DNA of 64,000 nucleotides from Arenicola marina (Eukaryota; Annelida; Polychaeta; Arenicolidae), in the NCBI GenBank assembly GCA_964019135.1, contig OZ025253.1, positions 41,732,109 to 41,796,108 of the forward strand, in the 5' to 3' direction. Below, piece after piece: positions 1-64,000 of this stretch. The first letter of the stretch is position 1; each line of letters opens with the position of its first letter. The translations under genes and the position numbers were made by a program. The notes under the pieces were generated by a model, which did no database searches, was not told the origin of the DNA, and worked only from the letters and a program-made list of their open reading frames with translations.

Positions 1-2130
1 TCTCACTTGTCGTGGATGTGTTCTCACATGTCGTGGATGTGTTCTCACATGTCGTGGATGTGTTGCCACATGTCGTGGCTGTGTTCTCACTTGTCGTGGA
101 TGTGTTCTCACATGTCGTGGATGTGTTCTCACATGTCGTGGATGTGTTGCCACATGTCGTGGCTGTGCTCCCACTTGTCGTGGATGTGTTCTCACATGTC
201 GTGGATGTGTTCTCACATGTCGTGGATGTGTTGCCACATGTCGAGGCTGTGTTCCAACATGTCGTGTCAGCGTTCCTACATTGGGTGGCAGTATTTTCAC
301 ATGTCGTGGCTTGTTCACACATGTCGTGGCAGTGTTGCCACATGTCGTGGCTGTGTTCCCACTTGTCGTGGATGTGTTCTCACATGTCGTGGATGTGTTC
401 TCACATGTCGTGGATGTGTTGCCACATGTCGAGGCTGTGTTCCAACATGTCGTGGCTGTGTTCCCACATATCGTGTCAGCGTTCCTACATTGGGTGGCAG
501 TGTTTCCACATGTCGTGGCTTGTTCACGCATGTCGTGGCAGTGTTGCCACATGTCGTGGATGTGTTGCCACATGTCGTGGCTGTGTTCCCACTTGTCGTG
601 GATGTGTTCTCACATGTCGTGGATGTGTTCTCACATGTCGTGGATGTGTTGCCACATGTCGTGGCAGTGTTTCACATGTCGTGGCAGTGTCCCAACATGT
701 CGTGGATGTGTTGCCACATGTCGTGGCAGTGTTTCACATGTCGTGGCAGTGTCCCAACATGTCGTGAATGTGTTGCCACGTGTCGTGGCTGTATTCCCAT
801 ATGTCGCGGTTGTGTTCCCATATGTCATGGCAGTGTTCCTACATGTCGTGACTTTGTTCGCACATGTCGTGTCGACGTTTCCACAGGTCGCGGCAATGTT
901 CCCACATGTTGAGGCAGTGTTTCCATATATCGCTGTAGTGTTGCCACATGTCGTGGCAGTGTTCCCACGTGTCGTGGCTGTGTTCCCACATATCGTGTCA
1001 GTGTTCCTACATTGGGTGGCAGTGTTTCCACATGTGGCTTGTTCTCACGTGTCGTGGATGTGTTCCCACACGTTGTGGCTGTGTTCCATCATGTCGTGAT
1101 TGTGTTTAAACATGTCGTGGCAGTGTTTCACTTGTCGTGGCAGTGTCCCAATATGTCGTGGTTGTGTTGCCACATGTCGTGGTTGTGTTGCCACATGTCG
1201 TGGTTGTGTTCCCACATGTCGTGGCACTGCGCCCACTTGTCGTGGATGTGTTGCCACATGTCGTGAATATATTCCCACATGTCGTGACTGTGTGGCCACA
1301 TGTCGTGGATGTGATGCCACATGTCGTGGATGTGATGCCACATGTCGTGGATGTGATGCCACATGTCGTGGATGTGTTGCCACATATCGTGGCTGTATTC
1401 CAATATGTCGCGGTTGTGTTTCCATATGTCATGGCAGTGTTCCCACATGTCGTGACTTTGTTCGCACATGTCGTGTCGACGTTTCCACAGGTCGCGGCAA
1501 TGTTCCCACATGTCGTGACTGTGTTGCCACATGTCGTGTCGACGTTTCCACAGGTCGCGGCAATGTTCCCACATGTCGTGACTGTGTTGCCACATGTCGT
1601 GGCAGTGTTCCCACATTTCGGAGCAGTGTTCCCATGTGTCGCGGCTGTGTTGCCACATGCCGTGGATGTGTTCCATCATGTCGTGAATGTGTTGCCACAT
1701 GTCGTGGCTGCGTTTTCACTGGTCGTGGCTGTGTTCCACATGTCCGTTGGCGCACGGGTCGCGGCAGTGTTCCCACGTATCGCGGCTGTTTTCGCACGGG
1801 TCCCTAAAGTGTTAGCACGGGTCGTGGTGGTGTTCCCACGTGGCGCGGCAGTGTTCCCACGGGTTGCGGCAGTGTTTCCCCCGGTCGCGTCAGTGTTGGC
1901 ACAGGTCGCGCCAGGTTTTTAGCAGGTCGCAGCAGTGTTCGCTCGGGTCGCGGCTGTGTTCCCACTGGTCGCGGTAGTGTTTCCACGGTTCGCCACAGTG
2001 TTCACACGGGTCGCCACAGTGTTCCCACGGGTCGCCACAGTGTTCTCACGGGTTGCAACAATGTTCCCACTGGTTGCTGTAGTGTTTCCCCTGGTCGCGG
2101 CTGTGTTCCACAGGGTCGCGGTAGTTATCC
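1..2130. repeat. 21-bp minisatellite array
   Basis: About 100 tandem copies of a 21-bp unit with core ACATGTCGTGG. From about 1740 the unit drifts to a variant with core GGGTCGCGGCAGTG. Units alternate in higher-order sets, for example an 84-bp block of four units near the left edge. Because 21 is a multiple of three and the unit lacks stops, frames stay open on both strands and translate to 7-residue repeats; this is a by-product of unit length, not evidence of a gene. The array is cut by the window edge. Confidence 0.95.
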
Positions 2131-2505
2131 CACCGGTCAGTGTGGTGTCCGCCGCGTGAGTGTGGTGTCCCCCACGGGTCAGTGTGGTGTCCGCCAAGGG
2201 TCAGTGTGGTGTCCGCCACGGGTCAGTGTGGTGTCCCCCACGGGTCAGTGTGGTGTCCACCACGGGTCAGTGTGGTGTCCGCCAAGGGTCAGTGTGGTGT
2301 CCCCCACGGGTCAGTGTGGTGTCCGCTACGGGTCAGTGTGGTGTCCGCCACGGGTCAGTGTGGTGTCCCCCACGGGTCAGTGTGGTGTCCACCACGGGTC
2401 AGTGTGGTGTCCGCCACGGGTCAGTGTGGTGTCCACCACGGGTCAGTGTGGTGTCCGCCACCGGTCAGTGTGGTGTCCACCACTGGTCAGTGTCGTGGCC
2501 ACCAA
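2131..2505. repeat. 22-bp minisatellite array (left copy)
   Basis: About 17 copies of a 22-bp unit with core GGTCAGTGTGGTGTCCGCC, directly continuing the 21-bp array. The unit resembles the 21-bp unit with one added base, so frames rotate and give a 22-residue repeat in translation. The same unit forms the array at 63472-64000. Confidence 0.95.
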
Positions 2506-2884
2506 TGTGGTCGCCATTCACGATGTGATATCTACAATGGTTCGAGTGCGAGATGGATTTATTTCAGCCCAAGTCTCACATATATATCCTGTCTGAACTT
2601 TTAAACGCGGATAGGATAGGATATTTCTGCTGAAATAAACTCTTCTCGTACGAGAAGCCACCACATATGCTTTTTCTCGAACAAATCACGTCAAAGTTTT
2701 TCCGGAGAAGTGACAATTACGCGCCATGCGAAAATGTTCAGTCGCAGAGCGCATGTTGTACTGGGATTATTCCAAACCTAGAGTCATTCGGCCGCAACCA
2801 AGCCCGAGTATGCGAAACGCTCCTGTAAAAGAGAGCATAGCCGACTCGTGAAGTCAACGATGGTCCATTTTATTTCAGCCGGAC

Positions 2885-3235
2885 CCCACTGATTCCCCCG
2901 CTGGTCGTAGTAGGGTCTCCGCAAATCGCAGAAGTGTCCCTGCGGGTCGCAGCAGTGCTCTCACTTGTCACAAGAGAGCCCCCAGGTGTCGCAGCAGTGT
3001 CCTTACGGATCGAAACCCACGGGTTTTCGCAGTGTCACCAACGGATTGCACTGTTGTGGCAGTGTTCTCACGGGCGGAATCAGCACCCACATGGGTCGTG
3101 GCATCAGTGTCCCAACGGGTCGCAGCAGTGTTGGTGGTATGTCTGCCATCTACATCTTGGGTCGCAGCAGTGTCCCCAAGAGCCATAGTTGTCTTGTCCG
3201 TGCGTCGCAGCAGTGTTCTCACAGGTTGTTACGTT
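2885..3235. repeat. Degenerate 21-bp repeats
   Basis: Scattered, diverged copies of the 21-bp unit (GGGTCGCAGCAGTGT and similar), separated from the main array by about 380 bp of non-repeat sequence. They look like older relatives of the left array. Confidence 0.75.
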
Positions 3236-3639
3236 GTCTTACCCCAACCATATCCACTGCCCAAAACAATAATCTGAACCCAACACTCGAAAGTGCCTCA
3301 GAATTAGCTCGGTGAAAAAATCGTAGAACCGCGCCTTCTTTTCGCTAAGTCCTTGTGGAAGCATAACGGACCCATGAACGAAGGGCCGTGTTGTTCCAGC
3401 CCTACTGCCTCATAACGTCCCAATACAAGTCGTTCAACACCAAATCGAGTGGCTAATTTGAAGTTGACTGCTGCTAACCAAGAGCCAGTTTTAAATCTAT
3501 CGTATTATATGACAGAAGTCAAGAAGCGGTTTGTTTGTTGCATAGTGCGACGGCAATCATTTGAATAGATTGACCGAGCCTTAAACATATATTTCGTCGG
3601 TTAGATGTTGTGGTTTGTTTTACTAAGGTTGGTGTCGGC

Positions 3640-3715
3640 CACTGGCCAGTGTGGTATCCGCCCATGGTCAGTGTGGTTTACGCCACGGGTCAGTGTGGTT
3701 TCCGCTTTCCCCGGT
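3640..3715. repeat. Three degenerate 22-bp repeat copies
   Basis: Three imperfect copies of GGTCAGTGTGGTNTCCGCC isolated in otherwise non-repetitive sequence, related to the arrays at both window edges. Confidence 0.75.
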
Positions 3716-4990
3716 CATGTGGCTCGATGTAGGCCAGAAAATGTGTCGTCATTTCCCCGATGTGAAACCGCGCATTTGCCCGAGACAGAAATAATTGTAC
3801 AACTGTGTGTTAATGCGCCGTGAAAGAAATTATGTGTAAAAAGTTCGGCATGATAATGTACTGTTTAAGCATAACGATTCCTCTAAAATAATTATCCATT
3901 TACTCTCGGCTGCATAGCATTAAAACGTTCCCTCACAAGCTGTTTCCAACCCAATATATTTGCACATTTAGACCTGATGGCTGGTTTCAAAATATCTCCC
4001 TATCAACTTAGTAGCCTTTTTTGCCAACCAGTGAAAACAGTTCTGAATAGCTTGAACAACGTTTATCCCATACTTAGTTAATTAAATAGAGATTGGTTTC
4101 CATTGTTCTGTTCAAATGACGAGGAGAATGAAGGCTTCATAGTTACACCTTCTTGCGTGTAATTTAATCAGGTCTTAGTTAAGTAGGTGTCATATAATTA
4201 GTCTTGTTACGTGCCAGTTTTAACAGGCATCCAGTCGTGCCTCCCTCCCTCACTGACAACTTGTCGTCTGCAACAACCCCACAACCCCATCATGTTTTCA
4301 AGGAAAACGACAGTTAAGCACGAATTTGAATGACTTAGTGCCGTTGCATTTACATTTAGGGTTTTCTTATGAAACTCTTGAGCTGCAGATACATCCAAAC
4401 ATGTTTTCGATCTGTCCCATTAATTGCTTTTATTCGTTATACGCACTAAGGTGCAATAAAGATAAAAATGCAAGGAACACTAAATTGTGTGTTGTGCTGG
4501 TAGGCGATTATTTTATTCTTAATATTGTTATGGAAATAAGCTCGAGCGGTGGCAAATGGTCAATCAGGAAAGTTATTCGGTGTTATTCAGTCAATGTCAG
4601 GTGTGGCTCTCTCGCATCGTCAAAGTCAAGCGAATCGTTCTCTGCTTCGTATGGTGTGCGTCAATGAAAAGTCTTTATAGTGTGCAATTTACTTATTTAT
4701 TTCAATGGACAAAGGTTCATCTGACTTATTCGATACAAAGGCTTAAGTAGATACAAGATGATATAAGTGGAGTATTTCCTATGTCTACTTTTTCGACTTG
4801 GAGACGCGCGAAGAAATTACCCTTGTTCTAAATCCGTACATTAGCAACACTACAGAAACCCCCAGTTTTCGACTTTGTGTCCTACCAGGCAATAATTACT
4901 AAAAAAACTCCCTAAAAGGTCTACTGTCTATAATCATATCTCACGCGCATAATAAATTCCGTTATATCACTCAAATGCCTAAAAGTTTCT
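3716..4990. other. No recognisable feature
   Basis: AT-rich non-repetitive sequence. Frames up to about 113 codons are present but I recognise no protein family and see no convincing splice context. Confidence 0.5.
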
Positions 4991-5008
4991 AATAAATGAA
5001 ATAACTAC

Positions 5009-5105
5009 CTGAGGACAGTGAGATGTTGCACGGTCAGCTGTCCAGTGACAACTGCCCGGTGTGTGCAGACAGCGCTCCTTTTATAGGCTGAGCGAGGTGA
5101 CGTGA
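5009..5105 (-). promoter_or_regulatory. TATA promoter and short first exon of a minus-strand gene
   Basis: Read on the minus strand there is a strong TATA box, CCTATAAAAGG, at 5087-5077. A CRE-like GTCACGTCACC lies just upstream at about 5105-5095. Some 70 bases downstream is a good donor, TCCTCAG|GTAGTT, with the exon ending at 5009. This is the layout of a promoter with a short non-coding first exon. The rest of the gene would lie at lower coordinates; I found no convincing downstream exon. Confidence 0.55.
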
Positions 5106-5219
5106 CAACATTTGCAAGCCAAAACTTCCGAAAGTTTTCTACCAAATTATGAATCTTTCCGCGGCTATACATCGAAATACCATGCTCTATACCAGGCATT
5201 TATCAAATACTACACGTAT

Positions 5220-6120
5220 AACAGAGAATTCACCTGATTAAGGTAAGTTTCTACTAAATTACTTCTATTTGCTCCACTTGGAAGCTTGAAGCGACATTTC
5301 TGTCCAACTGTCAATTCTACAGCTTGTCAACAAAGCGTGCTAGACGAGAGCGTAAATCCTTCAATTGCTGTTTAATATAATAATTTACACAAGTGACCAG
5401 CAGGTTTTAAACTCACGTCTATTACTAACTTTTAGGACAATAATGCCCATAAAGTAACCTGATACCTTCAATATTTAAAGTAAGATATCTAGACCAGTAT
5501 TTTACTTCTGACAGCCTGACACTTGACAGTCACTGACACTGTCAATAAAAACCAACTAGCCTATGGCATACTCTAGCTGTGTCTTCAACAATTCTCAAAG
5601 TTAATACAAAAAAATATGCAACCATGAACAATATAATTACTACCCACACATATTGCGTATCCAATGCCCGAGCATTACTAACTACAAGTAATACATAACT
5701 GCAAGTGGAACCGCATTACTTCCACATCTACCTACAACCAGACACGTATCAAGTATACATAATGATAACACAGCACTATTGCTATAGACTGTTTGTAATA
5801 AAACAGTAAAGTTGAAACAGCAATAATACCAGATACAACAAAGTATGGAGCGCCGTATGCTACACCGCCCTCGCTTCATATACAACAACATTCAGAAGAA
5901 AACATTATCCTATTATTGTATTTTCTCTTGTAAAACAAACACTCCAGAGGGTTGTGACCTGGCTAGGAGGCTAACAAATATCGGAGCTTATAGCTGTTAT
6001 TACGGACCAATTAAGCATATAAAATAATAATCTCCAAATAAAATAAACCAAAAGTTAAATTTTTTAACTTTGGAAGTAACCGGACCAGGCAGTCGACAGT
6101 CAAAGCGATCAGAGTCAGTC
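5220..6120. other. No recognisable feature
   Basis: AT-rich, no gene or repeat array that I can support. Short frames of 60-70 codons show no family resemblance. Confidence 0.5.
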
Positions 6121-6137
6121 GAAGGCTAGCGAGTTCG

Positions 6138-6480
6138 GCCCCCCCCCCCCCCCACTCCAACGCCTATCAGGTGCTCAAACCTGAAATCATTCCCATACAT
6201 GAGGGTTAACCTAAATGCAATGGCGAGTGATAAAAAAAAAGTAAAAAAAAAAAACGGACCTGGAGCCATGAAAGGAACAAAAGCGAAAATTTGAAAAAAG
6301 GTAAACAAACGGGCGCCATTTTGTTTTTTGTCGCATACCAATAAATTCTCCCTAGCCCTCCACATACCCTTCACCCCCCCCCCCCCCCGCCTTCCAACTA
6401 CCCCCCTCTGGCCTACCGTCTACCCCACTACACCTTTTACCCCCTCGTCTAACTACCCCCCTCCCCCCAGTCACCGGATG
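6138..6480. repeat. Poly-C and poly-A rich low-complexity tract
   Basis: Runs of about 14-15 C at 6139 and 6376, several A runs near 6231-6260, and C-rich simple sequence to 6470. It lies just beyond the 3' end of the cGAS-like gene. Confidence 0.85.
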
Positions 6481-6499
6481 TAAACAAACCGCCGCCATC

Positions 6500-6595
6500 T
6501 TGTGACGTCACCTGTTGGGGTCACGTGATACGACACCCGTGACGTGGTTGGTGTGTCAGTGATCACGTGACCTGTGTGACGTCACAGAGCTGGCG
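6500..6595. promoter_or_regulatory. Cluster of CRE and E-box palindromes
   Basis: Two perfect TGACGTCA sites (near 6503 and 6577) and several CACGTGA sites within about 100 bp. The right part overlaps the last codons of the cGAS-like frame, so part of the pattern may be coincidental. Regulatory function is an inference. Confidence 0.35.
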
Positions 6596-8325
6596 GCAGA
6601 CCTCCTTGTGACAATCATAGAGGGAGGGGCGGGGAAACAAGAGCCAGACAGGCCACACTGACCGCGCCCAGGCACTGTCCTCTGGGAGACTTGTGTCCAG
6701 CCACTCTCCCCGCGCTGACTGCGGATCGATGTCCGGCACCCCCTCACCACTCAGCAGGGGGTGGCGGACACCCCCACTCGCCAGCTCCCTCATGTACTGA
6801 CGGACCCCCCTCACCCCCTCCTTCACCAGGTCCCTCAAGACGAGGTACTTGAGGAAGGCGGAGCAGACCTCAAGTAGGGGTGAGGGTGGCAGCCCCACAG
6901 CCTGCCTCACGGCGGGGTGGAGGTGGCGGGCAGTGTCCCTGTATGACAGCCACTGGGCCTGACGGGTCAGGTTCTCACACAGGCCACACTCACCCTGACA
7001 CCCCCCAGCCCCCCGCGCCGCCCGGTGCGCTGTGTGGGTGGCGGACACCACCAGCGCCACCCTGCTCCAGTAAACCCCCCGCCCAGCCTGCCACTCCCCC
7101 TCCCCCTCCCTCCTCTCTGGCAGACTCAGACTCCCGGTCCTCAGCGACTGCCTAACACACTCAGAGAGCCCTTCCACGTCTACCAACCCCCCGATACACC
7201 CCCGGGCCCCCCCTCCCCCACCCCCCAGGGCCGCCAGGGTGTCCCTGGCCTCCCTCATCTCCTCCTCCATCTCATCCAGGGGGCACCACTGGAGGTAGCG
7301 CGGCGCCAGGAGCTTGAGGCCCCGGATGAGGGTGACGACGGGGGGTGAGCGGTGGCCGAGGGCGACCAGCGCGTGCGTCTCCACCACACACGTCGTCGGT
7401 AACCACACGCCCCTACCCTGCCACCCCGGCACCAGGTGGACGGGGTGTGAGGACGGCTCCAGCCCCGCCACCTCCTCCAGGCGGCATATCGCCTGCTGGG
7501 TGACACCCTTCAGGGCCTCCCGGGGGACAGGGAAGGCGGGGGTGAGGTCACAGGTCAGCCGGGTCTCCCCCCGCCACACCAGAGACAGGGTGACAGTTGT
7601 GGCGCCGACCTTCACCCTGGTGTACCAGGGAGAGAGGATGCCGTAGTGGGTCAGACCCTTCCGGGAGCGTGACGGTGGGCAGCACGGCATCCAGCCCGTC
7701 CGCCCAGCGGTTGCGAAAGGCCTCAGGGCCCACCTCACATTCCTCCACCCCCTCCACGACACGGGGCTCACCTCTCAGGACATTCTTCCTCCCCTTCTCC
7801 CGGCAGGCGGCCAGGGCCTTGCCACTCACCCACACACTATACTCCACCCTCCCCCCCTCCTCCTCCCTCACCACCCTCACCCCCTCCCACGCCACACTAA
7901 CTAAAATATCAAACTCGTTCGCCTTCGGTCTGACATCTGTCCCGTCGCCATGACTGCCGACCAGCGTGTCCCGGTGTCTGGCAAACAGGGGGTCCCTCCT
8001 ACCCACCGCCGCAACCAGGTCACAGACTAACCTCTGGAAGGCTTTACTCCGGGCCACCGTGTCAGGGTGACCCCAGTCGAACGTGCCCCCCTCCAGCGTG
8101 GCCGCCTCCTCCGCCAGGGTGCCAGGGGGTCGGCGCTCCACCCGTAACCGGGAGGTGCGGACTATGGCGTTCTGGGGGTCGTACACCCCTGGCAGGTCCA
8201 CCCGCCAGGTGGGGGTGCGGGGGGTAGTCGGGCCAGGGGTGAGGTCCTGAAGCGTCCCTTTCTGGGGGGTGGCGGTGCCGTGGGTGAGGTTCTGGGGGGG
8301 GGGGGGGCTTGCAGCTGATGTTGAC
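6563..8325 (-). pseudogene. Mab-21/cGAS-like receptor (cGLR), large 3' exon with a frame break
   Basis: Two overlapping minus-strand frames cover one Mab-21-type nucleotidyltransferase. The upstream frame (8325 to about 7665) has the GS motif and acidic pair in GSHGDGTDV and NEFDIL; the Glu codon is at 7916-7914. The downstream frame (about 7660 to 6563) has KGLTHYGILSPWY, then the third acidic residue in LTCDLTPAF (Asp at 7549-7547), and a helical C-terminal lobe containing CQGECGLC. All three metal-binding acids of the cGAS family are thus present. The frame changes once, near 7660-7680: a one-base indel in a broken gene, a sequencing error, or less likely a tiny intron. An acceptor, TTTCTATTTAAG, precedes 8325, so upstream exons are expected but were not found. 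cGLRs sense nucleic acid or other foreign ligands and make cyclic nucleotides that act on STING; the ligand here is unknown. An ITPRIP-like or plain Mab-21 protein is the alternative. Confidence 0.72.
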
Positions 8326-8667
8326 CTTAAATAGAAAACAATAAACTGGTTTAGACATTTTGTTTTCAAAAGAGAAAACATGTAGTTTACAGCAATAGCT
8401 CTAGACTGTAATTGTAAAGTGTGTCAGATGAATGATCTGATAAAACTCTATAACTTAAATAGGTCTAGTAAGCTTATTTTCGTTAATGTTTATTAAAGAT
8501 TTACTTTTAGGCCTATAAGCTTTATAGATATGTAGCTTGAGTCTTCTTACATTGTCAAGTAGATATTCATTTCGTAAATTAGGTTACTAATTTACAAGTA
8601 ACTTATGCAATATGTCAAGACTCAAGGTATTGTCTACAATAGTCAAGATGGAGAACCAATAAATATT

Positions 8668-9380
8668 CTGACAGATTGACAATGACAATGAATCAAGTCT
8701 AAAGTTTTGTCCCATTGAACGAGGGACTCGGAGACGCTGATGACGATATTGAAGGGGGAGACAGAGACTAATTAATCCAGGTCCAGGAGCCACATCGTCT
8801 CTCTCCTGGGAGGGAATGGCAAATAATTTTTAGATCTAACCATATTTCGCACCTGAAGAGAAACTGTAAACAGAAAATAGAAACATATTTGGACATCTAG
8901 ATACTAAAAGGCTAGGCTAGTGTTATAGGTCATCAGGTTAGATGATGTCTATATAGTCCACAACAATAGAGCAATAAAGACTTTAGCCTTTACTTTAGCC
9001 TGAAAGTTCAGACGTTACAGTCCTGACACGTGACTTGTTCTTGCGACTGTACAGTCACAGTCACAGTCACAAGAACAAGTGTCAGGACTGTAACGTCTGA
9101 ACTTTCAGGCTATAAAGACTTTAGATATCATGACAGGCTGACAATGACAGGGTTAAAGTTTTGTCCAAATGGCAAACGTCATTGAACGCGAGATTGATAG
9201 CGAAGGGGGAAAGAGAGGCTAATTAATGCCAAACCGTGATTAATCCAGGAGCCACATCGTCTCCCTCCTGGGAGGGAATGCCGAATGGCAAATAAGGTTA
9301 GAGCTAGCTTTATTTCGCACCTGAAGTGGGAAGAATTTAATCCAATATGCCACATCGTCACCCTCCTGGGAGGGAATGGC
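8668..9380. repeat. Direct repeats flanking a hairpin
   Basis: A segment of roughly 180 bp at 8668-8845 recurs with changes at 9130-9330, including CACATCGTC...CTCCTGGGAGGGAATG. A third short copy of that end lies at 9351-9380. The 8997-9111 hairpin sits between the two main copies. Confidence 0.7.
8997..9111. repeat. Foldback hairpin with about 42-bp arms
   Basis: The arm starting AGCCTGAAAGTTCAGACG at 8997 is repeated in inverse from 9111 back to 9070, almost perfectly, around a short centre of CAGTCA repeats. It may be a very small MITE or a non-coding hairpin. Confidence 0.85.
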
Positions 9381-10900
9381 TACACCGACCGACTGACAAA
9401 AACTACAGCCTGCGGTGACGACGATCAGTAAACAAACTGTGCGGAGTGCGATCGGCGCGTGAGAATTCGAACGTCATATCATTTCGGTGACTATGGTGTC
9501 ACGCGCCACGCGTCAACTTCGCTGCTGAGGACGGAGCGCGAAGGTCAAGGCCGGTACAGATTGGGATTTGTTTGTCAAACTGCGAGGCCAAAAGGCTAAA
9601 TATAAATACAGGGTTTTGGCGGGTTGTAAAATAACGAGGCCAAGAGGCTATATATACATCATAACATAAAACTTCATGTTTATAACCTGAGACAGGCGCG
9701 GATCCACTGTGTGTGTGGCGGTTGGGGGCATTTTGTTTGAGCGAGGATGCAGTTTTTTCATTGGCACTGTATGTTCTGTACTGGACCACCCACAATAATT
9801 AATGGGGGGGGGAGGGGGCTTTTTATTTCACCGTGAATTGATAATGAAGACCGACCGTTGAGGGGGGGGGGGTGTAGTGACTCTAATACTGAGATTGGGA
9901 GAGTTCCGGGGTACACCCCTTCTATGTAAGAGTAGATCTATAGTTTTATCACAAATGTTTCCTCTCTCAGGCATCACGGGGCACCCTCGGACCACATTTG
10001 TAGAATATTGCCACCCAGGCACTGAGGAAGATAATTCAGGGTGAACTGGGAATGTAGCCTTAGCCGACCCTTCGTGACTATGGACTTACATTCATTATAA
10101 TCTAGGAGTTTTCATATAAAAACGGTTATAGAGTAGAGCGTTTTCATATAAAAACGGTTATAGAGTAGAGCCCCCCCCGCCAACCCCTTCTATTCTGTCA
10201 CTAAATTCTTCGTGAACCGCGAATACAGTTTTCAATTATTTATTCTTCGAGATCTAGGCACCAAATCCCCTCTGCCCCGCTCCCCACCCCCCCCTCAACT
10301 CTGACCCATCCCATTAATATTGTGGGTGGTGGTTGTTGAGAGGCAGAGAGGCACAGGTCACCTGATCAACTGATCATAATGCGCCCATGCACTACAAGGG
10401 TCGGTCACTGCCATCATTACACGCACCTTCCAAGAAAAAGCCATAGAAGCAGTGATGCCAGACGAGTAACATACCAATACCGGACACAAGGACACGGATC
10501 AGTTACGGACCCTGATTAACATACACAATGATTTGTCTTGCTATCTAAGTCATACCGTTGATCAATTTAAAGGACTAATTTAAAGAACTTTTTTAACTCC
10601 CATTTTTGTTTTCATGCTGTTAAGATAAATCCCAGCTGCCAGTGATGCAAGACACCTACGAGCCAATTATTGACACACATGTGTATCGATATGGTGCAAA
10701 TTACAATTTCAGTCTACAAAGTCAATTAAAAAATTATATGCCTGGGACGGGCATCCACGGTGGTTAGGCAAAGTGACTTCTACGCAATGTTGCGAATAGG
10801 TTGTAATTGGAAGGAGTGGGTGGGGGGGGGGCTCAACAACCAGTCAATGAATTGGGGCATCCTTGCTCACAATGGGGTACCCCGGACGACCCAATAGCCC
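9381..10900. other. Non-coding, homopolymers and a 32-bp duplication
   Basis: No gene that I can support. Notable items are poly-G runs near 9806 and 9862 and an exact tandem duplication of period 32 at 10108-10171 (core TATAAAAACGGTTATAGAG). Confidence 0.5.
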
Positions 10901-10914
10901 CCCCCCCCCCATTC

Positions 10915-11040
10915 AGACCGCTCACAGCGGACAGTGGTAAGTGTACCAGTCAGGCCGCTCACAGCGTACAGTGGTCAGTGTACCAGTCAGGCCGCCCATA
11001 ACGGACAGGGGTCAGTGTACCAGTTAGACCGCCCACAGAT
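10915..11040. repeat. Short tandem repeat, about 3.5 copies of a 36-bp unit
   Basis: Imperfect copies of a unit containing GGCCGCTCACAGCG and GTCAGTGTACCAGT. Confidence 0.8.
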
Positions 11041-11241
11041 CAAATTATTCATATGTACATAAACAATGATTTGAAGATATTTTCAAATACTCTGTGACCG
11101 TCTGCCTTGGTTTGCCATGTCAACAAGGGGAGGGTGGGGCGGGGGGGGGGGGGAGTCTGGTTCGTCCGGACCTCCCTTCTGGAGCAATGATAGACGTTTT
11201 CAATGCTAGTTTTTTTTTCGTCGAAGCGCCACCTTTTCTCT

Positions 11242-11872
11242 ATTGTGCAAAATATTATGCATCTATATTAAATATTAAGAACTCTGCAGCATTTCTAAGT
11301 GACATTCCCACCCATTTTATGCACCGCCATTAATAAAATATGTCAGAGAGGGGAAAGCTAATAATTTTTTTGTGGGGCTGTGTCAACTGATTACAGGGAA
11401 TGTTGTAGAAACCTAGTGTATTGAACTTCAATTGTGCAAAATATTATGCATCTATATTAAATATTAAGAACTCTGCAGCATTTCTAAGTGACATTCCCAA
11501 CCATTTCATGCACCGCCATTAATGAAATATGTCAGAGAGGGGAAAGCTAATAATTTTTTTGTGGGGCTGTGTCAACTGATTACAGGGAATGTTGTAGAAA
11601 CCTAGTGTATTGAACTTCAATTGTGCAAAATATTATGCATCTATAGTAAATATTAAGAACTCTGCAGCATTTCTAAGTGACATTCCCAACCATTTCATGC
11701 ACCGCCATTAATGAAATATGTCAGAGAGGGGAGAGCTAATAATTTTTTTGTGGGGCTGTGTCAACTGATTACAGGGAATGCTGTAGAAACCTAGTGTATT
11801 GAACTTCAATTGTGCAAAATATTATGCGCCTATATTAAATATTGAGAACTCTGCAGCATTTTAAAGTTGTGG
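11242..11872. repeat. 189-bp tandem repeat, about 3.3 copies
   Basis: Copies begin with ATTGTGCAAAATATTATGC at 11242, 11431, 11620 and 11809, giving a period of 189 bp. The copies are nearly identical and the fourth is partial. Confidence 0.93.
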
Positions 11873-12633
11873 CATTTCCACCAATACAATGCTTCTCTGG
11901 ACTGTCACGAACTGATATGACATGGATGCGCAAATGTAATACACAAGAGAGTTTATCCACTCAATCAATGCATATTTATGGCTAATAATCCATACGTATA
12001 CGTTGGGGAATACGTTTGCCGACTGACATGTTTGTCTACCTTCAAAGTTAGAGAACAGTCTTCACTGACATAACGCCGCGGCCTGGCACCGCTTCAGCTG
12101 CACCCACAAAGGTCAAGGCCGTTAATGGTGGTTAACACCGGGCCCTTGCTGAGCGAGCAAAGTTGGGACCGCGGAACCAGGCTATTTGGGACCCAGGCTA
12201 CAAATAGTTCAAATGGTGGCGGGATTCGCCAGGTGGCGCTGCATACGCATAGCGGTTGGTAGGGAAAAGTCGCATGCTCCAACATTTCTTCGCAAAAATA
12301 TGACTGCAATAATCTAGTGTTGACACACTTTCTTGATGTCAGAAGATAGAACAAGGTATATACTATACGTAAGCACTATTATTGTACGCGCCCACATTAT
12401 AATAAAAGCTACAAGCGATTCTCTACTAACGTCGAAGGATTTTAACATAGTTACCGTTGTGCCCCTAGAGAAGCGGGCTTGCCTGGGGGCACTTGCGCCA
12501 AGGTCAAAACATAACATTGCTTATAGGATATCATCGTCACGTAAAAGAGGGGAGGGGCAGAGGAGGGGAGGGGTCTTTAATAGTCCTTGTCATTTGCTTG
12601 CTTTATGGCGGGGGAGGGGGGCAGACCCTACCC

Positions 12634-12705
12634 TACCCATGAATGGCCTCGACTCCTTCGTCGTTCTCACGAGAACGACGAAGGAGTCGAGGCCATTCAT
12701 GGGTA
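12634..12705. repeat. Perfect 72-bp palindromic hairpin
   Basis: Two 35-base arms starting TACCCATGAATGGCCTCG are perfect inverse copies around a 2-base loop. The peptide beginning MNGLDSFVVL is encoded on both strands as a result. It lies just upstream of a candidate exon. Confidence 0.92.
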
Positions 12706-12724
12706 ACCCTACCCCCGCCTTTTC

Positions 12725-13052
12725 TTGGGTACACATAGCGATGATAAGGCAAATAAAGAAGAGTTCAGCAACTGTGGAATTACATGTCATCCCCTTGGAT
12801 CATACCCGGCCATGGCAGGAGCGGCACACAACGTGGCTGCCTATCGCCTACAGGACGGCCACCAGACAGGATTCCAAGACGACGGCGATCACGGTACCGG
12901 GAGATACCTGAGGTATCTACTGCAGAGACATAACATGCTGGACGTTGTTGTCTTTGTGACATGCCAAACCTCTAACAGTCAGTCAGGCCCCTTAAGGTTC
13001 AAACTGCTGGAAAGAGCACTGGAATCAGCACTGGAGGTCCTCAGACTTACAG
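12725..13052 (+). CDS. Candidate exon of an unrecognised gene
   Basis: The plus-strand sequence up to a donor-like ACAGACG|GTAAGG at about 13053 reads as coding, with stretches such as RYLLQRHNMLDVVVFVTC and KLLERALESALEVLRLTDG. A second frame just upstream (ending near 12911) also looks protein-like, with ELHVIPLDHTRPW and TWLPIAYRTATRQDSK, so a frame change near 12900 is possible. The 5' boundary is unclear. No family is recognised. Confidence 0.35.
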
Positions 13053-13114
13053 ACGGTAAGGCCTACACCACGAAGCCACAGGTATTCACAGCCACATGTA
13101 TCCTGCTGAGTGTG

Positions 13115-14075
13115 TATCCGTATCGTAGTAAATGTGCAGCGTATCGTATCCTACTAAGTATGGTATGGGTATCTGTGTCAATGTGCAGCGTCATGTATCC
13201 AACTAAGTATGGTATGGGTATCTGTGTTAATGTGCAGCGTCATGTATCCAACTAAGTATGGTATGGGTATCTGTGTTAATGTGCAGCGTCATGTATCCAA
13301 CTAAGTATGGTATGGGTATCTGTGTTAATGTGCAGCGTCATGTATCCAACTAAGTATGGTATGGGTATCTGTGTCAATGTGCAGCGTCATGTATCCAACT
13401 AAGTATGGTATGGGTATCTGTGTTAATGTGCAGCGTCATGTATCCAACTAAGTATGGTATGGGTATCTGTGTTAATGTGCAGCGTCATGTATCCAACTAA
13501 GTATGGTATGGGTATCTGTGTTAATGTGCAGCGTCATGTATCCAACTAAGTATGGTATGGGTATCTGTGTTAATGTGCAGCGTCTCGTATCCTACTAAGT
13601 ATGGTATGGGTATCTGTGTCAATGTGCAGCGTCATGTATCCAACTAAGTATGGTATGGGTATCTGTGTTAATGTGCAGCGTCATGTATCCAACTAAGTAT
13701 GGTATGGGTATCTGTGTTAATGTGCAGCGTCATGTATCCAACTAAGTATGGTATGGGTATCTGTGTTAATGTGCAGCGTCATGTATCCAACTAAGTATGG
13801 TATGGGTATCTGTGTTAATGTGTAGCGTCTCGTATCCAACTAAGTATGGTATGGGTATCTGTGTCAATGTGCAGCGTCATGTATCCAACTAAGTATGGTA
13901 TGGGTATCTGTGTCAATGTGCAGCGTCATGTATCCCACTAAGTATGGTATGGGTATCTGTGTTAATGTGCAGCGTCATGTATCCAACTAAGTATGGTATG
14001 GGTATCTGTGTCAATGTGCAGCGTCATGTATCCAACTAAGTATGGTATGGGTATCTGTGTTAGTGTGCAGCGTCC
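13115..14075. repeat. 49-bp minisatellite, about 19 copies
   Basis: Near-identical units with core AAGTATGGTATGGGTATCTG, in which single bases alternate (TGTTAATG or TGTCAATG; GTCATG or GTCTCG). It begins about 60 bp after the candidate donor, so if that exon is real the array is intronic. Confidence 0.95.
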
Positions 14076-14079
14076 CGCT

Positions 14080-15060
14080 CAATGAATGGATGCTTTGAAA
14101 TGTGCCCCCAGTGTCTCGTCCTCGTCATATCTTGCATACGCCAATCAAAATTGTGGTATGTTTCTCTTTGAATGGCCTCAGCTGTCGGTAAACAAATGTG
14201 CCCCCCCCGCCCCCCGAACCCACTTGGTCCTGCCCTGCTTTTTTTTTAGCATAGAAGCAGGCATGGTAATCAGATTGACTGCTGCTCGCGACCAGCGGCC
14301 AACTCTGGCTCGGTGTTATTCCCCGTCATCATGGTTATATCTCTCTAACGTACGTCTCTCTTCTTCAGTCGCTCAATAATGTACAATTAAAGTCAGGTAA
14401 AGTGCCTGATATCCGTCCCGTGATCTTTCACTCCCCAATTATTACAGGCTAAACCGCCAGTGTGCACATCGACTGTACGGCTATTGCTCATGTATGTTCC
14501 ATGTGACTTCAAAGTTACCTCGCCTGTGTTAAGCGCTCCACTTCCATTATAAACGCTTAAATACCCCTCAGCGAACCTGCCCAAGCGTAGTGAGACCACA
14601 CCTGACCGATCAACTCTCACACATCTATTTCCATGTCCACCCCCAACTCTCGTCTCTCCCGACTCCCCTCACCAACCCACCCCCCATTTTTCTTACTCAT
14701 GTTGCCGCGAATACAAGGCACCAACTGGTTCCCCGTATGTTCAACACGGGTGAACCAAACTGTATATATATTTATGCTTATGCGCAGGGTACAATTATGT
14801 ATCTTTAATTTATTAACGCTTACATTTTATCTTATATATGATAAGTCAACTATACTTTTCATATGTTAGAGACGGATAATGACGGTGTCATTTTACAATA
14901 ATTTGGTGGTTTAAATACAAACTCGTTTATTGAAACCCTGAAGATGACCGGTGATGACGCAGAGCATGTTAACTCTTAATATTAATATTGTTAATATTAT
15001 ATTTTCACTTCATCGCATCACTTTCGCGTTGGTCCCATTGGGGAAATGAAAGTATTGTTT
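14080..15060. other. Mostly non-coding, one possible terminal exon
   Basis: Apart from the candidate exon at 14393-14624 on the minus strand, I see no gene in this stretch. Confidence 0.45.
14393..14624 (-). CDS. Possible last exon of the myristoylated-protein gene
   Basis: An open minus-strand frame runs from an AG|A boundary at 14624 to a TGA at 14395-14393. It contains SLRLGRFAEGYLSVYNGSG and KSHGTYMSNSRTVDVHTGG. Its phase fits the donor at 18948. Against it, the sequence before the acceptor is purine-rich rather than pyrimidine-rich and no family is recognised. If it is right, the LINE at 15.1-18.5 kb lies in the intron, antisense to the gene. Confidence 0.25.
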
Positions 15061-15089
15061 CTGCTTTTATTTAATGCCTGTGAATGTAA

Positions 15090-16138
15090 ATGATTTTTTT
15101 GCAACAGTTAGGAGGAGCAATCCCAGTTAATGGTAATATTCGAGATGTAGACCCTGCTAACCAATATGTTCAGCATTCTCCCTATTATGAGTTAAATCAA
15201 CTGGATCCTGTTCTGCAAAACAGGACCGGTGACTTTTCCATCCTTAGTATGAATGTGACCAGCATCAATGCTACGATCGATGAACTTCAAATAATGATTG
15301 ATATGTTATGCAAGAAAAGTATTAAATTTTCCGCTTTATGCATGCAAGAGTCATGGTTAAGCGACATGTCAGATACATCCCTATTACATATTGATGGATA
15401 TACGCTTATATCCAAAGGTAAAACTTGCAGTGAGCATGGTGGGCTAATGATATATTTAAAAGATACGCTAAGCTTCTCGGTTTTAGATATTCCAATTGAC
15501 TCCTATTTCCTATTGAAATTTGGGAAGGTCAGTTTATACAGGTAATGGAAACTGATAGAACTATTATACTGGGAAATATATATAGGCCGCCATGCGACGT
15601 GAACGAGAATTACTCGACATTTATCGAGGAATTTTCTAAAATACTATCTCTCTTTGAGAGAAAGAGCGGTCAATTATTAGTAACTGGAGATTTCAATATT
15701 GACTTGCATCAAATTCATGAAAAAGCTGCATTTAGTAATTATTTTGACAGTATCACATCCCTTGGGTTCTTTCCAAAGATTACATTTCCAACAAGACTTT
15801 CAAAGTATAAAGGAACCCTTATAGATAATTATCTGGTACGAATCTCCCCTGTCATGCAGTCTGCTGTTTCTGGTATTTTAGTGAAATCAATATCAGACCA
15901 TTTCCCGTATTTTGTCAGTCTAGACATACAGCAGAAGGCAACGAGAAAATCTCCCGCATATGTCACAATTAGAAATAATAATCCTGCTGCAATTAAATTG
16001 TTTTCAGATCACGTGGAAGGTTTAGATGTGTTTAGTAGACTAAACCATGAATTGGGAACGGATCCTAACCCAAACTACGATATGTTACAGGATATCTTAG
16101 TAAAATCCAAAGATACTTTTTGTCGGATAAAGTTGTGA
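15090..16138 (+). pseudogene. LINE endonuclease region
   Basis: The first frame (ATG at 15090 to 15545) has SILSMNVTSI and CMQESWLSD, the Asn and Glu motifs of APE-type endonucleases. The next frame (15545-16138) has LLVTGDFNIDL and SISDHFPYF, the catalytic Asp/Asn and the SDH motif. The change of frame lies near 15530-15550. Confidence 0.88.
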
Positions 16139-16473
16139 AGTTTAATAAAAGAAAGCATAAAAAGTCAAACTGGATTTTGAAAGGTATCATCAAATCTATT
16201 GCATTCAAGGATCGATTGTATAAGAAACTTAAGATGACTCCGCCTACTAGTTCACAATATAATACGTTAAACGTAAATTTTAAAACGTATAATAATACTT
16301 TAAAACAATGTATCCGTACTGCAAAAAAAAACTACTATTATAATTACTTCGATAAGTGTAAGGGGGATATAAAAAAAACGTGGCAAGCAATTAACCCAGT
16401 CCTGAATTATAACAATAGGGCGAAGAATAAATCATTGCCGGAAGAATTTAACATAAATGGAGAACTTAAGTAG
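16120..16473 (+). pseudogene. LINE linker between endonuclease and RT
   Basis: A Lys-rich frame with WILKGIIKSIAFKDRLYKK and KTWQAINPVLN, the usual linker of Jockey/CR1 elements. It includes a run of nine A at 16323 that is prone to slippage. Confidence 0.8.
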
Positions 16474-16629
16474 TCGTAACAAATACTTTTAATGCATTCT
16501 TCTCTTCTGTTGGTTCGACAGCCTGTGATGGACTTCAAACTGAAGACCATCCCTCTTTTTCTCCATACCTCGGATCACCGGTTAATTCCAAAATGAATTT
16601 AAGCTTATAGCTAAAGCAACAGTAAAAAA

Positions 16630-18157
16630 AAATCATCGACGGTCTCAAACCTAAACTAAGCACTGGGCATGATGGGCCATCTGTGAAACTACTTAAGATA
16701 CTAAAATTAAATCTAAGTGAGTCGTTAGCCTTAATCATTAATCAATCGCTATCTAGTGGAATATTCCCCAACAAACTGAAACTTGCAAATTTAACTCCTG
16801 TTTTTAAGAAAGGAAATGCTTCCAATATCGACAATTATAGACCTATCTCGGTTCTTCCTGCAATTTCAAAGGTATTCGAAAAGACTATTTATGATCAAAT
16901 CTATGACTATTTTCAGAAAGAAAAACTCTTTTACAACGGTCAATATGGTTTCAGAAAGAAACATTCCACTCAGCTTGCCGCGCTTGAATTATTTGATCGA
17001 ACTTTGCAAAAATTGGATGAGGGTGAGGTTCCTCTCAGTATGTATCTGGATTTGTCGAAGGCGTTTGACACGTTGAAGCATAATATTCTTATCCATAAAC
17101 TAAAACACTATAGTATATCTGAACCAACTATTTCTTTGCTAAAGTGTTATCTAACAAATCGTCATCAATATGTACACTTGGGAGATGTTAAATCAACGGT
17201 AACGAAAATATCTCGAGGGGTACCTCAAGGTTCTATTCTGGGTCCCTTGCTATTTATTATATGTGTGAACGACATGTCACACACTAGTCAACTATTTAGA
17301 GCCATTGTATATGCTGACGATACAACTCTGTGTAGCACATTGACTGCGTCGCGTCATCGTCTGATAATATGCTTGTTGATGACGTGTTAAATAATGAACT
17401 CTCTAAGATATACGGTTGGCTATGTGCAAATGAGTTATCAGTTAACGTTTCAAAAACCAAATTTATGATATTTTGTATGCCGCGCAAAGTTGTTAGAATT
17501 CCGCACTTGTCTATAAATAACAAACCTCTAGAGTGCGTAGATGAGTTTGACTTTGTGGGACTGACAGTTCAGAAGGATCTCAAGTGGAAAGGTCACATTA
17601 ACAAGAGATCTTCCAACATATCTAAGGTTATTGGAGTCATGTTAAGTAAAAACATACCGTACCATCCTATGTTCTGAAACTTATATACAACTCTTTAATC
17701 CTACCCCATTTACATAATAATGTTCTAGCATGGGGTTACCAAGCTGATCGTATAAGGCTATTGCAAAAAAGGCGACTCGTATCATAGCCAAGAGCTCTTA
17801 TCTTTCTCATTCAGAACCATTATTTAAACAATTTAGTATATTGAAGTTGGCTGACATAATGATTTACCACCAACTAAAATTTTATTACAAGTATCTCCAC
17901 GGTGATCTGCCAGATTATTTTTAACTGAATTGCCTATCTCTAAATTGTCGGATCAGCATAATTACAACACAAGACACAAGGATGATCTGTTAGTTACACG
18001 TGTGAAGCATAAGTTTGCCGAACAATGTTTGAGATATCGCGTTGCCAGATGTATAAACCAAATGCCAGATATTATGTTGAATAAGATTGAGACACATGCA
18101 CTAGACGGATTTTCAAAATATATCAAAAATTTAAGTATTCTCTGGAATGTCATTTAG
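16630..18157 (+). pseudogene. LINE reverse transcriptase and C-terminal region
   Basis: The main frame ends at 17390 and has NYRPISVLPAISKVFEK, QYGFRKKHST, YLDLSKAFDTL, RGVPQGSILGPLLF and the active-site YADD at 17310-17321. The protein continues in another frame at 17369-17677 (ELSVNVSKTKFMIF; FVGLTVQKDLKW) and in a further frame at 17930-18157 (HNYNTRHK, a C-terminal motif common in these elements). Confidence 0.92.
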
Positions 18158-18489
18158 TTAATTGTTATATTTGTAAAAATGATTAGGTTATTAGAGGTCT
18201 TCCTCTGTTTAAAATATTTCTAGAACTGGTCTATGTGTAAATGTTTAATTTATTTCTCGCAAGATCCCTACATTGACATACATATCAGTGTAATGTAACC
18301 CCATTACGATTAGGCGATAATTTTTGTTTCATTTTTATTTTTATTTTTTTTTGTGGCTCCTATGCTAGCGAACTTTGTGGTCTTAATTCGAGTCTCCAGA
18401 GTAAGAATGAGTTAAGTTATCACGTTGTTTTGTATTTTACGTATGTATGCATTCGATCTTAATGATATTGAATTGAATTGAATTGGATG

Positions 18490-18940
18490 GTAGACGATTT
18501 AATGATACGGGCAAAAAGCTACACGATGCACGGACACCCCCATCAATTCCTGGTCTCATGTAGTTTGTACTTCATGGCTCTCTCGCGCGTCAGATACCAG
18601 TGCGCATGATAGCCATGTATGAGGGCTAGGGCACAGGGTGAACGTTTAACGTTACTTGAAAGAGGTTAAAACATTAGTGACCAGACTTTTGAAACAGGTA
18701 CATTGTATAATTCTGGCACAACAAGTAGCACTTTTCCAGATTATTGGCGGAGATGGCTCTCGTATGCAGCTCTCCGTGAAAATGACAGGAGGCGAAATGC
18801 TCTTACATTACTTTTTTTTAAATGCGGGTGGTTGAGCGCATTATAGTTATATATACATATGGCACCAGTGCTATTGATGGCGGTGGTTAATTGGGACTGC
18901 CTATCTATTTCATTACACGATTGCTCATCGACTAACAGGT
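18490..18940. other. No recognisable feature
   Basis: Probable intron sequence of the minus-strand gene; no repeat array or exon seen. Confidence 0.4.
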
Positions 18941-18947
18941 GACTTAC

Positions 18948-18995
18948 CTCAGTTCGCTCAGCTTATGGTAGTCTGGCAAATCTTGTAGCTGTTGC
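18948..18995 (-). CDS. Exon 4 of the N-myristoylated-protein gene
   Basis: A 48-base exon with a strong acceptor (TTTTAATTTTCAG before 18995) and a near-consensus donor (CTGAG|GTAAGT at 18948). It starts in phase 2, exactly as exon 3 requires, and encodes QQLQDLPDYHKLSEL before ending in phase 2. The Leu and charged pattern suggests a short helix. Confidence 0.7.
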
Positions 18996-18999
18996 CTGA

Positions 19000-19720
19000 A
19001 AATTAAAATTCCTAAAGAATTAGACAAAGATGTTTATTTGTTTAGTGCATTTTTTTTCAATATGTTCAATGCGTGAAGAGCCCGGGGTGGAGAACCACTC
19101 TTTTCAGAGACAATTATCACACGGGGTTGGATGAAAATTGCCCCAAATGCAGATACCAGGGCGCATACCCATCACCCAGTTGTTCTGCGGCTCAGCCTGA
19201 GGCGGAACAGATGACGATATTTAACGGAGATGTGCCCACACGACCCATAAGATTATATACATTCTATTAATAACTGCAGTGCGTCACTTCTCAGAAAGCC
19301 ACACTGAAAGGTCATTGCCGCCTTGATTCAGTCCTGATTAGCAGCGTGTCGCAGCCGTAGGAATATATGAAAGAGTAACTCTACACATAGCATCTATATA
19401 TCGAGTAAGCACAAGTTATGAGGCGTGCAAGGAGGACCTGGTGAAATCTCCAACGTGACTGACAATTGCAATAATACACCCCGAAAGCATAGCCGCCATG
19501 GGGCTTTTTAACAACCTGAAACATATGCGCTTTGACCTCACAACGGCGCATCCCGGAAAGAATCGTTTGTAATTATGCCTACATGCCCGATCCTAAAGCA
19601 TCATTGTGCGCCTGGAAATATATGTAGACGTATGTCTAACCCAGATACGCAAAAGTTAAAAAAATCGAGACACCATGTGATCAAAGCACAAGCAACGCTT
19701 ATTTAATGCAACAAATATAT
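19000..19720. other. Intron of the minus-strand gene
   Basis: Lies between exons 4 and 3; no other feature recognised. Confidence 0.5.
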
Positions 19721-19725
19721 TTTAC

Positions 19726-20247
19726 CTTGTAATGTCCAACAGAGTAAGTGTCACTTCCCCATGCGACATTTTGGACAGCTCCGCGGATAGGCCATTCACG
19801 TTCCAAACTTGAATCAGTTTCGGGGCACTTTGCCACCCAGAATGAAACACAAGGAGGTCTTCTGGTTTACGTTTGATAAAAGCTGTTGCACCGTCTCGCC
19901 ATTCCGCAATGCAACCGGTCGTTACAGTTTTTAGTAGCTTCATCGCTTTTCGTGACGTAACCGACGACGCAAGCTGTTTCCCCGAGGTGATGGTGTGCAG
20001 CGTGAGGTGCGTCCTGAGCTGCACGGGATGGCCGCAGTCAGACACCGCTTCCGGCTGCCTCTTCTGGATCTTGGCACCCTGGCGCAGCAGTCGATCGAGG
20101 TGTTCCGGGTGCCAGTGCACCTGCCCGGCGCCCGCGGCGAGCAGGAACGCCGTGCAGGCAGCGCGGCGGATGGCGCCCTCTTCTTGTGGCGGATCTCCAC
20201 ACACGCGTTCGAGAGCGACTTCACCCTGGGCCAAGAGGCGCGGCTGT
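19726..20247 (-). CDS. Exon 3 (main coding exon) of the N-myristoylated-protein gene
   Basis: A 522-base open exon with acceptor ATTTTCAG before 20247 and donor TTACAAG|GTAAAA at 19726. It is clearly richer in GC than the surrounding introns. It reads RQPRLLAQGEVALERVCGD, then an Ala-rich helical part (RRAACTAFLLAAGAG), then KLLKTVTTGCIAEWRDG and LIQVWNVNGLSAELSKM, ending TLTLLDITR. No transmembrane segment or known domain is evident to me, and I do not recognise the family. Together with exon 2 the start is fixed by the MGGKSS N-terminus. The partial product is at least 199 residues. Confidence 0.75.
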
Positions 20248-20299
20248 CTGAAAATTACAATGAACCAGTTTAGTAATAATAGGCGAATATACATACACC

Positions 20300-20410
20300 C
20301 ATCGTGAGCAGCGGCCGGTCACCCACCGCGACCAGCGGCCGGTCACCCACCGCGACCAGCGGCCGGTCACCCATCGCGACCAGCGGCCGGTCACCCATCG
20401 AGATCACGGC
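20300..20410. repeat. 24-bp tandem repeat, about 4.5 copies
   Basis: Units of CGCGACCAGCGGCCGGTCAC type, followed by a G14 run. It lies in intron 2 close to exon 3. Confidence 0.92.
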
Positions 20411-20664
20411 CGGGGGGGGGGGGGGGCTGAGGGGTGTAGATATCATGTATATTTGTAACCTGTGATAGCGATGATGAGGTAGAGGAAGGCAAGGCTGAGA
20501 GAGGAAATTGCAGCATATTAAATTGTAGAGAAGAATACATATGCCGTAGGGTGAGCGGGTGCGTTAGGGAGAAAAGTACCGGTCATCTTATTTTAGTCGA
20601 CATTAAATATTGCGTTTAATGCGCACTAACGAAGTTAAGATACATAATTCGGTCGCTCATATAT

Positions 20665-20777
20665 CCCCCCCCCCCCCCCCCCGCCTCACTAGCCCCAGTT
20701 CTGTGGCTGTAGGACGGGAACAAATCTGACGGGCCCTGTCAGATATTAGCCCGTCTTACAGCCACAGAACTGGGGCT
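20665..20777. repeat. Poly-C run and foldback hairpin
   Basis: A C run of about 18 bases is followed by an inverted repeat. The arm AGCCCCAGTTCTGTGGCTGT at 20691 matches the inverse arm ending at 20777 with one mismatch in 28. An inner pair, ATCTGAC/GTCAGAT, extends the stem. It lies within intron 2 of the minus-strand gene. Confidence 0.88.
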
Positions 20778-20951
20778 CCCCCCCACAACCCACCCCACGC
20801 ACCACTCGCTGAAATAAAATGGACCAAAAAGACACACAAAACCCTCCCTTTCCATTGTGACTATTGATTTCGCACTAAGTAATCAATTCAAAAGAACATC
20901 AAATAACAGTAACAAAAGGTGATTTCTCATTTGGAAAAGCCGGTGGCTTAC

Positions 20952-21009
20952 CTTGGCTCTCGGCTCGATTTTCCTCCCATGACTGCTAGAAGAGCTGATC
21001 TCCGTTAAT
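20952..21009 (-). CDS. Exon 2 with the start codon of the N-myristoylated-protein gene
   Basis: A 58-base exon between acceptor TACTTTACAG (before 21009) and donor CCAAG|GTAAGC (20952). The ATG at 20980-20978 has G at -3 and +4, a good initiation context. It opens a frame MGGKSSREP that joins in phase 2 to exon 3. M-G-x-x-x-S is the N-myristoyltransferase consensus, and the basic residues nearby would help membrane attachment. The product is therefore predicted to be lipid-anchored on the cytoplasmic face of a membrane. Another open frame in this exon does not join in phase to exon 3. Confidence 0.7.
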
Positions 21010-21359
21010 CTGTAAAGTAATGGAATCTCCGTCTGATACAAAATTGACAAAAATTCATTGACATGCAAACATTAAAGTTGAAGAAATGTTGTCGATCATG
21101 TTTTTCCAATCGGTCACAACGGGGCCAGGGTAAAGGGGGAGGGGTGCACATGTATCAGTTAGATTGCAGATTGCGCCTCGAATGAATGTGTCTGGTGATG
21201 ACGTGACAGGGGACAACGTGTCGAGAAAAGGCATATGTCTAGAGATGTCTGGCGATAATGTGACGACAACGGCAACTAAAGTCTAAACTATAACACATTT
21301 TATCATTTCGGCAAGTCAAATACTGAAGGACTAGACACAGCTATTGCCGCCTTACTTAC

Positions 21360-21450
21360 GACTTGGCAAATCTGGGTTAGGGATACAAACGCTCGGGGTT
21401 TTATACTTTGCCTCGCCGTGCATCACGTCATGACGTCACCATGACGCGAT
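21360..21450 (-). promoter_or_regulatory. TATA/CRE promoter and short exon 1 of the N-myristoylated-protein gene
   Basis: On the minus strand there are CRE sites (TGACGTCA in the region 21424-21445), then a TATA box TATAAAACC at 21405-21397, then a donor CCAAGTC|GTAAGTAAG with the exon ending at 21360. Exon 2 with the ATG follows 350 bp downstream. The CRE sites suggest cAMP/stress-type control, an inference from motif only. Confidence 0.6.
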
Positions 21451-21717
21451 GAGGTTACAGTCTTGTATAGGTCATTAATCCGCTATTAGGCCTATACGTC
21501 GTAGGGAATTTGGTTTACTTGACGTCATCCGTTGTATCAAGGGGCAACCTGTGTCGTTCGTAACTATTTTCGCGGTAGCGGAACGTGTGCGTCAAAAAAG
21601 ACGACTAGCTAAGATGATCCGACGAAATTGTGGAGCGTTTCACTTTAGCTATGATCACAGGAGTTCTGCAGTGGTTCATCATTCATTGCAACCGTCAATG
21701 ACGTCATGTGACATCAG

Positions 21718-24700
21718 GGCCCTCCCCATAGCGATCCTCCAGCCAAGGCAACCCTCCCCCATAGTGAGCCTTCCGGCCAATGCAGCCCTCTCCCATAGTG
21801 AGCCCTCCGGCCAAGCAGTCCTTCCCGACAGTGAGGCCTCTGGCCAAGGCATCCCTCCCCCATAGTGGACCACCGGAAAAGGCAGCCCTCCCACATGGCG
21901 ACCCTTCGGCCAAGGCATCCCTCCCTCATAGTAAGCCATCCGGCCATGACAGCCCTCCCCCATAGTGAGCCTTTCAGCCAAGACATCCCTCCCCCATAGT
22001 GAGCCCTACGGCCAAGACAGCCCGTCCCCATAGCAAACCATCCGGCCAAGGCAGCCCTCACCCATAGTGAGCCCTCCGGCCAAGGCAGCCCTCCACTATA
22101 GTCAGCCCTCCGGCCAAGACAGCCCTCCCCCATTAGTGAGCCCTCCAGCCAAGGCAGCCATCTCCCACGGTGAGCCCCCCGGCCAAGGCAGCCCTCTCCC
22201 ACAGTGAGCCCTCTGGCCAAGGCAGCCCTCCGCCACAGTGAGCTCTCTGGCCAAGGCAGCTCTCTCCCATAGAGACCCTCTGGCCAAGGCCGCCCTCCCC
22301 CATAGTGAGCCCTCCGGCCAAGGCAGCCCTTCCCCATAGTGAGTCCCCCGGCCCAGGCAGCCCTTCCCCAAAGTAAGCCATCCGGCCATGACAGCCCTCC
22401 CCCATAGTGAGCCTTTCAGCCAAGACATCCCTCCCCCATAGTGAGCCATCCGGCCAAGGCAGCCCTCACCCATAGTGAGCCCTCCGGCCAAGGCAGCCCT
22501 CCACTATAGTCAGCCCTCCGGCCAAGACAGCCCTCCCCCATTAGTGAGCCCTCCAGCCAAGGCAGCCATCTCCCACGGTGAGCCCTCCGGCCAAGGCAGC
22601 CCTCTCCCATAGTGACCCCCCGGCCAAGGCAGCCCTCTCCCACAGTGAGCCCTCTGGCCAAGGCAGCCCTCCGCCACAGTGAGCTCTCTGGCCAAGGCAG
22701 CTCTCCCCCATAGAGACCCTCTGGCCAAGGCCGCCCTCCCCCATAGTGAGCCCTCCGGCCAAGGCAGCCCTTCCCCATAGTGAGTCCCCCGGCCCAGGCA
22801 GCCCTTCCCCAAAGTAAGCCATCCGGCCAAGACAGCCCTCCCCCATAGTGAGCCCCCCGGCCCAAGCAGCCCTCCCCTTTAGTGACCCTCCGGCCAGGGC
22901 AGCCCTCCCCCATAGAACGCCCAGCCCTCCCCCATAGTAAGCCATGCGGCCAATGCATTCCTCCTCCATAGTGACCCACCAGCCAAGGCAGCCCTCCATC
23001 ATAGTAAGCCATCTGGCCAAGGCAGCCCTCCCCCATAGTGAACCCTCCGGCCAAGGCATCGCTCCCTCATAGTGAGCACCCCGGCCAAGGCAGCCCTCTC
23101 CCATAGTGAGCCCTCGGGCCAAGGCAGCCTTTCCCCATAGTGAGCCTACCGGCCAAGGCAGCCCTCCCCCATAGTGAGCAATCCGACCAAGGCCTCCCTC
23201 CCCCATAGTGACCCTCATGCCAAGGCATCCCTCCCCTATAGTGACCCTCAGGCCAAGGCAGCCTTCCCCTATAATGAGCCCTCCGGCCAAGGCAGCTCTC
23301 CCCCATAGTGAGCCCTTTGGCCAAGGCAGCCTTCCCCCATAGTGAGCCTCCGGCCAATGCCGCCCTCCCTCATAGTAAGCCATCCGGCCAAGGCAGCCCT
23401 CCCCCATAGTGAGCCCTCCGGCCAAGGTAGCCCTCCACCATAGTCAGCCCTCCGGCCAAGGCAGCCCTTCCCCATTAGTGAGCCCTCCAGCCAAGGCAGC
23501 CCTTCCCCAATGTGAGCCCTCCGGCCAAGGCAGCCATCTTCCACAGTGAGCCCTCCGGCCAAGACAACCCTCTCCCACGGTGAGCCCTCCGGCCAAGGCA
23601 GCCCTCTCCCAAGGTGAGCCCTCCGGCCAAGGCAGCCATCTTCCACAGTGAGCCCTCCGGCCAAGACAGCCCTCTCCCACGGTGAGCCCTCCGGTCAAGG
23701 CAGCCCTCCGCCACAGTGAGCTCTCTGGCCAAGGCAGCTCTCCCCCATAGAGACCCTCTGGCCAAGGCCGCCCTCCCCCATAGTGAGCCCTCCGGCCAAG
23801 GCAGCCCTTCCCCATAGTGAGTCCCCCGGCCCAGGCAGCCCTTCCCCAAAGTAAGCCATCCGGCCAAGACAGCCCTCCCCCATAGTGAGCCCCCCGGCCC
23901 AAGCAGCCCTCCCCTTTAGTGACCCTCCGGCCAGGGCAGCCCTCCCCCATAGAACGCCCAGCCCTCCCCCATAGTAAGCCATGCGGCCAATGCATTCCTC
24001 CTCCATAGTGACCCACCAGCCAAGGCAGCCCTCCATCATAGTAAGCCATCTGGCCAAGGCAGCCCTCCCCCATAGTGAACCCTCCGGCCAAGGCATCGCT
24101 CCCTCATAGTGAGCCCCCCGGCCAAGGCAGCCCTCTCCCATAGTGAGCCCTCGGGCCAAGGCAGCCTTTCCCCATAGTGAGCCTACCGGCCAAGGCAGCC
24201 CTCCCCCATAGTGAGCAATCCGACCAAGGCCTCCCTCCCCCATAGTGACCCTCATGCCAAGGCATCCCTCCCCTATAGTGACCCTCAGGCCAAGGCAGCC
24301 TTCCCCTATAATGAGCCCTCCGGCCAAGGCAGCTCTCCCCCATAGTGAGCCCTTTGGCCAAGGCAGCCTTCCCCCATAGTGAGCCTCCGGCCAATGCCGC
24401 CCTCCCTCATAGTAAGCCATCCGGCCAAGGCAGCCCTCCCCCATAGTGAGCCCTCCGGCCAAGGTAGCCCTCCACCATAGTCAGCCCTCCGGCCAAGGCA
24501 GCCCTTCCCCATTAGTGAGCCCTCCAGCCAAGGCAGCCCTTCCCCAATGTGAGCCCTCCGGCCAAGGCAGCCATCTTCCACAGTGAGCCCTCCGGCCAAG
24601 ACAACCCTCTCCCACGGTGAGCCCTCCGGCCAAGGCAGCCCTCTCCCAAGGTGAGCCCTCCGGCCAAGGCAGCCATCTTCCACAGTGAGCCCTCCGGCCA

Positions 24701-25990
24701 AGACAGCCCTCTCCCACGGTGAGCCCTCCGGTCAAGGCAACCCTCCCCCATAATAAGCCATCCGGCCAAGGCAGCCCTCCCCACAGTGAGCCCTCCGGCC
24801 AAGGCAGCCCTACCCATAGTGACCCTCCGGCCAAGGCAGCCCTTCCCCATAGTAAGCCATCCGGCCAAGGCAGCCCTCCCCACAGTGAGCCTTCCGGCCA
24901 AGGCAGCCCTCCCCCATGGTGACCCCCTGGCCAAGGCAGCCCTCCCCCAAAGTGTGCCCTTTGGCCAAGGCGGCCCTCCCCATAGTAAGCCATCCGGCCA
25001 AGGCAGCCCTCCCCCATAGTGAACCCTCCGGCCAAGGCAGCCCTTCCCCATAGTAAACCAGCCGGCCAAGGTAGCCTCTCCCTTAATAAGCCCTCCGGCC
25101 AAGTCAGCCCTCTCCCATAGTAAGCCCTCCTGCCAAGGCAGCCCCCCCCCCCCATAGTGCGCCCTCCGACCAAGGCAGCCCTTCTCCATAGTGAACATTC
25201 CGGCCCAGGCAGCCCTCCCCCATAGTAGACGCTCCGGCCAAGGCAGCTGTCCCCCATAGTGAACCCTCCGGCCAAGGCAGCCCTCCGACATAGTGAGCCC
25301 TCCGGCCAAGGCAGCCCTTCCCCATAGTAAACCATCCGGCCAAGGCAGCCTCTCCCTTAATAAGCCCTCCGGCCAAGGCAGCCCTCTCCCATAGTAAGCC
25401 CTCCGGCCAAGGCAGCCCTCCCCCATAGTGAGCCCTCCGGCCAAGGCAGCCCTTCCCCATAGTGAACATTCCGGCCAAGGCAGCCCTCCCCCATAGTAAG
25501 CCCTTCGGCCAAGGCAGCTGTCCTCCATAGTAAGCCCTCCGGCCAAGGCAGCCCTCCCCCATAGTGAGCCCTCCGGCCAAGGCAGCCCTTCCCCATAGTG
25601 AACATTCCGGCCAAGGCAGCCCTCTCCCATAGTGAGCCCTCCGGCCAAGGCAGCCCTCCCCCATAGTGAGCCCTCCGGCCAAGGCAGCCCTTCCCCATAG
25701 TGAACATTCCGGCCAAGGCAGCCCTCCCCCATAGTGAGCCCTCCGGCCAAGGCAGCCCTTCCCCATAGTGAACATTCCGGCCAAGGCAGCCCTCCCCCAT
25801 AGTGAGCCCTCCGGCCAAGGCAGCCCTCTCCCATAGTAAGCCCTCCGGCCAAGGCAGCCCTTCCCCATAGTGAACATTCCGGCCAAAGCAGCCCTCCCCC
25901 ATAGTGAGCCCTCCGGCCAAGGCGGCCCTCCCCCATAGTGAGCCCGCCGGCCTAGGCGGCCCTCCCCCATAGTGAGCCTCAAGCCTGGCG
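21718..25990. repeat. 34-bp satellite array with higher-order duplications
   Basis: About 125 copies of a 34-bp unit with core CCTCCGGCCAAGGCAGCC and CCCCCATAGTGAG. The unit is itself two related 17-bp halves. Larger blocks are duplicated: a segment of 1037 bp (61 x 17) recurs in tandem, for example at 22681 and 23718, and another of 441 bp recurs at 22240 and 22681. Since 34 is not a multiple of three, frames cycle into a 34-residue repeat; the long minus-strand frames are not taken as genes. Confidence 0.95.
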
Positions 25991-26640
25991 AGATCGTCAC
26001 CCTTGCGAGCGCTTCATCCTACTCCTCCGGTCTGGCATAGCAAGCCTTCCACCCTAGCGAGCCCTCCACCCAAGCGGGCCCTCCACCCAAGCGAGCCCTC
26101 CACCCTAGCGAGCCCTCCAACCTAGCGAGCCCTCCACCCTAGCAAGCCCTGCACCCTAGCGAGCCCTCCACCCTAGCGAGCCCTCCACCCTAGCGAGCCC
26201 TCCACCCTAGCGAGCCCTCCACCCTAGCGAGCCCCCACCCTAGCGAGCCCTCCATCTTAGCGAGCCCTCCACCCTAGCGAGCCCTCCACCATAGCAAGCC
26301 TTCCACCCTAGCGAGCCCTCCACCCTAGCGAGCCCTCTACCCTAACGAGCCCCACACCCTAGCGAGCCCCCCACCCTAGCGAGCTTTTCGGCAGGGCGAA
26401 CTGTCCGTCCAGTTCTTCACCATAGCAAGCCCTCAGTCACAGTCTCTGTTAGTCCAAGCATGGCGAGCTTTCCACCCTATCAAACCTTCCACCCTAGCGA
26501 TCCCTCCACCCTAGCGAACCCTCCACCCTAGCGAGCCCTCCACCCTAGCGAGCCCTCCACCCTAGCGAGCCCTCCACCCTACCAAACTCTCCACCTTAGC
26601 GGCCCCTCCTGCCTAGAGAGCTTTCTGCCCTAGTGAACCC
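25991..26640. repeat. 17-bp satellite array
   Basis: Copies of CACCCTAGCGAGCCCTC (17 bp), contiguous with the 34-bp array and apparently the simpler form from which a 34-bp dimer could arise. Confidence 0.92.
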
Positions 26641-27025
26641 AAGCCCTACGGCTTAGCCGGCCTTCTACAGTAACTAGCCTTACGGCTTGGCGATCCCTCT
26701 ACCCTAGCAAGTCCTACAGCTTAACGGGCCCTCTACCCTAGCAAGCCTTACGGCTTAACGGGCCCTCTACAGTAGCAAGCCGTACGGCTTAGCGGGCCCT
26801 CTACAGTAGCAAGCCGTACGGCTTAGCGGCGCCTCTACCCTAGCAAGCCCTACGGCTTAGCGGGCCCTCTACAGTAGCAAGCCGTACGGCTTAGCGGGCC
26901 CTCTACAGTAGCAAGCCGTGTGGCTTAGCGGGCCCTCTGCCCTAGCAAGTCCTACGGCTTAGCGGGCCCTCTGCAGTAGCAAACCTTACGACTTAGCGGG
27001 CCCTCTACCCTAGCGAGTCCTCTAC
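26641..27025. repeat. Second 34-bp array variant
   Basis: About 11 copies of a 34-bp unit with cores CAGTAGCAAGCCGTACGG and CTTAGCGGGCCCT, again built from two 17-bp halves. Confidence 0.92.
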
Positions 27026-27215
27026 CTTTTGTGGATATACATATACGGAACAGAAATTAGGTGTTTAAACGGTGGGTACTACGTTTTCTATGCTGCCACA
27101 AACGGCAGAAGACAACCACTATGCTCTCCCCTGTGCCAGACGAAGCTCGCGCTCCGGCCCGCTTCTTTGGGAGCGGACAAGCTTGGAGGCCGTAAACAGG
27201 GCGTTATTAAATGAA

Positions 27216-27425
27216 TTGAACATATCATTAAATGAACTGACCATATCATCAAAACAATTGCACATATGCTAAATTCGATGCTATTTAGATATATGTTTAA
27301 AAGCTTGAATGTCATGTCCAAATCCCAATATTCTGAAATAATTTGACAAATATTTGACAGACATAAATAATTTGACATACACGTTTGACATATATAAATA
27401 TTTATGCATATCCTTTTAACCGCCA
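27216..27425. repeat. AT-rich dispersed repeat, copy 1
   Basis: Imperfect short repeats of the type ATATGTGCAATTATTTAGA, here in inverse orientation. The same family is seen at 28195-28505 and 50655-50835. Confidence 0.55.
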
Positions 27426-27441
27426 AACCTCAATTGCTATA

Positions 27442-27995
27442 GAACCGCCGTTGCGTAGTAATGCGGTGTGCAGTTGCATGCCCCTGGAGGCCGGCCGCTG
27501 GAGTACCCTAGAACCGCCGTTGCGTGTTTAATGCCCTGCTCACATAGACTAAGACTGCTCGGCCGACGTCAGAGCTCGATCACGCCACCGACTCCTTCAA
27601 GCGGCCACAAATCGGCCGAGCTCGGCCGAGAGGTCGGCCGAGAGGTCGGCCGACCTCCGCCGACCTAAGGAAATTGGCCGAGCTCGGCCTGGTTTTAATG
27701 TCTGCATTAAAACTGGAAAGGCCTCGGCCGAGCACCTGAAATGAGCCACCGGGCAGCAATGCTCGGCCGAGGTCGGCCGAGGTCACGGCCGATTTGGGGC
27801 CGATTTGGGGCCAATTTCCCCCTTTTTAGCTCGGCCGAGGCGTCGGTGGGTCTATGTGAGCAGGGCATATGCAGGGTGCATGTGCAGGCCGCGGGGGCCC
27901 GGCCGTCGGAGTGCCCTGGAAGCGCCGTTACGTAGTAAAGCGGTTTGCATGTGCAGAGCTTCGAGGCGCCGTCTGTTGAATACTGGAGAACCGCG
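27442..27995. repeat. 69-bp GC-rich tandem repeat, interrupted
   Basis: GAACCGCCGTTGCG recurs at 27442 and 27511 (period 69). Related sequence resumes after 27868 with GCATGTGCAGGCCGCGGGG and GCGCCGTTACGTAGTAA. The second unit is split by the foldback element at 27533-27866. Confidence 0.75.
27533..27866. mobile_element. Foldback MITE-like element
   Basis: Terminal inverted repeats GCCCTGCTCACATAGAC lie at both ends, and the palindrome extends by two more bases (AT). The interior is full of TCGGCCGA palindromes and is itself partly inverted. It carries no coding sequence and interrupts a 69-bp tandem unit, which supports true insertion. The superfamily is not certain. Confidence 0.75.
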
Positions 27996-28194
27996 TTTTA
28001 AAGCGTGTTTGAGACTTGGCTTTGAACGACGTTCATTAATAGTGTCTTGGCGAGGCAATAGTCAATAGTGCATGACCTTAACATGGAAGAACCGTCGATC
28101 CACAAATTTGTTTCATTGACGGAATAACGGGGGTTACATTTGGTTCCCCAGAAGTCGGGAAGTGTGACTTCAATTTCAGGTGCGTCGCAATACA

Positions 28195-28505
28195 AAATAG
28201 GTATGTCAAATATTTAGATAGGTGTATCAATGATTTAATATCATGTTCAACTAATTTCAACATAGCATTAGATAATTGGACATATCTCTAAATGTTTGGA
28301 CATATGTGCAATTATGAAGATATAAGTCAATTTAAAATAGTGATATGTGGAACATTTGAATAAGTCAATTTAAAATAGTGATATGTGGAACATTTGAACA
28401 TAGGTTCAATTATCTAAACATATGTTGAAATGCATTAATAATTAAAATTCGATATGTACAAATATTTAGAGATGTGCAATATTTAGAGATAAGTGCAAAT
28501 TAGTA
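28195..28505. repeat. AT-rich dispersed repeat, copy 2
   Basis: Same family as 27216-27425, including an exact 38-bp tandem duplication (core AATTTAAAATAGTGATATG) at about 28325-28400. Confidence 0.65.
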
Positions 28506-29480
28506 ATAAAGGTAAAAGGGTTTGCCGTATATATTGTTCTGTAACTTTGATGGCTTGTTCTGTCGTTGGTTAGCATTTACAATACATTTTGTGTCTACGC
28601 GCAATCATTTGACTATAGATTTGTTTTCGGCGCGATATTCCTGGTAACACTTACGTTGGTGCCGACGAATTGTGCCATTTCGTGTATCATGTCTATATGG
28701 TAAATATATACGTTATCTACTGATATTGATTGACAAAGGCTATACTGCTTCGAAATGTATTGCGCTGGTATAATTCATTCTATTAGAGCCGATGTTTTTT
28801 ACCTACATTTAGGTAGCCTGGAGTACGTCTGGCATATATAACAGGATCGCAAATAAGTTAAGACCTTAAATTAAAGCAACTCATACAACAATCTCTTTCA
28901 GAATCTCAGAAGTGATGTATGTAGATTCTTAGTGTATTAGTTGACGTATACGGTATGCAATTAATACCAGGACATGTGGATAAGGCGCTTGTCTTGCCGA
29001 TGCATGTTTTGCATCTCGTTTTGGAAACCGTCAGTACTAAATTGTTCGGCATTATATTTGCTGATGCCTCAATTGTTTTCTAACAGGGAGAGATATCGAT
29101 GATATGATTGAAACATTAAACCTAGGAATTAGATAAGATACAAACGTGGTTACAGCTACATATATTGACTCTTAATCTTAGCTAAAATACATGCATGGTA
29201 TTTAAGTCCCTAGGACATACAATCGAACAGCTCACGTGTCATATATTAAGTTATTAGGCGGGTATATAGACAGTGGGTTAGAATGCATATATCATATATC
29301 AAGGGGAAAATATCAAGAAGATGGGCAATTACCAAGGCGAAGACAGTGCTGACAATCGAGACGCTCTTTAGTCTGTATTACAGTTTTACAATATATGTAA
29401 ATATACACATACAAGTCGCTATGGTTCTAATAGTAGTCGCCATTTAGAGGACCCCAGATATCAATAACAACAGTACAGCA
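28506..29480. other. No recognisable feature
   Basis: AT-rich sequence without an array, exon or element that I can support. Confidence 0.5.
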
Positions 29481-30228
29481 CGTAGGATGGAGTTTCAGGG
29501 CCAGCTCCCTCCAGGCCGGAGTGGGTTTCGGCTCTCTCTATGCCGGAGTGGGTTTCAGCCTTCTCCAGGCCGGAGTGAGTTTCGGCTCCCGCTAGGCCGG
29601 AGTGGGTTTCAGCTCCCTCGAGGCCGGAGTGGGTTTCAGCTCGCTCGAGGCCGGAGTGGGTTTCATATTCCTCTAGGCCGGAGTGAGTTTCAGCACCCTC
29701 CAGGCCGGAGTGAGTTTCAGCACCCTCCAGGCCGGAGTGGGTTTTATCTCTTTCCAGGCCGGAGTGGGTTTTATCTCTTTCCAGGCCGGAGTGGGTTTCA
29801 GCACCCTCCAGGCCGGAGTGGGTTTTATCTCTTTCCAGGCCGGAGTGGGTTTCAGCACCCTCCAGGCCGGAGTGGGTTTTATCTCTTTCCAGGCCGGAGT
29901 GGGTTTCAGCACCCTCCAGGCCGGAGTGGGTTTTATCGCTTTCCAGGCCGGAGTGGGTTTCAGCACCCTCCAGGCCGGAGTGGGTTTTATCTCTTTCCAG
30001 GCCGGAGTGGGTTTCAGCACCCTCCAGGCCGGAGTTGGTTTCATCTCTTTCCAGGCCAGAGTGGGTTTCAGCTCCCTCTTTGATGGACTGAGTTTGAGCT
30101 CTTTTTGTCTTGTCAACTACCCTTCTCTCTCCCATGTGGCTCAGATTTCTGTAACACACACCATCTTCAACCGTTATCCTCATTATCCTCACCATGTGCC
30201 ATGTATAATAATATGACAAGCACAGCAT
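29461..30228 (-). CDS. Possible repeat protein across the 27-bp array
   Basis: A minus-strand frame with an ATG at 30228 gives about 45 non-repeat residues, then hydrophilic 9-residue repeats (THSGLEGAE / THSGLERDK). Two plus-strand frames are also open across the array because 27 is a multiple of three, so openness proves nothing. In favour, the frame has a non-repeat N-terminal part and a polar composition. I rate it unlikely but not excluded. Confidence 0.2.
   Translation of the reverse strand: MLCLSYYYTWHMVRIMRITVEDGVCYRNLSHMGERRVVDKTKRAQTQSIKEGAETHSGLERDETNSGLEGAETHSGLERDKTHSGLEGAETHSGLESDKTHSGLEGAETHSGLERDKTHSGLEGAETHSGLERDKTHSGLEGAETHSGLERDKTHSGLERDKTHSGLEGAETHSGLEGAETHSGLEEYETHSGLERAETHSGLEGAETHSGLAGAETHSGLEKAETHSGIERAETHSGLEGAGPETPSYVLYCCY
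29490..30080. repeat. 27-bp minisatellite (54-bp higher-order unit)
   Basis: About 21 copies of a 27-bp unit with core CAGGCCGGAGTGGGTTT. Two unit types alternate in the central part, giving a 54-bp higher-order repeat. Confidence 0.94.
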
Positions 30229-30940
30229 TGTTTGTTATGTCGCCAGCATCTATAGCTATATTATTTATTTAATACATGCGCTTGTCCCTCTTACTGAAAG
30301 CGTCTTCGCCTGAGACCAAGCATACAAAGCCAAGACAAGCGCGCGTGAAAGGTGATGTGGGTGGTTGATTGGGTGGGTACGATGGAGAGTGTGAGTGGGA
30401 GGGGTGGGGGGCGGGGTTAGAGGAGTGAAGGAAGGGGGTGACGAAAGCTTATACGTGTATAGTGGTACACAGGCGCCTCAATCGTGGGTGAGTGGGGCGG
30501 GAGGGGAGGGGGGGGGCCGGCTTCACACATATGTCATATAAAGAGAGACTATGAAATGAATTTGTCTTAAAAAAAGACATTCAACAACATAATCCATTTC
30601 CATAATATTGGCATACTTGATATCGGTTACAATGGTGCGTACTCCACCAAGTTTGAGTCATCTATCTATCTTTATTCAAGTAGTCACAGCGAATTTTGGA
30701 AGTCTTGACAGCACAAAAAGCTTGTATTGTATTGTCGTAGCTCACATTAACCTACCTGTGAATGCCGTGATCCATCTTTTCAATAACTCCAGTCCCTTGC
30801 TGCTTGCTCCGTGTCTTGGCGTGTCCGCGGTTATAGCGCCTTGGGGAAAGTTTCTCCAGCCTTGCGGGCCTTTTCCCAATTAAGGGAAACGAAGGGTGGT
30901 TATAAGATGGACGTGTTCACCAGTTTCGCCACGCGACCGA
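30090..30940. other. No recognisable feature
   Basis: Non-coding sequence with G-rich stretches near 30400 and 30500. Confidence 0.45.
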
Positions 30941-30949
30941 CGCACGTCG

Positions 30950-31160
30950 TTTGCATATGCACGAATCTGATTGGACAGTTAGCGCAGATGGCAATAGTCT
31001 GCTCCACGGACTCCCCTCACCCGAGGAGAGTCCGTCACTGTCCAATTTGTGCAAGGCAGTCATTGGCTGCGGGCCGACATCGGAGACCCCGCCATATCGC
31101 GCATTCTCATTGGCTGAGCTATATTTACCGGGGAAGCCCTTTCGAATGTATCGTGCAGAC
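30950..31160 (+). promoter_or_regulatory. CCAAT/TATA promoter next to the Polinton-like element
   Basis: An octamer-like TTTGCATA lies at 30950-30957. Inverted CCAAT boxes (ATTGG) lie at 30970, 31062 and 31109, a direct CCAAT at 31042, and TATATTTA at 31120-31127. This spacing, with several CCAAT boxes and a TATA box, is the pattern of strong class II promoters such as histone or cell-cycle genes. Transcription would start near 31150 and run right, straight into the element that begins at 31194. Confidence 0.5.
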
Positions 31161-31187
31161 GAAAAGTAAACACTGCCACTGGTGAAC

Positions 31188-31193
31188 AAATGA
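31188..31193. repeat. Target site duplication, left (AAATGA)
   Basis: AAATGA immediately before the element, repeated at 46990-46995 immediately after it. Six-base duplications are the mark of Polinton/Maverick integration. Confidence 0.75.
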
Positions 31194-31339
31194 ACTAGTG
31201 AGAGCTGAGGGATTAGCTACCCCCATGACCCCCTCACCCCCCCCCCCCCTGTGGTCGCGCTGTAGCGCGACCGAAAATTTTGAAATATCGATTTGAAAAT
31301 GCCGGTCACGAGTTAATGAGGTCATTAATTTTTGTCAAA

Positions 31340-31560
31340 AGTCTTTGTTTCCGTGCTATAGCACGGGGTATAATTAGCATAAATTACGATGTAAATAGCT
31401 AATTAAGCTGTCAACAAGGTTATTCATAATTGCTTGAAGTCTTTGTTTCCGCGTTATAGTACGGGGTATAAATAGTATAAATTAGTATGTAAATAGGTAT
31501 ATTCAACAAGGTTATTAATCATTGTTTGTCTATGTTCTCGTGCTATAGTACGAGTGAATG
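31340..31560. repeat. Subterminal repeats of the left arm
   Basis: Imperfect units of about 98 bp, each centred on a GTGCTATAGCAC-type palindrome followed by GGGGTATAATTAGC. The matching part of the right arm has one more full unit. Confidence 0.8.
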
Positions 31561-31975
31561 AAGTTGGTTGAAGTCTTCAATCTGCGATCAAGTATTATTA
31601 TGAATAGGTAATAGATGAACAAGTCATTTTGCTTTGATGAAACAGTAAATCATTTAATTGCTATAGATATCGCCATGTAAACTGTAAATTCTCGCGTTAC
31701 AGTACGATTAATCGTCAATGACACGTGTATATAATCAATGTAATCAGGCCATGTGAGATCCTATAAGCTGTGTAATATGTTTGTTTGTTTGTAAAAACCA
31801 TAGGATATGTTTCGAGTAAACCATATTAACGCAAATACAATCATCCATTTTGCAATTTTTTTATTCCTATATCACTACATGAATACCATTACCCGCTACA
31901 ACATCTATCGTGGTCAAAAAAAACTTAGTATCACAAAAATATACACCTTCATATCATATTATTATACATGACAAT

Positions 31976-32314
31976 TTAGACAATGGGTAAAGAGGTCTTG
32001 CACGCGGTTTGCATAAAACGCGGGGACTGCCGGCGAGTGATACGCGGAAAGTGAACAGATTGGAAATTATGAATATAGTTGTCATTGCACATGGTGTTTG
32101 GAGACCAATACTCTCGATAGATTCGTGACATGGAGTAATTTCGACATTTGAAATATAAGTAAAATAGACAGTATTCTCCGCATACATCTGTGCCAAGTGA
32201 CTGCCACACCGCTCTCATGGGTTGTTGAATAAAATATTCCAAGTGTTTAAGGTTCACATAGGCACGAATTGGTTTTCCTAGTGAGTCAAACATCTCAATT
32301 TTCCCCGATGACAC
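31976..32314 (-). pseudogene. Adenain-like cysteine protease piece, left arm
   Basis: The frame contains SLGTDVCGEYCLFYL. This resembles the Cys-nucleophile segment of adenovirus-type (C5) and related Ulp1-fold proteases carried by Polintons and adintoviruses, which cleave capsid precursors. Only the part around the catalytic Cys is recognised. Treated as a fossil part of the element. Confidence 0.5.
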
Positions 32315-32459
32315 TAAACTTTAAATGTCACACGTACGTATACTAATCACCAATTATATATATATATATATATTCATCTACACCAGTGTAACTTTCACCA
32401 TAATTTAGGATTGGTCATCCATAAATACATCAAATGTAACTTAGTGGATACATAAACAT

Positions 32460-33164
32460 TTAGGATAGATGTATCTTATCCAAACCTTTCGGGTAACATT
32501 CAACACAGTCAAAGTACCCCTCCTGATTTTGGTGAGATGACATACAATCAACCAACTCGGTGAGTTCCGGAACACACTTATCATGGATCGTGTTGAGATG
32601 GAACTTAAGTAAATTCCACTGCTTTAAATCGAGAGTAATTCCTTTTCGGGTCGGCACGGGCGTATCTTGTGTATCCGGCAACCAGTATTTTCGAATATCT
32701 AGAAACTGGCCACGGGGCAGGACCTCGGCCATCACCAAACCTCCGAGATGATATTTCCGTGGATTGGTGGTCTGTTGCAATTCTCGATCTATGGTGTTTG
32801 TCAATGTCTGCAACATCTTCCAGCGGGTTGTGATGAGATTGACACCCACTTTTGTAGGGTAATCACGGCCGTTTTCTTGACATACCCACTTTCTAATATC
32901 AAAGCGTAAAACGTCTTTGAAATACTGAACAGTAAAATAGACATTCTCTCCGATGCACTCTTGACAGCGTATATCGTGAGTTTGCTCGGAAGTACACTGC
33001 GTATTCTCCCATTTTCTTTTCTTGGTCAGCGGGATGAGTGGTAGCCGATTGGAGGGAGCGAAGTCCGCTGTTGTCTTGTGGGAAGTCATGTCGTTGTGGT
33101 GAAAAGATGGAGACCGCCCGTACATTATATTCACAAAGTCCCTCTCCACCTCCTCGTCATCCAC
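32460..33164 (-). CDS. Two-domain PC4-like protein, left arm
   Basis: The 234-codon frame has two PC4/p15-like segments: FDIRKW...PTKVGVNLITTRW at residues 88-115 and LDIRKYW...PTRKGITLDLKQW at residues 155-183. PC4 domains bind single-stranded DNA and act in transcription and replication. A CxxC pair (residues 67-70 and 220-223) lies outside the two domains and could bind zinc. The right-arm copy differs at only seven of these residues. In this element the protein may coat single-stranded DNA or activate late transcription; that role is inferred. Confidence 0.6.
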   Translation of the reverse strand: MDDEEVERDFVNIMYGRSPSFHHNDMTSHKTTADFAPSNRLPLIPLTKKRKWENTQCTSEQTHDIRCQECIGENVYFTVQYFKDVLRFDIRKWVCQENGRDYPTKVGVNLITTRWKMLQTLTNTIDRELQQTTNPRKYHLGGLVMAEVLPRGQFLDIRKYWLPDTQDTPVPTRKGITLDLKQWNLLKFHLNTIHDKCVPELTELVDCMSSHQNQEGYFDCVECYPKGLDKIHLS

Positions 33165-33311
33165 CCACTTGGGACGTGTCTGAACATGCTTTGGCGAGGT
33201 GTAAAAATAGCATCACGACTGACGTCATACATCGGCGTGGCTTTGTCATCTGTTTAAAGATAGACAGAGGGGCGTGGCCAACAGGCTTTGTACGCACGGG
33301 TAATCGCTGTA

Positions 33312-33415
33312 AATGAGCGATCAATCACTTTTTTAATCCCAACAACTCAAGCCCGCGTTATAATAAGACTGAGTCGCTTCACTACGTTTTATAATAATTG
33401 GTTCATGCACTACTG
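33312..33415 (-). promoter_or_regulatory. Promoter-like module, left arm copy
   Basis: Inverse copy of the module at 44707-44810, with TATAAAA (complement at 33387-33393) and CTCAAGCCCGCGTTATAATA. It lies just upstream of the left PC4 frame. Confidence 0.55.
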
Positions 33416-34500
33416 TGTGTGAATTGTGTGATTGATGTTAAAGGTCACAGAAAAGGGCCGTGGATGTTTTAAAACTCATCAAAATGCTACCTTTGTGAAA
33501 GAGCGGTGACTTTAAGGATTTGTCTGCGAGCGACAGATGTTTCGTGGTCTTTGTCTTGATGTGTAGAGTTGCAGCGACAATTATTTATTTTCGGTCGGTT
33601 ATTTTTTTAAATGCGCGTTTGAATTCACCGGTGGGAGGGCAGTTAGTCGAGCCCGCGGGCGCGCGGGCGCGCTGCACGGTGGGGGCGGGGCTTCGACCGA
33701 GACAAATATCGATTTTTTTTTCCAAGCCCCTCAAAACACAGCACCCCGCTGGCCGTCACGACCTACTGATTTTCAAAAGTTCGGGCGAGCCAGCGAGCCA
33801 GAGTCAGCGGAGCGTCATGTGGTTTTTGGCGGGGTATTGGCCGACGGTCTGTGTACGCACAAGTTTGGCAGTGTCGCTGTGATATGAACTTTGTGAAATA
33901 TCGGAAGGAATAATCACCTTAATTTTAGTTTCGGTTGTAACATTATTCAACTGTCGCCGCTGTAATAAGGATGCATCTATAAACGTTCGAACAAACAAGT
34001 CGTGGAGACAAGCGCCCGGTTGGCGTCCTGTTGTCGCGAGGGAGAAGAGTTATGACAGTTGTTTGATGAGTCAGTCTATTATTTCGATAGTAATAAGCGG
34101 GCTTTATGCTCTTCACCTCAGGTATTATTTATCTGCAAGCCATTAATACGTCGGCCGGAAAGGTCAATGGGTTAACCTTTTCAACAACCGCCTGTGGGCA
34201 TTTAATTATACCTTCCCCTCCTAGATAACTAGGCGTGGCAGCTGATTACTATGTGGTGGCAGTAAAATTCACTGTTGTATATGATACGAGGCGTCATTGT
34301 GTACTGATGGAAACATAAGAAGCTTGTGTTATAGGTCCACCCTTCCCCCTGCCCCCCTTTCTCTCCCCCATCTATTCACTGACGATTCTGAACACGTGAC
34401 TCCCATGCTACACCTGCCCTCTTCGTCAACGATGCAGTTTTAAAATGATAATGGAGTGAATGGTGACGTCATTGACATTTAGTCATCTGTTTGTTCAGGA

Positions 34501-34514
34501 CCTATATAAAACGG
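34501..34514 (+). promoter_or_regulatory. TATA-like box in left arm, pointing inward
   Basis: CCTATATAAAACGG, mirrored in the right arm at about 43596-43609. No recognised coding frame follows it, although frames of 90-100 codons are open. Confidence 0.35.
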
Positions 34515-36284
34515 GAGAGATGAGTTAATTGGTTGTTTCTTTATGTTGGCAACCCCTTGACCTCTGTAGCCGACGTTCTGTTTGCTTGCATATGCATCCA
34601 AAAGAAGGTAGGGAGGGTGAAGGATATAACATCAATCGCCTGAGTCATTGCTATACACGTTCTTGGGGAGTGTCTGTGGGTTTTTTATTGCATTGGAGTT
34701 ACCAATGTTACGAGCACCCCACATCCGACGGCACGTTTAAACGAGTTTGGGGAAAGAGCGACTGGCTCCCTCCACCTCCATACACCATACACTCACAATA
34801 TTCCTATTAGGTTATTTTGCTGTTACTCCGTCAAGCGAAAACTATTATGGTGCATGACCGCTTTTCTAGTTCATTAAAAGAAGCAGTTGCATTTGCTTGT
34901 GACATCTGCAACCAACGTCGCATTCATATAACTCATACACCGTTAAAGGAATTATTCTGTAAGTTTGAACATTGTTACTCGTTAAGTCAGTGTAAAGTAA
35001 CATATATGTTAAAAATGTATTGTATTGAACTTTATTTGTTTTTATTGCACTTTTAAAAGCAGCTAAAGTAAAAACACATACTAACATAAATTTTACCAAC
35101 AATAACCGTATCCATCCATGTCAAGGAACGTAGTCAAGGAACGTAGTCAACAATTAACTTGAGCGTAATTTAAATAACTCACAAATTTCATATGTCACCA
35201 CGTCACAACTCATTCGTAGGTTTCAACAAGACTTTAAACCATTTGCAAAAGTGATTATAAAAGTGAATGCATCAACTTTAAAAATGATATTTTACGTATT
35301 GTATGTATGAAGTATTCGTTTTCCGTCACGTGTTTATATATTTTTTAAACTATCAAGTGTTACAGTAACACAATAAGTTATGCATGTATCATATATTTGT
35401 GAAACATCCATTTACCTTATTGCAATACGTCTAGGTTTACACATACACTTACAACTATGCAACTAGTCTTGTAGAATGTCATGTTTCATAAAGTTAACAA
35501 GTTATTGAATCAACAGATTGACGCGTGTTACGCGTGCGTGTATCGCGAATGTGAACTGAATTAAAAGTCGTCATCACGTTAACGAATTAGGAAGTGAGTA
35601 TAAACACTGCCATGTAATTTTTAGTGAGTAGCATTTGCGGTAAAAGAACTTCGCTATTGAAATAGCGTTAGCAACAGGCAAGTACTAATTCTACACAATC
35701 ATGACAAGTTCTTAAATTTTATTTAGTGAACATTGCAATTCCGAAAACAACGATATTTGTGGTGACAACATATCTGCAATGAAGTAAGAGAGAAGTAATT
35801 AGACATAAAAAATAGCGAAGCCAACGTGATGTATGTGCGAATTTAATGAATTGAATTCACCGGTATAATCAGATACATTCTAAACTACGGTGCGTAGAGA
35901 AGTATTGAATAGACTCATGACTGCCAAGAGTTTATCAAATGAATAACATTTGGAACACAACACAATATATGGATAATATAAACCTAATACTTTTGATTAC
36001 AATAAAACTCACGCGAGTATTCTGAGAGAACATGTTGTAAACGGAATAAATCATCAGTTTGTAACCATACAAAGAGATGAATGAAACATATCATTTACTT
36101 TATCTCGTAACATACATTCTAAACTTAGAAAGAGGATCGTATTGAGTAGTTGTCATAGCAAACACTAACATAAACATAACGAATGAGTTATCTGTCTTTT
36201 TTGGTATATCTTGGTGCAATGTATAACGTATCTAACTCGTGTTTTCTCTCTGCGTAGAAGGTATGTCAAAACTGGGGGTATGTA

Positions 36285-36302
36285 TCCTTTTTTTTTTTTT
36301 TT
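36285..36302. repeat. Poly-T run
   Basis: A T run of about 18 bases. The matching position of the right arm has a shorter A run, so the tract has changed length since the arms parted. Confidence 0.7.
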
Positions 36303-38164
36303 ATACATCAAGAAGTTAAACAGATAGAATAGAATTCTCATGAGTTGTGATGTCAAGGACAATGAATCAGTATTCAGTTTGGTTTTATTACACATATCCC
36401 AAAACAGTTTTCTTACTCTTACTCAACCAGATTATGTAGGAATGTATGGTAATGTAATTTTTAGAACCCTTAACTTCCTACATGAATTGATACTTCTAGT
36501 ATCTAATTAATCTTACCTTAAGCTATCCTGAAAGAAATTTCAGGGTCCACTCGTCTCCTGCGAGAATGTAACAATATGTTTAGTTGATTTATAACATTTA
36601 GGTTTTATCTACATGAAACGAATGCTTATTTTTTATTTTTAAACTATTAACATTTGTACTGAGTTTAACTCATTTTACTTACCCCTCTCTTTCCTCTGGC
36701 GCACAGTAAACCGTTATACACTTACACCTATGACTAGTTACAAATGGAAGTATTAATAAAGTTAACAAGTTATTGAATCAACAGATTGACGCGTGTTACG
36801 CATGTGTATATCGCGAACATGAAACGTTTGATCCGCAAGTGCCATCACGTATGATATGTTAACTGGTTGGGTGGACACATGTGAAACCAAAAGGTAGAAT
36901 TCTGTCAGTTACATGCCGTCATCGAGTTTGTTACATTCCTGTAATTTGAAAGACAACGAAGAAGAAAGATGTCACTTTTTGTACTCAACATAACATCAAG
37001 TTTATACTTAATGTAACATGTGTGAAATAAATATCATGTCACATCTATGTACTCAATAGTCAACCGCAAAAGTAAAAAGCTGTAAGTATTGTGTGTGTGT
37101 ATTCACTGTAACATATGTCTGTGGATAGTAATCATTTGCATACGATTTTACTTATTGTAGATGACACAACGATGAATAACGTGTTCATGCTAGATATGTA
37201 AAAACATGCACCTCCGTTGAACGAACGGTGTACGAGAAAATTAAATGACTTGTAAATAATATAGATGTGATCCGTACTACACATGGGTCACAATTGACAT
37301 GATCGTTTGATAGAACAAATATCGGTCTTGTCTTTTTCAAGTGAAGTAAATCGGGTTTGCAGACTGTTAAGAAAGTAACCGAGTGCGTAATACAATATAT
37401 ATATTTAATGAAGTAATATTTTTGGGAAAAGAGTCGTTATATAGTTTCGCTGTATGTTAACATACTTGAACACAAGAAAACGGTAACAAAAGTTAATGAA
37501 TGATTGAATGCGAATATTTTCTTTGATATGTTTTGGATGAATTAGTTAACATTAATGCTACTGACTAACAACAACAACCACGGGAACCACCATAACCATA
37601 ATATCGCCAACTGTTTGAGTCAAAGGACAAAGTGTGCATGTGAAAACTTGTTTTATAAATGTAATGGTAATACCAAAGAAGTCTATACATCTCCAATACG
37701 ACATGAGTCACGATTAATGTTTTGAAGCAGTGTTTTTATATTAAATCGAGTTCACGTAAGCACAGTCAGCAGTTTTGATTATATGGTTATCAATGTGTTT
37801 CCATTTGTATATGTATATCGCATCAGTCAGTCGGTAAACAACGTGGACTGTAAAAAATCACACCAGAAAAGGGTGGATGACAAACTTTCAGGAAAAGGAT
37901 ATGTTTGTAAGTTAACTTCTGAAGCGTGGTGAGCTGTATCGGACAATGCGGCAGCCCTCGACAGAGCACTGAATGTGATAAACCTGCGAAGAACTTACAC
38001 CCTCGCAAGATTTCTGTTGGTTGACTGCTGCATTCGAGCAGAGTATGCGTAAATAAATATAGGTGTTACGATATTACTGCGTTACGTTAAGGGGGTGGGG
38101 GGTGAAGAAATACGATGGATTTCAGATTAAATACCGTTTATTAACATCAAGAATATATAGTTTA

Positions 38165-38206
<42 letters not shown>

Positions 38207-38214
38207 TAAAATGA

Positions 38215-38838
38215 TTATATATATGGATCCAGCGGAGTATCCAATTGAATAAGTTGCATTAAAATATCGTCTTCAGAGCACAGTGGAGGATATGGGGACG
38301 GCGATCTAGGCGCCGCAGTTCCGGGTGCACCTGGGCGATTTCTTATAAAGATCCGTTGTGGTTCGTCCTCTTCATCCGACGAAATAGTGATTACTTCTTG
38401 TCGGCGCAGGACTCGCCCGATCGGTATCTCCAGTTGTGTGTTTTCGCCTCGCCGCAATAAAGTTGGAGATGGCGTCGGCGAGGGCATCCTACTTTCAATA
38501 GGGAGGCGGCGACCTCCCTCGTAGGCAAGACGGATGGCTGCCGGGAACTGGTCTGGAGCTGGCGTCGGCGTGGGTATGCTACTTTCGATGGGGAGGCGGC
38601 GACCTCCCTCGTAGGCCAGACGGATGGCTGCCGTGAACTGCTCTGGCCGCAGGATGAGGAAGGGCGGCTGGATTTGTGCAATTTGCTGTGGTTGTCCAGT
38701 TGACAAACCGATTCCGGGGAATTGTTCGAGTGGACACGGCTGGTGATATTGACCGTCTTGGTCATCCATGCCTGTGTATGCACCGTTACTGTAGCTAAAC
38801 ATACCGGACCCGGTGAACCAATTGTTGATTGGTGGCAC
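38215..38838 (-). CDS. Pro-rich protein with internal repeats and SIM-like motif
   Basis: The 207-codon frame carries a duplicated block, QFxAAIRLAYEGGRRLPIES, at residues 67-86 and 97-116. Pro/Thr/Ser-rich spacers follow. An acidic motif, VITISSDEEDE, at residues 149-159 matches the SUMO-interaction pattern of hydrophobic residues followed by Ser and acidic residues. The rest is disordered-looking. I recognise no family. It may act on host SUMO pathways or be a scaffold; both are guesses. Confidence 0.45.
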   Translation of the reverse strand: MPPINNWFTGSGMFSYSNGAYTGMDDQDGQYHQPCPLEQFPGIGLSTGQPQQIAQIQPPFLILRPEQFTAAIRLAYEGGRRLPIESSIPTPTPAPDQFPAAIRLAYEGGRRLPIESRMPSPTPSPTLLRRGENTQLEIPIGRVLRRQEVITISSDEEDEPQRIFIRNRPGAPGTAAPRSPSPYPPLCSEDDILMQLIQLDTPLDPYI

Positions 38839-38908
38839 TTCTTGACAGCGAACACGAACTATTTACGTTGTGCTATTTAACCAATATGACGTGAAGTGCA
38901 GCACAGAG

Positions 38909-39256
38909 CTAAAAATCGCACTGACCACAGGTACGATAGTAGTGGTTCTGTTCCCACCACTGTTTTTTACCCTGGGTCAACGCTCTTTCTCGCTCTAGAA
39001 CTGAACACTTACAATGCCAGAGCGCCCATTGAGAGGCACTACTATATGGTTTTTTCGAGCACCGAAATAGATGACCAGACTGTCTGGCCGGTGTGTTTCT
39101 GACAATAGCGTTACACCATCGACAATAAAAATACGGCTCACCTGGATCGATGACGTTTGTTTTCAAACCGTCGCACTTGATACAGAACCAGCTGGATGGC
39201 AGCTCTTCCGGTGGTGGGGGTAGATATTGTCGAACAGCGGCGGTACTGTCTGTCAT
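38909..39256 (-). CDS. Zinc-ribbon-like protein of the element centre
   Basis: A 115-residue frame with an ATG at 39256-39254 and G at -3. It has CIKC (residues 25-28) and CRWC (45-48), a spacing suited to a zinc ribbon, and further Cys pairs (HCKC at 81-84, CGQC at 110-113). No family recognised. It is upstream of and in line with the SIM-like frame, so both may share a transcript. Confidence 0.45.
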   Translation of the reverse strand: MTDSTAAVRQYLPPPPEELPSSWFCIKCDGLKTNVIDPGEPYFYCRWCNAIVRNTPARQSGHLFRCSKKPYSSASQWALWHCKCSVLERERALTQGKKQWWEQNHYYRTCGQCDF

Positions 39257-39490
39257 ATCTTCTTATTTTCGTTCTTCGTGCGTTTCGTGTAACTAGCGGT
39301 ATCATCAGACAAATTTTCAAGTTGTCCTGACTCCAAAATCCGGGGGCCCTTATGTACACCCACAACCACCTACGCCCCCCTGGAAGAGCACACCCAGTAA
39401 TGGCTTTGTCTCACCTCCCCCGGTCTTGTGCAGGGCGTTCTGCCGGGAGAGGGTGAGAGGGGACGACAGACGGGCAGTTTTTTGTGTTGA

Positions 39491-39626
39491 AGAGGTTAAC
39501 CAATCCACCTCCCTGTCCGACTTAATAATAACAATGTTGAACGACCGTTTTTGACTTTACCAACCTTCTGCATTGTTCAGGGCAATCTAGCGGGAGAGGT
39601 TGTTTATGTTAAAGAGGTTAACCAAT
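39491..39626 (+). promoter_or_regulatory. Repeated AGAGGTTAACCAAT motif (two copies)
   Basis: AGAGGTTAACCAAT at 39491-39504 and 39613-39626, each preceded by a similar GGGAGAGG-containing stretch. Related copies (GAGGTTAACCCAT) lie in the right arm at 43929-43942 and in inverse in the left arm near 34167-34180. It could be a late-promoter or origin element. Confidence 0.4.
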
Positions 39627-39796
39627 GCACTTTCTGGTCAATAAAATCTTATGCCAAATGTTCATTTGCAATGCAGACAACTGTATTACTCTATTTCATA
39701 GTTCACCGCACGTTGATCCATAACTTAAAGATAATTGCAGTCATCTGGTCATCATCTCTACAGCTGCTCGAGCTTGTATTGCACTGTATTGCATCA

Positions 39797-39905
39797 ATCC
39801 GCGAACAAGTTATTATAAAACGCAGTGAAGCGACTCAGTCGCATTATAACACGAGCTTGAGGGTTGTCGGGGTTAATAGAGTAATTGGTCGCAGGCTCAT
39901 TTACA
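39797..39905 (+). promoter_or_regulatory. Promoter-like module, centre copy
   Basis: Diverged copy of the arm module: TTATTATAAAACGCAGTGAA, then GCGACTCAGTC, then GAGCTTGAGGGTTGTCGG. TATAAAA is at 39814-39820. The presence of the same module at three sites in one element supports a regulatory role. Confidence 0.5.
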
Positions 39906-42900
39906 GTGATTATCTCCACCTACGGGGCAGATGACAGAAGGGGGGGGGGTGAAGATATAGTGAGTATGTGGGAAGGGGAGGGGGTGAGAGGGCAGGTGGT
40001 TCACGATGGACGTGATAGGGGGCGTGGAGTAGGCGTGAGATGCGGTGACCTTGGCGTCACCGAAGCCTAACGGGGGGCCGCCTACATCCCAACTCAAATT
40101 TACGGTTGCCGCCCGTCCACGACCGTCCACTGACACTTTGCAGGCGTTTCGATAGAGGGTGTTAGCCGCCGGGGAATGAATTTACAGTTTAACCGAGAAA
40201 TCACCCAGGTTCAACAGACACACTAAATAAATATCACTAAACATGATTTCAGAATTTGTGTAGATCCATACGGTGCGATCCGCCCAACGATACTTTTCGC
40301 ACTCATCAGATTATAATTTACAATACCTTTTATATGTTGAATCACTATAGTTTGTTAAATATACTTTACATCACCTTTTTAGCAAGGTTCTACATATAGA
40401 TTACTACAACACCATCAATAGTGAGTTATTGGATTGTTCATTTGATGTTTAACTTCACAGAAATCAACAAACATTATACATAAATGTTAATATTTTACTA
40501 CAACTAGATCTATCATCATTACATAAAACAGACCTAGTACGTAATGTGAGCGATAACTGAAAACACATCACATTGTATGTTTGTCTTTAAACTAAACAGT
40601 CACGTAGCTGTTGACGCATTCAATCATTCATTAACTTTTGTTACCGTTTTCTTGTGTTCAAGTATGTTAACATACAGCGAAACTATATAACGACTCTTTT
40701 CCCAAAAATATTACTTCATTAAATATATATATTGTATTACGCACTCGGTTACTTTCTTAACAGTCTGCAAACCCGATTTACTTCACTTGAAAAAGACAAG
40801 ACCGATATTTGTTCTATCAAACGATCATGTCAATTGTGACACATGTGTAGTACGGATCACATCTATATTATTTACAAGTCATTTAATTTTCTCGTACACC
40901 GTTCGTTCAACGGAGGTGTATGTTTTTATATATCTAGCATGAACACGTTATTCATCGTTGTGTCATCTACAATAAGTAAAATCGTATGCAAATGATTACT
41001 ATCCACAGACATATGTTACAGTGAATACACACACACAATACTTACAGCTTTTTACTTTTGCGGTGGACTATTGAGTACATAGATGTGACATGATATTTAT
41101 TTCACACATGTTACATTAAGTATAAACTTGATGTTATGTTGAATACAAAAAGTGACATCTTTCTTCTTCGTTGTCTTTCAAATTACACGAATGTAACAAA
41201 CTCGATGACGGCATGTAACTTACAGAATTCTACCTTTTGGTTTCACATGTGTCCACCAAACCAGTTAACATATCATACGTGATGGCACTTGCGGATCAAA
41301 CGTTTCATGTTCGCGATATACACATGCGTAACACGCGTCAATCTGTTGACTCAATAACTTGTTAACTTTATTAATACTTCCATTTGTAACTAGTCATAGG
41401 TGTAAGTGTATAACGGTTTACTGTGCGCCAGAGGAAAGAGAGTGGTAAGTAGAATGAGTTAAACTCAGTACAAATGTTAATAGTTTAAAAATAAAAAATA
41501 AGAATTCGTTTCATGTAGATAAAACCTAAATGTTATAAATCAACTAAACATATTGTTACATTCTCGCAGGAGACGAGTGGACCCTGAAATTTCTTTCAGG
41601 ATAGCTTAAGGTAAGATTAATTAGATACTAGAAGTATCAATTCATGTAGGAAGTTAAGGGTTCTAAAAATTACATTACCATACATTCCTACATAATCTGG
41701 TTGAGTAAGAGTAAGAAAACTGTTTTGGGATATGTGTAATCAAACCAAACTGAATACTGATTCATTGTCCTTGACATCACAACTCAAGAGAATTCTATTC
41801 TATCTGTTTAACTTCTTGATGTATAAAAAAAAAAGATGATACATACTCCCAGTTTTGACATACCTTCTACGCAGAGAGAAAACACGAGTTAGATACGTTA
41901 TACATTGCACCAAGATATACCAAAAAAGACAGATAACTCATTCGTTATGTTTATGTTAGTGTTTGCTATGACAACTACTTAATACGATCCTCTTTCTAAG
42001 TTTAGAATGTATGTTACGAGATAAAGTAAATGATATGTTTCATTCATCTCTTTGTATGGTTACAAACTGATGATTTATTCCGTTTACAACATGTTCTCTC
42101 AGAATACCCGCGTGAGTTTTATTGTAATCAAAATATTAGGTTTATATTATCCATATATTGTGTTATGTTCCAAATGTTATTCATTTGATAAACTCTTGGC
42201 AGTCATGAGTCTATTCAATACTTCTCTACGCACCGTAGTTTAGAATGTATCTGATTATACCGGTGAATTCAATTCATTAAATTCGCACATACATCACGTT
42301 GGCTTCGCTATTTTTTATGTCTAATTACTTCTCTCTTACTTCATTGCAGATATGTTGTCACCACAAATATCGTTGTTTTTGGAATTGCAATGTTCACTAA
42401 ATAAAATTTAAGAACTTGTCATGATTGTGTGGAATTAGTACTTGCCTGTTGCTAACGCTATTTCAATAGCGAAGTTCTTTTACCGCAAATGCTACTCACT
42501 AAAAATTACATGGCAGTGTTTATACTCACTTCCTAATTCGTTAACGTGATGACGACTTTTAATTCAGTTCACATTCGCGATACACGCACGCGTAACACGC
42601 GTCAATCTGTTGATTCAATAACTTGTTAACTTTATGAAACATGACATTCTACAAGACTAGTTGCATAGTTGTAAGTGTATGTGTAAACCTAGACGTATTG
42701 CAATAAGGTAAATGGATGTTTCACAAATATATGATACATGCATAACTTATTGTGTTACTGTAACACTTGATAGTTTAAAAAATATATAAACACGTGACGG
42801 AAAACGAATACTTCATACATACAATACGTAAAATATCATTTTTAAAGTTGATGCATTCACTTTTATAATCACTTTTGCAAATGGTTTAATGTCTTGTTGA

Positions 42901-44706
42901 AACCTACGAATGAGTTGTGACGTGGTGACATATGAAATTTGTGAGTTATTTAAATTACGCTAAAGTTAATTGTTGACTACGTTCCTTGACATGGATGGAT
43001 ACGGTTATTGTTGGTAAAATTTATGTTAGTATGTGTTTTTACTTTAGCTGCTTTTAAAAGTGCAATAAAAACAAATAAAGTTCAATACAATACATTTTTA
43101 ACATATATGTTACTTTACACTGACTTAACGAGTAACAATGTTCAAACTTACAGAATAATTCCTTTAACGGTGTATGAGTTATATGAATGCGACGTTGGTT
43201 GCAGATGTCACAAGCAAATGCAACTGCTTCTTTTAATGAACTAGAAAAGCGGTCATGCACCATAATAGTTTTCACTTGACGGAGTAACAGCAAACTAACC
43301 TAATAGGAATATTGTGAGTGTATGGTGTATGGAGGTGGAGGGAGCCAGTCGCTCTTTCCCCAAACTCGTTTAAACGTGCCGTCGGATGTGGGGTGCTCGT
43401 AACATTGGTAACTCCAATGCAATAAAAAACCCACAGACACTCCCCAAGAACGTGTATAGCAATGACATAGGCGATTGATGTTATATCCTTCACCCTCCCT
43501 ACCTTCTTTTGGATGCATATGCAAGCAAACAGAACGTCGGCTACAGAGGTCAAGGGGTTGCCAACATAAAGAAACAACCAATTAACTCATCTCTCCCGTT
43601 TTATATAGGTCCTGAACAAACAGATGACTAAATGTCAATGACGTCACCATTCACTCCATTATGATTTTAAAACTGCATCCTTGACGAAGAGGGCAGGTGT
43701 AGCATGGGAGTCACGTGTTCAGAATCGTCAGTGAATAGATGGGGGAGAGAAAGGGGGCAGGGGGAAGGGTGGACCTATAACACAAGCTTCTTATGTTTCC
43801 ATCAGTACACAATGACGCCTCGTGTCATATACAACAGTGAATTTTACTGCCACCACATAGTAACCAGCTGCCACGCCTAGTTATCTAGGAGGGGAAGGTA
43901 TAATGAAATACCCACGGGTGGTTGTTAAAGAGGTTAACCCATTGACCTTTCCGGCCGACGTACTAATGGCTTGCAGATAAATAATACCTGAGGTGAAGAG
44001 CATAAAGCCCGCTTATTACTATCGAAATAATAGACTGACTCATCAAACAACTGTCATAACTCTTCTCCCTCGCGACAAAAGGACGCCAACCGGGCGCTTG
44101 TCTCCACGACTTGTTTGTTCGAACGTTTATAGATGCATCCTTATTACATCGGCGACAGTTGAATAATGTTACAACCGAAACTAAAATTAAGGTGATTATT
44201 CCTTCCGATATTTCACAATATATCACAGCGACACTCCCAAACTTGTGCGTACACAGACCGTCGGCCAATACCCCGCCAAAAACCACATGACGCTCCACTG
44301 ACTCTGGCTCGCTGGCTCGCCCGAACTTTTGAAAATCAGTAGGTCGTGACGGCCAGCGGGTGCTGTGTTTTGAGGGGCTTGGAAAAAAAAAATCGATATT
44401 TGTCTCGGTCGAAGCCCCGCCCCCACCGTGCAGCGCGCCCGCGCGCCCGCGGGCTCGACTCACTGCCCTCCCACCGGTGAATTCAAACGCGCATTTAAAA
44501 AAATAACCGACCGAAAATAAATAATTGTCGCTGCAACTCTACACATCAAGACAAAGACCACGAAACATCTGTCGCTCGCAGACAAGTCCTTAAAGTCACC
44601 GCTCTTTCACAAAGGTAGCATTTTGATGAGTTTTAAAACATCCACGGCCCTTTTCTGTGACCTTTAACATCAATCACACAATTCACACACAGTAGTGCAT
44701 GAACCA

Positions 44707-44810
44707 ATTATTATAAAACGTAGTGAAGCGACTCAGTCTTATTATAACGCGGGCTTGAGTTGTTGGGATTAAAAAAGTGATTGATCGCTCATTTACAGCG
44801 ATTACCCGTG
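44707..44810 (+). promoter_or_regulatory. Promoter-like module upstream of the right PC4 frame
   Basis: TATAAAA at 44712-44718 is followed by GTAGTGAAGCGACTCAGTC and GCGGGCTTGAGTTG. The PC4 frame opens about 175 bp downstream. Confidence 0.55.
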
Positions 44811-44907
44811 CGTACAAAGCCCGTTGGCCACGCCCCTCTGTCTATCTTTAAACAGATGACAAAGCCACGCCGATGTATGACGTCAGTCGTGATGCTATTT
44901 TTACACC

Positions 44908-45675
44908 TTGCCAAAGCATGTTCAGACACGTCCCAAGTGGGTGGATGACGAGGAGGTGGAGAGGGACTTTGTGAATATAATGTACGGGCGGTCTCCATCT
45001 TTTCACCACAACGACATGACTTCCCACAAGACAACAGCGGGCTTCGCTATCTCCAATCGGCTACCACTCATCCCGCTGGCCAAGAAAAGAAAATGGGAGA
45101 ATACGCAGTGTACTTCCGAGAAAACTCACGATATACGCTGTCAAGAGTGCATCGGAGAGAATGTCTATTTAACTGTTCAGTATTTCAAAGACGTTTTACG
45201 CTTTGATATTAGAAAGTGGGTATGTCAAGAAAACGGCCGTGATTACCCTACAAAAGTGGGTGTCAATCTCATCACAGCCCGCTGGAAGATGTTGCAGACA
45301 TTGACAAACACCATAGATCGAGAATTGCAACAGACCACCAATCCACGGAAATATCATCTCGGAGGTTTGGTGATGGCCGAGGTCCTGCCCCGTGGCCAGT
45401 TTCTAGATATTCGAAAATACTGGTTGCCGGATACACAAGATACGCCCGTGCCGACCCGAAAAGGAATTACTCTCGATTTAAAGCAGTGGAATTTACTTAA
45501 GTTCCATCTCAACACGATCCATGATACGTGTGTTCCGGAACTCACCGAGTTGGTTGATTGTATGTCATCTCACCAAAATCAGGAGGGGTACTTTGACTGT
45601 GTTGAATGTTACCCGAAAGGTTTGGATAAGATACATCTATCCTACATGTTTATGTATCCACTAAGTTACATTTGA
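44908..45675 (+). CDS. Two-domain PC4-like protein, right arm
   Basis: Same architecture as the left-arm copy: two DIRK-type PC4 segments with PTKxGxxL and QW/RW endings, and CxxC pairs at each side. The frame is about 255 codons long. Conservation of an open frame in both arms fits a protein that was recently useful, or arms kept alike by gene conversion. Confidence 0.6.
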   Translation: MPKHVQTRPKWVDDEEVERDFVNIMYGRSPSFHHNDMTSHKTTAGFAISNRLPLIPLAKKRKWENTQCTSEKTHDIRCQECIGENVYLTVQYFKDVLRFDIRKWVCQENGRDYPTKVGVNLITARWKMLQTLTNTIDRELQQTTNPRKYHLGGLVMAEVLPRGQFLDIRKYWLPDTQDTPVPTRKGITLDLKQWNLLKFHLNTIHDTCVPELTELVDCMSSHQNQEGYFDCVECYPKGLDKIHLSYMFMYPLSYI

Positions 45676-45792
45676 TGTATTTATGGATGACCAATCCTGA
45701 ATTATGGTGAAAGTTACACTGGTGTAGATGAATATATATATATATATATATAATTGGTGATTAGTATACGTACGTGTGACATTTAAAGTTTA

Positions 45793-45993
45793 GTGTCATC
45801 GGGGAAAATTGAGATGTTTGACTCACTAGGAAAACCAATTCGTGCCTATGTGAACCTTAAACACTTGGAATATTTTATTCAACAACCCATGAGAGCGGTG
45901 TGGCAGTCACTTGGCACAGATGTATGCGGAGAATACTGTCTATTTTACTTATATTTCAAATGTCGAAATTACTCCATGTCACGAATATATTGA
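45793..45993 (+). pseudogene. Adenain-like cysteine protease piece, right arm
   Basis: Carries the same SLGTDVCGEYC segment as the left-arm piece and lies between the PC4 frame and the element end. Treated as a fossil part. Confidence 0.5.
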
Positions 45994-46559
45994 GAGTATT
46001 GGTCTCCAAACACCATGTGCAATGACAACTATATTCATAATTTCCAATCTGTTCACTTTCCGCGTATCACTCGCCGGCAGTCCCCGCGTTTTATGCAAAC
46101 CGCGTGCAAGACCTCTTTACCCATTGTCTAAATTGTCATGTATAATAATATGATATGAAGGTGTATATTTTTGTGATACTAAGTTCTTTTTTGACCACGA
46201 TAGATGTTGTAGCGGGTAATGGTATTCATGTAGTGATATAGGAATACAAAAATTGCAAAATGGATGATTGTATTTGCGTTAATATGGTTTACTCGAAACA
46301 TATCCTATGGTTTTTACAAACAAACAAACATATTACACAGCTTATAGGATCTCACATGGCCTGATTACATTGATTATATACACGTGTCATTGACGATTAA
46401 TCGTACTGTAACGCGAGAATATACAGTTTACATGGCGATATCTATAGCGATTAAATGATTTACTGTTCCATCAAAGCACAATGACTTGTTCATCTATTAC
46501 CTATTCATAATAGTACTTGATCGCAGATTGAAGACTTCAACCAACTTCATTCACTCGTA

Positions 46560-46865
46560 CTATAGCACGAGAACATAGACAAACAATGATTAATAACCTT
46601 GTTGAATATACCTATTTACATACTAATTTATACTATTTATACCCCGTACTATAACGCGGAAACAAAGACTTCAAGCAATTATGAATAACCTTGTTGACAG
46701 CTTAATTAGCTATTTACATCGTAATTTATGCTAATTATACCCCGTACTATAACGCGGAAACAAAGACTTCAAGCAATTATGAATAACCTTGTTGACAGCT
46801 TAATTAGCTATTTACATCGTAATTTATGCTAATTATACCCCGTGCTATAGCACGGAAACAAAGAC
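46560..46865. repeat. Subterminal repeats of the right arm
   Basis: Units begin with ACCCCGT at about 46641, 46739 and 46837 (period 98), with GTGCTATAGCAC-type palindromes. Two neighbouring units are almost identical. Confidence 0.85.
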
Positions 46866-46989
46866 TTTTGACAAAAATTAATGACCTCATTAACTCGTGA
46901 CCGGCATTTTCAAATCGATATTTCAAAAACCACAGGGGGGTGGGGGTGAGGGGGTCATGTGGGTAGCTAATCCCTCAGCTCTCACTACT

Positions 46990-46995
46990 AAATGA
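46990..46995. repeat. Target site duplication, right (AAATGA)
   Basis: Pairs with 31188-31193. Confidence 0.75.
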
Positions 46996-47215
46996 AATAA
47001 AACATTCTTTGGGATTATTGTATCTTGGACAAAATTGTCTTGCACATTTCGATCTATCGAGAGTTAAGCATGCATTTCATGTATTTAAACAAAATGACAG
47101 TGTTCATGTGCGGCGATACGTTGAAAGACAGCCACTACCTTGACCAAAGCTAACGGCAAAGGAGAATCCAAACTGGTCAGCAGATCGCATTAATCTGTTA
47201 ACCAAACAGTAACAG

Positions 47216-47473
47216 CAGGGGAGGGTCTAACATTGTGGAAAGGGGGGGGGGGTGCGACAGAGGGTAGGGGGGCTCACTAAAAAAAATCGTGGGGAGGGGT
47301 GGGGGCTGAAAATGTAATCCGCCTAAGGGTTGCATTTACAAAATGTCTCTTTTCAATGTATATCGTTGGAAAGCCTGACTTGTACAGTGTGTGCTTAAAT
47401 TTCTAAGGGGGGGGGGCGGGTGCAACCCCGATAACACCCCCACCCCCCAACCCCCCACCCAGATCCGCCCCTG
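47216..47473. mobile_element. Possible hAT-like MITE
   Basis: The right end reads CAGGGGCGGATCT on the minus strand (47473 back to 47461), a common terminal sequence of short hAT-type elements. The left end CAGGGGAGGGTCTA at 47216 could be its diverged partner. The interior is G-rich and non-coding. No clear 8-bp duplication was found. Confidence 0.35.
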
Positions 47474-47888
47474 AACAGGACACAGACAGGGAACAAAAGG
47501 CCCAGGCATCCACGAACATGTGAAGACTGTTTAATAATTTGATAGAATGTGTTCATTCTAATCTGGGATTCATGTCAACTAAAAGAAAAACAGCTGCATA
47601 ACTTGATAAGAATACTGAAATTAATCTTGTTATTAAGAAATATAGATCTAGTCAAATTAAACGTATAAATTATAAGTTATATAATCTAGCAAGCTGTGTA
47701 ATAGTCCACCAAATTCATTGACAAAATGATATATTTTGGTTCTGAGTAACTTATGACCTTGATGGCGAGGGGGTGGGGAGGGTAAGTTACTAGGGTGAAA
47801 TTACCCCTCTAGCTAGCTATAGCTGTGTCTATATGAAGCTGTGTCTATAATCATCAATTTATGTTTATATTTACCTTTTCTCTTACAG

Positions 47889-48003
47889 ATTATGTAACCA
47901 ATTGGAATTAATCAATCAGATAATTAAGAAGTCTGCATACAGATTCAGACAAGATGGGCCAGATAGAGTTACACAAGAGACCAAAAAAAACCCAGAGATA
48001 TGA
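47889..48003 (+). CDS. Candidate terminal exon
   Basis: A strong acceptor (TTACCTTTTCTCTTACAG) is followed by a frame with LCNQLELINQIIKKSAYRF and RFRQDGPDRVTQE, ending in TGA at 48001-48003. The product is unknown. An ATG-led frame (47954-48181, 75 codons) overlaps it in another phase and is the alternative. It may belong to the gene whose promoter lies left of the Polinton-like element, but nothing proves this. Confidence 0.3.
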
Positions 48004-48009
48004 ATTCTA

Positions 48010-49480
48010 CATGGGTTTCTTCTCAACAATCTGTATCAAAGACAGTTTTGCATATGATGAAAACAACAGAAAAGAAACTGATTCTTGGATATATAATTGG
48101 ACTGCTTTTAAATTGTTCAGCATCCAAGAGATGTTTTCTATGTGGAGCAGTCAGAAAAGAAGACAATGGAAACAGAAATGATATGTTGCAAAACTGTTAT
48201 TTACTGTGGATTTGCAAATGAATTAATTAAGAATGAAATGAGCTTGGTTTAAATATATTTCTATTTTGCAATTGGAAAGCAAGCAAGGCCTATAACAAAT
48301 TCCTCTAGCTGAAGTGAGCTTGCCTTATTGGTTGTGTTCAGTCAAATTTGGTAAAGGTTTAGATTAAGTGTCATTAGTGCTAAAGCCCTAAATTATGCAT
48401 TTATATCAACCTGTTGATTAAATATTGCAAAAAGTGCCAACCTCCAGCCTATAGTTAGCCTGGTAAGGATTCGTTTTCATCCATCCTACACCCCATCACT
48501 ACCCCAATCAAGTGTGTTATAAATGAAGACATATCTGGAGTAATGCTAGCCTAAAATTGATTTTAGATATAATTTAGCTCAATGTTCAAGACTAAATTCT
48601 TCAAAATTAACAGGGCTTGGTCATTTTTGCTAATCATGTAAGACACAGATAGCCAAAACAATGCACCTGTATGATCTTGTATTGAAGTTGGTTGAATGAT
48701 TGTAAACTATTTGCCAAAATGGCCTAGCCGAGCAACAGTTTTCTATAATCAGGATTTGCCACAGGAGAATAAAGTGAAGAGCCAATCCTTCTCAAGAATG
48801 AATCTGAATATTTAATTGGCCCTAACATAATTCACATATAAATTTCCTGCAAGAAAATTATTTTCCAATGGAATGAGCTTATATACCACAGGCAGTCATC
48901 TTTATCAAGGGGCCCTCCCAAATAGGCACATCTTCACTCCCCTCGACGGTATATCTATCACTCTAACAACCCATGCATACCCGCCACATATGCACCCCCC
49001 CCCCCCTCCCCCTTGCAAAAGTAAATTAATTTCCTACAGTTTAATTACCAGTAATTAAAAAATACCTTTTAAATGTTATATTGCCATCTAAAGAGGAGAC
49101 CCTCTTCACTCCCTTCTTCGATCACAGGTATCCCTCTCGCAACCCATCCCCCCGCACGGCGCACGTCCCCCCCCCCCCCTCCCCCCTCTCGCTTCCTCTG
49201 CTCTGGCAGCCGAAACCGCCAACCGCTGCCTTGCCTGTGATTATTTCGGCAGCTGTGGCTACATTTCAACAGTGACAGCGTCAAAATTCGACATAATTAT
49301 TTGCTTACGATACATGTGTGCACGTTACCATATTTAATTAACCTAATCTCAATCTTAACTAGCATTTGACTCACATTTGTGATTTGAGTGGCTGGTTGTG
49401 GAACATCCATCTTCCGCCATTGTTTACCGCCCTGCTGAGAAGGGGGCTATGACGCGTATGACGTAGTTGTACGGAATTCC
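48010..49480. other. No recognisable gene; pyrimidine-rich tracts
   Basis: Contains two similar pyrimidine-rich stretches (about 48890-49010 and 49085-49190), each with a C run. Otherwise nothing that I can support. Confidence 0.45.
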
Positions 49481-49489
49481 TTACAGAAA

Positions 49490-49630
49490 ATGGTGGACAA
49501 TAACAGACTGTATACGCGGAGCCGCGGTAGCGCCGCGCAGCGGCAGTCTGCGGAAGAGACTAAGATGGCAACAGAAGTGAAACCGAAAGAGAAACAAAAG
49601 CTGAGTTTGGCAGAAGAACACAAAAGTTAA
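49490..49630 (+). CDS. Small ATG-led frame, possible gene start
   Basis: The ATG at 49490 has A at -3 and G at +4. The frame gives 46 residues beginning MVDNNRLYTRSRGSAAQRQS, then a Lys/Glu-rich part. The GC-rich surroundings look like a promoter-proximal exon or the start of a retrotransposon ORF1. No clear donor was found. Confidence 0.3.
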   Translation: MVDNNRLYTRSRGSAAQRQSAEETKMATEVKPKEKQKLSLAEEHKS

Positions 49631-50654
49631 TATCCAGATGCCGAAAAAAACATCGTCAAAAAGTCGAATAGCCGTACTAACAAAAAAAGTAAGGGCAAAT
49701 AAGGAACATAGAGATATTGGAAATTATTTTTTAATTATGAACCAACCCTGGGTACTGGCGCAAACCATATTCGGTGCGCATTGAATACGTATGTAGAGTC
49801 TCCAATAAGCGTGTCCTCCATTTGAATGAATTAAATTTGCATAACACAACCTAATATATAAAACTAATAACCTAACACTAAATTAAAGGGTTCTCTTTGT
49901 CATTCAGTAACGGTGGGTTGTGGAGGAGACATAAACAAAGAGAAAGTGCGGAGCACCGCGAAGGTAATTGCAACTTACATTTTCTTCGTCATATTGCTTC
50001 ATAGCTTGACGACTTTTCGTCGTTCTAAAATTTGAAAAGCCACAATCGTCATCAGATCCTAGCTAAAGAATGACATTTAAATACATGAGGGTCTCGGTGA
50101 GTTTATGTATGCGATAATGTGTCTCACTGATGACTCTTACCCTCCCCGGTCTACCCTTACTCCCCTACCGTCACCCCTCACTAATACATCTGCACACTGG
50201 CAGACGACATCCGTAGACCGTGTTCGCGGAATACGTCATACTCAAAGGGCAACAGACCTAAAAGAAGTCGTGTTTCTTTATGGGCAACAGAACGCCTACC
50301 AGATGGCATATCCACGCGGAAACAAACGCTCACAATTTTATATGACAAGCACTGCTTTGTTTTCAAATGAACGTTATTGGGGGACCGTAGAAAATGTAAT
50401 GCTATTATTCCTATTTCACGAATAGTATCGAGTAGTATCGCCTCGTTGTCTTGATTGATCAAATGTTTTTTTGTTTACGTGTGCAACAAAACATTATGGT
50501 TTATATGGCCATTGTTATGACGTCATTCTTTTGTTAAAAGTGTTAACTCTTCATTAGGGGTGAAATGAAAAGCCCAATCCCGAGGAACGCAAATACCCGG
50601 TGGTATGTACTGGGCTTTACATGGAACAACGACCGAAAAAATTAACTCATATGT

Positions 50655-50835
50655 GCAATTATTCAGAGATATGTGGAATGAAATTTGTGACGTGTACAAA
50701 TATTTGAGATATGCTGAAATCATTTAATGATGTGTGCATATATTTGGATATATGCGCAATTATTTAGAGATATGTAGAAATATTTGGACGTATCAGTAAT
50801 TATTTAAAGATATGTGCAAATAAGTATTTAAAGAT
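50655..50835. repeat. AT-rich dispersed repeat, copy 3
   Basis: Imperfect repeats such as GATATGTGCAAATA and CGCAATTATTTAGAGATATG, same family as at 27.2 and 28.2 kb. Confidence 0.6.
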
Positions 50836-51007
50836 AAAATGGCTCTCCATAGATAAGCACCCGACGGCTGACAACACGACCGACCGGATTCGCCAGGTGG
50901 CGACATTGCGGGGTCCAAGAGGTGGGGCTGGAAGTGTTCGACCCCTTAGGTGTATATTCCAGCCCCTTGGTTGTCTTTGAAACTAAGGTAAATAACTGAT
51001 GACTTAC

Positions 51008-51255
51008 CAGCCGGATCCACGAGTGTCGCCTCTCTAACTTCTCTCGGTCTGTCTCAGTCCTTCTCTCAGTCTCTTTCTCTCGCTCTGTCTCTGTCTTTGT
51101 TGCTCTCTCTGTCTCTCTCTCGCTCTGGTCTCCTGCCACGTATGCTAGTGCTACTGATACCAAACGACGTGCGATATCGTAGAACAACCGTCGACGTGTC
51201 CGAGAGAACGGTGTCTGGAACGCAAACAGGGGTCCGGGATGTTATATAGTTGCTC
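51008..51255 (-). promoter_or_regulatory. TATA promoter and (GA)-rich first exon of a minus-strand gene
   Basis: On the minus strand, CTATATAACA (TATA core 51248-51243) is followed by about 200 bases of likely transcript rich in GAGA repeats (51050-51120), then a strong donor GGCTG|GTAAGTC with the exon ending at 51008. No downstream exon was recognised. Confidence 0.45.
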
Positions 51256-51949
51256 TCCCAGCCGCGCAGGCGCAATGCAACCTTTGTCCCGGAGCTCCCC
51301 ACCACATACACAGCCGACTACCGCGAGTGGCTGAGGCTAACATAGCTTACACATACACCCCCCGCATCCACGTCAGTACTAAGGTGTCAGCTTAGAGCTA
51401 CAGGATGCAAAAATACAAAAAAGGTTTGGTAAAGCATTCGAGGTACCAGTGACTCAGACTGAGCATAGCCGCTTGCCGAAACGTACACCCACACAACAAC
51501 TCGAGCCAAACCTACTTGCATTCGTTGATATTGCAGCCCGCGGGTGGGAGGGGGGGGGGGGCGTTACCTCGCGGTCGTTCTCCCATGCTAGGGCGAACCA
51601 TTGTTAAGCGGCCGATCGCGTATTGCAAGATATGGTTGCGTTACTGCCGAGCGTTTAAACTGGAAGTGAATAATTTTGACGAAGTATTTTCACTTTTGGT
51701 TTTTCATTTAAATCTTAGGTAGCGTGATTACATATCCGTTGGTGTGGGTGTTGTAGTCTCTCGATTCTCTATCGCGGGTGGTGGTCGGTCGTTTCGGCTG
51801 CTCGCTTTATATACACTGGGCTCCCCACTCCCTGAGAGGCCAGCTCTACACCTACTGTAGAGCAGCAGCCAGCTCTACAATTACTGTACTGTAGCCATTT
51901 ACACAATTTCACTTTGTAATCCACAGAAATTGGAAGTAACGCCTTTCTC

Positions 51950-52289
51950 AGTGCAAACTCAGATTCACAATCCATACTTTCACGTTGTTCTCCTAGATCC
52001 ACAATCCCCACTTTCATAGTGTACGCTTAGATCTACAATCCCCACTTTCACAGTGTACGCTCAGATCAACAATCACGACTTTCACAGTATACGCTCAGAT
52101 CAATAATCCCGACTTTCACAGTGTACGCTCAGATCAGCAATCCAGACTTTCAAAGTGTACGCTCCGATTCACAGTCCCGACTTTCACACTGTAAGCTCTG
52201 ATCCACAATCCCGACTTTCACAGTGTACGCTTAGATCCACAATCCCGACTTTCACAGTGTACGCTCAGATCAACTATCACGACTTTCAC
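51950..52289. repeat. 34-bp tandem monomers upstream of the L1-like ORF1
   Basis: About ten imperfect units with core CCCGACTTTCACAGTGTACG and CTCAGATCAACAATC. The array ends 137 bp before the first in-frame ATG of the L1-like ORF1, the position of promoter monomers in the 5' UTR of some LINEs such as mouse L1. Confidence 0.9.
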
Positions 52290-52425
52290 AGTATATACAC
52301 TTCTGGTGCCGGTGCCAACCGATAAGGTAGTAAACAAGCTCTCGATATTAGTCGAAATTATACAGAAGCGGCTTCCTGGCGAAGCTTTACAATTCCAGAA
52401 ACAAGTGAACAAATACGCAGAGAAG

Positions 52426-53359
52426 ATGGCAGATGTGTGGCAGCAAGCCAGGAAGAAGAGAAAGCAGCGAAATAGTGCAGAAAGTAGCGGGACGGATACT
52501 CCAGAAACAAAGAAGCCATTTTCTTCCCGGCCGGCAACACCTGCACGCCGCCCAGAAATCAGTGAAGCGTCACGCTTCGATCTGCTCACAGAGGAGGAGG
52601 GGGCCTTACCGAGCGACCAAGAGGGAGTCCAAAACCTGTTCACAACTCTTGTGGCTCTGGTCACAGAGATGCGGAGCGACGTCAAAGACATTAAAAAGGC
52701 TCAGTTGGATATGCAATCACAACTCGCCGGCATGGACATACACCTGGCCGAAATGGATGACAAGCTGAAGCTCTGCACAATGGCTATCGATGTACTCAGC
52801 ACCCGGCAAGAAGAGCTAAGCGACCAACAAGAACAGATGAAGTCAATGATAGACAAAGAGAACAAGGCAACAACCGAACGAATGAAACACCTTGAAATTA
52901 ATGCCGCTCGACAGGACGAGCAATCACGCCGCAACAACGTAATCTTCTACGGCATACCAGAAGGTACAAACGAATCCTGGGAACAGAGCGAAGCGGCGCC
53001 GCGACAAGCTATGAAGGATAAGCTGAACATACCTGACGCTGACGACAATAACAACTGGGAGATTGAAAGGGCCCACCGACTAGGCAAACGGCAAGAGAAT
53101 CGATCACGACCAATGATTGTGAGATTCTTAAGATGGAAAAACAAGGAACAATTAAGTCATGGAGAAAGCAAGGTCTCTACCCAAAACTTCGGAAGTGAAA
53201 CTCAGCGAGGACTTCAGTAAACGTGTCCGTGAAATCCGTAGAATGCTGAACCCGAAAATGAAAGCCGCGAAAGAACAAGACAAACGCGCCAGTCTCCGCT
53301 TCGACAAGCTACACATCGACAACCACGTGTTCTCTGTTGTTCCTTTAAAGAACTGCTGA
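52426..53359 (+). pseudogene. L1-like ORF1 protein with a frameshift
   Basis: The ATG at 52426 is in strong context (GAAGATGGC). The frame (to 53220) encodes a basic N-terminus (ARKKRKQRN), a long coiled coil, and an RRM with NNVIFYGIPEGT and RPMIVRFLRWKNKE. The last part continues in another frame to 53359 (SEDFSKRVREIRRMLNP, KLHIDNHVFSVV), the C-terminal domain of L1 ORF1p. One frame change lies near 53150-53165. ORF1p is an RNA chaperone that trimerises and coats LINE RNA. No ORF2 follows, so the element is a fragment. Confidence 0.8.
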
Positions 53360-53935
53360 TGTCCACAATACCGGCGATATTCCGCATTTCATTCGTAACA
53401 TGCGCGCAGTCATTCGAAGTGACAAGCGGCAAATATATCAACAGATGGCGCTACAGGGCGGAAGCGGCATATTCCCCGGTTTTACCGGTTTACCTCATAC
53501 AATTTTGCTAGGCGTTCGCGCTCGATCCAAGACGCGGTCATGCATCTCCACAATAAAAAAAATGAGTGTCTTCTGGATGTGGAAATCGCGACATAATGTT
53601 GACACTAAGATTGAATGAAGCCTTGCATTATACTGTGCAATCTTTGTGTCTTCCTTATATCGCGATTTCCACATCCAGAAGACACCCATTTTATTTTCTT
53701 GTAGAGATGTGCGAAAACATCTTGGGATCGAGCGTGAGCGCCCAGTAAAATTGTACTAGGTAAACCGGTGAAACCGGGGAATTTGCTGCTTCCGCCCTAT
53801 ACTATGGCTGTAGCGCCATCTGTTGACAAAGTTGCCGCTTGTCACTTCGATTGGCTGCGCGCATGTAACAAATGAAATGCGGAATATCGCCGGTATTGTG
53901 GACATGAGCAGTTATTTAAAGAAACAAACTACACG
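53326..53935. mobile_element. Large foldback element (about 280-bp arms)
   Basis: The left arm (for example ATGTCCACAATACCGGCGAT at 53360 and GACAAGCGGC further in) is repeated in inverse up to about 53935. The loop lies near 53615-53640. Arms are similar but differ by several substitutions and a short indel. The outermost matching part includes the stop of the L1-like ORF1. A short inner stem contains GGATGTGGAAATCGCGA. No transposase frame. Confidence 0.85.
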
Positions 53936-55190
53936 TAAATAGATAGTTTAAGGTATGTAGCATTCCAATATAATAAGGATTGGACGTGGTATTCACCCAC
54001 AAAGCGATACTAGTCAGATTTAAGTGGAGGGGTTTCACATCGCTAAGGATTTGCAGGCTGCACTTCAGGACCCTGGCCGAGCGGTAGCGAGGCCTGTGTT
54101 CTTCAGGGCCTAGGTTTCTGAAAATGTAACTGTAGTGTAGACACTCTTAGTTAAGAACTTTTTTCCGTATCGACTTTTATTTAGCCACGGCGTGGATACT
54201 TGTGTTTTCAAAACCCTTAGGCCTACCTTGTGTATGGGTTTTGATGTCAAACACATAAGTACCCTGGTAGCCGCACTCCCACAGGCTCTTGCTCGTAGAT
54301 GATCATGCAAACCGTCATTGCGTCAAGCGCCATTAGAAACAGCAAAGTTCGGCAGTTCGGGCGAAAGCGCCCATTCAGTAAACCATGGCGTGCCTGTTCA
54401 TGTGCCTTTTCTGAATAAACTATCCTTAATTAACAGGCTTATCCACTTTCGCTTGCAGATTTACCTGTTTAGTGAGGAATTTTGCCAGAAAAACTTCACC
54501 TTCCAACAGTCTCGCTCATTCAAAACAACTGGCGGAAATGGCTGCTGGTCGCTGTGCGCATGACCGGAAAGACGGGCACCGTGCTACTGCGTAAATATTA
54601 CGCGGCGCTCTGTATCTAGCAGCACGTGGCTGGTGTAATTAATTGTTATTCCAGAAATGAAACATGTGTCATTTTGTTCATTCTTAGCTCGGCCTTATGT
54701 GATAATTAATTATCCACAGTGAAACAAAACTTTAAATTTGGCTTCTTTTTTTTCATATTAAAACAATGTAATTCGTACATCACAAAGCCATCAATACGAT
54801 AATGAATTGGCACATTTACCGCTTGTTCAGGCCTATATATGCGTGGTCTTTATATTTGAAACGCCAGTAATTTAAGTGCCAGACCCTAATTATTGTTAAA
54901 TCGCACCAACAACCAAAAAGTTATTAAATAGATTAGTGTCATTCGTACCTAACAAAGCATTAAATTATATGGGAAGTTATGTAGTTTCTGCAGCGGGCTT
55001 ACTCGGGAGGAGAGACCCTCTCCACCCTCCACCCTCCACGATCCACCTTCTTCATCCTCGCCACACACCGCCACCCACTTCTAGTCTTTTCCATATTTTC
55101 AAAAAAGTGATTGTTGTAGGCATTTCGTGTTAAAAGTTGGCAAACAACTGATTTTAGACAATTAAGGTGTGCTGATTTTGAATAAATTGT
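53936..55190. other. No recognisable gene
   Basis: Mostly unique sequence. A tRNA-like A-box occurs near 54075 but without a partner. Confidence 0.45.
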
Positions 55191-55465
55191 TTGCCAAGCT
55201 GTATTTTGAATTTTTAATACTTAAATATCAAAAAAAAATGGCGGCTGTGAAATCAAAAACAATTCTACTGAGATGTTGAACATACCTTGTGAGGGCTACC
55301 ATTTGTGGTAAAACGTTACACTTTTGAGCATGAAAATGAGCTATTAATGTTTGATAATATTGAATCAATGGTTTACCGAACTGTACTTGTATTTTTATTA
55401 CTGAAATATCAAAAACAAAATGGCGGTCGGGAAATTTTACAAATATCTACTAAGAAGTTGACCAG
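55190..55465. repeat. Two-copy repeat beside the 42-bp array
   Basis: The segment with AAATATCAAAAAAAAATGGC at 55225 recurs, changed, at about 55402, giving a period near 175 bp. Confidence 0.65.
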
Positions 55466-55479
55466 GAGGATGTGTGCTT

Positions 55480-58400
55480 CCCGTTCTACGTCTGGTGGCC
55501 CGCCCCCCTCTTCGGGAGTTACCCGTTCTACGTCTTTGGGCCCGCCCCCCACTGCGGGTGTTACCCGTTCTACGTCTTTGGGCCCGCCCCCCTCTGCGAG
55601 TTTTGCCCGTTCAATGTCTGGTTGCCCGCCCCCCTCTGCGGGTGTTACCCGTTCTGCATCTGGTGGCCCGCCCCCCTCTGCGGGTGCTTCCCGTCCTACG
55701 TCTGGTGGCCCACCCCACTCTGCTTGTGTTACCCATTCTATGTCTGGTGGCCCGCCCCCCTTGCGGGTCTTACACGTTCTACGTCTGGTGGCCCGCCCCC
55801 ATCTGCGGGTGTCACCCGTTCTACGTCTGGTGGCCCGTCCCCCTCTGCGGGTGCTTCCTGTTCTACGTCTGGTGGCCCGCTCCCCTCTGCGGGTGCTTCC
55901 CGTTCAATGTCTGGTGGCCCGCCCCCCTCTGCGGGTGCTTCCCGTTCTACGTCTGGTGGCCCGCCCCCCTCTGCGGGTGTTACCCGTTCTACGTCTTTGG
56001 GCCCGACCCCCACTGCGGGTGTTACCCGTTCTACGTCTTTGGGCCCGCCCCTCTCTGCGGGTGTTACTGGTTCCACGTTTGGTGGCCCCCCCACCCTCTG
56101 CGGGTGTTATCCGTTCAATGTCTGGTTGCACTCCCCCCTCTGCGAGTTTTGCCCGTTCAATGTCTGGTTGCCCCCCTCCCCCCTCTGCGGGTGCTTCCCG
56201 TCCTACGTCTGGTGGCCCACCCCACTCTGCTTGTGTTACCCATTCTATGTCTGGTGGCCCGCCCCCCTTGCGGGTGTTACACGTTCTACGTCTGGTGGCC
56301 CGCCCCCCTTGCGGGTGTTACACGTTCTACGTCTGGTGGCCCGCCCCCATCTGCGGGTGTCACCCGTCCTACGTCTGGTGGCCCACCCCACTCTGCTTGT
56401 GTTACCCATTCTATGTCTGGTGGCCCGCCCCCCTTGCGGGTGTTACACGTTCTACATCTGGTGGCCCGCCCCCATCTGCGGGTGTCACCCGTTCTACGTC
56501 TGATGGCCCGCCCCCCTCTGCGGGTGCTTCCTGTTCTACGTCTGGTGGCCCGCCCACCTCTGCGGGTGTTACGCGTTCAATGTCTGGTGGCCCGCCCCCC
56601 TCTGCGGGTGCTACCCGTTCTATGTCTGGTGGCCCGCCCCCCTCTGCGGGTGCTTCCTGTTCTACGTCTGGTGGCCCGCCCCCCTCTGCGGGTGTTACCC
56701 GTTCTACGTTCTGCGCCCGCCCCCCCCCCTTTGCGGGTGCTTCCCATTCAATGTCTGGTGGCCCGCCCCCTCTCAGGGTGTTACCCGTTCTACGTCTGGT
56801 GGCCCGCCCCCCTCTGCGGGTGTTACTTGTTCTACGTCTGGTGGCCCGCCCCCATCTGCAGGTGTTACGCGTTCAATGTCTGGTGGCCCGCCCCCCTCTG
56901 CGGGTGCTTCCCGTTCCACGTCTGGTGGCACGCCCCCCTCTGCGGGTGTTACCCGTTCTACGTGTGGTGGCCCGCCCCCCTCTGCGGTTGTTACCCGTTC
57001 TACGTCTGGTGTCCCGCCCCCCTCTGCAGGTGCTTCCCGTTCTACGTCTGGTGGCCCGCCCCCCTCTGCGGGTGCTTCCCGTTCAATGTCTGGTGGCCCG
57101 TCCCCCTCTGCGGATGCTTCCCGTTCTACGTCTGGTGGCCCGCCCCCCTCTGCGGGTGTTACCCGTTCTACGTCTTTGGGCCCGACCCCCACTGCGGGTG
57201 TTACCCGTTCTACGTCTTTGGGCCCGCCCCTCTCTGCGGGTGTTACTGGTTCCACGTCTGGTGGCCCCCCACCCTCTGCGGGTGTTATCCGTTTAATGTC
57301 TGGTGGCACTCCCCCCTCTGCGAGTTTTGCCCGTTCAATGTCTGGTTGCCCCCCTCCCCCCTCTGCGGGTGCTTCCCGTCCTACGTCTGGTGGCCCACCC
57401 CACTCTGCTTGTGTTACCCATTCTATGTCTGGTGGCCCGCCCCCCTTGCGGGTGTTACACGTTCTACGTCTTGTGGCCCGCCCCCATCTGCGGGTGTCAC
57501 CCGTTCTACGTCTGATGGCCCGCCCCCCTCTGCGGGTGCTTCCTGTTCTACGTCTGGTGGCCCGCCCACCTCTGCGGGTGTTACGCGTTCAATGTCTGGT
57601 GGCCCGCCCCCCTCTGCGGGTGCTACCCGTTCTATGTCTGGTGGCCCGCCCCCCTCTGCGGGTGCTTCCTGTTCTACGTCTGGTGGCCCGCCCCCCTCTG
57701 CGGGTGTTACCCGTTCTACGCTCTGCGCCCGCCCCCCGCCCTTTGCGGGTGCTTCCCATTCTACGTCTGGTGGCACGCCCCCCTCTCCGGGTGTTACCCG
57801 TTCTACGTCTGGTGGCCCGCCCCCCTCTGGGCGTCTTACTTGTTCTACGTCTCTTGGCCCGCCCCCCTCTGCGGGTGCTTCCCGTTCAATGTCTGGTGGC
57901 CCGCCCCCCTCTGCGGGTGTCACCCGTTCTACGCCTGGTGGCCCGCCCCCCTCTGCGCGTGTTACCCGTTCTACGCCCTTGCGCCCGCCCCCCTCTGCGG
58001 GTGCTTCCCATTCAATGTCTGGTGGCCCGCCCCCCTCTGCGGGTGTTACCCGTTCTACGTCTGGTGTCCCGCCCCCCTCTGCGGGTGTTACTTGTTCTAC
58101 GTCTTTTGGCCGGCTCCCCTCTGCGGGTGTTATCCGTTCTACGTCTGGTGGCCCGCCCCCCTCTGCAGGTGCTTCACGTTCTACGTCTGGTGGCCCGCCC
58201 CCCTCTGCGGGTGTTACCCGTTCTACGTCTGGTGGCCCGCCCCCATCTGCAGGTGTTACGCGTTCAATGTCTGGTGGCCCGCCCCCCTCTGCGGGTGCTT
58301 CCCGTTCTACGTCTGGTGGCACGCCCCCCTCTGCGGGTGTTACCCGTTCTACATGTGGTGGCCCGCCCCTCTCTGCGAGTGTTACCCGTTCTACGTCTGC

Positions 58401-60535
58401 TGGCCCGCCCCCCTCTGCAGGTGCTTCCCGTTCTACGTCTGGTGGCCCGCCCCCCTCTGCGGGTGCTTCCCGTTCAATGTCTGCTGGCCCGCCCCCTTCT
58501 GCGGGTGTTAACCGTTCAATGTCTGGTGGCCCGCCCTTCTCTGCGGGTGCTTCCCGTTCTACGTCTGGTGGCCCGCCCCCCTCTGCGGGTGTTACCCGTT
58601 CTACGTCTTTGGGCCCGCCCCCCACTGCGGGTGTTACCCGTTCTACGTCTTTGGGCCCGCCACCCTCTGCGGGTGTTATCCGTTCAATGTCTGGTGGCAC
58701 GCCCCCCTCTGCGAGGGTTACCCGTTCTACGTCTGGTGGCCCCGCCCCCCTCTGCGAGTTTTGCCCGTTCAATGTCTGGTTGCCCGGCCCCCTCTGCGGG
58801 TGTTACCCGTTCTGCATCTGGTGGCCCGCCCCCCTTTGCGGGTGCTTCCCGTCCTACGTCTGGTGGCCCACCCCACTCTGCTTGTGTTACCCATTCTATG
58901 TCTGGTGGCCCGCCCCCCTTGCGGGTCTTACACGTTCTACGTCTGGTGGCCCGCCCCCATCTGCGGGTGTCACCCGTTCTACGTCTGGTGGCCCGCCCCC
59001 CTCTTCGGGGGTTACCCGTTCTACGTCTTTGGGCCCGCCCCCCACTGCGGGTGTTACCCGTTCTACGTCTTTGGGCCCGCCCCCCTCTGCGAGTTTTGCC
59101 CGTTCAATGTCTGGTTGCCCGCCCCCCTCTGCGGGTGTTACCCGTTCTGCATCTGGTGGCCCGCCCCCCTCTGCGGGTGCTTCCCGTCCTACGTCTGGTG
59201 GCCCACCCCACTCTGCTTGTGTTACCCATTCTATGTCTGGTGGCCCGCCCCCCTTGCGGGTGTTACACGTTCTACGTCTGGTGGCCCGCCCCCTTCTGCG
59301 GGTGTTACCCGTTCAATGTCTGGTGGCCCGCCCACTTCTGCGGGTGTTACCCGTTCAATGTCTGGTGGCCCGCCCCCCTCTGCGGGTGTTTCCCGTTCTA
59401 CGTCTGGTGGCCCGCCCCCCTTTGCGGGTGTTACCCGTTCAATGTCTGGTGGCCCGCCCCCCTCTGCGGGTGTTACCCGTTCGATGTCTGGTGGCACGCC
59501 CCCCTCTGCGGGTGTTACCCGTTCAATGTCTGGTGGCCCGCCCCCCTCTGCGGGTGCTTCCCGTTCAATGTCTGGTGGCCCGCCCCCCTCTGCGGGTGTT
59601 ACCCGTTCTGTGTCTGGTGGCCCGCCCCCCCTCTGCGGGTGTTACCCGTTCTGTGTCTGGTTGCCCGCCCCCCCTCTGCGGGTGTTACCCATTCTATGTC
59701 TGGTGGCCCGCCCCCATCTGCGGGTGTTATCCGTTCAATGTCTGGTGGCACGCCCCCCACTGCGGGTGTTACCCGTTCTACGTCTGGTGACCCGCCCCCC
59801 TCTGCGGGTGCTTCCCGTTAAATGTCTGGTGGCCCGTCCCCCTCTGCGGGTGCTTCCCGTTCTACGTCTGGTGGCCCGCCCCCCTCTGCGGGAGCTTCCC
59901 GTTCAATGTCTGGTTGCCCGCCCCCCTCTGCTTGTGTTACCCATTCTATGTCTGGTGCCCCGCCCCCTCTGCGGGTGCTTCCCGTTCAAGGTCTGGTGGC
60001 CCGCCCCCCTCTGCGCGTGTTACCCGTTCTACGTCTGGTGGCCCGCCCCCCCCCCCCTCCGGGTGTTACCCGTTCTACGTCTGGTGGCCCGCCCCCCTCT
60101 GCGGGTGCTTCCCCTTCAAGGTCTGGTGGCCCGCCCCCCTCTGCGGGTGCTTCCCCTTCTACGTCTGGTGGCCCGCCCCCCTCTGCGGGTGTTACCCGTT
60201 CGATGTCTGCTGGCCCGCCCCACTCTGCGGGTGCTTCCGGTTCTACGTCTGGTGGGCCGCTCCCCTCTGCTTGTGTTACCCGTTCTACGTCTGGTGGCCC
60301 GCCCCCCTCTGCGGGTGTTACCCGTTCTATGTCTGGTGGCCCGCCCCCCTCTGCGGGTGTTACCCGTTCTACGTCTGGTGGCCCGCCCCCCTCTGCGGGT
60401 GTTACCCGTTCTACGTCTGGTGGCCCGCCCCCCTCTGCGGGTGTTACCCGTTCTACGTCTGGTGGCCCGCCCCCCTCTGCGGGTGTTACCCGTTCAATGT
60501 CTGGTGGCCCGCCCCCCTCTGCTGGTCCTGCACCA
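55480..60535. repeat. 42-bp satellite array, about 120 copies
   Basis: Units contain TCTACGTCTGGTGGCCCGCC and CCCCTCTGCGGGTGTTACC. Recognisable variants (TCAATGTCTGG, TCTTTGGGCCC, CCACTCTGCTTGTGTTACCC) recur in the same order in several places, so the array grew by block duplication. All three plus frames and a minus frame are open for hundreds of codons because 42 is a multiple of three and the unit lacks stops. A plus frame of 1438 codons (55474-59790) is therefore not evidence of a gene. Confidence 0.95.
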
Positions 60536-60991
60536 AGGCCAGAACTTGGAAATTGGAAGTCGCTATTGATGCACGACTACGTTCAGCGTGGCCGGTTTGC
60601 ATGTGAGTTTTCACCTGATCACGTACGCCTTATATAACTCTGGTTGGCATCAAATTCATAATTTGAATCTCTGACTTAAATGGGGGAAATGGATGTTAGA
60701 TGTTAAGAACACTTATCCTGTTTTCTAAATTATTCGTCTGTAAATTGTTAATTTACCGACTATCATGTGCTGGAGTACATTTTTATTTAGAAGATCCAAC
60801 GTTAGCACACTAGACCTCTGGGCAGATCAGAAGGTTCTGAGTGCGCATCGGGGCCTGGGGCTTGTTTTTCCATTCAGTCATCTTTCATTGCCCCGTGAGG
60901 TTTCTTGGCCCAGTTTGTGTGCATAATAGCGGCCTAAAACACCAGTTCATTTCAAAACCAATTGAATTATACACTAACATCTTATTTGTAG

Positions 60992-61193
60992 CGCGGCAAA
61001 GGACACATATGGCAGAGTTGGAGGCTTGTAGCCCTTACATCGCCATGGAGCAGCTATGTTCTGCGGCACTGTCAACCCATTCACAGTCTCCCAAGACCTG
61101 TGTTCTCAATTTAGAAAACGCCTTGATCGACAGCGTTGTGGGGGACATCGCTTGCGGCATGGTTTATATTGCCACCTTCCTGGTTGATAACCG
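60992..61193 (+). CDS. Candidate exon of an unrecognised gene
   Basis: Acceptor CTTATTTGTAG precedes 60992 and donor AACCG|GTAAGT follows 61193. The frame includes ATG at 61009 and reads MAELEACSPYIAMEQLCSAA, later ENALIDSVVGDIACGMVYIA. It ends in phase 2. No family recognised. Confidence 0.55.
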
Positions 61194-61199
61194 GTAAGT

Positions 61200-62600
61200 T
61201 CTAATGGGTACATATAGTTAGTCTCTTGCTTTATGTTTCTCCAATTTACGATACATAAGAACACTGAAACTAATGAAATTTCAGTTCTGTTATGCAATTA
61301 TTATTTAGATACCACACTGCAATGTCACATGGATATGAATTCAGCATTTTGCAGCAAGTCAATATATGGCGCAATTACAAGTGAACCTCATTAAGGATCA
61401 TTATGACGGTCTTTTTCTTCCACCGTCCCTGTCACATTTGAAATGGCATTCAAGTTTCTTTCTAGCGAAAGGTATTTGCCATTGAAGGGTGACGTGAATA
61501 TTGTTTTTACGCAAATAAAGAGCATGCCCGCGTGTTCTTTTTATTCATAGATGTTTTACCAGTTGTATCAGTTATATGGTAAGCTTAGCTAGAAAAGAGG
61601 AGGATATTGAGAGAATATCGGTTTCTTCATGGTTATGTTAGGGATGGTCGTGCTTTACCTCATCTTACAACTATGGTGTTTGTTCTCTAATAAAAGCCCT
61701 TTGCATGTTTCATGGCCTGTTTCAGGTTGTGAGTTGAAGTCTCACCTGGGTATTAGAGAATAAAGCCAGTGTTGTGATGAAAAGCTGAAATTTGTGAAAG
61801 TAATGTATAGCATTTAAAATTCCAATGGTAAATTCTCTGTGCCCTCTACTCACAAGTTCTTTTTTTGTTGCACTTACATAACTACCAAAATTTGCAGGGA
61901 CGTACATTTTTGGTTGTATCTCAGTGTGTAACATGGTTTACGTATATTTTCTTACTTTAATGACGTTCCCGATTGTTGTTTGTGCTGGTTCTCGTAGCTG
62001 TACAGTATATTGCGGATGAGAACCTATACATAATACGATTTAATATGCCCCAAATACGTAGTGGATGTTAATTTTAGTGCTCTGTTTATGGTTCCTTTTA
62101 AAAACGTCTTCGATATATTCAATGGGCCATTGTTATATTTGGAAGTATATTATATGTGCTGTTCATTGTGTTTTAATGGAGGATTTTGTACACGACACCT
62201 TGTATGTTATGCATACATGTACACTTTAGTATAAGTCTTTATCTTCGATCTTTTTTAAGATAATTTATATAACTGAATCGGCCATTCCTATTGTTTTAAT
62301 ACCATCATGAAGGGACGCCGCGTCTGTATTTAATACAGTACACACATACTGATGACGCTTATGAATTGTGTGCACTTGGTGGTTTGTAACCAGTTGTAGC
62401 CCTGAGAGATCGTCTTCGGGGCAAACTTAAGGTTCTTACCAATACAGTGATGCGCAGTTCAGGAATATTCGTTCTACAACGCTTGCCAACGCGAGAAAAA
62501 ATATAAGTGGCCAAAGTGATATGCTTGGTATGAAGGCTTTGTAATATAACGTGTGAAGCTCGTTTTGAGTGTGTCTTATTTACTGTAGAGTTATTGTTTA
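61200..62600. other. Probable intron, possibly hiding another exon
   Basis: AT-rich. The phases of the exons on each side do not match, so at least one further exon is expected here, but I could not place it. Confidence 0.4.
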
Positions 62601-62601
62601 G

Positions 62602-62819
62602 GTGCTTCAACGAATGCCTCTAACACTGGTCGGCGATGGAACCAGTCTGTTGGCCAAAACCGGACTGGGGTCGCCAAAGCTGACGCCAAGCTGAGTCCGT
62701 GTATTCGACCATCACGTCCGGGCATTGAGCTTCTTGGGACTTTCGTCCATCTCTACAAAAAAGACCATCCAAAGCTCGGCAAAAACACTGACGGGTATAT
62801 ATACTGCCAGACAGTGAAA
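62602..62819 (+). CDS. Candidate exon of the same unrecognised gene
   Basis: Acceptor TTATTGTTTAG before 62602, donor GTGAAA|GTATGT after 62819. The frame reads ASTNASNTGRRWNQSVGQN, later GTFVHLYKKDHPKLGKN and DGYIYCQTVK, ending in phase 0. Confidence 0.5.
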
Positions 62820-63250
62820 GTATGTATACATGTACTGCTGAAATTGCGTGGTGACTGACACTGACTGACTGGGAACCTTTATTTCATCTATCGTTAAAAC
62901 ATATGTATGTGATAATTTTATGCGCTTAAAAGCTTTCATCTTCTGGGATTTCTCGTATGCTCCAATTATTACACACACGTGTTACAAAATTCACAACAGA
63001 GACAATAATAACTATTAAAACGGGAACCGCGATAATTTATCTCCTTTCTCACGTCTGAATAACCTGATAATAATGTAAATTCGTTACATAACAAAGGAAG
63101 GACGTGTTAAATAAAGATGTAGGTTATTTATACGGTGGCAGTGGATAGCTACCAAGAGAGACTGAACTGAATGGGCTTTACGGCGCAAATTGTCCGATGA
63201 TTAACTTTTATTATGACCAGTGTTTTATCACTTATAGATTCCATTCCCAG

Positions 63251-63471
63251 ACTGGGATTTATGCCGTTATACCATCCCAAGCCGACATGGACAACCATCG
63301 CCAAGTCGAGTCCTTCACATTCGACATGATGTTGGACCAGCTTAGCTTCAATCCCTCGATCCCCTCACCAACGTTGTCCTTTTCCCAGCAAGAGGACCTC
63401 ATCAACAGTCTGCCGAACGACTCCCGCCCGACCGGTAGAGGTGGGGTGTCTCACTTCTCGTACTTCTCGAG
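63251..63471 (+). CDS. Candidate exon ending at the right satellite
   Basis: With acceptor ATTCCATTCCCAG (ending 63250) the exon starts in phase 0, matching the previous one, and reads TGIYAVIPSQADMDNHRQVE, later FSQQEDLINSLPNDSRP and GGVSHFSYFSR. The donor-like CTCGAG|GTGTGG falls exactly where the 22-bp repeat begins, so the donor, if real, was built from satellite sequence. Confidence 0.5.
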
Positions 63472-64000
63472 GTGTGGTGTCCGCCACGGATCTGTGATGT
63501 CCGCCACGCTTCGGTGTGGTATCCGCCACAGATAGGTGTGGCGTCCGCCACGGGTCAGTGTGGTGTCCGCCACGGATCTGTGTGGTGTCCGCCGCGTGTC
63601 AGTGTGGTGTCCGCCACGGGTCAGCATGATGTCGGCCAAGGGTCACTGGGGTGTCCGCCACGGGTTATTGTGGTGTCCTTCACGGGTCGGTGTGGTGTCC
63701 GCCACGGATCGGTGTGGTGTCGGCCACGGGTCGGTGTAATGTCCGGTCAGTTTGGTGTCCGCCACGGGTCGGTGTGGTGTCCGCCGCGGGTCAGTGTAGT
63801 GTTCGTCACGGCTCGATGTCGTTTCTGCCACGGGTCAGTGTGAATTTGGTCACGGGTCAGAGTACTGTGTGTCACGAGTCAGTGTGGTATGCACCATAGG
63901 CCAGTGTGGTGTCCGCCGCGTGTCTGTGTGGTGTCGGCCACAGGTCAGTGTGGTGTCCGCCACAGATCAGTGTGGTGTCGGCCACAGATCAGTCTGGAGT
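63472..64000. repeat. 22-bp minisatellite array (right copy)
   Basis: About 24 copies of the same 22-bp unit as at 2131-2505 (core GTGTGGTGTCCGCCACGGGT), more diverged in sequence. It runs off the window edge. Confidence 0.95.

What the first reader, a model, noticed from the sequence alone, without database searches (positions are those of the whole stretch)
31194..46989. Polinton-like element that is mostly terminal inverted repeat
The sequence shows a 15.8-kb unit with AAATGA duplicated at both outer borders and arms of about 6.3 kb, leaving only 3.1 kb unique. Typical Polintons have arms of hundreds of bases to about a kilobase. Here the arms carry coding frames, so the genes are doubled. 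This may be a distinct, reduced lineage that relies on a full relative for movement. The family call rests on target-duplication length, the AG tip and the protease piece.
Basis: partly seen in the sequence, partly recalled or inferred. Interest (0 to 1): 0.85.

Follow-up and report, generated by a model that had tools for sequence, protein, structure and literature searches.

The report
Polinton-like element, mostly inverted arms
A 15.8-kb insertion in a eukaryotic genome looks like a crippled virus-like jumping element (Polinton/adintovirus type) whose two ends are a 6.3-kb stretch and its mirror copy, which suggests that it lost one end and rebuilt it by copying the other.

Summary
Arms 31194-37512 and 40615-46989 are inverted copies (74 substitutions in 6273 ungapped columns, 11 indels). 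They enclose 3102 bp of unshared sequence and are bordered by exact AAATGA duplications. Arms make up 80% of the element. The right tip is AGTAGT, an end motif reported for vertebrate Mavericks; the left tip differs by one base. Each arm carries a two-domain PC4 ORF (PF02229, E about 2e-15) and an adenain-family protease piece (profile E 5.6e-22; best viral fold match an adintovirus adenain) without its histidine-bearing N-terminal third. No polymerase, integrase, ATPase or capsid gene was detected. Best reading: a non-autonomous Polinton/adintovirus-derived element formed when one end was lost and regenerated by copying about 6.3 kb from the other, then inserted by a relative's enzymes. A milder precedent is in print: truncated virophage elements with regenerated TIRs. 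A separate lineage is not shown: the host genome could not be searched, and the only near relative found is a 97%-identical PC4 protein on a 1.2-kb contig. Novelty: new variant of a known kind.

The parts
31188..31193 (.). left target-site duplication AAATGA
   Evidence: identical 6-mer at both borders; chance equality 0.00045 in this window
46990..46995 (.). right target-site duplication AAATGA
31194..37512 (+). left arm (6319 bp), tip ACTAGTGAGAG
40615..46989 (-). right arm (6375 bp), inverted copy of the left arm, tip AGTAGTGAGAG
   Evidence: (AGT)2 end motif as in PMC8097293
37513..40614 (.). unshared middle, 3102 bp, not palindromic apart from a short AT repeat
31339..31552 (+). 98-bp tandem repeats near the left tip
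46612..46867 (-). 98-bp tandem repeats near the right tip, one unit more than on the left
32463..33212 (-). PC4 ORF of the left arm, 250 aa stop to stop, two PC4 domains
   Evidence: PF02229 E 2.8e-15; longest frame in 200 shuffles of the arm 169 aa
44893..45672 (+). PC4 ORF of the right arm, 260 aa stop to stop, two PC4 domains
   Evidence: PF02229 E 1.9e-15; human PC4 structure 1pcf E 7.7e-05
31979..32320 (-). adenain-type protease piece, left arm, lacking the N-terminal third with the conserved His
   Evidence: profile E 5.6e-22, profile positions 61-169 of 173
45787..45990 (+). adenain-type protease piece, right arm, ended by an in-frame stop
   Evidence: profile E 1.7e-15
45994..46128 (+). 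remaining C-terminal protease frame after that stop, right arm
   Evidence: profile E 0.016
33301..33404 (-). 5' region of the left PC4 gene with TATA-like stretches
44701..44804 (+). 5' region of the right PC4 gene
39803..39912 (+). diverged (82%) copy of the PC4 5' region inside the unshared middle
38218..38862 (-). 215-aa frame of the middle with an internal 90-bp tandem duplication, no convincing family match
   Evidence: no Pfam match at E up to 1; weak, meaningless matches in PHROGs (E 0.26) and NCBIfam (E 0.053, far below cut-off); longest of 200 shuffles 213 aa, so only just above chance
38912..39262 (-). 117-aa Cys-rich frame of the middle, no family match
   Evidence: none in Pfam, PHROGs or NCBIfam at E up to 1

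Best explanation
A single integrated, non-autonomous element derived from a Polinton/adintovirus-type linear DNA element. Shown: one insertion unit with a 6-bp TSD, AGT-type tips (one mismatch at the left), 6.3-kb inverted arms of 98.8% identity, a PC4 gene and a broken adenain gene in each arm, and no detected replication or capsid gene. Inferred: in an ancestor replicating as a linear, protein-primed molecule, one end was lost. It was then rebuilt by copying about 6.3 kb from the other end, for example by strand switching or panhandle pairing through the short original TIR. This gave a molecule with an origin and integration site at both ends and doubled arm genes. A full relative's polymerase and integrase acted in trans and it was inserted with the TSD. 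After insertion the arms drifted apart without visible constraint.
For: Matching TSDs mean both arms went in as one unit. The right tip AGTAGT and the 6-bp TSD are those reported for Mavericks (PMC8097293, passages). The protease piece is adenain-type: profile E 5.6e-22; 29 of 38 members of its alignment match PF00770 at E up to 0.01; the top viral fold match of 19 is an adintovirus adenain, probability 0.99, E 0.043; its relative P0002 matches the ASFV protease S273R at E 0.0016. The His-bearing third is missing from both arms and not found elsewhere in the window by the profile, so it was probably lost before the arms were duplicated. Sharp inner ends and a 226-column identical run fit one copying event. 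Between the PC4 copies 8 codons differ (9 nucleotides), none synonymous, and against P0001 the residue changes split 3 left, 4 right, 1 P0001, as expected if both arms were equal at insertion. [quoted passage not shown]
Against: No second copy with these termini and no full-length relative were seen: the own-genome search did not complete, and five viral-contig scans and one genome-contig scan gave none. The regeneration step has no intermediate. The left tip departs from AG by one base. The window's protease piece has no Pfam match of its own and its model matched nothing useful in the PDB. Substitutions between arms are unevenly spread (chi-square 25.8, 11 df), which may mean gene conversion. 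That PC4 is a Polinton gene rests on its position alone.
Confidence: 0.6

Rival explanations
1. A chromosomal rearrangement after insertion: an ordinary or truncated element, or two elements in opposite orientation, became a large inverted repeat by recombination in the host chromosome.
For: Only one copy is in hand, and tail-to-tail copies can arise in repeat-rich DNA (general knowledge). The middle carries a diverged copy of the PC4 5' region, which could be a remnant of another element.
Against: Two independent insertions would have different outer TSDs; here they are identical. The inversion would have to end exactly at the element tip.
Confidence: 0.17
2. An assembly artefact: the inverted right arm is a false join of the second haplotype or of a collapsed repeat.
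For: About 1.2% divergence is in the range of allelic difference in many outbred invertebrates (recalled, not tested). TIRs and repeats occasionally caused assembly problems with EMALEs (PMC8547959, passage).
Against: The right arm reaches an exact TSD and an independent right flank. The sequence beyond the two inner ends differs and the middle is not palindromic, whereas a fold-back artefact would mirror the middle too. The arms differ by 11 indels, one a 98-bp repeat unit.
Confidence: 0.13
3. A lineage that always has giant arms: the long TIR is inherited and functional, for example doubling PC4 dosage or aiding panhandle replication, and copies multiply as helper-dependent satellites.
For: PC4 frames are open in both arms and in P0001 from another contig.
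Against: PC4 differences between the arms are all non-synonymous (8 codons, 0 synonymous), which gives no sign of selection after insertion. No second giant-arm copy was seen.
Confidence: 0.1

Closest known systems
Polinton/Maverick elements (vertebrate Mavericks of PMC8097293, passages)
   Same: 6-bp TSD, AGT-type tip at one end, size within 12.7-24.6 kb, a protease gene
   Different: TIR 6.3 kb against 46-1447 bp (mean 402); no polymerase, integrase, ATPase or capsid genes detected; PC4 gene present
Adintoviruses (animal adintovirus adenain)
   Same: adenain is the top viral fold match of the protease piece
   Different: incomplete protease, no other adintovirus gene detected; the defining paper was not held
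Truncated EMALE virophages with regenerated TIRs (PMC8547959, passages)
   Same: integrated virus-like elements that lost genes yet have TIRs at both ends
   Different: EMALE TIRs are 0.2-2.3 kb; the host is a flagellate; here the arms are 80% of the element
Adenovirus symmetric recombinants (Ad12 SYREC; recalled, from no call; one search found nothing in point)
   Same: one viral end duplicated in inverted orientation at both ends of a defective linear genome
   Different: packaged viral DNA, short duplicated end, host DNA in the middle
PC4/p15 single-stranded-DNA-binding coactivator (PF02229)
   Same: two PC4 domains by profile
   Different: tandem domains in one mobile-element ORF; role unknown

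Membership tests
Polinton/Maverick, autonomous | 6-bp target-site duplication | tested here: met
   AAATGA on both sides
Polinton/Maverick, autonomous | TIRs with (AGT)2 or (AG)3 end motif | tested here: inconclusive
   right end AGTAGT matches, left end ACTAGT one mismatch
Polinton/Maverick, autonomous | protein-primed DNA polymerase B | tested here: not met
   no Pfam match at E up to 0.1 among 61 frames of 50 aa or more from the left arm and middle; short or very diverged frames could be missed
Polinton/Maverick, autonomous | retrovirus-type integrase | tested here: not met
   same scan
Polinton/Maverick, autonomous | adenain/Ulp1-type protease | tested here: inconclusive
   family clear by profile, gene incomplete in both arms
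Polinton/Maverick, autonomous | packaging ATPase and capsid proteins | tested here: not met
   same scan
Non-autonomous derivative of a Polinton | same termini as a full-length element in the same genome | not testable with these tools
   own-genome search did not complete (17 requests)
Adintovirus | adenain plus polymerase, integrase and capsid set | tested here: not met
   only the adenain piece was found
PC4/p15 family (PF02229) | PC4 domain above the curated cut-off | tested here: met
   56 and 56.5 bits against a cut-off of 25

The most novel reading that the evidence does not exclude
A helper-dependent satellite lineage of Polintons that has shed the replication and capsid genes, keeps a double-PC4 single-strand-binding protein encoded at both ends, and replicates through giant inverted arms that can pair as a panhandle.
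Probability: 0.12. Interest if true: 0.75.

Novelty: new variant of a known kind. Interest (0 to 1): 0.45.

Why it matters
It would be a direct sequence record of how protein-primed linear elements rebuild a lost end, and how defective or satellite forms of Polintons and adintoviruses arise. It also ties a PC4-type protein to a Polinton-like element. In the held library no paper holds Polinton, 'terminal inverted repeats' and PC4 together, or adintovirus and PC4 together; Polinton with PC4 alone was not searched.

Tried and rejected
Relatives by protein in IMG/VR: five scans gave no confirmed locus. The genome-contig scan with P0001 gave none. tblastn of the PC4 protein and of P0054 against phages: no match at E 0.01. 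Rfam at gathering scores and tRNA: none. The PC4 structure model was poor (mean pLDDT 38) and was not searched. Against my reading: the fold search of the protease piece in the PDB gave nothing below E 5.7; the BFVD match is top of 19 but its E-value is 0.043; Pfam gave no match for the window's protease piece itself and its PDB sequence search only an unrelated match at E 0.15, so the family rests on relatives. P0002 itself matches Pfam only weakly (Peptidase_C48, E 0.0017, below the cut-off). PHROGs gave a match for the PC4 frame (phrog_4053, E 4.9e-08).

Papers: ten searches. No paper: Polinton + 'terminal inverted repeats' + PC4, adintovirus + PC4 (18), at least three of Polinton, 'transcriptional coactivator', 'single-stranded DNA-binding', adenain (40), Maverick + Polinton + 'kb terminal inverted repeats' (46), six wordings of non-autonomous, defective or truncated Polinton/Maverick (80). 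One search (adenovirus, symmetric recombinant, inverted repeat, left terminus; at least two) found 485, 20 listed, nothing in point in the listing. One search found one paper, Dfam (PMC7805219), not in point in its passages. Searches gave listings from which papers were chosen. Passages only were read of PMC8097293, PMC8547959, PMC12220804, PMC11071296, PMC11071308, PMC10294476, PMC8363768, PMC7805219 and PMC10175614. No paper was read whole. The 2021 adintovirus paper was not held.

Held weaker, not excluded: two separate insertions or a later rearrangement (identical outer TSDs speak against it) and a fold-back assembly artefact (the middle is not palindromic). A substitution count of 102 was dropped because that alignment ran past the inner ends; the trimmed count is 74. 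The profile used 101 of the 120 listed relatives, those of 140-215 aa; 19 were dropped by length. One search found 136 proteins, P0002 included, 120 listed. One search aligned 37 of the 120 with the window piece. Searches were given 61 of the 64 frames found: two that reach across the left border and one near the left tip (31229-31399) were left out. Right-arm frames were not scanned as a set; two of them were given to family searches (44893-45675, 43963-44538).
Full report
What is there. The unit runs from 31194 to 46989 (15796 bp). BLASTN of the window with itself pairs 31339-37512 with 46769-40615 inverted, 98.46% over 6178 columns. With the tips, the arms are 6319 and 6375 bp and make up 80% of the unit. 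Trimmed at the inner ends they differ at 74 of 6273 ungapped columns (JC 0.0119) and by 11 indels. Differences are somewhat clustered (chi-square 25.8 on 11 df), with 13 in the tip-proximal 500 columns; the innermost 226 columns are identical. AAATGA flanks both sides; two random 6-mers of the window are equal in 0.00045 of draws. The right tip is AGTAGTGAGAG and the left tip ACTAGTGAGAG. Near each tip lie 98-bp tandem repeats, one unit fewer on the left.

Why it is one insertion. Two insertions would carry different TSDs. A fold-back assembly artefact would be expected to mirror the middle, but the 3102-bp middle is not palindromic (only a short AT repeat pairs with itself), and the two inner junctions lead into different sequence. 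No reads were available, so this is inference from the assembled sequence.

Genes. Each arm has a stop-free frame with two PC4 domains (PF02229, E 2.8e-15 and 1.9e-15; human PC4 structure 1pcf, E 7.7e-05). The 250-aa left frame exceeds the longest of 200 shuffles (169 aa). Between the arms 8 codons (9 nucleotides) differ and none is synonymous. With about 21% synonymous sites, no synonymous change among 9 is unremarkable without selection, so there is no sign of constraint after insertion. A third sequence, P0001 (97% identical over 86% of the query, on a 1223-bp contig), splits the residue differences 3 left, 4 right, 1 P0001. This is what equal arms at insertion followed by independent drift would give. 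P0001 equals neither arm, so at least one more copy, allele or related sequence exists.

Protease. The 114-aa frame 31979-32320 found one relative directly (P0002, 35% identity). P0002 matches the ASFV protease S273R in the PDB at E 0.0016. A two-sequence alignment then reached 136 proteins, P0002 included, 120 listed. A profile of 101 of them finds the left piece at E 5.6e-22 over positions 61-169 of 173. It finds the right piece in two frames (1.7e-15 and 0.016) split by a stop; the next frame of the window has E 1.7. In the alignment the Gly-x-His-Trp block of relatives lies in the missing part, while the FDS and CG-YC blocks are kept; that this His and the Cys are catalytic is recalled from adenovirus protease. 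Of 38 alignment members, 29 match PF00770, adenovirus endoprotease, at E up to 0.01; the window piece does not by itself. The model of the piece (pLDDT 75) matches first an adenain of a box turtle adintovirus (probability 0.99, E 0.043, TM 0.57), but nothing useful in the PDB. Both arms share the truncation, so it most likely preceded their duplication.

What is missing. Of 61 frames of at least 50 aa from the left arm and middle, only PC4 matches Pfam convincingly; the other six matching families have E 0.025 or worse. No polymerase B, integrase, ATPase or capsid protein was seen. Shorter or much diverged frames would escape. The middle holds two frames without convincing relatives in the libraries searched (38218-38862, 38912-39262); the first is only just longer than the longest of 200 shuffles (215 against 213 aa). 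The middle also holds a diverged copy (82%) of the PC4 5' region at 39803-39912, which suggests a repeated control region or an older copy of the same gene start.

Comparison. Intact vertebrate Mavericks have TIRs of 46-1447 bp, mean 402, and element sizes of 12.7-24.6 kb; (AGT)2 or (AG)3 end motifs and 6-bp TSDs are used to recognise them (PMC8097293, passages). EMALE virophages have TIRs of 0.2-2.3 kb (PMC8547959, passages). Cryptophyte Polinton-like viruses are described with TIRs of hundreds to thousands of base pairs (PMC12220804, passages), so long arms as such are not without parallel. [quoted passage not shown] Duplicated ends in defective adenovirus DNA are recalled from general knowledge and come from no call.

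Mechanism and limits. The best-supported account is end loss followed by regeneration from the other end in a protein-primed linear molecule, integration in trans, then drift. Shown: structure, TSD, gene content and truncation. Inferred: loss of one end, copying, and help from a relative. It does not pass as an autonomous Polinton, since polymerase and integrase were tested and not found; it has Polinton-type borders and is filed as a probable non-autonomous derivative. Whether it is a lineage or a single accident cannot be told, because the own-genome search did not complete (17 requests) and the collections searched gave no further copy. The host species is not identified.

Noticed in passing
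39803-39912 (+): A diverged copy of the PC4 gene's 5' region lies in the unshared middle, in the orientation of the right arm's PC4 gene.
   Followed up: partly
39485-39529, 39607-39651, 43923-43967: A short motif with TGTTRAAGAGGTTAACC recurs three times on the + strand, twice in the middle and once in the right arm (family D6).
   Followed up: no
35485-35555 and 36753-36823 (and inverted in the right arm): A 71-nt direct repeat, 92% alike, lies within each arm about 1.27 kb apart.
   Followed up: no
15090-17677 (+): Pieces of a non-LTR retroelement: endonuclease-like (E 0.00043, below the curated cut-off) and reverse transcriptase (RVT_1, E 1.5e-27) frames.
   Followed up: partly
6563-8423 (-): Two overlapping long frames (403 and 291 aa) in GC-rich DNA, without a match at E 0.01 in Pfam; NCBIfam (E up to 1) gave none, and the PDB search of the 291-aa frame nothing below E 0.25.
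   Followed up: partly
21719-26770, 55474-60526 and 29502-30078: Large tandem-repeat arrays on both sides of the element, giving long but probably meaningless open frames.
   Followed up: no
52195-53220 (+): A 341-aa frame that by eye resembles a retroelement ORF1 coiled-coil protein (recalled); no Pfam match at E 0.01, only weak NCBIfam matches from E 0.017 up.
   Followed up: no
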